46,582 nucleotides of DNA from Rubrivivax sp. (GTDB lineage Bacteria > Pseudomonadota > Gammaproteobacteria > Burkholderiales > Burkholderiaceae_C): contig JAHECD010000024.1 of assembly GCA_024641945.1 (NCBI GenBank), positions 1 through 46,582 of the forward strand, in the 5' to 3' direction. Position numbers and translations under genes: made by a program. Below are positions 1-46,582 of the stretch, one piece after another (within the stretch, counting starts at the first letter, position 1; every line of letters begins with the position of its first letter). Below the pieces are notes generated by a model. The model was not told the origin of the DNA. It ran no database searches and saw nothing but the letters and a program-made list of their open reading frames with translations.

Positions 1-282
1 GTGGACTACGGCATCGGCGGCCAGTACCTGATCAGGCTTCTGGACCAGGCCGCTCGGTTCCGGGGCTACCCGGCTGCCGTCTGGACAGACAACGGGCCGG
101 AGTTCACCAGCCGCGCCTTCATCGTCTGGGCACAAAGCCATGGCATTCGGCACGTCCTGATCGAGCCTGGGCGACCCATGCAGAACGGCTACATCGAGAG
201 CTTCAACGGCCGCTTCCGCGACGAGTGCCTGAACGAGCACTGGTTCCAGACGCTGCACTAAGCGCGCCAAGAGATCGCGGAA
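1..282 (+). pseudogene. Remnant of IS3-type transposase (ORFB, rve integrase core), 3' part
   Basis: The reading frame enters from the left edge and carries the end of a DDE integrase core: WTDNGPEF (second Asp, codon 30) and GYIESFNGRF (Glu, codon 66), with 35 residues between them, the DD(35)E spacing of IS3-family transposases. The frame stops at TAA 259-261. Just past that stop the same frame reads ARQEIAE, which is what intact family members have next, so the stop looks like a point change (for example CAA to TAA). Homology then ends near 282 and the usual YNxxRPHSSL tail is absent. I read it as a dead, 3'-truncated insertion-sequence fragment. The 5' half lies outside the window, and no terminal inverted repeat could be identified. 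Confidence 0.85.
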
Positions 283-527
283 GTTCCTACTTCTGAGCGG
301 TGCTGAAACGTGTACAGGGTCATACTACTCCAGCGACGAACTTGGAACTGATCGTTCGCCAGGCGCTATGCATGCGGAAGGTTCTGTCTCCAGCGATAGC
401 TTCGGGGACCTCTTAGAAGCTCGTCTGCGTGCGGTTGAACAACAACATCAACGAACCGAGATCCGTTATATCGCAACCGCTCGTTCATACTTGCGACGCA
501 AGCGTTATTTTCACGGATCGATTAACA
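283..527. other. Intergenic stretch between IS remnant and hydrolase
   Basis: About 245 bases with no convincing gene. Base composition drops here compared with the rest of the window. It contains a short perfect inverted repeat, CTTGCG-A-CGCAAG (490-502), about 25 bases before the preferred hydrolase start. A GTG at 429 opens the hydrolase frame 33 codons earlier but has no ribosome binding site and encodes an unremarkable polar leader. Confidence 0.5.
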
Positions 528-1427
528 ATGCTCGCGAAGTTGCAAAGACTACTAATTTTCGGCCTACTAAGTTTGACCGTTCTTTGGTTCAGCTATTTCG
601 CCGCAAGAAGTGAAGTTCGCATCGCTATATTCGGTGTCCTGCTGATTATATTTGGACATGCATTCATTCTGACAGTTGAATTCCTTTGGATGATCGTAGC
701 GAACAAGAAGGATGGAATATATCCGCCTCCTACTTGGCGACAAATCGTTCGGGCGTGGTGCGGAGAAATCATACATGCACCAATTGTTTTTTGCTGGCGG
801 CAACCGTTTCGAAGCAATAAGTGGAAAGATGCAGTGAAATTAGGCCACAGGTCCAGGCGCGGCATTATCCTGGTGCACGGATTCGTTTGCAATAGAGGTC
901 TGTGGAATCACTGGTATCCAGCACTTGCCAGTACTGATACGCCATTTCACGCCGTGAATCTGGAGCCTGTTTTCGGTTCGATTGACCTATATGTCTCTAC
1001 TATCGAAACGGCAGTTCGATGGATGGAGCGAACCACGGGGCAGCCGCCTGTGGTTGTTGCGCACAGCATGGGTGGGCTAGCGGTTCGGAGGTGGTGGGTC
1101 GGAACACATGCCGACCGCCTGCATCATTTAATTACTATCGGAACTCCACACCAAGGGACACTTCTGGCCCGCTGGGCGAGTACCGAAAATACCCGGCAGA
1201 TGCGCCGGGAAAGTTCTTGGCGAACAAACGAATTAGAAGCGTACGAGGATGCAACTCGCCATTCGCGCACCACATGTTTTTTCAGCACCTGCGACAATAT
1301 TGTGTTTCCTGCATCAACTGCAACCATCCCAGGAGCGACCAACCGCCTCTTGAAGGGGGTCGCTCACGTACACATGGTCGACCGTGCCGAGCCGCTTGCA
1401 GAGGTGCTGCGCCGGACCCGCGATTGA
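528..1427 (+). CDS. Membrane-anchored alpha/beta hydrolase (lipase/esterase-like)
   Basis: A 299-residue protein. Two hydrophobic N-terminal segments (about residues 5-25 and 30-50) suggest membrane anchoring. The serine-hydrolase core follows: oxyanion loop ILVHGF near 115, nucleophile elbow AHSMGG near 180, an Asp in STCDNIVFP near 260 and His in GVAHVHM near 285. The layout resembles triacylglycerol lipase/permease-like alpha/beta hydrolases; the substrate cannot be told. ATG 528 is preferred over GTG 429 because it starts directly at the hydrophobic segment, though no strong Shine-Dalgarno is visible at either. The gene is AT-rich (24 of 60 bases G+C in 541-600, by hand count) in a strongly GC-rich genome and sits beside a dead transposase, so recent horizontal acquisition is likely. 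Confidence 0.75.
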   Translation: MLAKLQRLLIFGLLSLTVLWFSYFAARSEVRIAIFGVLLIIFGHAFILTVEFLWMIVANKKDGIYPPPTWRQIVRAWCGEIIHAPIVFCWRQPFRSNKWKDAVKLGHRSRRGIILVHGFVCNRGLWNHWYPALASTDTPFHAVNLEPVFGSIDLYVSTIETAVRWMERTTGQPPVVVAHSMGGLAVRRWWVGTHADRLHHLITIGTPHQGTLLARWASTENTRQMRRESSWRTNELEAYEDATRHSRTTCFFSTCDNIVFPASTATIPGATNRLLKGVAHVHMVDRAEPLAEVLRRTRD

Positions 1428-1637
1428 TGCCACCAGGTACAGCAAGCTGTTTCGGAAATCGCGCGAACACATATTTCGAACTCGATGCCCTGCTGTCGAA
1501 GGCGCACTGAGTCGCTGAGCAGGCACCTACGTACTTATAGCTGGACATCGCGGCGCCTCAAGATTGCCTGGTTCGACGCAGCTCCGAGCCTGTTCGTTGC
1601 AACGATCTAGATCGTGCCGGCCTCCGCTGCGAATGGC
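1428..1637. other. Intergenic region between convergent genes
   Basis: About 210 bases between the hydrolase stop and the HDOD gene stop on the other strand. It contains a perfect 14-base palindrome, ACGATCT/AGATCGT at 1602-1615. No T-tract follows on either strand, so a classical terminator is not supported. No gene recognised. Confidence 0.4.
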
Positions 1638-2522
1638 TTAGGCATCAATATCGCGAAGCAACTCCAATGTAGGCTCGGGTCCCAGGTGCAGAAGCTCAGC
1701 GATTTCGCGGACGTCGTCTGCAAGCGCGGCGCTGTCCCAACCCTCGGCCGTATGCCGCGCGAGGCGCACGGCGAGTCCCACGTTCCGGACCTGTGCCGAG
1801 TCGTTGTGCTGGCCGTCGTCTGTGATGCGGGCCAAGATGACGGGCAATTGCCAACGCACCATCAACGCATGCTGAAGCTCCGCCAAGGTCACATGCAGCA
1901 GCTGCCGCTGGATGTCGGCTGATCGCAGCGTCGAGTCTTCGCGCTGCCGGCGTGCTATTTCCTTTGCCAAAATCGGAGCGCGCCACCACAACAGAAGCTC
2001 CGCAAAATCGTGCAGCAGCGTAGCGCCATGGATAACAGCGGCATCGTGATCAAGACGCTGCACGGCAAACCCGATGGCAAAGTTCGCCGCGCGATGTATT
2101 CGCCGAAGGACCGAATTGAAGCCCTCGAGAGCGCGCTCATCCCCGGCGAGGCAATCCTCTACGGTGGTTTGCGGGCCAAAAAGCTTGAAGAACGGCGTGA
2201 TTCCCAGCATCACCAGAGCCGAGGTGACTGTTTCAGGCTCGGTACCCTCTCGCCCGCGGCGAAGGCGGCCGACCAAGGAAAGCACCTTCACGGACATCAG
2301 TGGATCGAGGGCGATCGTCTGCGCCAGCATATGGGCATCAACGCCATCCTCGTTGGCGCGCATTTCCTCGATGGTGACTGCCGTGTCGGCGAGCACGGGA
2401 AGCAGTGTCACATCGAACTGGGCCATCCAACCTTGCAGGTCCCGTGGAGCGCGATCCATCGGTATGGCGGCGAAGGTGGCCGTATCCATGTGCGGAATCA
2501 TGCAGTCGGTCGACGCAGGCAA
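1638..2522 (-). CDS. HDOD domain signalling protein
   Basis: A 294-residue protein made mostly of an HDOD (metal-dependent-hydrolase-related output) domain. The N-terminal part has LPVLADTAVTIEEM and an Ala/Leu-rich helical region with SVKVLSLVGRLRRG; the centre has GATLLHDFAELLLWW, the degenerate HD motif typical of the family. HDOD proteins act in signal transduction, often linked to c-di-GMP or motility. They generally lack phosphohydrolase activity, and this one cannot be assigned a specific pathway. The TTG at 2522 is preceded by AAGGA at about 10 bases; in-frame ATGs at 2501 and 2489 lack a clear ribosome binding site but remain possible starts. It is the last gene of a minus-strand run. 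Confidence 0.8.
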   Translation of the reverse strand: MPASTDCMIPHMDTATFAAIPMDRAPRDLQGWMAQFDVTLLPVLADTAVTIEEMRANEDGVDAHMLAQTIALDPLMSVKVLSLVGRLRRGREGTEPETVTSALVMLGITPFFKLFGPQTTVEDCLAGDERALEGFNSVLRRIHRAANFAIGFAVQRLDHDAAVIHGATLLHDFAELLLWWRAPILAKEIARRQREDSTLRSADIQRQLLHVTLAELQHALMVRWQLPVILARITDDGQHNDSAQVRNVGLAVRLARHTAEGWDSAALADDVREIAELLHLGPEPTLELLRDIDA

Positions 2523-2592
2523 GTCATTTCAGTCCTTATCGGCGGGCGCGGACTTGGCTTGAGCCAAGCCCGCGCCGCGGGAGCGCACGCGA

Positions 2593-2856
2593 TCAGAGCC
2601 GCGTCACACCCTCCAACACACCGATACGAATGCCGTCGACATACAGAGCGCCTTCGGGGGCCCCTGCCTCCGCATGAAACTCGAAATGAGGCAAAGCCTC
2701 GGACGGTACAGCAGCAACATCCGATTCGCGCAGATGTCGTGCCAGAGCCGCCAGTACCGCGCTCGCGGTCTGTACGGCCCGTGCCGCCGCGCAGCGGACG
2801 CGGTCGACGGGACGGCTCGACGCCGGCAGCAACGTCCATTGGACAGGTTTGTTCAT
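2593..2856 (-). CDS. Small hypothetical protein (87 aa)
   Basis: The frame is open well upstream, but ATG 2856 is clearly the start: it is preceded by AAGGAG with a 5-base spacer. The product is 87 residues, has no signal peptide or membrane segment, and is alanine/arginine-rich in its first half (VRCAAARAVQTASAVLAALARHL). The end, GALYVDGIRIGVLEGVTRL, looks like a short beta hairpin. I do not recognise the family. It starts 14 bases after the stop of the small basic gene upstream, so the two are probably co-transcribed. Function unknown. Confidence 0.6.
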   Translation of the reverse strand: MNKPVQWTLLPASSRPVDRVRCAAARAVQTASAVLAALARHLRESDVAAVPSEALPHFEFHAEAGAPEGALYVDGIRIGVLEGVTRL

Positions 2857-2870
2857 GTCGTTCTCCTTGG

Positions 2871-3065
2871 TCACGCGTTTGGCGTGGGTGGGGGCCGTAT
2901 CTCGTTCAACTCGCCGCGCAGCGTCCGTGCTGCGGCCTGGCGCACACTGCGCTCGCACCGTCGGTGAGAGCCCGCGCGGCGGCGCATGGTCGGCGCCACG
3001 AGTGGGTTTCTTGGCCGAGGCGCCTTCTTCTTTTGTCGGGTCATTCGATTGCTCTCCACTTCCAT
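2871..3065 (-). CDS. Small basic protein (57-64 aa)
   Basis: A very basic short protein beginning MEVESNRMTRQKKK and containing RPRNPLVAPTMRRRAGSHRR. The RNPLVAP...RRxAGxHR pattern resembles short, uncharacterised basic proteins I recall from Beta- and Gammaproteobacteria; that family link is from memory and should be tested. Two ATG starts are plausible: 3065, with AGGAG only 2 bases away, or 3044, with GGAG at 9 bases (57 residues). It sits 14 bases upstream of the next small gene and probably shares its transcript. The high positive charge would suit nucleic-acid binding, but that is inference only. Confidence 0.5.
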   Translation of the reverse strand: MEVESNRMTRQKKKAPRPRNPLVAPTMRRRAGSHRRCERSVRQAAARTLRGELNEIRPPPTPNA

Positions 3066-3471
3066 CTCTCCTCGTCTCGTAAGGCACCCCAAACGGCAGC
3101 GGCCCGGGGGCTTGCGCTTCCCGGGCCGCGGAGGGAGTCATGTGCGTACTGTGGAATCAGTAGCCACTACCCCTCAAGCCCAGGCCATTGCAGACCGCCC
3201 CACATGCCACTGCGAAAGACATGCGGCACGCGCCGACGTTTCGATGAAACAGGGTCAATGTCAACTCCAGTTGCTGGGGGCGGCGCGCCGATGATGGAAG
3301 GGCGCCGGACGTCGCTCTCTAGCCATAGCCGCATCGCCCGTGATGGGGGAAGGGGCAACACATCAAGAGAACTTGGTTCAATGATAAACAAACATTTCTC
3401 TTGCGCAAGTCAACTTGCCCCCCTAGATCGCGATCGTGGTCCATGCGCCACACGTGGCTTCCTTGCCTGGG
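3066..3471. other. Intergenic region with a locally AT-rich segment
   Basis: Roughly 400 bases between the HTH-like gene and the two small minus-strand genes. Open frames here look like shadows. The stretch around 3361-3413 is AT-rich for this genome and holds a candidate minus-strand promoter, listed separately. A second small palindrome, GATCGCGATC, lies at 3426-3435. Confidence 0.4.
3381..3413 (-). promoter_or_regulatory. Candidate minus-strand promoter with palindrome
   Basis: Read on the minus strand, TTGACT (3408-3413) is a good -35 match. Going downstream there is GTTTAT at an 18-base spacing and TATCAT (3381-3386) at 21 bases; neither pairing is ideal. The perfect palindrome CTTGCGCAAG (3400-3409) overlaps the end of the -35 and the spacer, where a repressor could act. 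The small-gene pair is the likely target, which would imply a leader of about 300 bases. Confidence 0.3.
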
Positions 3472-4026
3472 CTACCTTCTGCGCTTCAGCGGAGCGACAC
3501 CCTTCTGGGTCTGCTCCCAAAGCGAAGGTGCCTCGTGCGTCGGTGCACCCCTGGGGCTGGAGGCGGCAGGTGGCGCGAGCACTTCGCCGAGCAGATCCAG
3601 CAATCGGGTTCGTGCACGTTGGGGGTGGCGCCGGTAGTAACTGAGTACGAGCCCAACGATGAACCGTTCGTCGTCGTCGCGTGGTGTGCTGCTCGTGTCC
3701 GGCGGCGCTGCTTCCAAAGGAACCTGGGACGCAAAGTGCGGCGCGTCCGCGTGGGTGTGCGGGTGGTCCATCCATCCCGCAGGTTTTTGGTTGCGATTTT
3801 CGAATTGCCGCGCGAGACGCTCGCCAATCTGGCGCGTGCGGCTCTTGATTTGGCTCCAGTAGCTCGGCTGGATCAGAACCTTTTCTGCAAACCGCCTTTC
3901 GAGGCCTCGCAACGTTGCAGCATCGGCGTGTTTGACCGTCTGGGTGACGAACTCATCGAACAACGCCATGGCGTTATCGAATCGAATCTGGGCGAGGTCA
4001 GGTGCGCCGGAGCTGGGTTCAGACAT
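3472..4026 (-). CDS. Helix-turn-helix-like DNA-binding protein, uncharacterised
   Basis: A 184-residue protein starting MSEPSSGAPD at ATG 4026; the frame is open further upstream but that region overlaps the divergent gene. Residues about 40-90 (LRGLERRFAEK, QPSYWSQIKS, QIGERLARQFE, KPAGWMDHPH) look like a Cro/CI-type helix-turn-helix, in which a 'recognition' segment xPSYWSQIK is followed by a conserved KPxGWxD. The middle is polar and Pro/Asp-rich; the last 60 residues contain FIVGLVLSYYRRHPQRARTRLL. Similar HTH cores occur in many Burkholderiales proteins of unknown role. It is divergent from the aldo/keto reductase across only 62 bases, so it could regulate that promoter, though no operator was found. 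Confidence 0.6.
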   Translation of the reverse strand: MSEPSSGAPDLAQIRFDNAMALFDEFVTQTVKHADAATLRGLERRFAEKVLIQPSYWSQIKSRTRQIGERLARQFENRNQKPAGWMDHPHTHADAPHFASQVPLEAAPPDTSSTPRDDDERFIVGLVLSYYRRHPQRARTRLLDLLGEVLAPPAASSPRGAPTHEAPSLWEQTQKGVAPLKRRR

Positions 4027-4088
4027 GGCGCGATGATAAAGGTGCGATGACGGCGGGCCGGAATCGCGCCTGCCCCTACCATTCGCCC

Positions 4089-4961
4089 ATGGACGCAGCC
4101 AATCGTCGACCACGCGAGGTGACATTGCCGCATGGTGAGGACCTCCCCGCGCTGGGGATCGGCACCTGGCGGATGGGCGAGGAGTCCGCGCGCGCGGCGG
4201 CCGAGGTCGCCGCGCTTCGCATGGCGCTGGACATCGGCTATCGCGTGATCGATACCGCAGAGATGTACGGGGCAGGCGGCGCGGAGTCGGTTGTCGGCGA
4301 TGCCGTGCGCGAGGCGATCCGTGCAGGCCTCGCGCGGGAGGCGCTGTACATCGTATCGAAGGTGTTGCCTGAACATGCGGACATCGCAGGCACGATCGCG
4401 GCGTGCGAAGCGAGCCTGCGACGCCTCGGACTCGACCAGATCGACCTTTACCTGCTGCACTGGCGCAGTGGCGTCCCGCTGAAGGACACCATCGATGCTT
4501 TCGAGATCCTCCAGCGGCGAGGCTGGATCCGGCATTGGGGCGTCAGCAACTTCGACATCGACGACATGCGGGATCTGCTCAGCGCGCCGGGCGGCGCTGC
4601 GTGCAGCACCAACCAGGTCTGGTATTCGCTCTCGCAGCGTGGCGTCGAGTTTGACCTCCTGCCATGGCAGCGGGTCCATCAGATGCCTTTGATGGCCTAT
4701 TGCCCCATCGACCAGGGCGCGCTGGCTGATCATCCGGCTCTTCGCAAGGTGGCGGAGCGCCATCAGGCCACGCCGGCGCAGATCGCACTCGCCTGGTTGA
4801 TGACACAGCCCGGCGTCATGGCGATTCCGAAGGCCGCCCATGCCGTGCACTTGCGGCACAACTGGCAGGCTGGGCACGTGCGGCTGACGTCGGTGGATCT
4901 GGCGGAACTGGATCGCCATTTCCCACCGCCTGCGCGCAAGGCGCCGTTGGCCATGCGATGA
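4089..4961 (+). CDS. Aldo/keto reductase
   Basis: About 290 residues from ATG 4089 (MDAANRRPREVTLPHGEDL); an in-frame ATG at 4047 is also possible. It is an NADPH-dependent aldo/keto reductase TIM barrel. The tetrad is visible: Asp and Tyr in DTAEMYG (about residues 50-55), Lys in IVSKVLPE and His in DLYLLHWR. GWIRHWGVSNFD and the C-terminal AIPKAAHAVHLRHN form the family's cofactor-binding end. The overall form is like 2,5-diketo-gluconate reductase-type (YafB/DkgA-like) enzymes; the physiological aldehyde or ketone is unknown. Its stop overlaps the next start (ATGA), implying translational coupling to the SRPBCC protein. Confidence 0.85.
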   Translation: MDAANRRPREVTLPHGEDLPALGIGTWRMGEESARAAAEVAALRMALDIGYRVIDTAEMYGAGGAESVVGDAVREAIRAGLAREALYIVSKVLPEHADIAGTIAACEASLRRLGLDQIDLYLLHWRSGVPLKDTIDAFEILQRRGWIRHWGVSNFDIDDMRDLLSAPGGAACSTNQVWYSLSQRGVEFDLLPWQRVHQMPLMAYCPIDQGALADHPALRKVAERHQATPAQIALAWLMTQPGVMAIPKAAHAVHLRHNWQAGHVRLTSVDLAELDRHFPPPARKAPLAMR

Positions 4962-5575
4962 GCAAGGTGGCCACGATGATGGCAGTTCGTGGGTGGATGC
5001 AGGCGGCGGGTCTGTCGCTCGGCATGGTCGTCGTGCCGGCAAGCCAGGCGGCGGAACGAGCGATCGACAAACAGGTGGTCGTCGATGCGACGCTCGATCA
5101 GGTCTGGGACGCCTGGACGACCCGCGAAGGCATCGTCAGCTTCTTCGCGCCGGATGCACGTATCGAGCCGCATGTCGGTGGTGCGTTCCAGATCTACATG
5201 GATCCCGGCGCGCCTGCAGGGAGCAAGGGCGCAGACGAGATGCGATTCCTGGCCTTGCAGCCGAAAAAGATGATTTCCTTCGACTGGAATGCGCCGCCCC
5301 AACTGGCCGAGGTCAGGGCGCAGCGTACTTTCGTCATCGTGCGATTCGAGCCGGTGACCGAGCACACCACGCGCGTCTTCCTGCATCACACGGGCTGGGG
5401 CGACGGTGGCGAGTGGGACAAGGCGTATACGTATTTCGACAAGGCTTGGGGTGGCGTACTGACCAACCTGGCAAAGCGCTTCGACAAGGGGCCGCAGGAC
5501 TGGTCCGAGTGGCTGCGCCAGCTCGACGCGTGGCGCGCGCAGGCCGCCAAGGCCGCCGCCCAGAAGCAGCCTTGA
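4958..5575 (+). CDS. Exported SRPBCC/AHSA1-family protein
   Basis: 205 residues starting at ATG 4958, which overlaps the upstream stop by four bases. The N-terminus is a Sec-type signal: GWMQAAGLSLGMVVVPASQA then AERAID, with likely cleavage after SQA. The rest is a START/Bet v1-like (SRPBCC) fold of AHSA1 type: VVDATLDQVWDAWTTREGIVSFF near residues 41-63, RFEPVTEHTTRVFLHHTGWGDGGEWDKAYTYF near 130-165, and a charged helical tail. AHSA1-like domains bind hydrophobic ligands in a cavity. Most are cytoplasmic, so a secreted copy coupled to an aldo/keto reductase is slightly unusual. Ligand unknown. Confidence 0.8.
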   Translation: MSKVATMMAVRGWMQAAGLSLGMVVVPASQAAERAIDKQVVVDATLDQVWDAWTTREGIVSFFAPDARIEPHVGGAFQIYMDPGAPAGSKGADEMRFLALQPKKMISFDWNAPPQLAEVRAQRTFVIVRFEPVTEHTTRVFLHHTGWGDGGEWDKAYTYFDKAWGGVLTNLAKRFDKGPQDWSEWLRQLDAWRAQAAKAAAQKQP

Positions 5576-5618
5576 TACGTGGCAAGGTTGCGGTGCCGTG
5601 CTGCCGCACCGTGGCCGC

Positions 5619-5655
5619 CGGCGGAGGCCCTGTGCTTTTAGCGCACGGTCCGCCG
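5619..5655. terminator. Candidate bidirectional hairpin between convergent genes
   Basis: Outer stem CGGCGGA (5619-5625) pairs with TCCGCCG (5649-5655), with an inner GTGC/GCAC stem (5632-5635 and 5643-5646). It lies between the stop of the SRPBCC gene and the stop of the EF-G paralogue on the other strand. A weaker hairpin, CGGTGC/GCACCG, precedes it at 5591-5611. No T-run follows, so this is a structural candidate only. Confidence 0.4.
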
Positions 5656-5701
5656 TGAGCGGCAAGCCGTCCCGACCCCGACCATCGCAACGAAACGCGG
5701 C

Positions 5702-7753
5702 TCAGTCTTCGTCGCGCACCTTGTACTCGCCGATCAGTTGCAGCTGCACGTTCGGCGGAACGGCGTCGTAATGCGACAACTCGATCGAGTAGCGCCCCTG
5801 TCCGGCCGTCATCGCATTCAACCGTGACTGGTAACCCGTCAACTCGGACATCGGCACCTGTCCTCGCACGAGCATCGAGCCGGCCGCCCCGTTGGCCGTT
5901 CCGCTGACCAGCCCGCGCTTGGACGACAGGTCGCCCGTGATGTCCCCCATCGCGCTGTCGGGGGCAGCGATCTCGATATGCACGACGGGTTCGAGGACGA
6001 TTGGGCGCGCTTCCCGAATCGCTGCCATGAACGCCTTGCGGCCGGCGGTGACGAAGGCAATCTCCTTGCTGTCCACGCTGTGGTGCTTGCCGTCGTAGAC
6101 CGTGACCTTCACGTCGACCACCGGGTAGCCCGCGATGGCACCCTGCGCAAGCACCTCGCGCACCCCCTTTTCCACGGCGGGGATGTACTGGCTCGGAATC
6201 ACGCCCCCCTTGACCTGATCGACGAATTCGAAGCCCGCGCCGCGCGGCAATGGCTCGACACGAAGATAGACCTCGCCAAACTGGCCGGCGCCCCCGGTCT
6301 GCTTCTTGTGCCGGTGGTGGCCCTCGGCCGGCGCCGTCACTGTCTCGCGGTAAGCGATGCGCGGCGGCGCGGTGTCGACCTCGAACTTGTAAACGTCGCG
6401 CAGCCGTTCGAGCAGGATACGAAGATGCAGTTCACCCAGCCCGTAGACCACGGTCTCGTTCGTCGTCGCCACGTGCTCGACCTTCAGACAAGGGTCCTCG
6501 TCGACGAGTTTGGTCAGAATCTCCCACATGCGCTGCTCGTCGCCATGTCGCTTGGGGCTGATCGCCAGCCCGTGCACCGGCACCGGAAAATCGAGCGGCT
6601 TGAGGTGGATGTGATCGTCCTCCGCGGCGTCGTGCAGCACGGCGTCGAAGTGGATCTCGTCGACCTTCGCCACCGCCGCGATGTCGCCCGGCACGGCAGT
6701 CGCGACCTCGACGAGGTTCTTGCCCTGCAGCATGAACAGATGCCCGACCTTGAACGGCTTGCGCCCGTCGCCGATGTAGAGCTGGCTGTCTTTCGTCACA
6801 GTGCCTTGATGGACGCGGAAGACGCCCATGCGGCCGACATAGGGGTCGACCGTGACCTTGAAGACGTGGGCCAGCACGTGCTTGTCTGCGACCGGATCGG
6901 CGTGCATCGGTTGCGCGTCGGCACCCTCGCCGCGCAGGAAATCCGGCGCGTTGGCCTCGGCCGGATTCGGCAGCAGACGCACGATGACGTCGAGCAGTTC
7001 GGCCACGCCGGCGCCGGTGCGTGCGGAGACGAAACACACGGGGATCAGGTGCCCCTCGCGCAGCGCCTGCTCCAGCGGCGCGTGCAGTTCGGTGGCATCG
7101 ATGTCGCCGTCGTTCAGGTAACGGTCGACAAAGTCCGCATCGACTTCCACGACCTGCTCGACCAGCGCGCGGTGCGCCGCGTCGACGGAGCCGAAGTCGG
7201 AATGCCCGCTGCGGTTGAAAAAGCAATCCACGACCTGCGTACCGTCGGCATCGGGCAGGTTCAGCGGCAGGCACTCCTTGCCGAACGTGGCCTGGATCTG
7301 TGCCAGCACCCCTGCCAGATCGACACCCTGGGCATCGATGCGATTGACGATGATGATGCGGTCGAGTTGGCGCGAAGCGGCGTACTCCATCATCCGCACG
7401 GCTGTCGACTCGACGCCGGCGGCCGCATTGATCACGATGGCGGCGGTCTCTACCGCCTCCAGCGCGGGCAGGCTCTGACCCAGGAAGTCGGGCGCGCCGG
7501 GCGTATCGATGAAGTGGATGCGCGTGTCGGCGTAGGTCAGGTGCATCACTGCAGCGTTCAACGAATGCTGCATTCGGCGCTCCAGCGGATCGTTGTCGCT
7601 CACGGTCGTGCCGCGGTCGAGGCTGCCTGCGGCGCCGATCACGCCCGCCTTCACCAGCAGCGCCTCGGCCAGGCTGGTCTTGCCGGCAGCCGCGGGACCG
7701 ACGAGGGCGAGGGTGCGGATGGCGGCAATGCCGCCGGCCTCTGGGCTTGACAT
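5702..7753 (-). CDS. EF-G-like translational GTPase (EF-G2/FusA paralogue)
   Basis: 683 residues from ATG 7753, with AAGGAG 7 bases upstream. The domain order is that of elongation factor G: G domain with P-loop GPAAAGKTS (about 17-25), DTPGAPDF (G3), NRID (G4) and SARTGAG (G5), then domain II, III, IV (HHRHKKQTGGAGQFGEV) and V (MSELTGYQSRLNAMTAGQGRYSIEL). The switch I region lacks the EQERGIT sequence of true EF-G, which places it in the EF-G2-like group of paralogues whose role on the ribosome is poorly defined. G4 reads NRID where NKxD is expected; the codon is CGC. It is the downstream gene of a minus-strand run after AMP nucleosidase, 268 bases away. Confidence 0.85.
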   Translation of the reverse strand: MSSPEAGGIAAIRTLALVGPAAAGKTSLAEALLVKAGVIGAAGSLDRGTTVSDNDPLERRMQHSLNAAVMHLTYADTRIHFIDTPGAPDFLGQSLPALEAVETAAIVINAAAGVESTAVRMMEYAASRQLDRIIIVNRIDAQGVDLAGVLAQIQATFGKECLPLNLPDADGTQVVDCFFNRSGHSDFGSVDAAHRALVEQVVEVDADFVDRYLNDGDIDATELHAPLEQALREGHLIPVCFVSARTGAGVAELLDVIVRLLPNPAEANAPDFLRGEGADAQPMHADPVADKHVLAHVFKVTVDPYVGRMGVFRVHQGTVTKDSQLYIGDGRKPFKVGHLFMLQGKNLVEVATAVPGDIAAVAKVDEIHFDAVLHDAAEDDHIHLKPLDFPVPVHGLAISPKRHGDEQRMWEILTKLVDEDPCLKVEHVATTNETVVYGLGELHLRILLERLRDVYKFEVDTAPPRIAYRETVTAPAEGHHRHKKQTGGAGQFGEVYLRVEPLPRGAGFEFVDQVKGGVIPSQYIPAVEKGVREVLAQGAIAGYPVVDVKVTVYDGKHHSVDSKEIAFVTAGRKAFMAAIREARPIVLEPVVHIEIAAPDSAMGDITGDLSSKRGLVSGTANGAAGSMLVRGQVPMSELTGYQSRLNAMTAGQGRYSIELSHYDAVPPNVQLQLIGEYKVRDED

Positions 7754-7958
7754 GGTGGGTCTCCTTGTCGCGCGGCACGTGGGCCACACGGTGGTCGGGT
7801 GGGTGGAAAGCAGGCTCGAAACGGCGTCACCACCCTGTCCGAGGTTGTGCCACACGGGACTCAACTCTTCGGCGGGTGCACCGGGCCAGCCTACGCCGAC
7901 GCCTCGCACGGCACAAGCAGGGCGGAGCGACCGTTTGCCCTAGGTCAAGCGCTGCACT

Positions 7959-7978
7959 GCGGGCAGACAGACGCCCGC
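7959..7978 (-). terminator. Candidate hairpin downstream of amn
   Basis: GCGGGC (7959-7964) and GCCCGC (7973-7978) form a 6-bp GC stem with an 8-base loop, about 45 bases after the amn stop in its direction of transcription. No T-tract follows. It could attenuate read-through into the EF-G paralogue. The rest of 7754-8021 shows no gene. Confidence 0.3.
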
Positions 7979-8021
7979 CCCGACGCCACGGTGGGCGCTT
8001 CGAGAGCTGCGCTCCTGTGCC

Positions 8022-9503
8022 CTACTGGAACGCCACTTCCGCAAAGCTCCGGAGCTTGCGGCTGTGCAGCTGATCGAGCCGCTGTGCGCGCAGCAGCTCC
8101 ATCGCGCGCAGACCGATGCGCAGGTGCTGGTCGACGCGTTCGCGGTAGAAGGTGTTGGCCATGCCCGGCAGCTTGATCTCGCCGTGCAGCGGTTTGTCGC
8201 TCACACACAGCAACGTGCCATAAGGCACGCGGAAACGGAAACCGTTGGCCGCGATGGTGGCGCTTTCCATGTCGAGCGCGACCGCGCGGCTCTGGCTGAA
8301 CCGCTGCTCGGGGCCCGGGTGTGGCAGCAATTCCCAATTGCGGTTGTCGGTGGACGCCACCGTGCCGGTACGAAGAATCCCCTTGAGTTCCCAGCCCGAC
8401 AGCTGCGTCACGTCGGCCACGGCCTGCTCGAGCGCGACCTGGATCTCCGCCAGCGCCGGGATCGGCACCCACAGCGGCAACTCCTCGTCGAGCACATGGT
8501 CCTCGCGCACGTAACCGTGCGCCAGCACATAGTCGCCCAATTGCTGCGTATTGCGCAGGCCGGCGCAATGTCCCAGCATCAGCCACGCATGGGGCCGCAG
8601 CACGGCGATGTGGTCGGTGATCGTCTTGGCATTCGCCGGCCCGACACCGATGTTGACCATCGTCACGCCGCTGCCGTCCGGCCGCACCAGATGGTAGGCC
8701 GGCATCTGTGGCAGGCGCGGAGGCGGCGCCCCAAGCGCGTCACCGGGCTCGGCCGGCAACCCTGTACGTCGCGTGATGACGTTGCCCGGCTCGACGAACG
8801 CCACATATTCGCAGGCCGGATCGGCCATCAATGTGTGCCCGAGCTTGATGAACTCGTCGATGTAGAACTGGTAGTTCGTGAAGAGCACGAAGTTCTGGAA
8901 GTGCTCGGGCACGGTGCCCGTGTAATGGCGCAGCCGGTGCAGCGAGTAGTCGACACGCGCGGCCGTGAACAGCGACAGCGGGTGCGGCACGCCGGCGGCG
9001 GGCTCGAACGTGCCGTTGGCGATGCCGTCGTCCATCGCGGCCAGGTCGGGCAGATCGAACAGGTCACGCATCAGCAGGCGACGCTCGGCGCCGAGGGTGC
9101 CTTCGAGGTGGTCGCCCTCGGCCAGCGAGAAGTGCACCGGGATCGGTTGCGTGCTCGTGCCCACCTCGAGCGAGACGCCGTGGTTCTTCAGCAGAAGGCG
9201 GAACTGCTCGCGGTAATAGCCGGCAAAGAGGTCCGGTCGCGTCAGCGTCGTCTCGTAGGTGCCGGGTCCGGCGACAAATCCGTAGGCCTTGCGCGAATCG
9301 CGCCGCGCCACGGTGTCCACGCGCACGCGCACGAACGGGTAGAAGGCACGCACGTGCTGGCCGTCGTCGTTGCCGGCGACGAAATGCTGCAACGCCGACC
9401 GCAGGTGGTCCACGCTGCCCTGGTAGATGGCCTGCACCTGTGCAAATGCGGCGTCGGCATCGTCGAACCGCGCGGGGGCGATGAACAGGGGCAGCGAAGT
9501 CAT
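8022..9503 (-). CDS. amn: AMP nucleosidase
   Basis: 493 residues from ATG 9503, close to the length of the E. coli enzyme (484). It hydrolyses AMP to adenine and ribose 5-phosphate, lowering the AMP pool. The N-terminal AMP-nucleosidase-specific domain (about 10-180, with RPDLFAGYYREQFRLLL) is followed by a purine nucleoside phosphorylase-like fold: MVNIGVGPANAKTITDHIAVLRPHAWLMLGHCAGL near 295-330, DHVLDEELPLWVPIP, and SRAVALDMESATIAANG near 420, where the Asp/Glu of the MES-type motif contacts the ribose. The frame is open upstream of 9503, but the family N-terminus and a weak GGAAAGAG sequence support this start. It follows the lipid-kinase-like gene by 49 bases. Confidence 0.9.
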   Translation of the reverse strand: MTSLPLFIAPARFDDADAAFAQVQAIYQGSVDHLRSALQHFVAGNDDGQHVRAFYPFVRVRVDTVARRDSRKAYGFVAGPGTYETTLTRPDLFAGYYREQFRLLLKNHGVSLEVGTSTQPIPVHFSLAEGDHLEGTLGAERRLLMRDLFDLPDLAAMDDGIANGTFEPAAGVPHPLSLFTAARVDYSLHRLRHYTGTVPEHFQNFVLFTNYQFYIDEFIKLGHTLMADPACEYVAFVEPGNVITRRTGLPAEPGDALGAPPPRLPQMPAYHLVRPDGSGVTMVNIGVGPANAKTITDHIAVLRPHAWLMLGHCAGLRNTQQLGDYVLAHGYVREDHVLDEELPLWVPIPALAEIQVALEQAVADVTQLSGWELKGILRTGTVASTDNRNWELLPHPGPEQRFSQSRAVALDMESATIAANGFRFRVPYGTLLCVSDKPLHGEIKLPGMANTFYRERVDQHLRIGLRAMELLRAQRLDQLHSRKLRSFAEVAFQ

Positions 9504-9552
9504 GGGGGCTCTTTCCGTCGTCGTTCCTGGGCTGGAGTCGACGATTGTCGGT

Positions 9553-10467
9553 TCACCCGACAGACGCCGCCCGCCGGACCACCTGCAAGGCCGCCGGCAG
9601 CACGCGAACTCGCCATGCATGTGCCATGCCTGCCGACTCGCCGTCGCCGGCCAATGGCACGGGCACGCCACACGCGGCACGCATCTCGACAAACGGACAC
9701 GTCATGACACGGGCGTGGCTGAGGTGACGCCCGGCCAGCAGGCGGGGGAGCATCGCCAGCGTGCCTGCGCGCCCGAAGCGGCCGGCAATCAACAGGTCGA
9801 GGCGGCCATCGTCGATGCGCGCGTGTGGTACGGCCGGCATGCCGCTGCCGAAAGTCGGCGTATTGAGCACCGAGGCAAACAATGCCGGGCCGGCGTGGAT
9901 CGGTGCGCCATCCAGTTCCACGCGCATGGGCCAGTTGCACAACGCTGCCAGCTCGCCCATGGTGGCCCAAAGGTAACGCGGCAATCCGCGCAATACGGCG
10001 GGCCCGCGCAGCGCACGCTCGCCCACTGCAGAATCGAAGCCCGCGGTAAAGCTGCTCGCAAACAGCGTGCGCCGGCCGTCCGCCACACATTCCCCGAGGT
10101 CCATCGGTCGGGCGGTTGCGTGCAGGCCATGGTCGAGCGCCGCTTTCCAGTCGAGCCCCGCCAAGCCAAGCGCACGGGCCGTATCGTTTCCGCTGCCCAC
10201 TGGCACCAGGGCGAGCTCGCAGCGCGCTTCCACCAGAGCCGGCAGCATGCGGTGCACGGTGCCGTCTCCCCCTACGAGCACGACACGCTTGGGCAGCGGC
10301 GCCTGCATGAGCAGCGCGCCCGCCCGATCGATGCTATCGACGGCATGACAGTGCACCCCCGGTGCGGCCTGCCCGAGCCACTGCACGATGGCCCGATGCA
10401 ATCGCTGCGCGCGCCCACCGCCGGCACGCGGGTTCAGCAGGACCAGGGTCGAAGCGGCCTTTGGCAT
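9553..10467 (-). CDS. Diacylglycerol kinase-family protein (YegS/LCB5-like)
   Basis: 304 residues from ATG 10467 (MPKAASTLVLLNPRAGGG). The DAGK catalytic domain is clear: LLNPRAGGGRAQRL at the N-terminus, VVLVGGDGTVHRML (GGDGT nucleotide-binding loop, about 62-75) and VPVGSGNDTARALGL (about 88-102). The C-terminal beta-rich lobe carries ARIDDGRLDLLI, as in YegS/DgkB-type lipid kinases. It probably phosphorylates a diacylglycerol-like or sphingoid lipid at the membrane; the exact substrate is not deducible. An upstream in-frame ATG at 10509 would overlap the divergent gene start, so 10467 is chosen, leaving 40 bases for two divergent promoters. Confidence 0.85.
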   Translation of the reverse strand: MPKAASTLVLLNPRAGGGRAQRLHRAIVQWLGQAAPGVHCHAVDSIDRAGALLMQAPLPKRVVLVGGDGTVHRMLPALVEARCELALVPVGSGNDTARALGLAGLDWKAALDHGLHATARPMDLGECVADGRRTLFASSFTAGFDSAVGERALRGPAVLRGLPRYLWATMGELAALCNWPMRVELDGAPIHAGPALFASVLNTPTFGSGMPAVPHARIDDGRLDLLIAGRFGRAGTLAMLPRLLAGRHLSHARVMTCPFVEMRAACGVPVPLAGDGESAGMAHAWRVRVLPAALQVVRRAASVG

Positions 10468-10507
10468 CGCCGGATTCTCCACGGCGCCGCCTGCGACACT
10501 GTGCGCC

Positions 10508-11536
10508 ATGACCCAACTTCTGCCCGAGGTGCCTCCGGCCAACTGGTCCACTTTGCCCGTCGCGACCTGCAATCTGCTCAACCTGGCGTTGCCCGGGCGG
10601 GTCTTCTACGACGGACAACCGGCCTACGATGACGCCGAGCACGACCGCAAGGTCGAGTGGCTGGGGAGCATGCTGGCGCGCATGAACGCCGACATCGTGG
10701 GCTTCCAGGAAGTCTGGGACGAGCCTGCGTTGAAGTCGGCCGTGGCGCGCAGCGGCCTGCGTTATGCCCACGTGCTGGCGCCCGGTGCCGAGACCGGCGC
10801 CGTGGGAACGCCGCGGGTCGGGCTGGCCACGCGCTTGGCCGTGGAGAACGTCGAATCGGTGCAAGACTTTGCGCCCGAGGAGCAAGTCGTCGTGCCTGAA
10901 ATCGGTGTGCATGCGCGGTTCGAGCGGCCGGTGCTGAAGGCCACGCTGCGCCCGCGGCACGGCCCTGTCCTTCATGTGCTCGTGGCGCACCTGAAGAGCA
11001 AGCGACCCAAGTACCTGCAGGACGCAGCGGGCAACCCGATCGAGGATCGCGACAACCCGGTCATCACGGTGCGCGCCACCTTGCGCTCGCTGATGATGCG
11101 CGCCGCCGAATCGGCGGCCCTGCGCGGGCTGGTGCTGCGCCTGATCGCGCGTACCCGCGAACCGCTCGTGCTGCTGGGCGACATGAACGACGGCCCGCAC
11201 TCGGTGACGAGCCAGATGATCGCGGCGACGCAGGCAGTGGCCTACGACCGCCAGGCCCGTGACGTCGCCCTTTTCCATGCCTGGGACGTACAGACCGAGC
11301 CTGCGCTCAAGCGCGACATGGCCTACTCGCATATTTTCCAGGGCTGGCCCGACCTGCTTGACCAGATCTGGGTGAGCGAGGAGTTCGTCGGTGGCTCGAA
11401 GTACGCCCTCGGCGACGTTCGCCGCGTCGAGGTCTTCAATGATCACCTGCACGAAAGCCGCGAACGCTGGCGAAGTGACCACGGCTTCGTGCGCGCGCTT
11501 CTGCGCCTGCGGGTCGATCGCGTGCCATCGGATTGA
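10508..11536 (+). CDS. Endonuclease/exonuclease/phosphatase family protein
   Basis: 342 residues from ATG 10508. The metal-dependent EEP fold is shown by ATCNLLNLALP (N-terminal Asn), IVGFQEVWDEP (Glu metal ligand, near 65), HVLVAHLKSKRP (catalytic His near 160), VLLGDMNDGPHSVTS (Asp/Asn pair near 225) and RSDHGFVRA at the end (Asp-His). Family members hydrolyse phosphodiester bonds in nucleic acids, inositol phosphates or sphingomyelin; the target here is not known. There is no signal peptide, so it is probably cytoplasmic. It is divergent from the lipid-kinase gene, and the following gene is about 86 bases downstream. Confidence 0.85.
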   Translation: MTQLLPEVPPANWSTLPVATCNLLNLALPGRVFYDGQPAYDDAEHDRKVEWLGSMLARMNADIVGFQEVWDEPALKSAVARSGLRYAHVLAPGAETGAVGTPRVGLATRLAVENVESVQDFAPEEQVVVPEIGVHARFERPVLKATLRPRHGPVLHVLVAHLKSKRPKYLQDAAGNPIEDRDNPVITVRATLRSLMMRAAESAALRGLVLRLIARTREPLVLLGDMNDGPHSVTSQMIAATQAVAYDRQARDVALFHAWDVQTEPALKRDMAYSHIFQGWPDLLDQIWVSEEFVGGSKYALGDVRRVEVFNDHLHESRERWRSDHGFVRALLRLRVDRVPSD

Positions 11537-11622
11537 CAGAAGACAACGCGGGCCAATGCCGGGGCGCGGAGCATCGCATCAGGGCGGGCCCACCGGGCCC
11601 GCGGAATCTGAGGAGACCGATC

Positions 11623-12126
11623 ATGTCCGTCAGGAATGTCGCCGCTGTGGCCGGCTTGCTGGGATCTGCCATGGGGGCTCTGGCCCAGGCACCTGCGGCG
11701 ACGCACACCATCCGCGTGCTTACCCCGGAGGCGGCTCAGAAGGCCGTCCTGGCCGCACTGGCCGATTGCAGGCGGCGTGGGTTCCAGGTGGCCGTGGCGG
11801 TGGTCGACCGTTCAGGGGTCGCGCAGGCCCTGATTCGCGACCGCTTCGCTGGTGCACACACACCCGATGTCGCCACCGACAAGGCCTGGACGGCGGTGAG
11901 TTTCCGTACCGACACGACCGAACTCGCCCGCACCACGCAGCCGGGCCAGGCATCGTCCGGACTGCGCAGCGTGCCCCGCTTCACGGCCGTGGGGGGTGGC
12001 GTGGTGATCCAGGCCGCGGGTTCGGTCATCGGCGGGCTGGGCGTCTCGGGTGCGCCGAGCGGAGAGTCCGACGAGGCATGCGCAAAGGCGGGGCTGGCCA
12101 GCGTGCAGGACGAACTCGAGCTCTAG
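11623..12126 (+). CDS. Exported GlcG/HbpS-like protein (DUF336)
   Basis: 167 residues. ATG 11623 is preceded by GAGGAG with a suitable spacer, although the frame is open back to 11533. The N-terminus is a signal peptide (NVAAVAGLLGSAMGALAQ then APAATH). The mature part is a GlcG/HbpS (heme-degrading/PduO C-terminal-like) domain: LTPEAAQKAVLAALADCRRRG, VAVAVVDRSGVAQALIRDRFAGAHTPDVATDKAWTAVSF, and the glycine-rich AVGGGVVIQAAGSVIGGLGVSG. GlcG-type domains occur as small-molecule or heme-binding modules; exported versions often accompany redox enzymes. Specific function unknown. Confidence 0.8.
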   Translation: MSVRNVAAVAGLLGSAMGALAQAPAATHTIRVLTPEAAQKAVLAALADCRRRGFQVAVAVVDRSGVAQALIRDRFAGAHTPDVATDKAWTAVSFRTDTTELARTTQPGQASSGLRSVPRFTAVGGGVVIQAAGSVIGGLGVSGAPSGESDEACAKAGLASVQDELEL

Positions 12127-12184
12127 CGTGCACGGCGCGCCTGCACGCAGGCGTGCCATGGTCGGGCTGTGCGACAGTGCGGGC

Positions 12185-13402
12185 ATGAAGGTTTCTGCAT
12201 GGCACCGCGCGGTGCGGGCTGCAAGTCTGCTCGCTGCGGTGATGGGCGCCGACACATCCGCCTTTGCGGCCGATGACGGCGATTTCGCACGCTGCCTTTC
12301 CGAGCTGCGGCCAATGGCCCAGCGCGAAGGGGTCGACGCGGCCGTCTTCGCCAAGATGACTGCGGCGTTGCAGCCTGACCCGTCGGTCATCGACCTGCTC
12401 GACAACCAACCCGAGTTCAAGACGCCGATCTGGGACTACCTGGCTTCGCTCGTCGACGACGAGCGGGTCGCCGATGGCCGTGCCGCACTGGCGCAGTGGC
12501 GAACGGTGCTCGACGACGTGCAGCGTCGTTTCGGTGTCGACCCAGCCACGGTGGTGGCCGTCTGGGGCGTGGAAAGCAACTTCGGACGCAGCTTCGGCAA
12601 GCGCCCGATCGTGGCGTCGCTTGCGAACCTGTCGTGTTTTGGCCGCCGCCAGGCGTATTTTCGGGGCGAGCTCTTCAGCGCCATGAAGATCGTCCAGCGT
12701 GGCGACGTGCCGGCGGATGCGATGGTGGGGTCGTGGGCCGGCGCTTTCGGGCACACCCAATTCATGCCGTCGACCTACCTGCGCCTGGCGGTCGATTTCG
12801 ATGGGGATGGTCGGCGCGATCTGGTCGGCAGCATTCCCGATGCGCTGGCATCGACCGCCAATTTTCTCGCCCGCGGCGGCTGGCACGCCGGCGAGCCCTG
12901 GGGCTATGAGCTCCGGTTGCCCAAAGGCTTCGACGCCGGCATGGCGGGCCGGCGCAATCGGCGGGCACTTTCCGAGTGGGCGTCGCGTGGCGTGCGGCGT
13001 GTGAACGGCGATGCACTCGACGGCCCCGCCGCGGGCGCCGCCGTGCTGCTGCCGGCCGGGGCCAATGGACCGGCGTTCATCGTGTTCAGGAATTTCGATG
13101 CGATCTATGGTTACAACGCCGCAGAAAGCTATGCGCTCGCGATCGCCCACCTGGCCGACCGCCTGCGCGGCGGCGGCGCATTCGAAACAAGCTGGCCGAC
13201 CGACGACCCCGGGCTGTCGCGCGTCGAGCGGCGCGAGTTGCAGCGGCTGTTGCTCGAGCGCGGGCACGCCATCGGCGAGGTCGACGGCGTGCTGGGCGCG
13301 GCGTCGCGCGCGGCCATCAAGGTCGAACAGCAACGCCTCGGATTCAACGTCGACGGCCGCGCCGGACAGAAACTGCTCCATCAACTGCGCGGCCCGTCGT
13401 AG
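12185..13402 (+). CDS. Lytic murein transglycosylase B-like (SLT_2 + peptidoglycan-binding domain)
   Basis: 405 residues from ATG 12185, with a signal peptide ending ...GADTSAFA before ADDGD; no lipobox cysteine, so it should be a soluble periplasmic enzyme. Domain 1 (about 35-320) is the MltB fold: DNQPEFKTPIWDY, then the catalytic Glu130 in WGVESNFGRSFG, and AGAFGHTQFMPSTY further on. Domain 2 (about 335-400) is a PG_binding_1 module, LQRLLLERGHAIGEVDGVLG...AIKVEQQRLG. It cleaves the MurNAc-GlcNAc bond of peptidoglycan forming 1,6-anhydro ends. Start choice: the open frame begins at 12050, but only M at 12185 yields a signal peptide. Confidence 0.9.
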   Translation: MKVSAWHRAVRAASLLAAVMGADTSAFAADDGDFARCLSELRPMAQREGVDAAVFAKMTAALQPDPSVIDLLDNQPEFKTPIWDYLASLVDDERVADGRAALAQWRTVLDDVQRRFGVDPATVVAVWGVESNFGRSFGKRPIVASLANLSCFGRRQAYFRGELFSAMKIVQRGDVPADAMVGSWAGAFGHTQFMPSTYLRLAVDFDGDGRRDLVGSIPDALASTANFLARGGWHAGEPWGYELRLPKGFDAGMAGRRNRRALSEWASRGVRRVNGDALDGPAAGAAVLLPAGANGPAFIVFRNFDAIYGYNAAESYALAIAHLADRLRGGGAFETSWPTDDPGLSRVERRELQRLLLERGHAIGEVDGVLGAASRAAIKVEQQRLGFNVDGRAGQKLLHQLRGPS

Positions 13403-13442
13403 CTGATGTTCGTCTGGACATAGCCGCTGGCTGCTTCCGCTG

Positions 13443-13461
13443 GTGGGGCCTCGACCCCCAC
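13443..13461. terminator. Candidate hairpin between convergent genes
   Basis: GTGGGG (13443-13448) pairs with CCCCAC (13456-13461) around a 7-base loop, exactly in the gap between the transglycosylase stop and the diguanylate cyclase stop. It could serve both strands, but there is no T-run on either side. Confidence 0.35.
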
Positions 13462-13467
13462 ACGAAC

Positions 13468-15300
13468 TCAACCGTCGGATTCGTGGGCTGACGGAGGGGC
13501 CGAGGCGGCCAGCTGGACCTGCTTGCGTCCCGAGCACTTGGCCTCGAGCAGTGCCGCGTCGGCAGCGAGCAGCAGGGCCGACGCACCGCCCGGCACGCAC
13601 AAGGTATCGCTCACGCCCGCCGAGAAGGTTTGTGGTTCGAGGGGAACGCCCGCGAGGGTCGTGCTCTCGTCGCGCCAGCGGCGCAGCAGCCCGAGGACCT
13701 TGCGGCGGGCCGTGCGAGCGTCGGTGTGTGGCAGCAGCATGCAAAACTCTTCGCCACCCCAGCGGCAGGCCAGATCGCTCTTGCGGCAGTAACGCGCGAG
13801 CAGCCGGCCGAAGCCGGCCAGCAGGCGGTCACCGGCGTCGTGCCCGTGGTTGTCGTTGATGGCCTTGAACCAGTCCAGATCGATCATCACGGCGGCGAGC
13901 GGCTGGCCGTCCCGTTGCGCCATCGACAGCATGGCCGGCACCACATCGTTCAGGTGGCGGCGGTTGAACAGCCCGGTCAGCTCGTCGCGCGTCGCCAGCT
14001 CGCGCAGCGCCGCCTGCAGCGACTGCACCTCCTGCATCTTTCTGGACAGCGCCAGGTTGGCCGCCTCCAGCTCGGCCCGCGCGCGCTCGGTGGCTCGCCG
14101 GCGTGCGTCGTTTTCTTCGAGCTTGTGCTGCAGGCGCAGCAGTTCGGTCTGCAGTGCGGCCGCCTGGTAGCGGGCGCGCGACGCCAGTTCGGCGCGCTCC
14201 ACGTGCAGGCGCTGCCAGACGCGCATGGAGTCGAGCGCCGCGGCAGTACGCCCCATCTGCTCCTGCAGCCGGGAAAGCGTCAACCAGTACAGGCAGCGTA
14301 TGCGCAGGCTGGATCCTTCGGCGCCGCCCTCGCGGCCATCGTCGGCCCAACCCTGCGCTTCTCGCAGCGCCATCAGCGCGTGCGAGAGATCGCCGCGCAG
14401 CGATTCGCGCAACGCTTCCGCCACCGCCAGCTCGAGATGCTCGTCGGGGATCGGCGCGCGCTCGATGGCCAGCGCGCGGTCGACCAGGTCGCTCCCCAGC
14501 GCCTGCTCGCCGGCCTGCAACGCCGCCACGGCCAGGGTCTCGAAATGCGCGGCCATCGTGCCGCGCCCGCTGGCATCGGCAGGCAGGTTGCACACGGCCC
14601 GCACGTCGGGCAAGGCCTCGCTTGCGCGCCCGAGTTCAGTCAGGCAGATGACCCGGTTGATCAGCAGGACGCTGTGCAGGCGAGGGTTGTGATTCCTGAC
14701 CACGCGCTCGATGCCCTGGTCGATGTGGCGCAGCGCCTCGTGGTAGTCGCCGAGCTGCAAGAGCTCATGTGCGATGTTGCAATGGAGCACCGCGTCGTAG
14801 CCGTGGCTGCGGCCGCGGCGCGAATCGCGCAGTGCCTCGAACATGTAGGCAAAGGCCTGTTCCGACCGGCCTTCGGCCGAATAGCAGCCTGCGATGATGT
14901 TGAGCAGCACGCTGCGCTGCTCGTGCTTGAGGCGCTGCAGGCCCTCATCGCGCAGCGGCAGCACACGCTCCACCGCCTCGCGGAACCGGCCGGCTCGCCA
15001 CAGTGCCCGCGCGAGGCCGGCACCGGCGAGCACGATACCGGCGCGCTCCTCGACGGCGGCAAAGCCCTGCCGAGCCAGCTCGAGTTCATGCTCTGCCTGC
15101 CCCGGCGTGGCGAAATAGAGCAGGTGAAAGCCACGTGCCAGCCGTGCCCATGCCTCCGCCGAGGCATCGTTGGCGGACTGCGCCAGCGTCAGCGCGCGGT
15201 CGGCCAGCGTGATGGCTCTGGCGGAATCCTCGTGCAGCAACCCCCAAGCTCGGCGCGCCAGGCGCATGGCGTCGGTGGAGGACGTTCGCGCCATATCCAT
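13468..15300 (-). CDS. Diguanylate cyclase with TPR-like sensory region (GGDEF)
   Basis: About 610 residues from ATG 15300 (MDMARTSSTDAM); a GTG at 15333 is an alternative. The first 380 residues are helical repeats of TPR type (for example AEAWARLARGFHLLYFATPGQAEHELELARQGF), followed by a short coiled coil (about 385-430, LLRLQHKLEENDARRRATERARAELEAA in outline). The C-terminal GGDEF domain has LFNRRHLNDVVP, IDLDWFKAINDNHGHDAGDRLL and the active-site loop GGEEF. RKSD lies five residues before GGEEF, a complete RxxD inhibitory site, so product inhibition by c-di-GMP is expected. There is no membrane segment, so it is a cytosolic enzyme making c-di-GMP from GTP, with the TPR part a likely partner-binding input. 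Confidence 0.9.
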   Translation of the reverse strand: MDMARTSSTDAMRLARRAWGLLHEDSARAITLADRALTLAQSANDASAEAWARLARGFHLLYFATPGQAEHELELARQGFAAVEERAGIVLAGAGLARALWRAGRFREAVERVLPLRDEGLQRLKHEQRSVLLNIIAGCYSAEGRSEQAFAYMFEALRDSRRGRSHGYDAVLHCNIAHELLQLGDYHEALRHIDQGIERVVRNHNPRLHSVLLINRVICLTELGRASEALPDVRAVCNLPADASGRGTMAAHFETLAVAALQAGEQALGSDLVDRALAIERAPIPDEHLELAVAEALRESLRGDLSHALMALREAQGWADDGREGGAEGSSLRIRCLYWLTLSRLQEQMGRTAAALDSMRVWQRLHVERAELASRARYQAAALQTELLRLQHKLEENDARRRATERARAELEAANLALSRKMQEVQSLQAALRELATRDELTGLFNRRHLNDVVPAMLSMAQRDGQPLAAVMIDLDWFKAINDNHGHDAGDRLLAGFGRLLARYCRKSDLACRWGGEEFCMLLPHTDARTARRKVLGLLRRWRDESTTLAGVPLEPQTFSAGVSDTLCVPGGASALLLAADAALLEAKCSGRKQVQLAASAPPSAHESDG

Positions 15301-15384
15301 GGGCCCGATTATCGTCGCCGGCAGCCGCGGCACCCACCGGGCCGGACGAGGGGGCGGGCGTGTTCGGCGCGCAGGCCAGACGGG

Positions 15385-18300
15385 CTACATGCTGCGCCGG
15401 TATTGGCCGCCAACCTCGAACAGCGCCGTGGTGATCTGCCCCAGCGAGCAGCATCGGACCGCGTCCATCAGGACCTCGAAAACGTTGCCGTTCTCGATCA
15501 CGGTCTGCTGCAGGCGTTTCACCATGGCCGGCGACTCGCTCGCGTGGCGCGCGTGGAAGTCGGCCAGGCGCTTCAGCTGCGACTGCTTCTCGTCCTCGGT
15601 CGAGCGTGCGAGCTCGATGTGCTCCGGCACCGGCTCGCCATGCGGGTTGCGGAAGGTATTGACGCCGATGATGGGGTACTCGCCGGTGTGCTTGAGCATC
15701 TCGTAGTGCATGCTCTCTTCCTGGATCTTGCTGCGCTGGTAGCCGGTTTCCATGGCGCCGAGCACCCCGCCGCGCTCGGCGATCCGCTCGAACTCGCCCA
15801 GGACCGCTTCCTCGACCAGCTCGGTCAACTCGTCGATGATGAACGAGCCCTGATTCGGGTTCTCGTTCTTCGCCAGGCCCCATTCGCGGTTGATCACGAG
15901 CTGGATCGCCATGGCGCGGCGCACGCTTTCGTCGGTCGGCGTCGTGATCGCCTCGTCGTAGGCATTGGTGTGCAGGCTGTTGGCATTGTCGTAGGTCGCG
16001 ATCAGTGCCTGCAGGGTCGTGCGGATGTCGTTGAAGGCGATCTCCTGCGCGTGCAGGCTGCGGCCGGAGGTCTGGCAGTGGTACTTGAGCTTCTGGCTGC
16101 GCTCGTTGGCACCGTAACGGTCGCGCATCGCGGTGGCCCATATGCGGCGTGCGACACGGCCGATGACGGTGTATTCCGGGTCCATGCCGTTGCTGAAGAA
16201 GAAGCTCAGGTTGGGCGCGAAATCGTCGATGTGCATGCCGCGCGCGAGATAGGCCTCGACGAAGGTGAACCCGTTGCTCAGCGTGAACGCGAGCTGGCTG
16301 ATCGGGTTCGCGCCGGCCTCGGCGATGTGATATCCGCTGATGCTGACCGAGTAGAAGTTGCGCACGTCGTGGTGGACGAAATATTGCGCGATGTCGCCCA
16401 TCACCTTGAGAGAGAACTCGGTCGAGAAAATGCAGGTGTTCTGTCCCTGGTCTTCCTTCAGGATGTCGGCCTGTACCGTGCCACGCACGTTGGCCAGTGT
16501 CCATTCGCGGATCTTGGCGGCTTCGGTATCGGTCGGCTGCCGCCCGTTGTCGAGCGCAAATTTCTCCAGCTGCTGGTCGATCGCCGCGTTCATGAACATC
16601 GCCAGGATGCTCGGCGCCGGGCCGTTGATCGTCATGCTCACGCTGGTGTTCGGCGCGCACAGGTCGAAGCCCGAATACAGCACCTTCAGGTCGTCGAGCG
16701 TGGCGATGCTGACGCCCGAGTTGCCGACCTTGCCGTAGATGTCCGGCCGCGGATCGGGGTCGTTGCCGTACAGCGTGACCGAGTCGAAGGCCGTGCTCAG
16801 CCGCTTCGCCGGCATGCCTTCGCTCACCAGCTTGAAGCGCTTGTTTGTGCGGAACGCGTCGCCCTCGCCGGCGAACATGCGGGTCGGGTCTTCGTTCTCG
16901 CGCTTGAAGGCGAAGACGCCGGCGGTGTACGGGAAGCTGCCAGGCACGTTCTCCAGCAACAGCCACTTCAGCAGTTCGCCGTGGTCTTCGTACGGAGGCA
17001 GGGCAACCTTGCGGATCTTGTTGCCGCTCAGCGTGGTGTGCACGAGCGCGGTGCGCAACTCCTTGTCGCGGATCTTCACGACGTACTCGTCGCCGGCGTA
17101 GGCCCTCTTCATATCGGGCCACATCGCGAGCAGCTTCTTCGCCTGCGGATCGAGATTTGCCTCGCGCTGCTCGGCCAGGTTGATCGCCGCCTCGGCCGCC
17201 TTGGGTTTGTCCGGCTTGCCGACGGCAAGCATCGCGGCTGCGGCGCGCAGTTGCTGGATCTCGCGCGCGAGCGCTGCCTGATCCCTTGCGCGGCGCTTGT
17301 AGCCACGCACGGTATCGGCGATGTCGGCGAGGTACCGCACGCGCGAGCCCGGCACGATGGGGGTCTGGTGTGTGCTGTGCCGCGTGTTCACGCGAGGCAG
17401 CCGGCCCTCGGTCGTCTTCAGGCCGAGCGCGTTCAGGCGCGGCAGCAGCGCCTGGTAGAGCGCCGTCACGCCGTCGTCGTTGAAGCGGCTGGCTATGGTG
17501 CCGAAGACCGGCATCTCGTCCGGCGGGCTCGTGAAGGCCGACTTGTTGCGCTGGACCTGCTTGGCCACGTCGCGCAGTGCATCGCTCGCGCCCTTGCGGT
17601 CGAACTTGTTGATCGCCACGAATTCGGCGAAATCGAGCATGTCGATCTTCTCGAGCTGGCTCGCGGCGCCGAACTCCGGCGTCATCACGTACATCGGCAC
17701 GTCCACCAACGGCACGATCGCCGCGTCGCCCTGGCCGATGCCCGAGGTCTCGACGACGATGAGGTCGAACCCTGCCGCCTTGCAGGCGGTCACCACGTCG
17801 GGCAAGGCCTGGCTGATCTCGCTGCCGAAATCGCGCGTGGCCAGGCTGCGCATGAAGACGCGCGCCGCGCCCGGCGCGCCGGCGGCGGCGCCGGATTCGC
17901 TCCAGGGCGCGATCGCGTTCATCCGGATCCGGTCGCCGAGCAGCGCGCCGCCGCTCTTGCGCCGGCTCGGGTCGATCGAAATCACGGCGATACGCAAGGC
18001 GTCGCCCTGGTCCAGCCGGATGCGGCGGATCAGCTCGTCGGTCAGCGAGGACTTGCCGGCGCCACCCGTGCCCGTGATGCCGAGAACGGGAACCGTTGCG
18101 TTTGCCGCTGCCGCGGCCATCGATGCCCTCAGGTCTTCTTCGGCTGCGCCGTTTTCCAGCGCCGTGATGGCTTGCGACAACGCGCGCCATGCGGCATCCG
18201 TGTGGCCCTGCAACGCGGTCGCGTTCTTCGGTGCGTGCGACGACAGATCGTGGTCGCAGCGCATCACCATCTCGCCGATCATGCCGGCCAGGCCCATGCG

Positions 18301-18705
18301 TTGGCCGTCTTCCGGGCTGTAGATGCGCGAGACGCCATAACCCTGCAGGTCGCGGATTTCCGCCGGCACGATCACCCCGCCGCCACCGCCGAAGACCTGC
18401 ACATGTGCGCCGCCGCGTGCACGCAGTAGGTCGACCATGTACTTGAAATATTCAACGTGCCCGCCCTGGTAGCTGCTGATGGCGATGCCCTGCACGTCCT
18501 CCTGCAGGGCGGCGGTGACGACTTCGTCGACCGAGCGGTTGTGGCCGAGGTGGATGACCTCGGCGCCCATGCCTTGCAGGATGCGCCGCATGATGTTGAT
18601 AGCGGCGTCGTGGCCGTCGAACAGCGAGGCCGCGGTGACGAAGCGCACCTTGTGCGTCGGGCGGTACTCGGCGAGGGCCTTGAATTCGGCGGAAAGGTCG
18701 GTCAT
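15385..18705 (-). CDS. icmF: Fused isobutyryl-CoA mutase IcmF
   Basis: 1106 residues with the three-part IcmF architecture. Residues about 15-150 are the cobalamin-binding domain ([18 protein letters not shown], with His32 as probable lower axial ligand; [12 protein letters not shown]). Residues about 200-430 are the MeaI-type G-protein chaperone (P-loop GTGGAGKSS 212-220, [19 protein letters not shown]). Residues about 530-1106 are the mutase TIM barrel. FPYTAGVF places Phe at 598, the position reported to distinguish IcmF from methylmalonyl-CoA mutase, which has Tyr there; [14 protein letters not shown] follows near 743-756. It isomerises isobutyryl-CoA and n-butyryl-CoA using adenosylcobalamin, and some homologues also isomerise isovaleryl-/pivaloyl-CoA. 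The 22-bp palindrome just upstream suggests control by the MerR regulator at 34201. Confidence 0.95.
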
Positions 18706-18740
18706 GGCAGAGCTCGTTCGGTTGGCAGGCGTGCGGTCGA

Positions 18741-18762
18741 TTGACGTTTACGTCAACGTCAA
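18741..18762. promoter_or_regulatory. LiuR-like palindromic operator, icmF copy
   Basis: Arms TTGACGTT (18741-18748) and AACGTCAA (18755-18762) are perfectly complementary, separated by TACGTC. The site lies 36 bases upstream of the icmF start codon on the minus strand and about 110 bases upstream of coaX. The same arms recur at 34172-34193 and 34716-34737 around a MerR-family gene. MerR regulators typically bind dyads of this size inside promoters. That the MerR protein at 34201 binds here is inference from the shared motif. Confidence 0.75.
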
Positions 18763-18822
18763 CCGGAATGATGCCACCCACGCCTGACATGCGGTCGGCG
18801 CGCCGTTCGGCGCAGGTCGTGG

Positions 18823-18850
18823 TTAACCCGCGGCGGAGAGCCGATACCAT
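18823..18850 (+). promoter_or_regulatory. Candidate sigma70-type promoter of coaX
   Basis: TTAACC (18823-18828) and TACCAT (18845-18850) are separated by 16 bases; each matches the consensus at four of six positions. The -10 ends 22 bases before the coaX start codon. Weak but well placed. Confidence 0.3.
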
Positions 18851-18872
18851 CGGCACCACACGACACCGCGCC

Positions 18873-19640
18873 ATGAGCTTTCTCGCCATCGACATCGGCA
18901 ACACGCGCCTGAAGTGGGCGCAATACGCCTCGCCGCAGCCCGGCGCGGCCGTGCTCGCGCATGGCGCCGCCTTCCTGGAAACCATCGACGGGTTGGCCGA
19001 CGGCGATTGGAAGGGTCTCGTTTCGCCGCACGAGGTGCTCGGCTGCAATGTCGCCGGCGATGCGGTGCGCCGCCGGGTCGAGGAGCAACTCGAACTCTGG
19101 GACGTGAGCCCTCGATGGGTGGTCTCCAGCGCCAAGGCCGGCGGCGTGACGAACGGCTACGACAACCCGGGGCGCCTGGGCGCCGACCGCTTTGTCGCGC
19201 AGGTCGGTGCGCGCTGGCATGTGCTGAACAGCGGCAATGCCCGGCCGTCGCTGGTCGTGATGATCGGTACGGCGGTGACGGTCGACGCACTGGACGCCGA
19301 GGGCCGCTTTCTCGGGGGCCTGATCCTCCCGGGCCACGGCATCATGTTGCGGGCGCTCGAGGCGGGCACGGCCGGCCTGCGCGTGCCGACCGGTGAGGTG
19401 GTCGACTTTCCCACCAATACCAGCGACGGCCTCACCAGTGGCGGCACGTTCGCGATCACGGGGGCCATCGAGCGCCTGCATCGGCACCTGGCTTCACGCT
19501 GCGGCGAAGCGCCGATCACCATCGTCACCGGCGGCGCGGGCTGGAAGGTCGTGCCGCACCTGGGTGTTCCGCACAATTTGATCGATTCACTTCTCTTCGA
19601 CGGGCTGCTGGTGCTGGAGTCGCACCGGCTGGCGCTTTGA
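18873..19640 (+). CDS. coaX: Type III pantothenate kinase
   Basis: 255 residues from ATG 18873. It phosphorylates pantothenate, the first step of coenzyme A synthesis; the type III enzyme is not feedback-inhibited by CoA. The acetate/sugar kinase-like fold is evident: [13 protein letters not shown] (ATP-binding DxGNTxxK, residues 5-16), [13 protein letters not shown] near 100 (GxDR motif with catalytic Asp), [14 protein letters not shown] and [15 protein letters not shown]. In many Burkholderiales coaX follows birA, but here it starts divergently from icmF and stands alone. A link to IcmF through acyl-CoA supply is possible but unproven. Confidence 0.92.
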
Positions 19641-19992
19641 CGCAGGGTTCGGCGGGGCCTGCGCCACCGGCCGCTGCGCAGTCGCACGCCATCCGGCCCG
19701 CAGTCCGGCCAATGCCACTTGCGTACGGCCGATTGATTTGTGCGTGGAATGCGGGCTTCGGCGATCGATGCGGCATTTGCCGGTCTCGATCGCGGCGGTG
19801 GTGACGGCGAGGGGTTTGCACGGCTGCCGTGCGACGTTTGTGTCTTTATCGTCGGCGCAGGCCGAATCCGACGCGGCGCGCGGGCGGATGGGCGGTGCCA
19901 ACGAAAGGCCGGTGTCGAATGGGCCACGGCTTGGCCGTCGGCATGGGGCCATGACCTGACGCGTGGCAGTCCACGCGCGTCGCCGGTCGGTG
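19641..19992. other. Non-coding gap between convergent coaX and hslU
   Basis: About 350 bases with no convincing gene on either strand. It holds a hairpin, GCACGG-CTG-CCGTGC at 19818-19832, without a T-tract. The length is unusual for this compact region; a small RNA or degraded gene cannot be excluded by eye. Confidence 0.4.
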
Positions 19993-21336
19993 CTAGAGCA
20001 CGTAGCGCGAGAGGTCTTCGTTGCGGGACAGCTCGGACAGCCTCGCATCGACGGCGGCGGCATCGATCGTCACCGTCTGCCCGTTGCGGTTGGGCGCATC
20101 GAAGCTCACGTCGTCCAACAGGCGTTCCATCACGGTGGCGAGCCGACGTGCACCGATATTCTCGGTGCGCTCGTTCACGTCGCAGGCGATCTGCGCCAGG
20201 CGTCGCACCGCAGCGGGCTCGATTTCGAGAGTGACGCCCTCGGTGGCGAGCAACGCCTGGTATTGCTTCACCAGGCTGGCATGGGTGCGCGTGAGGATGG
20301 CCTCGAAATCGTCGACCGACAGCGCCGAGAGCTCGACGCGGATCGGGAACCGGCCCTGCAACTCGGGAATCAGGTCGCTCGGCTTGGCGAGGTGGAACGC
20401 GCCGGAGGCGATGAACAGGATGTGGTCGGTCTTCACCATGCCGTACTTGGTGTGTACGGTGGTGCCCTCGACCAGCGGGAGCAGGTCACGTTGCACGCCC
20501 TGGCGGCTGACCTCGGCCTGCCCGCTGTCGGCGCGTGAGGCGACCTTGTCGATCTCGTCGATGAAGACGATGCCGTTGCCTTCGGTGTTGGCGAGCGCGG
20601 CTGCGCGCAGTTCGTCCTCGTTCACGAGCTTGGCGGCCTCTTCCTCGACGAGAAGATTCATAGCCTCGGCGATCTTCAGCTTGCGCTTCTTGCGTCGCTC
20701 CGGGCTCATCTGCGAGAACATGCTCTTGAGCTGCTCGGCCATGTCTTCCATGCCCTGCGGGCCCATGATCTCGAGGGCCGGCTTGGTTTCGGCGACGTCG
20801 ATCTCGATTTCCTTGTCGTCGAGTGCACCTTCCCTCAGGCGCTTGCGCATGACCTGGCGCGCGGTGTTGTCGGACGGCGCGCCGGCCTCCGCGCCGAAGC
20901 CTACCGCCTGCGAGCGCGGAGGCGGCACGAGCGCGTCGAGGATGCGGTCTTCCGCCGCGTCCTCGGCCAGCGTCCGCCGCGTGGCAACCTGACGCTCGCG
21001 CTCGAGCTTGATGGCCACTTCCATCAGGTCGCGGATGATCGTATCCACGTCCTTGCCGACATAACCCACCTCGGTGAACTTGGTCGCCTCGACCTTGACG
21101 AACGGCGCATCGGCCAGCCGTGCCAGCCGGCGCGCGATTTCGGTCTTGCCCACGCCGGTGGGGCCTATCATCAGAATGTTCTTCGGCGTGATCTCGCCGC
21201 GCAACTTGTCGTCAACACGCTGGCGCCGCCAGCGGTTGCGCAGTGCGATAGCCACCGCGCGCTTGGCAGCCTGCTGGCCGACGATGTGACGGTCGAGCTC
21301 GGAGACGATCTCCGCCGGCGTCATGGCGTCGATCAT
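19993..21336 (-). CDS. hslU: ATP-dependent protease ATPase subunit HslU
   Basis: 447 residues. ATG 21336 overlaps the hslV stop (ATGA), so the pair is translationally coupled; ATG 21324 is a second possibility. This is the AAA+ unfoldase of HslUV, which feeds unfolded proteins to the HslV peptidase. Visible parts: N-terminal [17 protein letters not shown], Walker A GPTGVGKT (58-65), GYVGKDVD pore loop (the GYVG aromatic loop), the intermediate I-domain (about 110-240, charged), Walker [10 protein letters not shown], sensor/arginine elements [12 protein letters not shown], and the C-terminal RYVL tail that docks into HslV. Typical length for the family. Confidence 0.97.
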
Positions 21337-21875
21337 TCGAGCGTCTCGATCACGTGCTGCTGGTTCGTATAGATGCAAAGGTCGCCGGCGATCTCGAGGG
21401 ACTTCTTCACCAGTTCGGCCGGCGCCATCTGCGTATGCGCCAGCAGCGCACGCGCGGCGGCCTGTGCATAGGCGCCGCCGGAACCGATGGCCACGACGCC
21501 CTGCTCGGGTTCGAGCACGTCGCCGTTGCCGGTGATGATGAGCGACGCCTCGCGGTCGGCGACGGCAAGCATCGCTTCCAGGCGGCGCAACACGCGGTCG
21601 GTGCGCCAGTCCTTCGTCAACTCGACGGCCGCCCGCACCAGGTGGCCCTGGTGTTTCTCCAGCTTCGCCTCGAAGCGCTCGAACAGCGTGAACGCATCGG
21701 CGGTAGCGCCAGCAAAGCCTGCGAGCACCTGGTCGCGGTACAGCTTGCGAACCTTGCGGGCACTCGCCTTGACGACGATGTTGCCCAAAGTCACCTGGCC
21801 ATCGCCGCCCATGGCGACCAAGGCGCCGCGCCGCACGCTCAGGATCGTCGTGCCATGGAAGACCAGCTCGCTCAA
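21333..21875 (-). CDS. hslV: ATP-dependent protease peptidase subunit HslV
   Basis: 180 residues, the threonine peptidase of HslUV. After removal of the N-terminal octapeptide (MSELVFHG) the nucleophile Thr9 becomes Thr1 (TTILSVRRG). The proteasome-beta-like core includes [12 protein letters not shown] and [14 protein letters not shown]. The start is TTG 21875: its TTGA overlaps the stop of the upstream STAS gene, and AAGGTG lies about 9 bases before. The ATG at 21856 is out of frame, so no ATG start exists before the processing site. Expected to be co-expressed with hslU. Confidence 0.95.
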
Positions 21876-23653
21876 ACCCGTCTCACCTGCACCTTGGCGT
21901 GTTCATTGATGCCCATGGCGCCGAAGAACAGCGCCACCAACCGGTGGGCCTCCATGAACTGGATCGTCCGGTTTTCCTGCTGTTTGTTGAGGACCCAGTT
22001 CAACAGGTCACCCGCGGCGACGAAGTCGACCCGGATCAGGCGCGAACACGACACCGTGACGACAGGCGCATCGCGCAGGTCCTCGTCGAGCCGGTCCAGC
22101 GTGGGGCCGATGTCGCCGATGAGCTGGCCCGACAGTTCCACGCTGGCCACCTGTACCGCGCGCGCGTCGTCGATCAGGCTCGACTCCATGAAACTGGTCG
22201 AGACCTCGCTCATCACCGAGAGCGTTGGAGACCGAGTGGAATGGCCAGAGTCGCTGACGCGGACGACGCAGCGTGTCGGCTCCCACGACGGTGGCGATAC
22301 CTCGTAGGTCACGCAATAGTCGATCGCAGCCTCGTCGAATTGGTCCGCCCGGTTCACCAGGCGCAATGCGTCCAGCCGCGCTAGCCAGAAAGCGGGGTCG
22401 GCATCGCGTACGCCGGTTGGTGCAGCTTCGGACAGGACGCCGAAGAGCTGCTCGCCGCCGATCCACTGCATCTCGAGAAGTTGACCGGCCCAGACGCGGA
22501 ACAGGCCTGACAGGTGCGTGGAGGCTTCGGCGTCGATGCGGCAAACGCCGGACCAGTCGAAGACCCAAGGCAGCGGCATCTGCAGCGTCTGCGAGCGCAA
22601 GCGCGCAACGGCGTCGACGTCGAGCGTATCCGGGCAGACCCAGCCGACGTCGCCCGTCACCCGGGCGGGACGAGGCCGTTCGTCGGCCACGGAATCGGCG
22701 ACGAGCTTCGGCAGCGAGAACCACTGGGGCGCCGACCAGCCGAAATGCTGTGCGTAGTCCAGCGCAAGGCTCTCGAATCGCTGTTGCTGGCCGGTGGCTC
22801 GGTACAGGTCGAAGACGACCAACCACGTTTCCGCATGATTTGCGCGCGATCCGGTGGGGCCGATGAGTTGCTGCAGCGCCCGTTCGCAATGCGCGAAGTC
22901 GGCATTCGCGAAAGCGATCACCGCTTCATCGAGATCGGGGTCGTGCACGATTTCGCTGACCTCGACCTCGACGTCGAAATTCTGCCTCTGGGAAGCCGGA
23001 GCCCGGGCGTCGAGCGATACCGGCGCGAGCGGGCCGAGCCCGGCGCCCATGACCACCGGCGATGGCGACGGCGCGTCGGTCGATGGTTCGAAGTCGATCA
23101 ACGGCGGCAGCGCCGGAAGCTGGTCCGGATCAGGGGGTGGCGGCTCGTCGAGGCGCGCAGCCGGCGTCATTTTCGGCAGCGGATCGAGCCCGCCCTGGCG
23201 GGTGCCGGGCGCTGCACGGCCCGCGAGCCCGGCCGGCTCCGTGGGCGCCCCCATGTAGCCGGACGAGCGCGAACTGCGGCCCAGACCGCCCGTGTCGCCG
23301 ACCATCTCGCGTTCGATATGGTCGATCTTGGCTTTGACCCCGCCTTCCTGGCGGGCCACGCTGTCGGACATGCGGGCTTCCGAATCGTCCAGCCGCGACG
23401 AGGTGCCGAGTGCGGCGAGTTGCTCGGGCGTCAACCCCTCGCGACGTACCTTGCGCAGGATGTCGAATTCGCGCTTGCGGACAAAGTCATTGCGCCGCTT
23501 GCGCTCGACCATCGCCTTGAGCTCCGACTTTTCGAGCTCGATGTCGCGCCCTTCATCGTGGCGCGAATTCACGTCGGCCCATTCGGTCGTCGGGTTGGCG
23601 ACGAACCTCACCACCTTGCGCAGGAAACTCTCGTTGTCCTTGGGTTCGGTCAT
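21872..23653 (-). CDS. STAS-domain-like protein of the dksA-hslVU cluster
   Basis: 593 residues. The N-terminal 75 residues are highly charged ([20 protein letters not shown], then [32 protein letters not shown]). Residues about 100-240 are a low-complexity Pro/Asp-rich linker, and about 250-330 a helical repeat-like part ([22 protein letters not shown]). The C-terminal half looks like two STAS-like beta-alpha units, the last being [23 protein letters not shown] to [33 protein letters not shown], which matches the anti-sigma-factor-antagonist style ending. Such proteins occur at this locus in other Burkholderiales (recalled, not checked). Role unknown; partner-switching or stress signalling is inferred from the STAS fold. 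Confidence 0.7.
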
Positions 23654-23734
23654 GACGGGTCGGTCTGGGCGCAGCGGTGCGGTTCGGTACGTCGCGCAAC
23701 GGCGCCCGCCAGCTCGGGTGACGGGAGTCTTCGA

Positions 23735-24487
23735 TCAGTCACCGAACATCTTCTGCTTGAGTTCGCGCCGCTGTTGCGCCTCGAGCGACAGCGTGGCGGT
23801 GGGCCGCGCAAGCAGGCGCGGCAGGCCGATCGGCTCGCCGGTCTCGTCGCAGAAGCCGTATTCACCGGTGTCGAGCCGGGTCAGGGCTTGACTGATCTTC
23901 TTGAGAAGTTTGCGTTCGCGGTCTCGGGTGCGCAACTCCAGCGCGTGTTCTTCCTCGATCGTGGCGCGGTCCGCCGGATCGGGCACGATGGAGGTGTCTT
24001 CACGCAGATGCTCGGTGGTTTCGCCGGCATTGGACAGAAGGTCGTCCTTTTGCCCCTGCAGCGTCGCGCGGAAGAAATCGATCTGCTTGTCGTTCATGTA
24101 CTCGCTGTCGGGCATCGCGAGCAGTTCGCCTTCGGACAGGTCACGCCCGGCCTTGGTCTTCCAGGCGTTGGCCAGCTTGGGGTCCGCCTTGGCGGCGGAT
24201 TTCACGGGATCCATGGGTTCGTAGGAAGCTTTTGCCGCAGTCTTGGCGGGCCCGAACCGGTCGGAGAACCGATGGTGTGACGGGGCCGGTGCCGCCACTG
24301 CGGCCGGGGTTGGAAGAGGAGCCTGTGCAGCGCCCTTTGCCGAAGACTTCTTTGGCGCGGGCGGTGCCGCCGCCTTGGACGGTGCTTTGGCGGGTGACTT
24401 GGCCGCCGGTTTGGCCGCGGCAGCCTTGGTGGCGGGCTTGGCCGCAGTGCCTACCTTGGCGGCAGACTTGGCTGGAGGCTTGCTCAC
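23735..24487 (-). CDS. dksA: RNA polymerase-binding transcription factor DksA (single-Cys type, long N-terminal tail)
   Basis: 250 residues from GTG 24487, with AGGAG 6 bases upstream. The last 145 residues are DksA: coiled coil with tip motif DPADRA (Asp170, Asp173, Ala175), then the globular zinc-finger region YGFCDETGEPIGLPRLLARP. Only the first of the four cysteine positions is Cys (C213); the others are Thr216, Ser234 and Ala237 at the normal 3/18/3 spacing, so zinc binding is not expected. The first 90 residues are a Lys/Ala/Pro-rich, histone-H1-like tail not present in enterobacterial DksA (151 aa). It acts with ppGpp in the RNA polymerase secondary channel to control stable-RNA and biosynthetic promoters. 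The gene lies 163 bases after the COG0523 GTPase. Confidence 0.95.
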   Translation of the reverse strand: MSKPPAKSAAKVGTAAKPATKAAAAKPAAKSPAKAPSKAAAPPAPKKSSAKGAAQAPLPTPAAVAAPAPSHHRFSDRFGPAKTAAKASYEPMDPVKSAAKADPKLANAWKTKAGRDLSEGELLAMPDSEYMNDKQIDFFRATLQGQKDDLLSNAGETTEHLREDTSIVPDPADRATIEEEHALELRTRDRERKLLKKISQALTRLDTGEYGFCDETGEPIGLPRLLARPTATLSLEAQQRRELKQKMFGD

Positions 24488-24576
24488 TAATTACTCCTGG
24501 CCGGCTTGGCACGCATTCAATGGCGATATAGCCGTCGTTGCCGACGGGCGATGCCCATAGCCGGGTGGCTTCGGGC

Positions 24577-24588
24577 GCGCGGATTGTA
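24577..24588 (-). promoter_or_regulatory. Candidate dksA promoter -10 with GC-rich discriminator
   Basis: On the minus strand TACAAT (24583-24588) matches the -10 consensus at five of six positions. It is followed directly by CCGCGC, a GC-only discriminator of the kind found in promoters inhibited by ppGpp/DksA. No convincing -35 is seen at 16-18 bases. The position, about 95 bases before the dksA start, allows an independent promoter and autoregulation. Confidence 0.35.
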
Positions 24589-24650
24589 GCCACGCATTTC
24601 ATGCCGGGGTACGCAGTACAGGCCAACAAGCCCGGCGCGCGGGTGACACA

Positions 24651-25682
24651 TTACACGAGGCACTGCTCCAGCCCCTGCAGGAGCACGTCCTTCGGCAGGT
24701 CCAGGCCGATGAACACCATCTTGCTCTGCTTTTTCTCGCCGGGCGCCCATTTCGGCCCGAGGTCGCTGCCCATCAGCTGGTGGACGCCTTGGAATACCAC
24801 CTTGCGGTCGCTGCCTTTCATGAACAGGACGCCTTTGTAGCGCAGCATCTTCGGCCCGTAGACTTGGACGATCGCGCCGAGAAAATCTTCGAGCTTGGCC
24901 GGGTTGAAAGCCCGGTCGGCCCGGAAGACGAAAGACTTCACGTCGTCGTCGTGGTGATGATGGTGTGGGTGGTCGCAGTCCTCGCCGTGCTCGTGGTCAT
25001 GATCGTGGGACCCGTGTGCGTCGTCGGAATTCAGGAATTCCGGATCGATGTCGAGCTTGGCGTTCAGGTTGAAGCCCCGCAGGTCGAAGACCTCGGCGAG
25101 CGCCACCTCGCCGAAATGCACCGCCTTCTGTGGTGCCCGCGGATTCATGTGCTTGAGGCGGTGCACCAGAGCATCGACCGAGTCCTTGGCGACGAGGTCG
25201 GTCTTGCTGATGAAGATCTGGTCGGCAAAACCGACCTGCCGGCGCGCTTCCTGGCGTGTATCGAGCTGGCTTTCGGCGTGTTTGGCATCGACGAGCGTCA
25301 GGATCGAGTCCAGTTGGTAGCTCTCGGCGACCTCGTCGTCCATGAAGAAGGTCTGCGCCACCGGACCCGGGTCGGCCAGACCGGTGGTCTCGATGACCAC
25401 CCGATCGAAATCGATCTCGCCCTTGCGCTTTTTCTCCGCCAGGTCCGCCAGGGTCGTGCGCAGGTCCTCGCGGATCGTGCAGCAGACGCAGCCGTTGTTC
25501 ATCTGGATGATCTGCTCCTGGGTATCGGCGACGAGGATGTCGTTGTCGATGTTCTCCTCGCCGAACTCGTTTTCGATCACGGCGATCTTCTGGCCGTGCG
25601 CTTCGCCGAGGACCCGCTTGAGCAGCGTGGTCTTGCCGGAGCCGAGGAAGCCGGTGAGGATGGTGGCGGGGATCAGGGGCAT
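24651..25682 (-). CDS. COG0523 (CobW/ZNG1-like) metal-handling GTPase
   Basis: 343 residues from ATG 25682. The G3E GTPase domain has Walker A GFLGSGKTT (11-19), VIENEFGE, the metal-binding CxCC motif NGCVCCT (Cys65, Cys67, Cys68), VIETTGLADP and SKTD (guanine specificity). A histidine/aspartate-rich loop follows (about 228-260, including HDHDHEHGEDCDHPHHHHH in part), then the CobW C-terminal domain. COG0523 members insert or hand over metals, often Zn; the His loop fits a zinc metallochaperone such as ZNG1/YjiA/YeiR-type proteins. Cobalamin synthesis is less likely because no cob genes are nearby. It lies upstream of the cysteine-poor dksA on the same strand. Confidence 0.9.
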   Translation of the reverse strand: MPLIPATILTGFLGSGKTTLLKRVLGEAHGQKIAVIENEFGEENIDNDILVADTQEQIIQMNNGCVCCTIREDLRTTLADLAEKKRKGEIDFDRVVIETTGLADPGPVAQTFFMDDEVAESYQLDSILTLVDAKHAESQLDTRQEARRQVGFADQIFISKTDLVAKDSVDALVHRLKHMNPRAPQKAVHFGEVALAEVFDLRGFNLNAKLDIDPEFLNSDDAHGSHDHDHEHGEDCDHPHHHHHDDDVKSFVFRADRAFNPAKLEDFLGAIVQVYGPKMLRYKGVLFMKGSDRKVVFQGVHQLMGSDLGPKWAPGEKKQSKMVFIGLDLPKDVLLQGLEQCLV

Positions 25683-25816
25683 GGTGCGGGGAGGCCCAGT
25701 GGGGCTGCGTCTGTCAGGCAATCAGGGTATGTCGGGGCTCACGACCGAGTTTCAAGGCGTCCTGAGCGGCGACCGGGTCGAGTATTCTCGCCCCTAACGT
25801 CACTTTCGGCACCACT

Positions 25817-26719
25817 GTGTCAGATCCCCAGCCCGGTCGACCTACTCGCCCAGCGTCCTTGCGCGGCGTCGAGAAGGCCGCAGAGAAGAGGTCCTTGTTC
25901 GAGCGCGTGGTCGAGTTCATCTCGCCCGGCCCGGATTCGCGCGACGAGCTGATCGAGTCGCTCGCCGATGCCGAGCAGCGCGAGTTGATCGAGCCCGAGT
26001 CGCGCGCGATGCTCGAGGGCGTGATCCGCATGGCCGACATGACGGCGGGCGATGTGATGGTCGCTGCCCCGCGGATGGACCTGCTGGACATCAATGCGCC
26101 CTACGACGACCTTCTGGCGAGCGTCATCGAGACCGCGCACTCGCGCTTTCCGGTGTATGACGGCGAACGCGACAACATCATCGGCATCCTGATGGCCAAG
26201 GACCTGCTGAAGTTGCAGCGCGCCCCCGAGCTGAACCTGCGTACGCTGCTGCGTCCGGCGGTCTTCGTGCCCGAGAGCAAGGGCCTGAACGAGTTGCTGC
26301 GGGATTTCCGGTCCAACCGCAACCATCTGGCGCTGGTCGTCGACGAGTTCGGCAGCACGGCCGGGCTCATCACGATCGAGGACGTGCTCGAAGAAATCGT
26401 TGGCGAGATCGAAGACGAATTCGACGAGCGCGACGGCGAAAGCGGCATCGTCTCGCTGGCCGATGGCACCTACCGCGTGGCCGGCGATGCCGACATCGCC
26501 GCCGTCAACCAGAGCTTCGGCGTCGATCTGCCGGAGATCGAGTTCGACACCATCGGGGGTCTCGTGGCCGACCAGCTCGGTCGTGTGCCGCGGCGAGGCG
26601 AGTCGGTCGATGCGGGTGGTTTGCGGTTCTCGGTGATGCTCACGCGTGGCGGAGCGGTGCGCTGGTTCCGCGTCGCCCGCATGCCGCCGGGCAGCCCCGC
26701 GGACGAAGGCGCGGCTTGA
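25817..26719 (+). CDS. corC: CBS-domain transporter-associated protein CorC (YbeX)
   Basis: 300 residues from GTG 25817; no obvious ribosome binding site. After a charged N-terminus (RSLFERVVEFISPGPDSRDELIESL) come two CBS domains (about 65-185; MTAGDVMVAAPRMDLLDI and HLALVVDEFGSTAGLITIEDVLEEIVGEIEDE) and a C-terminal CorC_HlyC domain (about 205-285, DGTYRVAGDADIAAVNQSFGVDL and TIGGLVADQLGRVP). CorC is associated with Mg/Co efflux or ribosome maturation in enterobacteria. Its TGA overlaps the TTG of lnt (TTGA), the usual ybeX-lnt pairing. Confidence 0.92.
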   Translation: MSDPQPGRPTRPASLRGVEKAAEKRSLFERVVEFISPGPDSRDELIESLADAEQRELIEPESRAMLEGVIRMADMTAGDVMVAAPRMDLLDINAPYDDLLASVIETAHSRFPVYDGERDNIIGILMAKDLLKLQRAPELNLRTLLRPAVFVPESKGLNELLRDFRSNRNHLALVVDEFGSTAGLITIEDVLEEIVGEIEDEFDERDGESGIVSLADGTYRVAGDADIAAVNQSFGVDLPEIEFDTIGGLVADQLGRVPRRGESVDAGGLRFSVMLTRGGAVRWFRVARMPPGSPADEGAA

Positions 26720-28272
26720 CGCGTAGGCCACCGCGGCGCGCCGGGCCGCGGCGCTGGGCCGAACCGTGGGGATTGGCCGCCGCTGGCGCGCTGCAGACGA
26801 TCGCCTGTGTCCATACGGTCTGGTGGTTCCTCGCGCCGCTGGCCGTGGCGCTTCTGGTGTGGCGCCTGCAGGCCGCAGGACCCGGTCGCGCCGCGCTGCT
26901 CGGTTGGGCGTTCGGCACTGGCTGGTTGCTCGCGGGGGTCTGGTGGCTTTTCATCAGCATGCACCGCTATGGCGGGCTGCCTGCCTGGATGGCGGCCGCT
27001 GCGGTCGCAGCACTGGCGGCGGCGCTTTCGCTGTACCTGGCCGCCGCCTGCGCAGCCTATGCTCGCTGGCGTCATGGCCGCCTGTGGGCCGACGCGCTGC
27101 TGTTTGCCGCATTCTGGTTTCTGGCCGAGTGGGCACGTGCCGTGCTGTTCACCGGCTTTCCGTGGGTTGCCATCGGCTATACCCAGATCGACGGGCCGCT
27201 GGCGGCGATCGCGCCTTGGGTGGGGGTGTATGGCATTGGAGCAGCCGTGGCCTGGACCGGGGCGTTGCTCGGCGCGGCGGCGGCCGCTGCGCCGCGCCGC
27301 GGGCTTGCAGCGGCTGCCGGTGCAGTGGCCGTGCTCTTTGCGGCCCCGGCCTTGCTGGGCACGCGGGACTTCACCTCCAGCGCCGGGTCACTTTCGGTCG
27401 CGCTCGTGCAGACCAATGTGGCCCAGGACGAAAAGTTCGCCGTCGAGCGCATGCCCGATGCGATGGCCTGGCTGCTGCACTCCATGACCGATGCACGCGC
27501 AGCCCTGGTGGTCGCACCGGAGACGGCGGTACCGTTGCTGCCCGCGCAGCTGGCGGAGTTCGCGCCCGGCTGGTGGCCATCTGTGGTGGCGCACTTCGGT
27601 CGACCTGGGCGGTCGGCGCTGCTCGGGCTGCCCCTCGGCAGCTACGAGGCCGGGTACACGAATTCGGTCGCCGGGTTGTCGGCGGCGCCTCTGTACCGCT
27701 ACGACAAGCAGCATCTGGTGCCGTTTGGCGAATTCATCCCGACGGGTTTCCGCTGGTTCACCGAAGCGATGAACATACCGCTCGGCGACTTTTCGCGCGG
27801 CCCGCTGAATGCCCCTTCGTTCGTCGTCGACGGGCAGCGGGTGGCCCCCAACGTCTGCTACGAAGACCTGTTCGGCGAAGAACTGGCGGTGCGCTTCAAC
27901 GACGTATCGACGGCGCCGACGATCCTCGCGAACGTGAGCAACATCGGCTGGTTCGGCAACACCGAGGCGTTGCCGCAGCACCTGAACATCTCGCGCCTGC
28001 GTGCGCTCGAACTTCAGCGCCCGATGCTGCGGGCCACCAACACCGGCGTCACCGCCGTGATCGACCATCGTGGCCACGTGGTGCAGCAGTTGCCGACCTT
28101 CACGCGCGGTGTGCTGCAGGGCGTGGTCGAGGGGCGCCATGGCGTCACACCGTTCGTCCGCTGGGCCGGGCGTGCCGGGTTGTGGCCGCCGTTCGCGCTG
28201 GCCCTCGCGGTCGTGCTGTCCATGGCTGTGACGGGCCGGCAGGCGCGGGCTGCCAGGGCGTCGCGGCGCTGA
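26716..28272 (+). CDS. lnt: Apolipoprotein N-acyltransferase
   Basis: 518 residues starting at TTG 26716, overlapping the corC stop by four bases. It transfers an acyl chain from phosphatidylethanolamine to the N-terminal cysteine of lipoproteins in the inner membrane, the last maturation step. The N-terminal half holds about six hydrophobic segments; the periplasmic nitrilase domain follows. The triad is visible: Glu in VVAPETAVP (near 275), Lys in YDKQHLVPFGEFIP (near 337) and Cys in NVCYEDLFG (near 384). WFGNTEALPQHLNISRLRALELQRP is the family's conserved region, and a last membrane segment closes the protein (LWPPFALALAVVLSMAV). Within-window clients would include the lipoprotein at 44178. 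Confidence 0.95.
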   Translation: MTRRPPRRAGPRRWAEPWGLAAAGALQTIACVHTVWWFLAPLAVALLVWRLQAAGPGRAALLGWAFGTGWLLAGVWWLFISMHRYGGLPAWMAAAAVAALAAALSLYLAAACAAYARWRHGRLWADALLFAAFWFLAEWARAVLFTGFPWVAIGYTQIDGPLAAIAPWVGVYGIGAAVAWTGALLGAAAAAAPRRGLAAAAGAVAVLFAAPALLGTRDFTSSAGSLSVALVQTNVAQDEKFAVERMPDAMAWLLHSMTDARAALVVAPETAVPLLPAQLAEFAPGWWPSVVAHFGRPGRSALLGLPLGSYEAGYTNSVAGLSAAPLYRYDKQHLVPFGEFIPTGFRWFTEAMNIPLGDFSRGPLNAPSFVVDGQRVAPNVCYEDLFGEELAVRFNDVSTAPTILANVSNIGWFGNTEALPQHLNISRLRALELQRPMLRATNTGVTAVIDHRGHVVQQLPTFTRGVLQGVVEGRHGVTPFVRWAGRAGLWPPFALALAVVLSMAVTGRQARAARASRR

Positions 28273-28334
28273 GCCGCCGACGGATGCAGCCGGGCCCGTA
28301 AACTCAAGGGCTTTTGCGGACCGCAAGGCCCCTC

Positions 28335-29267
28335 ATGCTGACCTTCCAGCAGATCATCCTCAAACTCCAGTCCTATTGGGACGCACAGGGCTGTGCGCTG
28401 CTGCAGCCCTACGACATGGAAGTGGGCGCCGGCACGAGCCACACGGCCACCTTCTTGCGCGCACTCGGCCCAGAGCCGTGGAAGGCCGCCTACGTGCAGC
28501 CGAGCCGTCGCCCGAAGGATGGGCGCTACGGCGACAACCCGAATCGGCTGCAGCACTACTACCAGTACCAGGTGGTGCTCAAGCCAGCGCCCGCCGACAT
28601 CCTCGAGCTGTACCTCGGTTCGCTCGAGGCACTCGGCTTCGACCTGAAACAGAACGACATCCGCTTCGTCGAGGACGATTGGGAGAACCCCACGCTCGGC
28701 GCCTGGGGCCTGGGGTGGGAGGTCTGGCTCAACGGCATGGAGGTGACGCAGTTCACCTACTTCCAGCAGGTGGGCGGCATCGATTGCCGGCCGCTGACCG
28801 GCGAGATCACCTACGGCCTCGAGCGCCTGGCGATGTACCTGCAAGGCGTCGAGAACGTCTACGACCTCGTCTGGACGCAGGGCGCCGACGGTCCGCTGAA
28901 GTACCGCGACGTCTACCACCAGAACGAAGTCGAGCAGAGCACGTACAACTTCGAGCACAGCGACGTGGAGTTCCTGCTCGGTGCCTTCGGCGCACACGAA
29001 AGGCAGGCGAAATTCCTGATGGAGCAGCAACTCGCATTGCCCGCCTACGAGCAGGTGCTCAAGGCCGCCCACACGTTCAACCTGCTCGACGCTCGTGGCG
29101 CGATCAGCGTCACGGAGCGGGCTGCGTACATCGGGCGCATCCGCAATCTCGCGCGCGCCGTGGCGCAGAGTTATCTCGACAGCCGTCTGCGCCTGGGTTT
29201 CCCGATGGCGCCGCGGGCCTGGGCCGACGAAGTGACGGCAGCACTCGAGCAGAAGAAGGCGGCATGA
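28335..29267 (+). CDS. glyQ: Glycyl-tRNA synthetase alpha subunit
   Basis: 310 residues from ATG 28335, with AAGG 6 bases upstream; an in-frame TTG at 28314 is less likely. It is the catalytic alpha chain of the two-subunit (class IIc-type) GlyRS. The sequence is highly conserved: [50 protein letters not shown] (motif 2), [22 protein letters not shown] and [18 protein letters not shown]. It activates glycine with ATP. Its stop overlaps the glyS start (ATGA). Confidence 0.97.
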
Positions 29268-31387
29268 ACCAAATGACCACCAGGAACCTGCTCATTGAAC
29301 TGCTCGTCGAAGAACTGCCGCCCAAGGCGCTGAAGAAGCTGGGCGAGGCCTTCGGGGCCTTGCTGCTGGCGGGGCTGCGGGCGCAGGGACTGGCCGGCGA
29401 ACATGCCGCGCTGACCGTGTTTGCCACTCCACGCCGCTTGGCGGCGCACATCAGCGCGGTGCTCGGCGCCGCGCCCGACAAGGCGGTATCGAACAAGCTG
29501 ATGCCCGTCGCCGTGGGTCTTGCGGCCGACGGCACGCCGACTCCCGCACTGATGAAGAAGTTGGCCGCGCTCGGTGCCGACGCGTCGGCGTTGCCGCATC
29601 TGCGCCGCCAGCTCGACGGCAAGGCCGAGGCGTTGTTTCTCGACACCATGCAGACCGGTGCAACGCTCGCGGCCGGCCTGCAGAAGGCGCTCGACGAGGC
29701 GATCGGCAAGCTGCCGATTCCCAAGGTCATGCTGTACCAGCTTTCCGACGGCTGGACCGGCGTTAACTTCGTTCGCCCGGCGCATGGGCTGGTGGCGCTG
29801 CACGGGGCGGACGTGGTGCCGGTGTCGGCGTTGGGTTTGCGGTCAGGCCGCCAGACCCAGGGCCATCGATTCGAGGCCGCCATGGCGCCCGTGGTGCTGC
29901 AGGACGCCGACCACTATGCGCGCCAGCTCCAGGACCAGGGTGCCGTGACCGCCAGCTTCGAGGCGCGGCGCGGCGAGATCGTGCGCCAGCTGCAAGCGGC
30001 CGCGGCCCGGGAAGGACTGGCGCCGATCGACGATGACGCCTTGCTCGACGAAGTGACCGCGCTGGTCGAGCGGCCGAACGTGCTGCGATGCGAATTCGAA
30101 CCCGAGTTTCTGGCCGTCCCGCAGGAATGCCTGATTCTCACGATGAAGGCGAATCAGAAATATTTCCCGCTGCTCGACGCCGGTGGCCGCCTGACGAACA
30201 AGTTCCTGCTCGTGAGCAACATCACTCCGGCCGACCCGGCGCGTGTGATCCAGGGCAACGAGCGGGTCGTGCGCCCGCGCCTGGCCGATGCCAAATTCTT
30301 CTTCGACCAGGACCGCAAGCGCACGCTGGCATCGCGTGCGCCGGGGCTGGCCAAGGTGGTCTACCACGGCAAACTCGGCACGCAGGGCGAGCGCACCGAC
30401 CGCGTGCGCTCGATCGCCCGCGCCATCGGCCAGCAACTCGGCGCCGACCACGGCGGCCTGGCGCTGGCCGACCTGGCCGACGAGGCGGCCACCCTGTCCA
30501 AGGCCGACCTGCTGACGGACATGGTCGGTGAGTTCCCCGAGCTGCAGGGCACGATGGGCGCCTACTACGCACGCCACGACGGCCTGCGCGAGTCGATCGC
30601 CGAGGCGATCGAGGACCACTACAAGCCCCGCTTTGCCGGCGACGCACTGCCGCGTGGAGACGTCGGCATCGTCGTCGCGCTGGCCGACAAGCTCGAAACG
30701 CTGGCCGGGCTCTTCGGCATCGGCCAGCTGCCCACCGGGGACAAGGACCCCTTCGCGCTGCGGCGCCACGCGCTGGGCGTGATCCGCATGCTCGTCGAGC
30801 GGCACCTGCCGCTCAACCTGCCGCATCTGGTGGCCACTGCGTTCAAGGCCTTCCCGCCCGGGCACGGGCAGGCACAGGCCGAAGTGGCGCACTTCATGTT
30901 CGAACGTCTCGTCGGCTACCTGCGCGAGCTCGGCTACAGCGCGCACGAAGTCGATGCCGTGGTCGCCTTGCGCCCCGACATCTGGGCCGATCTGCCACGC
31001 CGGCTGGCTGCGGTGCGGGCCTTCGCGGCCCTGCCCGAGGCGCCGGCCCTGTCGGCGGCCAACAAACGCGTGGGCAATATCCTGAAGAAGTCGGACGACG
31101 CGCCATCGGTCGAGATCGCGCCGGCGCTGCTGACCGAGGACGCGGAACGTGCACTGCACGCAGCGCTCGGTGCAGCGGCCCCGGTCGCCGACGCCGCATT
31201 TGCTGCGGGCGACTACACCGCGTCGCTCCAGGCCCTCGCCACGCTGAAGGGGCCGGTGGATGCCTTCTTCGACCAGGTGATGGTCAATGCGGACGACGTT
31301 GCGCTGCGCGCCAACCGGATCGCACTGTTGCGTGCCTTGCACACATCGATGAACCGCGTGGCCGATCTGTCGCGACTGGCCGCGTGA
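29264..31387 (+). CDS. glyS: Glycyl-tRNA synthetase beta subunit
   Basis: 707 residues from ATG 29264, coupled to glyQ by ATGA. The N-terminal [22 protein letters not shown] and [28 protein letters not shown] are diagnostic. The middle is the HD-like domain ([28 protein letters not shown]), and the C-terminal DALR-type anticodon-binding part ends [25 protein letters not shown]. It is needed for tRNA-Gly recognition. Length is close to the E. coli subunit (689). Confidence 0.97.
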
Positions 31388-31418
31388 TCGGGGCGGCGCT
31401 GACCGGATAATCGGTGCC

Positions 31419-32006
31419 GTGAAGCTCATCATCTTCGGCCGCGACGGCATCCTCAACGTCTACCGCGACGACCACGTCAAGGCGCCGGAGGAGTGGCAGC
31501 CGATCCCCGGCGCGCTGGAGGCCATGTCGCGCCTCAACCATGCCGGCTGGCACGCGGTGGTCGCCACCAACCAGGCTGGCATCGGGCGCGGAATGATCGA
31601 CATGGCCACGATCAATGCGGTTCACGCCCACATGATCCGCCTGGCGCAGGCGCTGCGCGCGCGCATCGACGCGGTGTTCTTCTGCCCGCACACGCCCGAG
31701 GATCAGTGCACCTGCCGCAAACCGCTGCCCGGCATGATGCTCGACATCGGCATGCGCTACGGCTTCGACCTGCGCAACGTGCCGATGGTGAGCGACAACC
31801 TGCGCGACATGCAGGCGGCCCAGGCGGCCGGCTGCATGCCGCACCTGGTGATGACCGGTCGCGCGGCACACCTCGAGGAGGCACACCTGCAGCACATCCT
31901 CAACCTCGTTCCGTCGACCCAGGTGCACACCAGCCTGACCGCGTTTTCGGAACACCTGCTCGGGTCGGGCAAGGCCGTCAATTCCGTGCCCGGGGAGCTG
32001 GCCTGA
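31419..32006 (+). CDS. gmhB: GmhB-like HAD phosphatase lacking the nucleophilic Asp
   Basis: 195 residues from GTG 31419, 31 bases after glyS. It aligns with D,D-heptose 1,7-bisphosphate 7-phosphatase (histidinol-phosphatase-type HAD): N-terminal MKLIIFGRDGILN, VVATNQAGIGRGMIDM (motif II), the zinc loop CPHTPEDQCTCRKPLPGMM, and SDNLRDMQAA (motif IV). Family members have DRDGT at motif I, where the first Asp is the phosphorylated nucleophile; here it is Gly7 (GGC), while the general acid/base Asp9 and the Zn ligands remain. Motif IV has Ser in place of the usual Gly. GmhB would act in ADP-heptose synthesis for lipopolysaccharide. Whether this protein is active is doubtful. The context, glyQS-gmhB-plsC, is typical for the family in this order. 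Confidence 0.8.
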   Translation: MKLIIFGRDGILNVYRDDHVKAPEEWQPIPGALEAMSRLNHAGWHAVVATNQAGIGRGMIDMATINAVHAHMIRLAQALRARIDAVFFCPHTPEDQCTCRKPLPGMMLDIGMRYGFDLRNVPMVSDNLRDMQAAQAAGCMPHLVMTGRAAHLEEAHLQHILNLVPSTQVHTSLTAFSEHLLGSGKAVNSVPGELA

Positions 32007-32788
32007 TGCACGTCGTCTGGGCACTGCGATCGGCGGCCTTCATCCTCTGGCTGGCGGTGACCGTGGTGCCGTGGGCGCTTGCCGTGCTGGTGCTGTCGAT
32101 CTTCGTTCGTGGCGCGCCGGTGTACTGGGCCTGTGCAGGCTGGCTGAAGGCGGCGGTCTGGGGCGCGCGCGTGATCTGCGGCGTGCGCTACCGAATCCAA
32201 GGCATGGACAACGTGCCCACGGCCGCCGACGCCACGTCGGCCGTGCTTCTGGCATCGAAGCACCAGAGCACGTGGGAGACCTTCGCCTACCCGGCATTGA
32301 TGCCGCACCCGCTGGCCTACGTGTTCAAGCGCGAGCTGCTCTACATCCCCTTTTTCGGCTGGGCGATGGCCCGCATGGACATGATCCACATCGACCGTTC
32401 CAAGCGCACGGAAGCCTGGAACAAGGTGGCGGCGCAGGGCAAGCGGCTGTTTGCGCAGGGGGTGTGGGTGATCATGTTCCCGGAAGGCACGCGCATCGAG
32501 CGCGGACAGCGTGGCACGTACAAGACCGGGGCTTCGCGACTGGCCATCGATGCCGGCGTGCCGATCGTCCCCATTGCCGCCACCAGCGCACGCTGCTGGC
32601 CGCGCAAGAGCTTCTTGCTTCGCCCGGGAGTGGTCGACATCTCCATCGGCAAGCCGATCGCATCCGCCGGGCGCAAGCCGGACGAACTGATGCGCGAGGT
32701 CGAGACCTGGATCGAGGCCGAAATGCAACGGCTCGACCCCGAGGCCTATCCGCAAGCCGTGGCTGCGGTCGGCGCGGTGCAGGTGTAA
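32006..32788 (+). CDS. plsC: 1-acyl-sn-glycerol-3-phosphate acyltransferase (PlsC-like)
   Basis: 260 residues; ATG 32006 shares one base with the gmhB stop (TGATG). An N-terminal membrane segment (AAFILWLAVTVVPWALAVLVLSIFV) is followed by the PlsC acyltransferase core: KHQSTWETFAYP (the catalytic His with Glu instead of Asp in HX4D/E), FKRELLYIPFFGWAM, and IMFPEGTRIERGQRG (glycerophosphate-binding FPEGT). PIVPIAATSARCWPRKS completes the fold. It acylates lysophosphatidic acid to phosphatidic acid in the inner membrane. Confidence 0.9.
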   Translation: MHVVWALRSAAFILWLAVTVVPWALAVLVLSIFVRGAPVYWACAGWLKAAVWGARVICGVRYRIQGMDNVPTAADATSAVLLASKHQSTWETFAYPALMPHPLAYVFKRELLYIPFFGWAMARMDMIHIDRSKRTEAWNKVAAQGKRLFAQGVWVIMFPEGTRIERGQRGTYKTGASRLAIDAGVPIVPIAATSARCWPRKSFLLRPGVVDISIGKPIASAGRKPDELMREVETWIEAEMQRLDPEAYPQAVAAVGAVQV

Positions 32789-32800
32789 GGCGAGGTCGCG

Positions 32801-33718
32801 ATGCCCCGGCCAGCGACGGCGCCTGACCCTGCGCAACTTTCGCTGTTCGCCGACGCCTCCCAGGGCGTCGCGTCCGCGGGGCTCTCGGCGCCCGTCGCCG
32901 CGCTGCCCACTTGGCCTGCCGCGCCGGCGGTCACACCCATGGCGGCGCCTTGGCCTGCGGCCACCTTTCGCCACCCCAACGCCCAGCGCGAAGTCCACCT
33001 CGACGGTCACCGTGTCGGTTATGAATTTCGCCGCGCGCGGCGCAAGAGTATCGGTTTCGTCGTGGGCCCCGACGGTCTGAGTGTCAGCGCGCCGCGCTGG
33101 GTGGGTGTGGGCGAGGTCGAGTCGGCACTGCGCGAAAAGGCGCGCTGGATCCTGCGCAAGCTGCAGGAGCAGCACGAGCGCTCGCGCCGCCTGCAACAGG
33201 CCCGCGTCGACTGGCGCGACGGTACGGCCATCCCCTTCCTGGGCGAAACCGTCATCGTCGTGATCGATCCGCGTGCCACGGGGGCCATGTTGAACACGGC
33301 GGCCGATGCGCTGCCCGGCGTGCCGCGGCTCACCCTTCACGTGGGCCTGCCGCAGGGGGCGGCGCCGGACCAGCTGCGCGATACCGTGCAGAGCTGGCTC
33401 CAGCGCCAGGCGCGACGTGTCTTCGAGGAACGCTGCGCCGTCTTCGCGCCGCGGCTGGGCGTGTGCATACGCCGCTTGTCGCTCAGCTCGGCAGCCACGC
33501 GCTGGGGCAGTGCAAGCGCCGATGGATCGATCCGTCTCAACTGGCGCCTGGTGCACTTTGCCTTGCCGGTTATCGACTATGTCGTCGCGCACGAACTGGC
33601 GCACTTGCGCGAGATGAACCACAGTGACGCGTTCTGGGACGTGGTGCGCTCGGTGATACCCAATTTCGAGTCGGCGCGCGGCACCCTGCGAACCGAAGTG
33701 CTGCCGGTCTTCGATTGA
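32801..33718 (+). CDS. YgjP-type (WLM/SprT-like) zinc metallopeptidase family protein
   Basis: 305 residues from ATG 32801, 12 bases after plsC. The first 55 residues are Ala/Pro-rich and disordered. The DUF45/YgjP domain follows: VGYEFRRARRKSIGFVVGPDGLSVSAPRWV, WILRKLQEQHE, RRLSLSSAATRWGSASADGSIRLNWRL and the metal site VVAHELAHLREMNHSDAFW (HExxH with a third His 5 residues later). YgjP/WLM proteins are predicted zinc-dependent hydrolases, in some cases linked to restriction-modification or DNA-damage contexts; the substrate is not known. Probably the end of the glyQS-gmhB-plsC run. Confidence 0.85.
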   Translation: MPRPATAPDPAQLSLFADASQGVASAGLSAPVAALPTWPAAPAVTPMAAPWPAATFRHPNAQREVHLDGHRVGYEFRRARRKSIGFVVGPDGLSVSAPRWVGVGEVESALREKARWILRKLQEQHERSRRLQQARVDWRDGTAIPFLGETVIVVIDPRATGAMLNTAADALPGVPRLTLHVGLPQGAAPDQLRDTVQSWLQRQARRVFEERCAVFAPRLGVCIRRLSLSSAATRWGSASADGSIRLNWRLVHFALPVIDYVVAHELAHLREMNHSDAFWDVVRSVIPNFESARGTLRTEVLPVFD

Positions 33719-34171
33719 CCGGTCAGCCCCCCCATAGGGGGTCCCTAGATTTATGGATGCAAGGGCGCCGCAGGCACGCGAGACTGTGGGCACGCTGTCT
33801 TCATGCACATCAGGAGGCAGGGAGGGCGGTACCGCGAGCGGTCCGCAGTCGTCAGGGCCGAGGCGGCGCCAATCCGGCGCCGGCCTCGCGCAACTGCGTC
33901 GAGGCGCATCGCCGGCGCCACTCAACGGCCCCATCGCAGTCCTTTCGCTCACGGGACAGGCCCAGCGCACACCCTGAACCGACCGCCGACGGCACCATGG
34001 CGACGGCGCGGTCGATTTGGGCCGGGGGCGGCCGCGTGAGTCGCGATCAGCAGCACCCGACAAAGAAGCCAACGCTCCCTGCGTGACCCGCCCTTCTTCC
34101 CAGGTGGCGGGCATCGCTTGGACCCGTCGGTGGAGCCCGGTGTTCTGAAGGTCGTTGGCCATGGGCTTACA
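33719..34171. other. Long gap before the MerR gene, no gene seen
   Basis: About 450 bases without a convincing gene. Open frames on both strands have shadow-like composition. It opens with the C-run/G-run repeat listed separately and ends at the MerR operator. It may be an untranslated leader or the remains of a lost gene. Confidence 0.45.
33727..33741. repeat. Perfect C5-ATA-G5 inverted repeat
   Basis: Seven C residues (33727-33733), ATA, then five G residues (33737-33741), forming a 5-bp GC hairpin or dyad, 8 bases after the metallopeptidase stop. It could be a terminator stem (no T-run follows) or a C-run/G-run operator similar in style to CsoR/RcnR-family metal-sensor sites. No such regulator gene is adjacent. 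Confidence 0.5.
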
Positions 34172-34193
34172 TTTACGTTTACGTCAACGTCAA
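34172..34193. promoter_or_regulatory. LiuR-like palindromic operator, merR copy
   Basis: Arms TTTACGTT (34172-34179) and AACGTCAA (34186-34193) flank TACGTC; one mismatch (third base) compared with the other two sites. It ends 7 bases before the MerR start codon, a position suited to autoregulation. Confidence 0.75.
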
Positions 34194-34200
34194 TCCGCCC

Positions 34201-34683
34201 ATGGTCGCCGCGACCCGCCCGCCCGCCCGTACGTCCCCCCTTGCCAAGGCCCGCGGTGCTGTTGCACGCCAGAGGGAGGCCGCGCGGACGTTCACGATCA
34301 CCGAACTCGCGCAGGAGTTCGACATCACCGCCCGCGCGATCCGCTTCTACGAGGATGTGGGGCTGCTGACGCCGCAACGCGCCGGGCGCAACCGGGTGTA
34401 TACGCAGCGCGACCGCACCCGATTGAAGCTCACGCTGCGAGGCAAGCGACTGGGGCTGAGCCTGCTGGAAATCCGCCAGCTCGTCGAGATGTACGACTCG
34501 CCCTCGGATACCGCGCTGCAGCTGCAGGCGTTCCTGGCGGTGCTGGCGGCCCACCGCGGCCAGCTCGAGCAGCAGCGTGAGGACATCGAGATCACGCTCG
34601 CCGAGATCGCGCAGCATGAAGAGCGCTGTCGAACGCTGCTGGCGGCTGCAGGCCACCGTGCGGCGAAGGTGCGGCGGCGCTGA
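34201..34683 (+). CDS. liuR: MerR-family regulator, LiuR-like
   Basis: 160 residues from ATG 34201. After a 28-residue basic leader, a MerR winged helix-turn-helix begins: FTITELAQEFDITARAIRFYEDVGLLTPQRAGRNRVYTQRDRTRLKL (about 31-77). A dimerisation helix follows, LGLSLLEIRQLVEMYDS to LAEIAQHEERCRTLL. There are no cysteines in the metal-site positions of CueR/MerR, consistent with an acyl-CoA- or small-molecule-responsive member. LiuR-type MerR regulators control leucine/isovalerate catabolism in Proteobacteria, and the next gene is isovaleryl-CoA dehydrogenase. It is flanked on both sides by 22-bp palindromes, which points to autoregulation. The liuR name is by context and similarity, not proof. 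Confidence 0.85.
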   Translation: MVAATRPPARTSPLAKARGAVARQREAARTFTITELAQEFDITARAIRFYEDVGLLTPQRAGRNRVYTQRDRTRLKLTLRGKRLGLSLLEIRQLVEMYDSPSDTALQLQAFLAVLAAHRGQLEQQREDIEITLAEIAQHEERCRTLLAAAGHRAAKVRRR

Positions 34684-34715
34684 AACCGACGCCGGACACC
34701 GGCCCGACGCTATCA

Positions 34716-34737
34716 TTGACGTTTACGTAAACGTCAA
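34716..34737. promoter_or_regulatory. LiuR-like palindromic operator, ivd copy (perfect 22-bp dyad)
   Basis: Arms TTGACGTT (34716-34723) and AACGTCAA (34730-34737) around TACGTA, making the whole 22 bp self-complementary. TTGACG can serve as a -35, with AAGAAT (34740-34745) as a -10 at 18 bases, so the dyad would fill the spacer, the classic MerR-family promoter geometry. It lies 66 bases upstream of isovaleryl-CoA dehydrogenase. Confidence 0.8.
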
Positions 34738-34803
34738 CCAAGAATCGGCGACCGATGGCCTGTTGCAGACCGCACGGGCCGGCACGCCGGCAAGGAGACC
34801 ACG

Positions 34804-35982
34804 ATGAATCTGCCCGGACTCGACTTCCAGCTTGGCGAGGATATCGATGCGCTGCGCGATGCGGTGCGCGAGTTCTGCATCGCGGAGATTGCACCGCGCG
34901 CCGGCGAGATCGACCGCAGCGACCAGTTCCCGATGGACCTGTGGCGCAAGATGGGCCAGATCGGCGTGCTCGGCATCACCGTGCCCGAGGAATATGGCGG
35001 CGCCAACATGGGCTATCTGGCCCACATGATCGCGATGGAGGAGATCAGCCGCGCCAGCGCCAGCGTGGGGCTGAGCTACGGTGCGCACAGCAACCTGTGC
35101 GTGAACCAGATCAAGCGCAATGGCAGTGACGCCCAGAAGGCGAAGTACCTGCCGAAGCTGATCTCCGGCGAACACGTGGGCGCCTTGGCAATGAGCGAGC
35201 CTGGCGCCGGCTCCGACGTGATCAGCATGAAGCTGAAAGCCGAGGACAAGGGCGGCCACTACCTGCTCAACGGCACCAAGATGTGGATCACCAACGGGCC
35301 GGACGCCGACACGATGGTCGTCTACGCCAAGACCGAACCCGAGCTCGGCGCGCGCGGGGTCACGGCGTTCATCGTCGAGAAGGGCATGAAGGGCTTCTCG
35401 ACTGCGCAGAAACTGGACAAGCTCGGCATGCGCGGCAGCCACACCGGCGAGATGGTGTTCGTCGATGTCGAGGTGCCGGCGGCCAATGTGCTCGGATCGC
35501 TGAACGGTGGCGCCAAGGTGCTGATGAGCGGCCTGGATTACGAGCGTGCCGTCCTCGCTGCCGGGCCGGTGGGCATCATGCAGAGCGTGATGGACCATGT
35601 CGTCCCGTATACCCATGACCGCAAGCAGTTCGGCCAGAGCATCGGCGAATTCCAGCTCATCCAGGGCAAGGTCGCCGACATGTATACCGTGCTTCAGGCG
35701 GCCCGCGCCTTCTGCTACACGGTCGGCAAGAACCTCGACAAGCTCGGCCCGCAGCATGTGCGGCAGGTGCGCAAGGACTGCGCGAGCGTGATCCTGTGGT
35801 GCGCCGAGAAGGCCACCTGGATGGCCGGCGAGGGCATCCAGATCTTTGGCGGCAATGGCTACATCAACGAGTACCCGCTGGGCCGCCTCTGGCGCGACGC
35901 CAAGCTGTACGAGATCGGGGCGGGCACGTCGGAGATCCGACGCATGCTCATCGGGCGCGAACTGTTCGCCGAGACGATGTGA
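34804..35982 (+). CDS. ivd: Isovaleryl-CoA dehydrogenase
   Basis: 392 residues from ATG 34804, with AAGGAG in GGCAAGGAGACCACG upstream. The FAD-dependent enzyme oxidises isovaleryl-CoA to 3-methylcrotonyl-CoA, the third step of leucine breakdown. The acyl-CoA dehydrogenase fold shows [30 protein letters not shown] and [18 protein letters not shown]. The isovaleryl-specific feature is present: the catalytic Glu is at 247 in [11 protein letters not shown], while the position used by most acyl-CoA dehydrogenases is Ala ([12 protein letters not shown]). It heads a long plus-strand gene run behind a LiuR-like operator. The methylcrotonyl-CoA carboxylase, enoyl hydratase and lyase genes are not in this window. 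Confidence 0.95.
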
Positions 35983-36551
35983 GCCTGCCGACGCTCGACC
36001 TGGGGCTGCCGGGCTGGACACTGCGTGCATGGCATGCGCAGGACGCGCCGGCGCTGGCCGAGCAAGCCGGCGATCCGGCGGTCTGGCGCAACATGAGTGA
36101 CGCCTTTCCGCACCCCTACACGCTGGAGACAGCGCGCCACTGGGTCGACCGCGGGCACGTGGAGTTCGGCGGCGACAACTGGGCCGTGGCGCTCGACGAC
36201 CGGGCCGTCGGCGGCTGCGGCATCGTCGTGCAGGACGGCGCCCTGCGCTGCAATGCCGAGATCGGCTACTGGCTCGCGCGCCCATATTGGGGCCGCGGCA
36301 TCGGCACCCGGGTGGCGACCGTGCTCACCGAGCGCGCGTTCGACGATCCCGCCGTCATGCGGGTATTTGCGCCTGTGCATGCCTACAACCCGGCGTCGGT
36401 GCGCGTGCTCGAAAATTGCGGTTTCGTGCGCGAAGGGGTGCTGCGCCTGAGTGCGGTCAAGGCCGGCACCGTGATCGATCGCGTCCTGATGGCACGCTAC
36501 CGCCCGGGTGTGCACGGCGGCGAGCCGGCCGTGCCTACACTCTCGCCATGA
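35979..36551 (+). CDS. GNAT family N-acetyltransferase (RimJ/RimL-like)
   Basis: 190 residues from GTG 35979, which overlaps the ivd stop (GTGA). The GNAT acetyl-CoA-binding fold is recognisable: [44 protein letters not shown] (motif A, RGxGT loop) and [24 protein letters not shown] (motif B). It is of the type that acetylates N-termini of ribosomal or other proteins or small amines; the substrate is unknown. Tight coupling on both sides (its stop overlaps the next ATG) places it inside the ivd operon. Confidence 0.85.
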
Positions 36552-37216
36552 ACGAAGAACTGAATCTCCTTCTCGAGAGCAATCGGGCCTGGGCGGCGGC
36601 TACCGAGCAGCGCGAGCCTGGCTTCTTCACCCGGTTGGCACAACAGCAGACGCCGAAATACATGTGGATCGGCTGTGCCGACAGCCGCGTGCCGGCGAAC
36701 GAGATCACCGGCCTCGACCCCGGCGAGGTCTTCGTGCACCGCAACGTGGCCAACGTGGTCGTGCATTCGGACCTCAACGCGCTGTCGACGATCCAGTTTG
36801 CGGTAGAGCACCTGAAGGTCGAGCACATCATCGTCGTCGGCCACTACGGCTGCGCCGGCGTGCGCGCGGCCATGCGTGGCATCCGTGTCGGCCTGGCCGA
36901 CAACTGGTTGCGCCACGTGCAGGATGTGCGGCTGCGACACCGCAAGCGGCTGGACCACCTGCCCGAGGCCGAGCAGGAGAACATCCTGTGCGAGATGAAC
37001 GTGATCGAACAGGTGGGGAACGTCGCCCTGTCCACCGTGCTGCAAGACGCCTGGTCGCGCGGTCAGAAGGTGGCGGTACACGGCTGGGTCTACGGTCTGC
37101 GCGACGGGCTGCTGAAGAATCTCCAGGTCACGATGGAACGGCCCGACCACGTGGTCGAGGTATTCGGCGCAGCGCTCAAGCGATATCCACGCGCCACATC
37201 GGCGGACGAGGACTAG
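36548..37216 (+). CDS. can: Beta-class carbonic anhydrase
   Basis: 222 residues from ATG 36548, overlapping the GNAT stop (ATGA). It hydrates CO2 to bicarbonate. Zinc and catalytic residues are all visible: Cys43 and Asp45-Arg47 in IGCADSRVP, and His99 with Cys102 in [28 protein letters not shown] and [13 protein letters not shown] are family signatures. Bicarbonate is a substrate of biotin carboxylases such as methylcrotonyl-CoA carboxylase, which gives a rationale for its place behind ivd (inference). Confidence 0.95.
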
Positions 37217-37223
37217 CCGCGCG

Positions 37224-39014
37224 ATGTTTCCGCACCGGTTGAACGACACACGCGCCTTCGACATCGCACAGGCGATGCTCGACGGCTTCAACCGGCATTA
37301 CCGCCTGTTCCGCGAAGCCAGCGCCGGCGCCAAGCAGCGTTTCGAGCAGGCCGACTGGCACGGCCAGCAGCGCGCGCAGCGCGAGCGGATCGAGTACTAC
37401 GACATCCGTGTCGACGAGGCGGTGGCCCGCCTGCGCAGCGAGTTCCATGTCGACGATCTGTCGATGGACAGCTGGCAGCAGGCCAAGCTGCACTACATCG
37501 GGCTGCTCACCAACCACCACCAGCCCGAACTGGCCGAGACGTTCTTCAACTCGGTCACGGCCAAGCTGCTGCACCGCAGCTATTTCAACAACGACTTCAT
37601 CTTCGTGCGCCCGGCCGTCAGCACCGAATACATCGAGAACGAGGAGGCCGCCGCTGCGCCGACGTACCGCGCCTACTACCCCACACGGGAGACGCTGCGC
37701 GAAACCTTGATGCGGATCGTGCACAACTTCCAGCTGCGAGACGAGTGGGACGACCTCGGGCGTGACATCGACGACGTGATCGCCGCCATGCAGGACGCTG
37801 CGGGGCTGCGCCTGCCGGAATGGCGGCTGCGCGCGAACTTCCAGTTCCAGGTCCTGAGCTCGATGTTCTTCCGCAACAAGGGTGCGTACATCGTCGGCAA
37901 GATCATCAACGGCTTCACCGAGATGCCCATGTGCCTGCCGGTGCTCGTCGACAGGCACGGCAAGCTGGTCATCGATGCTGCGCTCTTCAGCGAGGACGAC
38001 CTGCTCATCGTCTTCAGCTTCGCCCGCGCCTACTTCATGGTCGACATGGAGGTGCCCAGCGCGTACGTGCAGTTCATGCGCAGCCTGATGCCGCGCAAGC
38101 CGCGCGCCGAGTTGTACAGCGCGCTCGGCCTGCAGAAGCACGGCAAGAACCTCTTCTACCGGGATTTCCTCGCCCATCTGCGCCACAGCAGCGACAAGCT
38201 GCGCATCGCGCCCGGCATCAAGGGCATGGTGATGCTGGTGTTCGACCTGCCGTCGTTCCCGTACGTCTTCAAGTGCATCAAGGACTTCTACCCGCCGCAG
38301 AAGAACACCACACGCGAGAAGATCGCCGGCAAGTACCTGCTCGTCAAGCAGCACGACCGGGTCGGCCGCATGGCCGATACGCTCGAATACAGCAACGTCG
38401 CCTTTCCGCGCTCGCGCTTCGACGATGAACTGATCCGGGAGCTGAAGCACTTCTGCGCGAGCATCGTCGAGGAAGACGGCGACATGCTCGTGATCCGGCA
38501 CATCTACATCGAGCGGCGCATGATCCCCCTCAACATCTACCTGCGGGACGCCACCGCGGCCGGCCACAAGGAGGCGATCGCGCGGGCCGTCATCGAATAC
38601 GGCAATGCCATCAAGGACCTCGTGGCGGCGAACATCTTCCCGGGCGACATGCTGTGGAAGAACTTCGGCATCACGCGCAACGGCAAGGTCGTCTTCTACG
38701 ACTACGACGAGATCGAATACCTCACCGACTGCAACTTCCGCCGCGTACCCAAGCCGCGCGACGAAGAAGGCGAGAAATCGGACGAGGTGTGGTTCGAGGT
38801 CGGTCCGAAGGACGTGTTCCCCGAGACGTTCGGCCCCTTCCTGCTCGGCAATCCGGAGGTGCGCGGGGTCTTCCTGAAGCACCACGCCGACCTGCTCGAC
38901 CCCGCTTTTTGGCAGGGCTGCAAGGAGCGCATCCAGCGAGGCCATGTTCACGATGTCTTCCCCTATGAGCCGGGCAAGCGGTTCGCCCAGCGACGGCTCG
39001 CGATGGCGGCATGA
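37224..39014 (+). CDS. aceK: Isocitrate dehydrogenase kinase/phosphatase
   Basis: 596 residues from ATG 37224, close to the E. coli protein (578). It phosphorylates or dephosphorylates isocitrate dehydrogenase to switch carbon between the TCA cycle and the glyoxylate shunt. The regulatory N-terminal half includes [22 protein letters not shown]; the kinase half has the ATP-binding loop [22 protein letters not shown], the metal/catalytic segment [31 protein letters not shown] and the C-terminal [16 protein letters not shown]. It is not beside aceA/aceB here; its linkage to ivd and a thiolase suits growth on substrates that yield acetyl-CoA. Confidence 0.97.
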
Positions 39015-39045
39015 GCGCCGCGCGACCCGGGATGGAGCACCTGCG

Positions 39046-39540
39046 TTGACCTCTGCACACGACGCCTGGGAGCTGGCAAGCTTCGTCGTTACCGTCATTG
39101 CACTGCCGTTCGCGGTGGGTGTTTTTCTGCTCGAGCAACGCAAGGAGCGCGAGAACGAGGAGGAAGAGGCCTTTCAGCTGCTGTCCGACGCGTACAACGA
39201 CTTTCTCAAGATCGTGCTCGCCAATTCCGATCTGCAGTTGCGCACGTCCGCTGCGCTGCCCGATCCGACGCCGGAGCAAAATGACCGCATGCTCGTCATC
39301 TTCGACATGCTCGTCGCGCTCTTCGAGCGCGCCTACCTCGTGGCCCACAAACCGCAGATGAATGCCACGGAACGTCGGCGCTGGAACTCGTGGGACGACT
39401 ACATGCGCGACTGGTGCCGGCGCGACGATTTCCACAACGCGCTGCCGTTGCTGCTGCGCGGCGAGGACGAGGAATTCCAGGCCTACATCAAGCGTGTCGC
39501 CGCCGAGGAGCGCGCCACGCCGGTCATCGTCGCGGGCTGA
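39046..39540 (+). CDS. Hypothetical single-pass membrane protein
   Basis: 164 residues from TTG 39046, with GGAG 8 bases before it; the frame is open earlier only as an overlap with aceK. One N-terminal membrane segment (ASFVVTVIALPFAVGVFLLEQ, about residues 9-30) is followed by a short acidic coiled-coil start (RKERENEEEEAFQLLSDAYNDFL) and a helical cytoplasmic domain with RRRWNSWDDYMRDWCRRDDF. The family is not recognised with certainty. It lies between aceK and the thiolase in the same direction, so it is probably co-transcribed. Confidence 0.65.
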   Translation: MTSAHDAWELASFVVTVIALPFAVGVFLLEQRKERENEEEEAFQLLSDAYNDFLKIVLANSDLQLRTSAALPDPTPEQNDRMLVIFDMLVALFERAYLVAHKPQMNATERRRWNSWDDYMRDWCRRDDFHNALPLLLRGEDEEFQAYIKRVAAEERATPVIVAG

Positions 39541-39569
39541 CCCCGCGGCACATTTGAAGGAGAACCCGC

Positions 39570-40748
39570 ATGAGCGACCCCATCGTCATCGTGTCCGCCG
39601 CGCGCACGCCCATTGGCGGCCTGCTCGGCGACTTTGCATCGCTCGCGGCGTGGGAACTGGGTGGCGTGGCGATCCAGGCCGCCGTGCAGCGCGCCGCGCT
39701 GCCGGCCGACGCCATCGACGAAGTCCTGATGGGCAACTGCCTGATGGCCGGCCAGGGCCAGGCCCCGGCGCGCCAGGCGATGCGCCGCGCGGGCCTGCCC
39801 GATGCCACCGGCGCCGTCACGCTGAGCAAGATGTGCGGCTCGGGCATGCGCGCGATGATGTTCGCGCACGACATGCTCGCCGCCGGCACGGCGCAGGCGG
39901 TGGTCGCGGGCGGCATGGAGAGCATGACCAATGCACCGCACCTGATGTTCGCGCGCAAGGGCGTGCGTTACGGCGCGGCGCAGATGTTCGACCACATGGC
40001 GATGGACGGGCTCGAGGACGCCTACGAGCGTGGCAAGGCGATGGGCGTCTTTGCCGAGCAGTGTGTCGACAAGTACCGCTTCACGCGCGAGGCGCAGGAC
40101 CAGTTCGCCATCGCCTCGACCACACGCGCCAAGTCGGCCAACGAGGACGGCAGTTTCGACTGGGAGATGGCGCCGGTCACGCTCAAGGGCAAGGCTGGCG
40201 ATACGGTCGTCAAGTTCGACGAGCAGCCGTTCAAGGCCCGGCTCGACAAGATCCCGTCGCTCAAGCCGGCGTTCCGCAAGGACGGCACGATCACGGCCGC
40301 CAACGCCTCGAGCATCTCCGACGGCGCGGCCGCCCTCGTGCTCGTGCGCGAAGGCACCGCGCGCTCGATGGGACTGAAGCCCCTGGCTCGCATTGCCGGC
40401 CACGCGGTGCACGCGCAGGCGCCGGAGTGGTTCGCCACCGCGCCGGCCGGCGCCATCGACAAGGTACTCCGCAAGGCCGGCTGGGACGCCAAGAGCGTCA
40501 ACCTGTGGGAGGTCAACGAGGCCTTTGCAGCTGTCACGATGGCCGCGATGAGTGAGTTCCGCCTGCCGCACGAGATCGTCAACGTGCATGGCGGCGCATG
40601 TGCGCTCGGCCACCCGATCGGCGCCAGCGGCGCGCGCATCGTCGTCACGCTGCTTGGCGCACTGCGCAAGCGCGGCCTGAAGCGCGGCGTGGCCGCGCTG
40701 TGCATCGGCGGCGGCGAGGCCACCGCGCTCGCCGTGGAGCTGCTCTGA
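39570..40748 (+). CDS. Acetyl-CoA C-acyltransferase (thiolase)
   Basis: 392 residues from ATG 39570, with GAAGGAG upstream. Catalytic residues: Cys89 in LSKMCGSGMRA, His in NVHGGACALGHPIGASGAR (near 350) and a second Cys in LCIGGGEATAL (near 378). It condenses or cleaves acyl-CoA with free CoA. In this context it fits acetoacetyl-CoA cleavage to two acetyl-CoA, the end of leucine degradation, or short-chain beta-oxidation. The final GGGEATAL differs from the common GGGQGIA. The stop shares a base with the LysE start (TGATG). Confidence 0.93.
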   Translation: MSDPIVIVSAARTPIGGLLGDFASLAAWELGGVAIQAAVQRAALPADAIDEVLMGNCLMAGQGQAPARQAMRRAGLPDATGAVTLSKMCGSGMRAMMFAHDMLAAGTAQAVVAGGMESMTNAPHLMFARKGVRYGAAQMFDHMAMDGLEDAYERGKAMGVFAEQCVDKYRFTREAQDQFAIASTTRAKSANEDGSFDWEMAPVTLKGKAGDTVVKFDEQPFKARLDKIPSLKPAFRKDGTITAANASSISDGAAALVLVREGTARSMGLKPLARIAGHAVHAQAPEWFATAPAGAIDKVLRKAGWDAKSVNLWEVNEAFAAVTMAAMSEFRLPHEIVNVHGGACALGHPIGASGARIVVTLLGALRKRGLKRGVAALCIGGGEATALAVELL

Positions 40749-41416
40749 TGCTCGACACCCTCGGCCTGGAAGGGCCGCATGAACTGGCGCTGTTCATGGG
40801 CGCGGCGCTGCTGCTGAACGCGACGCCGGGCGTCGACCTGCTGCTTACCGTGATGCGCACGCTGCAGGGCGGGGCGCGCGCCGGCATGGCGGCCGCGCTG
40901 GGCATCGGCGCCGGCTGCGTGGTGCATGCCGTGGCCGCGGCCTTCGGGTTGGCGGCGCTGCTGGCGGTGTCGGCGGTGGCCTTCACCGTCGTCAAGACGG
41001 TCGGCGCGGCCTACCTGTTGTGGCTCGCTGTGGGGTTGTTGCGCGCAGCGCTGCGCCGCAGCGACGGGCCGACGACCGCGGCGGTCTCTGACCCGGCGCC
41101 ACGCTCCGCCTGGCAAGACTTTCACGCCGGCCTGCTCACCAACGTGCTGAATCCGAAGGTGGCGCTTTTCTTCCTGGCGTTCCTGCCGCAGTTCATCGCG
41201 GCGAGTTCGCCACACAAGACCCAGGCCTTCCTCGCGCTGGGCGCCGTCTTCGTCGTCCAGGGCACCCTGTTCCTGGGTGCCGTCGTGCTGGTGTGTACGC
41301 GGCTGCGCCACGTGCCGGCGCACCCCGCGGTGGCGCGCTGGCTTCAGGGGGCGGCCGGCACACTCTTTGCACTGCTGGCGTGGCGGCTGTTGACCACGCG
41401 GGCGCCCGCGGCCTGA
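40748..41416 (+). CDS. LysE/RhtB family amino-acid exporter
   Basis: 222 residues from ATG 40748. Six hydrophobic segments fit the LysE fold: LALFMGAALLLNATPGVDLLL (with the family's TPGP-like turn), AALGIGAGCVVHAVAAAFGLAAL, VKTVGAAYLLWLAVGLLRA, a cytoplasmic charged loop, FHAGLLTNVLNPKVALFFLAFLPQFI (NPKxxxFF signature), AVFVVQGTLFLGAVVLV and a C-terminal helix. It probably exports an amino acid; its placement in a branched-chain catabolic operon could mean relief of amino-acid excess, but the substrate is not known. Confidence 0.88.
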   Translation: MLDTLGLEGPHELALFMGAALLLNATPGVDLLLTVMRTLQGGARAGMAAALGIGAGCVVHAVAAAFGLAALLAVSAVAFTVVKTVGAAYLLWLAVGLLRAALRRSDGPTTAAVSDPAPRSAWQDFHAGLLTNVLNPKVALFFLAFLPQFIAASSPHKTQAFLALGAVFVVQGTLFLGAVVLVCTRLRHVPAHPAVARWLQGAAGTLFALLAWRLLTTRAPAA

Positions 41417-41430
41417 TCGAGCCTGACGAT

Positions 41431-41898
41431 ATGAACGACATGACCTTCCGAGACCCCGCGCTGATCGTGACCGGCGAAACCTGCGTCCGCACGATGCGTT
41501 ATTCGCACGCGCAAATTGCGGATTTCGCGCGCTCGACGGGCGACAGCAACCCGCTGCACCACGATATCGAGCGCGCCCGGCGCGCCATCCATGGCGAAAT
41601 CATCGCCAGCGGCCAGCAGACCGCAGGGCAACTCATGGGCCTGGCGGCCAGCCACTTCTCGCGCGGCGACGACGGCGTGGCGCGCGAAGTGCTGTGCCTG
41701 AACTTCAATTTCGCCTTCCGCGCGCCGGTCTTTGCCGAGCAGGAACTCACGCTGTCCTGGACCGTGGGCAAGGTTGAATGGAGCACCCGCCTGGGCGGCT
41801 GGATCGGCCAGCTCGACGGCAGCGCCGAGATGGCGGGCCGCGCCTGCGTCATCGGCCGCGGCACGATGCTCGTCAAGACGCCCAAGGCGCCGGGATGA
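41431..41898 (+). CDS. MaoC-like (R)-hydratase/thioesterase-fold protein
   Basis: 155 residues from ATG 41431; upstream frame is shadow of lysE. It has a single hot-dog MaoC domain: YSHAQIADFARSTGDSNPLHHD (hydratase motif with Asp-x4-His), AIHGEIIASGQQTAGQLMG, and LNFNFAFRAPVFAEQELTLSWTV. MaoC-type proteins hydrate enoyl-CoA or act as thioesterase-like domains. The Asp/His pair suggests hydratase activity in a beta-oxidation-like route with the neighbouring dehydrogenases. Confidence 0.8.
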   Translation: MNDMTFRDPALIVTGETCVRTMRYSHAQIADFARSTGDSNPLHHDIERARRAIHGEIIASGQQTAGQLMGLAASHFSRGDDGVAREVLCLNFNFAFRAPVFAEQELTLSWTVGKVEWSTRLGGWIGQLDGSAEMAGRACVIGRGTMLVKTPKAPG

Positions 41899-41977
41899 GG
41901 CCACTCTGGCTCATCCGCCCGTGCGGCGCCCATCCGCGCGCCGTCTGCCAGCGCGGCGTGGTCCGGCGGCGGCCGAT

Positions 41978-42643
41978 ATGAACGTGCTCGTGGTCGGCGC
42001 GTCTCGTGGCATCGGGTTCGAGTTCGTGCGCCAGTACCATGCCGACGGCACGCAGGTGACGGGCACCGCACGCGACGACGGCGGCTTGCAGCGCCTGCGC
42101 GACGCCGGTGCCACGGCGCTTCGGGTCGACGTGGCCGATGCGGCGGGTGCCAGTGGCCTGGCGTGGCAGATCGACGGTGCCGCGTTCGACGTGGTCGTGG
42201 TGGCTGCGGGGGTGTACGGCCCGCGCACCGCGGGCCTGCAGACGCCCACCGAAGACGATTTCGACCATGTCATGCGCACCAACGTGCTCGGCGCGATGCG
42301 GGTGCTGCCGCAGCTCGCCGATGCGCTCGCGCCGGGCGCCCGGCTGGCAGTGATCTCGTCGCGCATGGGTTCGATCGGGTTGCGTGCGGCGGCATCGGGC
42401 TGGCTCTATCGCGCGTCCAAGGCGGCCTTGAACTCGGTGCTCAAGGACTGCGCGCTCGTGCTCGAAGGGCGCGCCGTCTGCGTGGCCCTGCACCCCGGCT
42501 GGGTACGCACCGACATGGGCGGTGCGGGTGCCGACCTCGACGTCGTCGATAGCGTGGCCGGCATGCGGCGCACGCTCGCCAGGCTCGGGCCGGCCGACAA
42601 CGGAAGCTTCCTCGATCACGACGGTACGCCGCTGGCGTGGTGA
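41978..42643 (+). CDS. Short-chain dehydrogenase/reductase
   Basis: 221 residues from ATG 41978. Rossmann fold with GASRGIGFEFV (TGxxxGxG-type nucleotide loop, residues 7-17), ARDD after beta-2 (possible NADP preference), the VVAAGVYG strand (NNAG equivalent), RTNVLGAMRVLPQL, LAVISSRMGSIG (catalytic Ser) and LYRASKAALNS (Tyr-x3-Lys). LHPGWVRTDMGG closes the substrate site. It is an NAD(P)H-dependent oxidoreductase of unknown substrate. A 79-base gap separates it from the MaoC gene. Confidence 0.88.
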   Translation: MNVLVVGASRGIGFEFVRQYHADGTQVTGTARDDGGLQRLRDAGATALRVDVADAAGASGLAWQIDGAAFDVVVVAAGVYGPRTAGLQTPTEDDFDHVMRTNVLGAMRVLPQLADALAPGARLAVISSRMGSIGLRAAASGWLYRASKAALNSVLKDCALVLEGRAVCVALHPGWVRTDMGGAGADLDVVDSVAGMRRTLARLGPADNGSFLDHDGTPLAW

Positions 42644-42650
42644 GGCGGCC

Positions 42651-43064
42651 ATGACCAGATTGCAGGCCGAGGCTTTTTTCTGCGCCTATCGCGACGCCTT
42701 CAACCGGCTCGACGGCGATGCCGTGGCGGACCTGTGGCACGTGCCCGGCGGCATCGCGGACGCCCGCGGGTTGACGTGGTGGGACGACGGCGCCGCAATG
42801 CGCGCCAACCACCGCGCGCTGTGCGAGGTCTATCGCACGAGCGGCTTTGGCCGCACGGCATTCAGCATCCTGCACCATGAGGCGCTCGGCGAGGCCCACG
42901 CCTTCGTGAACGTGCAATGGGTGCTGCACCGTGACGACGGCAGCGTGCTGCAGGCTTTCGGCACCGGCTACCAGCTGGTACAGACCGCGCAGGGACCGAA
43001 GGTGCTGCTATGCACGGCCTACGAAGAAGACCTCGACCGGATGAGAAACGATGCTGCTGCCTGA
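42651..43064 (+). CDS. SnoaL/NTF2-like small protein
   Basis: 137 residues from ATG 42651, 7 bases after the SDR. The sequence AEAFFCAYRDAFNRLDGDAVADLWHVPGGI, TWWDDGAAMRANHRALCEVY and HAFVNVQWVLHRDDGSVLQAFGTGYQLV fits the cone-shaped NTF2/SnoaL fold (a calcium/calmodulin kinase II association- or SnoaL-like domain). No catalytic residue can be assigned. Its C-terminus overlaps the next gene by 14 bases, so the two are co-translated. Confidence 0.7.
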   Translation: MTRLQAEAFFCAYRDAFNRLDGDAVADLWHVPGGIADARGLTWWDDGAAMRANHRALCEVYRTSGFGRTAFSILHHEALGEAHAFVNVQWVLHRDDGSVLQAFGTGYQLVQTAQGPKVLLCTAYEEDLDRMRNDAAA

Positions 43065-44181
43065 AGACCACCTTGCGGTGCAGGATGCCGTGCGTACGTA
43101 CGTGCAGGCTGAAATTGCGCCCCATGCCGCGGCGTGGGACAAGTCGCACGAGTTCCCGTCGGCCGCCCTGCGCGGGCTGGCGCGGCTCGGCTGCTACGGC
43201 GTGGCCGTGCCGGCCGAGTGGGACGGCGCGGGCCTCGACTATCTGGCGCTGAGCGTGATCCTCGAGGAGATCGCCGCCGGCGATGGCGCCACGAGCACCG
43301 TGGTCAGCGTCAACAACTGCCCCGTGTGCTCGATCCTGATGGCCTTCGGCAATGCCGCGCAGAAGGAGCGGTTTCTCCGGCCGCTGGCACGTGGCGACCT
43401 GCTCGGTGCGTTCTGCCTGACCGAGCCGCACGTCGGCTCCGAGGCCGGCGGGTTGCGCACGACGGCCGTCAGGGACGGCGCTGACTACGTGCTCAATGGC
43501 GTCAAGCAGTTCATCACCAGCGGCAAGAACGGCGACGTGGCCATCGTCATGGCCGTCACCGACAAGGCCGCCGGCAAGAAGGGCATCAGCGCCTTTCTGG
43601 TGCCCACCGACCTGCATGGCTACAAGGTGGCGCGCATCGAAGACAAGATGGGCCAGCATGCCAGCGACACCGCCCAGATCCTGTTCGAGAACTGCCGCGT
43701 GCCGGCGGCCAACCTGCTGGGCGAAGAAGGCATGGGCCTGCGGATCGCGCTGTCGGGGCTCGAGGGCGGGCGCATCGGCATCGCCTCGCAGGCGGTGGGC
43801 ATGGCGCGCGCGGCGTTCGAGGCGGCGCTGGCCTACAGCAAGGAGCGCACGAGTTTCGGGCAGGCGATCTTCAATCACCAGGCGGTGCAGTTCAAGCTTG
43901 CCGACATGGCCACGCGCATCGAGGCGGCGCGCCAGCTCATCCGCCACGCCGCCGCGCTGAAGGACGCGGGACGCCCGTGCCTGAAGGAAGCCGCGATGGC
44001 CAAGCTGTTCGCGAGCGAGATGGCCGAGCAGGTCTGTTCCGACGCGATCCAGGTGCACGGCGGCTACGGCTACGTGAGCGACTTTCCGGTCGAGCGCATC
44101 TACCGCGACGTGCGTGTCTGCCAGATCTACGAGGGCACGAGCGAAGTGCAGAAGATCCTCATCGGGCGGGCACTCGCATGA
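43051..44181 (+). CDS. Acyl-CoA dehydrogenase
   Basis: 376 residues from ATG 43051, overlapping the NTF2-like gene by 14 bases. It carries the standard acyl-CoA dehydrogenase pattern: [48 protein letters not shown] and [19 protein letters not shown]. The catalytic Glu is in the common position ([11 protein letters not shown], near 361), unlike ivd upstream, so it is a short/branched-chain-type enzyme such as butyryl- or isobutyryl-CoA dehydrogenase. Isobutyryl-CoA as substrate would link it to IcmF, but this cannot be read from sequence alone. Confidence 0.93.
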
Positions 44182-44423
44182 GTGCGGCGGGCGGTTCAGT
44201 GAGTCCATCGGGCCGCTCGCGCGCGCGCCTGCCGACGGCCGCGGTCATGCTGGTCTTGCTCGGCGCTTGCACGTCGCAGCAGGTCTTCGGCACGGGGCAG
44301 GAATGGCAGAAGCAGCAGTGCCGCCAGATCCCCGACACGGCCGAGCGCGCGCGCTGCCTGCAGAGCGCGGCGCGCAGCTACGAGGACTACAAGACCGAGG
44401 CCGACAAGGCTCGGCCACGCTGA
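44178..44423 (+). CDS. Small lipoprotein
   Basis: 81 residues from ATG 44178, overlapping the acyl-CoA dehydrogenase stop (ATGA). A basic stretch (GRSRARLP) precedes a hydrophobic run and a lipobox, VLLGAC, so Cys about 35 would be lipidated and then processed by Lnt. The mature part is short and charged (EWQKQQCRQIPDTAERARCL) with two further cysteines that could form a disulfide. Family not recognised. The N-region before the hydrophobic part is longer than usual, about 20 residues. Confidence 0.7.
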   Translation: MSAAGGSVSPSGRSRARLPTAAVMLVLLGACTSQQVFGTGQEWQKQQCRQIPDTAERARCLQSAARSYEDYKTEADKARPR

Positions 44424-44429
44424 GGCCTG

Positions 44430-45851
44430 ATGCGCGGCGCGACCTCGATGGACGAAAACACGGCTCGCCGCCTGCTGCTGGTGCGCGCCTTCGATAGCGC
44501 CGAAAGCCCCTTGTGGACCGCGGACGACGCGGCGTGGGCGTCGCGACTGGCGGCCGAGACCGTCCCCGCGGGGGCGCCACCGCTGCGCTTCTTGGCGGAG
44601 CGCGCACACCATGCCTTGCAGCGCATCGAACCGCGCGAGCGCGGCGCGGCGCGCTGGCTCGCCGTCGGCGGGTGGCGCTGGCGCTGGGTCCTGGCGGCGG
44701 CGCTGCTGGGCGGACTCTTCGGCCTCGCGGCCGACGTGCTGGGCCGTGCCGCGCTGGTGGACGTGCTGGCGCCGCCGTCCTGGGCCGTGATCGTGTGGAA
44801 CCTGCTCGTCTACGCGGTGTTGCTGGTCGGCGCGCTGCGGCCCCCGGGCAAGGGGGGTGTCCTGCGGCGCTCGCTGCTCGCGTGGTGGCGCCGCGCAGCC
44901 GGCAAGGGGCCGCTGCGCGAGGCCACGGCGCAATGGGCCGCGTTGTCCGCGCCGCTCACGCTGTCGCGTGTGGCGGCGCTGCTGCACGTGGCCGCGGCGG
45001 CGGTCGGCGCGGGGCTCGTGGCCGGGCTGTATCTGCGCGGTCTGGTCTTCGATTACCGCGCCGGCTGGCAGAGCACGTTCCTGGATGCCGAGACGGTGCA
45101 TCGCACGCTCGCGTGGCTGCTGGCGCCGGCCTCGGCGCTGACCGGCATCGCCGTGCCCGATATCGCGGCGATGGAGGCGCTGCGCGTGACGCCGGCCGCA
45201 GCGGCGCCCACCGCCACGGCCGCGCCGTGGATCCACCTGTATGCCGCGATGCTGGGCCTGATGGTCATCGTGCCGCGCCTGCTGTTGGCCGTGGGGTCGC
45301 TGTCGCGTGCGGCCTGGCAGTCGCGCCACCTCGTGCTGCCCCTCGACGAGGCCTACTTCCAGGGCCTGCTGCGCCGCCACCGCGGTGGCGTGGCCAGCGT
45401 GCGTGTGTGCCCGCATGCCGCGCCGCCGGGCGCGGCTGCGGCGCTCGGCCTGCGCACGTTGCTGGCACAGGAATTCGGCGACGGCGTGCAGGTGCAGATG
45501 GCCGAGGTCACCCGTCTCGGCGACGAGGATCTGGCGGCGCGCCCGCCTTCCGGCGCCGCACCGTCGTTGCAGGTGGCGCTGGTCGACCTCGGTGCCACGC
45601 CCGAGACCGACAGCCATGGGCGCTTTGTCGAAGCGCTGCGGCGTGCCGCGCCTGCCGCGCCGCTGGTGCTGCTGGCCGATGAAACCGCCTTCGCGCGCCG
45701 TTTCGCGACTTTGCCCGACCGACTCGCCGAGCGCCGCGCCGCCTGGCGCCAGTTCGCCCAGGCGCAAGGCCTGCCCCTGCTGTGCGCCGACCTCGAGTCG
45801 CCCGATGTCGCACAGGCCGCCGAGGCGCTGAAGGCGGCTCTCCAGGGGTGA
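44430..45851 (+). CDS. DUF2868 membrane protein
   Basis: 473 residues from ATG 44430, with GAGG 5 bases upstream; ATG 44448 is an alternative. A cytoplasmic-looking N-terminus (LVRAFDSAESPLWTADDAAWASRLA) is followed by four membrane segments: WRWVLAAALLGGLFGLAADVL, WAVIVWNLLVYAVLLVGAL, LLHVAAAAVGAGLVAGLYL and YAAMLGLMVIVPRLLLAVGSL. The C-terminal part of roughly 170 residues appears soluble (alpha/beta, for example SLQVALVDLGATPETDSHGRF). It matches DUF2868, a family of unknown function regularly paired with a DUF3482 GTPase. Its TGA overlaps the partner start (GTGA). Confidence 0.82.
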   Translation: MRGATSMDENTARRLLLVRAFDSAESPLWTADDAAWASRLAAETVPAGAPPLRFLAERAHHALQRIEPRERGAARWLAVGGWRWRWVLAAALLGGLFGLAADVLGRAALVDVLAPPSWAVIVWNLLVYAVLLVGALRPPGKGGVLRRSLLAWWRRAAGKGPLREATAQWAALSAPLTLSRVAALLHVAAAAVGAGLVAGLYLRGLVFDYRAGWQSTFLDAETVHRTLAWLLAPASALTGIAVPDIAAMEALRVTPAAAAPTATAAPWIHLYAAMLGLMVIVPRLLLAVGSLSRAAWQSRHLVLPLDEAYFQGLLRRHRGGVASVRVCPHAAPPGAAAALGLRTLLAQEFGDGVQVQMAEVTRLGDEDLAARPPSGAAPSLQVALVDLGATPETDSHGRFVEALRRAAPAAPLVLLADETAFARRFATLPDRLAERRAAWRQFAQAQGLPLLCADLESPDVAQAAEALKAALQG

Positions 45852-46582
45852 CGGTGCCCGGCACGATCGCGATCAGCCTCGTCTCGCACACGAATGCGGG
45901 CAAGACGACGCTCGCGCGCACGCTGTTGCAGCGCGACGTGGGCGCCGTGCGCGACGCGCCGCACGTCACCGAGTTCGCCGAGGACCACCTGCTGCTGCGC
46001 ACCGCGGCAGGCGATGAACTGCGCCTGTGGGACACACCGGGCTTCGGCGACAGCGTGCGGCTGGTGCGCCGCCTGCAGTCGCAGGGCAGCCCGATGGGCT
46101 GGTTTCTTTCCGAGGTCTGGGACCGCTGGCGCGACCGTTCGTTCTGGGCCACGCAGCAGGCCCTGCGCCACGTGCGCGAACGGTCCGATGTCGTGCTCTA
46201 CCTGGTGAACGCGGCCGAGGCACCGGAGGCGGCGGGTTACGTCGAGCCCGAGATGGCGCTGCTGGGCTGGGTCGGCAAGCCGGTCATCGTGTTGCTCAAC
46301 CAGCTCGGTGCGCCGCGCTCGGCGTCGGATGAAGCCGTGGACATCGACCGCTGGCGGCGACACCTGGCGCCGCACCGCTGGGTGGCGCAGGTCCTGCCGA
46401 TGGATGCCTTTGCACGCTGCTGGGTGCAGGAAGGCGAGTTGCTGCACGCGGTGCGTGCGGCGCTGCCCGCTGCGGTACAGGACACGATGGCCCGGCTGCA
46501 GGCCGAATGGGCGCAACAGCGCCTGGGCACGTTCGAGCGTGCGATGGGCGCACTCGCCCAGAGCCTCGCACGCACGGCCGCG
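45848..46582 (+). CDS. DUF3482-type GTPase, 3' end beyond window
   Basis: 245 codons are open to the window edge without a stop. GTG 45848 overlaps the DUF2868 stop; GTG 45854 is an alternative. The N-terminal G domain has P-loop SHTNAGKTTLARTLL, LWDTPGFGDSV (G3) and, in the place of NKxD, LLNQLGAPR. This fits the Era/YihA-like small GTPase with a C-terminal DUF3482 region, here truncated (AWAQQRLGTFERAM region). Function of the family is undefined; the membrane partner suggests a membrane-linked switch. Confidence 0.8.
   Translation, partial: MTVPGTIAISLVSHTNAGKTTLARTLLQRDVGAVRDAPHVTEFAEDHLLLRTAAGDELRLWDTPGFGDSVRLVRRLQSQGSPMGWFLSEVWDRWRDRSFWATQQALRHVRERSDVVLYLVNAAEAPEAAGYVEPEMALLGWVGKPVIVLLNQLGAPRSASDEAVDIDRWRRHLAPHRWVAQVLPMDAFARCWVQEGELLHAVRAALPAAVQDTMARLQAEWAQQRLGTFERAMGALAQSLARTAA

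Follow-up and report, generated by a model that had tools for sequence, protein, structure and literature searches.

Why should the gene of a fused isobutyryl-CoA mutase share an upstream palindrome with a MerR-family regulator and the leucine-breakdown gene beside it? The question is raised by the window (the whole stretch of DNA that was analysed, 46,582 nt), in which the following features are relevant; predicted operators are given without strand.

15385..18705, minus strand: icmF, fused isobutyryl-CoA mutase/GTPase, 1106 aa (NF045497, 1935.7 bits, cut-off 1500)
18741..18762: predicted LiuR operator, 35 bases before the icmF start codon (18705), conserved at this place in relatives
34172..34193: predicted LiuR operator before liuR, with one arm mismatch, ending 7 bases before the MerR ORF
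34201..34683, plus strand: MerR-family regulator, LiuR orthologue by context, 160 aa (PF13411, PF09278 and PF00376 over cut-off)
34711..34716, plus strand: -10-like hexamer TATCAT, its last base common to the operator, at an offset enriched in relatives
34716..34737: predicted LiuR operator before ivd, starting 32 bases after the MerR ORF and ending 66 before the ivd ORF
34804..35982, plus strand: ivd (liuA), isovaleryl-CoA dehydrogenase (best solved relatives 4kto, 4o5m and 1ivh, all isovaleryl-CoA dehydrogenases)
36287..37216, plus strand: carbonic anhydrase ORF behind ivd (NF007756 over cut-off; start uncertain, match covering residues 91-285)
37224..39014, plus strand: aceK, isocitrate dehydrogenase kinase/phosphatase, behind ivd (NF002804 over cut-off)
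39570..40748, plus strand: thiolase behind aceK (TIGR01930 over cut-off)

The IcmF chain unites B12-binding, MeaB-type GTPase and mutase domains and scores over the curated cut-off, with 4xc6 ('Isobutyryl-CoA mutase fused') as its best solved relative, matched over the full length and all fused domains. The numbering used for the IcmF specificity residues (Phe/Gln instead of Tyr/Arg) disagreed with the aligned chain at the second position. None of 13 NCBIfam MerR-type models scored over cut-off for the 160-residue MerR protein, and its nearest solved relatives are weak matches (CueR). In the window ivd directly follows the MerR gene, so that the regulator adjoins a leucine-breakdown gene. A MerR-family LiuR regulon for isoleucine, leucine and valine utilisation in Proteobacteria was reportedly described by Kazakov et al. 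in 2009.

The three dyads read TTGACGTTTACGTCAACGTCAA (18741-18762), TTTACGTTTACGTCAACGTCAA (34172-34193), in which a single arm base deviates, and TTGACGTTTACGTAAACGTCAA (34716-34737). A sequence-only reading of the window had proposed these coordinates, the one-base difference, and a placement with two copies flanking the MerR gene and one before icmF; all were verified, the distance to icmF being 35 bases. When the window was scanned with up to three mismatches allowed, the three dyads were the sole matches. Dinucleotide-preserving shuffles of the window gave a mean of 0.08 matches and reached three in 0 of 100 cases, which bears out the further claim that chance recurrence is very unlikely.

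Across the whole 5.0-Mb assembly, four copies of the dyad were found at no more than one mismatch, namely those of the window and one at C58:6026-6047, located 41 bases before a liuB-like methylcrotonyl-CoA carboxylase beta gene (best match 3u9r, methylcrotonyl-CoA carboxylase beta). The scan for dyads at unrelated genes, suggested as a check by the same reading, found none among these close matches. The single match at two mismatches lies inside a 131-codon ORF, which we take to encode ribosomal protein S9. Allowing up to three mismatches yields 22 matches compared to 5 for a reversed-pattern control, hence the weak tail is partly due to chance. As all four close copies contain ACGT in the central bases, the motif is better written TTGACGTTnACGTnAACGTCAA. 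Each 22-bp operator can also be read as two overlapping 16-bp dyads, TTGACGTnnACGTCAA, set 6 bp apart, and this 16-bp dyad is used alone in some relatives. It is thus possible that two LiuR dimers sit on opposite DNA faces of the 22-bp operator. The predicted regulon is wider than the window, with a fourth promoter, that of the liuB-like gene, on contig C58.

A comparison with relatives indicates which regulator is likely to bind. The dyad is present in 89 of 150 genomes of the same family, with a reversed-pattern control of 0 in every listed row. An operator was found upstream of icmF in 82 of 98 genomes (68 long, 14 short) and reversed patterns in 1 of 98; these are 98 of the 101 genomes with icmF, since G019, G094 and G104 were dropped because the 5' side of the gene was missing or at a contig end. 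Among named genomes, 58 of 76 carry the icmF operator and 0 of 76 the control (four of 80 loci, with <300 bases upstream, were dropped). The icmF operator occurs in 81/87 genomes with a LiuR orthologue compared to 1/11 without (Fisher 5.9e-9), six genomes (G009, G011, G044, G083, G143, G144) having the orthologue but no icmF operator. This tracking places icmF in the predicted LiuR regulon, and the comparison supports the suggestion of the sequence-only reading that a single regulator controls itself, ivd and icmF. In many relatives Ivd is encoded near the LiuR orthologue, but not in all 30 loci L067-L096.

A different regulator could in principle bind the dyad, the MerR gene being a mere neighbour, and one genome (G063) does have an exact icmF operator with just a weak MerR match and no LiuR orthologue. 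The 81/87 versus 1/11 association with the MerR orthologue speaks against this, as do operators adjoining that orthologue in many examined relatives (of the 30 loci L067-L096, 14 showed none), and we consider such a regulator very improbable. With the same palindrome before the regulator, leucine-breakdown genes and icmF, one repressor likely controls all of them.

The position of the promoter elements bears on how this regulator may act. At 27 of the 68 icmF sites a -10-like hexamer sits immediately against the operator's gene-distal edge: TANNNT occurs at offset -5 in 27/68, compared to a mean of 0.49 at other offsets, with every other offset between -50 and 0 below 5/68 and the mirror side never at 5 or more. 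When the scan was extended to +59, offset -5 alone ranked as TANNNT-rich. No enrichment of the TTG of a -35 box was found upstream of the hexamer at these 68 sites. Within the window's own genome, a clear hexamer at the abutting offset is seen before ivd only. This arrangement fits a repressor that blocks transcription start and not a MerR promoter spacer, consistent with the description of LiuR as a MerR-family repressor in Shewanella (PMC3223726, in the part available).

The MerR protein would instead be a classical activator if it bound between the -35 and -10 boxes. It has MerR-family domains, and the operator edge carries TTGACG, which is similar to a -35 box. The earlier suggestion that the ivd copy occupies a MerR-type promoter spacer is nonetheless unsupported, given that TATCAT abuts the gene-distal edge, in relatives too, and that TTG is not enriched. 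An operator within the -35/-10 spacer was therefore rejected, and the singular enrichment at offset -5, together with the repressor role noted for Shewanella (PMC3223726, again in part), makes activation improbable.

We propose that a LiuR-type repressor likely silences its own gene, the leucine-breakdown genes and icmF, and that repression would be lifted once a branched-chain intermediate builds up. IcmF would then convert valine-derived isobutyryl-CoA to butyryl-CoA, a rearrangement ascribed to this enzyme in the available part of PMC10481361, and this step would take the place of the 3-hydroxyisobutyrate route. Binding of LiuR to the dyad, its repressing action, its effector and the valine flux through IcmF are all inferred from sequence. 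We assign the whole explanation, LiuR-type repressor operators together with an IcmF valine bypass, a probability of roughly 0.68.

The distribution of mmsB (3-hydroxyisobutyrate dehydrogenase) provides the link to valine. Deletion of its homologue hbdH left C. necator H16 without growth on valine and isobutyrate (PMC6572756, in part). Among the 150 family genomes, 97 have icmF only, 35 mmsB only, 4 both and 14 neither (Fisher 1.8e-18). An rpoB DNA tree yielded 18 independent pairs, opposite in 9.5 and the same in 0.1 (median p 0.0039), and a likelihood ratio of 55.2 (p 2.9e-11) for exclusion, which is weaker on the rpoB protein tree (median p 0.06); the trees include 123 of 134 rpoB-bearing genomes. 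Outside the family, no exclusion was found in 229 class-level genomes without a condition on ivd (2 with both, p 0.54). Under the ivd condition, adopted after that result was known, 50 genomes comprise 1 with both, 23 with icmF only, 12 with mmsB only and 14 with neither (p 8.9e-4), and one genome per family gives, in that order, 0, 19, 11 and 12 of 42 (p 3.3e-4). In the window's genome the best HIBADH (TIGR01692) score, 201.9 bits, stays below the cut-off of 291.6, and HIBCH has no match at E<=1e-60.

Shared ancestry, or a model blind to divergent mmsB genes, might produce such exclusion as an artefact: both traits are clustered on the rpoB trees, the protein tree taken alone gives only the median p of 0.06, and relatives below the TIGR01692 cut-off occur in 146/150 genomes (E<=1e-40). 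The mmsB profile scores are bimodal, however, with values of at least 376 bits or at most 232 bits, the opposite pairs on the DNA tree are independent, and the pattern recurs in other families, which together render an artefact unlikely. Given how seldom icmF and mmsB occur together, icmF is probably a substitute for the standard route of valine breakdown in these bacteria. HIBCH and MMSDH were rejected as markers of that route, both being common regardless of mmsB (over cut-off in 109/150 and 141/150, respectively); since neither follows mmsB, the case for valine rests on one gene. LiuR control of the mms cluster was likewise rejected: the 20 clusters obtained from 39 mmsB-bearing genomes contained neither the 22-bp dyad at up to 4 mismatches nor the 16-bp dyad at up to 2.

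Leucine or pivalate rather than valine could account for icmF in the LiuR regulon, with IcmF interconverting isovaleryl-CoA and pivalyl-CoA to feed pivalate into the Ivd pathway or to buffer isovaleryl-CoA. Both are also IcmF substrates (PMC10481361, in part), and the operators in the window's genome precede leucine-pathway genes; yet this alternative does not predict mutual exclusion of icmF and mmsB, and we regard it as doubtful. Replacement of the valine route may extend further: there is, in our estimation, a slightly better than even chance that IcmF constitutes the lower valine pathway in much of this beta-proteobacterial family and in other gammaproteobacterial families, with many swaps against mms that put valine catabolism under LiuR.

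The enzymology of IcmF is well studied, but the available part of PMC10481361 gives it no cellular pathway; membership in the predicted LiuR regulon and mutual exclusion with mmsB offer one. If the valine bypass holds, valine would yield butyryl-CoA and then acetyl-CoA instead of propionyl-CoA, and these bacteria would require vitamin B12 for valine use. Metabolic reconstructions would change accordingly, a valine pathway scored incomplete for want of mmsB being complete, B12-dependent and propionyl-CoA-free.

The system resembles known LiuR regulons in its MerR-family regulator, its operators before the regulator's own and leucine-breakdown genes and its repressor geometry (PMC3223726, PMC5343134, PMC7238569, each in part), but differs in having icmF among the targets. 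In the portions available, neither icmF nor an isobutyryl-CoA mutase appears among the LiuR targets of these three papers, and our literature search found no paper joining icmF and LiuR; icmF may already be listed in RegPrecise or in the 2009 study. Within titles and abstract openings, icmF in place of mmsB was not reported.

The Cupriavidus metallidurans IcmF (4xc6) matches over its full length with all fused domains, whereas here the enzyme is tied to branched-chain amino acid breakdown by operator and distribution, a role absent from the available part of PMC10481361. The mmsA/hbdH operon of C. necator H16 is likewise a lower valine pathway in a beta-proteobacterium (PMC6572756, in part), but represents the standard route, mostly missing in the icmF-bearing genomes of the family. 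In Streptomyces albus, a mutase bypass carrying valine-derived isobutyryl-CoA via butyryl-CoA has been proposed, and valine is a strong inducer of the mutase (PMC8176718, as far as available). In that actinobacterium the bypass is an extra supply of polyketide precursors, whereas here it is proposed to stand in for a missing gene, under LiuR.

The sequence-only reading had described three 22-bp palindromes and assigned them to a LiuR-like regulator controlling itself, ivd and icmF. The three dyads are present as described, and a shuffle test excludes chance.

Dyads and genes in the window
15385–18705 (−): icmF, matching the IcmF equivalog profile
18741–18762: dyad, icmF copy
18741–19640: region of the icmF dyad and a divergent type III pantothenate kinase
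34172–34193: dyad, liuR copy
34201–34683 (+): liuR, 160-aa MerR-family protein (domain match)
34716–34737: dyad, ivd copy
34804–35982 (+): ivd, isovaleryl-CoA dehydrogenase
36287–39014: carbonic anhydrase and aceK, following ivd

The whole 5.0-Mb assembly holds four copies with at most one mismatch, while the single two-mismatch match lies within an ORF. The fourth copy (contig C58, outside the window) precedes by 41 bases an ORF for a 541-aa carboxyl transferase, for which methylcrotonyl-CoA carboxylase beta (MCC-beta; 3u9r) is the best solved relative; this ORF is followed by one for an acyl-CoA dehydrogenase. The dyad centre reads nACGTn, and the operator hence has three ACGT cores with a spacing of 6 bp. 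All four copies can be read as two overlapping 16-bp dyads TTGACGTnnACGTCAA, offset by 6 bp, with 0–1 mismatch. Scanning the genome with the 16-bp form adds two places with one mismatch each (G000:C155:76131-76146 and G000:C164:31868-31883), and the reversed-pattern control gives 0 matches. The icmF operator sits in the gap facing the divergent pantothenate kinase, the listed TTG start of which falls inside the operator. The kinase match begins only at residue 47, so translation probably initiates at the ATG near 18873. In relatives too (L007, L023, L072, L079, L092, L094), carbonic anhydrase or aceK is found close to liuR or ivd; in Shewanella, aceBA is reported under LiuR control (PMC3223726).

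Among 150 same-family genomes (141 genera), 89 carry the dyad, with 0 control (reversed pattern) matches in every row; those relatives that carry names are Burkholderiales of Comamonadaceae and Oxalobacteraceae type. A LiuR orthologue (≥127 bits) was found in 123 and an icmF match in 101, 87 of these above the model cut-off. Of 98 readable icmF upstream regions, 68 contain the 22-bp form (≤2 mismatches), 14 the 16-bp form (≤1) and 16 neither, compared to a single region matching reversed patterns. The icmF operator is present in 81/87 genomes with LiuR versus 1/11 without, the counter-cases being six LiuR-containing genomes that lack it and one LiuR-lacking genome that has it. For icmF loci from named genomes (80 loci, of which 76 extend ≥300 bases upstream; partially overlapping the 150-genome set), the operator was found in 58/76 and the control in 0/76. 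Outside the family, 7 of 28 class-level icmF loci, from five families, have an upstream dyad with 0–3 mismatches (L100, L101, L103, L104, L106, L107, L109); the remaining 21 have none at ≤4 mismatches. Loci L084 (G011) and L075 (G143) display operators at liuR and ivd with none found upstream of icmF, the link in these genomes having been lost or never made.

The neighbours at 30 dyad loci (L007–L036, one per genome) are ivd, liuR, the MCC-beta gene (liuB), icmF and PPK2-icmF, as well as a 252-aa ORF at seven (L013, L015, L022, L030, L032, L035, L036). This ORF is a short-chain dehydrogenase (SDR) in all three cases tested. A structure comparison, made for one of them, gave 3-hydroxyacyl-CoA dehydrogenases as matches, among them the human type 2 enzyme, a type that belongs to the isoleucine pathway. 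The SDR is a further predicted regulon member in relatives. In 18 genomes, a 277–310 aa ORF lies between operator and icmF (L042, L046, L056, L057, L059–L063, L256, L268, L278, L297, L302, L303, L306, L307, L312). The G132 copy is a polyphosphate kinase 2 by Pfam and L033 matches it at 72%, the others being assigned by length and position only; ppk2-icmF may form an operon under LiuR. A second PPK2 protein (327 aa; L027 of G114, 1536–2516) is located directly behind an exact dyad.

Aligning the 68 icmF-facing operators places TANNNT at offset −5 in 27 (mean of 0.49 at other offsets), its last T being the operator's first base; on the mirror side the count stays below 5 at every offset. Strict counts elsewhere are 9/16 for ivd and 5/21 for liuR (each set counting one place twice and including the window itself), 2/5 for liuB and 0/7 for the SDR, with 0 throughout on the mirror side. 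Many of the non-TANNNT cases read CATAAT or GATAAT. In the window's genome, a clear hexamer is seen before ivd only (TATCAT). Such a position suggests transcription starts inside the operator, which suits a repressor. Shewanella LiuR has been given that name (PMC3223726).

The distribution of icmF opposes that of mmsB, the 3-hydroxyisobutyrate dehydrogenase gene of the standard valine route (TIGR01692 over cut-off; no score falls between 232 and 376 bits). Only 4 of 39 mmsB-containing family genomes (G013, G044, G066, G096) have icmF versus 97/111 others (Fisher 1.8e-18).

Genomes with icmF and mmsB (both; icmF only; mmsB only; neither)
123 LiuR-containing family genomes: 4; 85; 30; 4
50 ivd-containing genomes outside the family: 1; 23; 12; 14 (p 8.9e-4)
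The same, one genome per family (n=42): 0; 19; 11; 12 (p 3.3e-4)

Across the 123 genomes of an rpoB DNA tree, the two traits change 20 and 15 times, going against each other (likelihood ratio 55.2); 18 pairs give 9.5 opposite, 0.1 same and 8.4 without difference (median p 0.0039). The less resolved rpoB protein tree yields 9 pairs (median p 0.06). Unconditionally, 229 class-level genomes show no icmF/mmsB association (2 both, p 0.54). MMSDH (141/150 family genomes over cut-off) and HIBCH (109/150) do not track mmsB, hence the evidence for exchange rests on mmsB. The window's genome contains MMSDH, with no mmsB over cut-off and no HIBCH match at E≤1e-60. In 20 genomes with both mmsB and LiuR, the mms clusters are free of LiuR dyads, hence replacement by icmF would also change the regulator.

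LiuR is an established regulator of Ile/Leu/Val genes (PMC3223726, PMC5343134, PMC7238569). The PMC5343134 main text has no word starting with icm or isobutyryl, and among the papers searched none mentions icmF together with LiuR. Within that scope, neither icmF as a target of this known regulon nor the proposed pathway exchange was found described. LiuR would occupy DNA while branched-chain intermediates are scarce, blocking the liuR, ivd, liuB and icmF promoters until released by some CoA thioester. IcmF could then convert valine-derived isobutyryl-CoA to n-butyryl-CoA for β-oxidation; the reaction is established (PMC10481361), and we infer the role in the valine pathway. In contrast, Cupriavidus necator H16 is reported to need hbdH and mmsA3 on valine (PMC6572756), while Streptomyces albus provides a precedent, a mutase bypass having been proposed for valine (PMC8176718).
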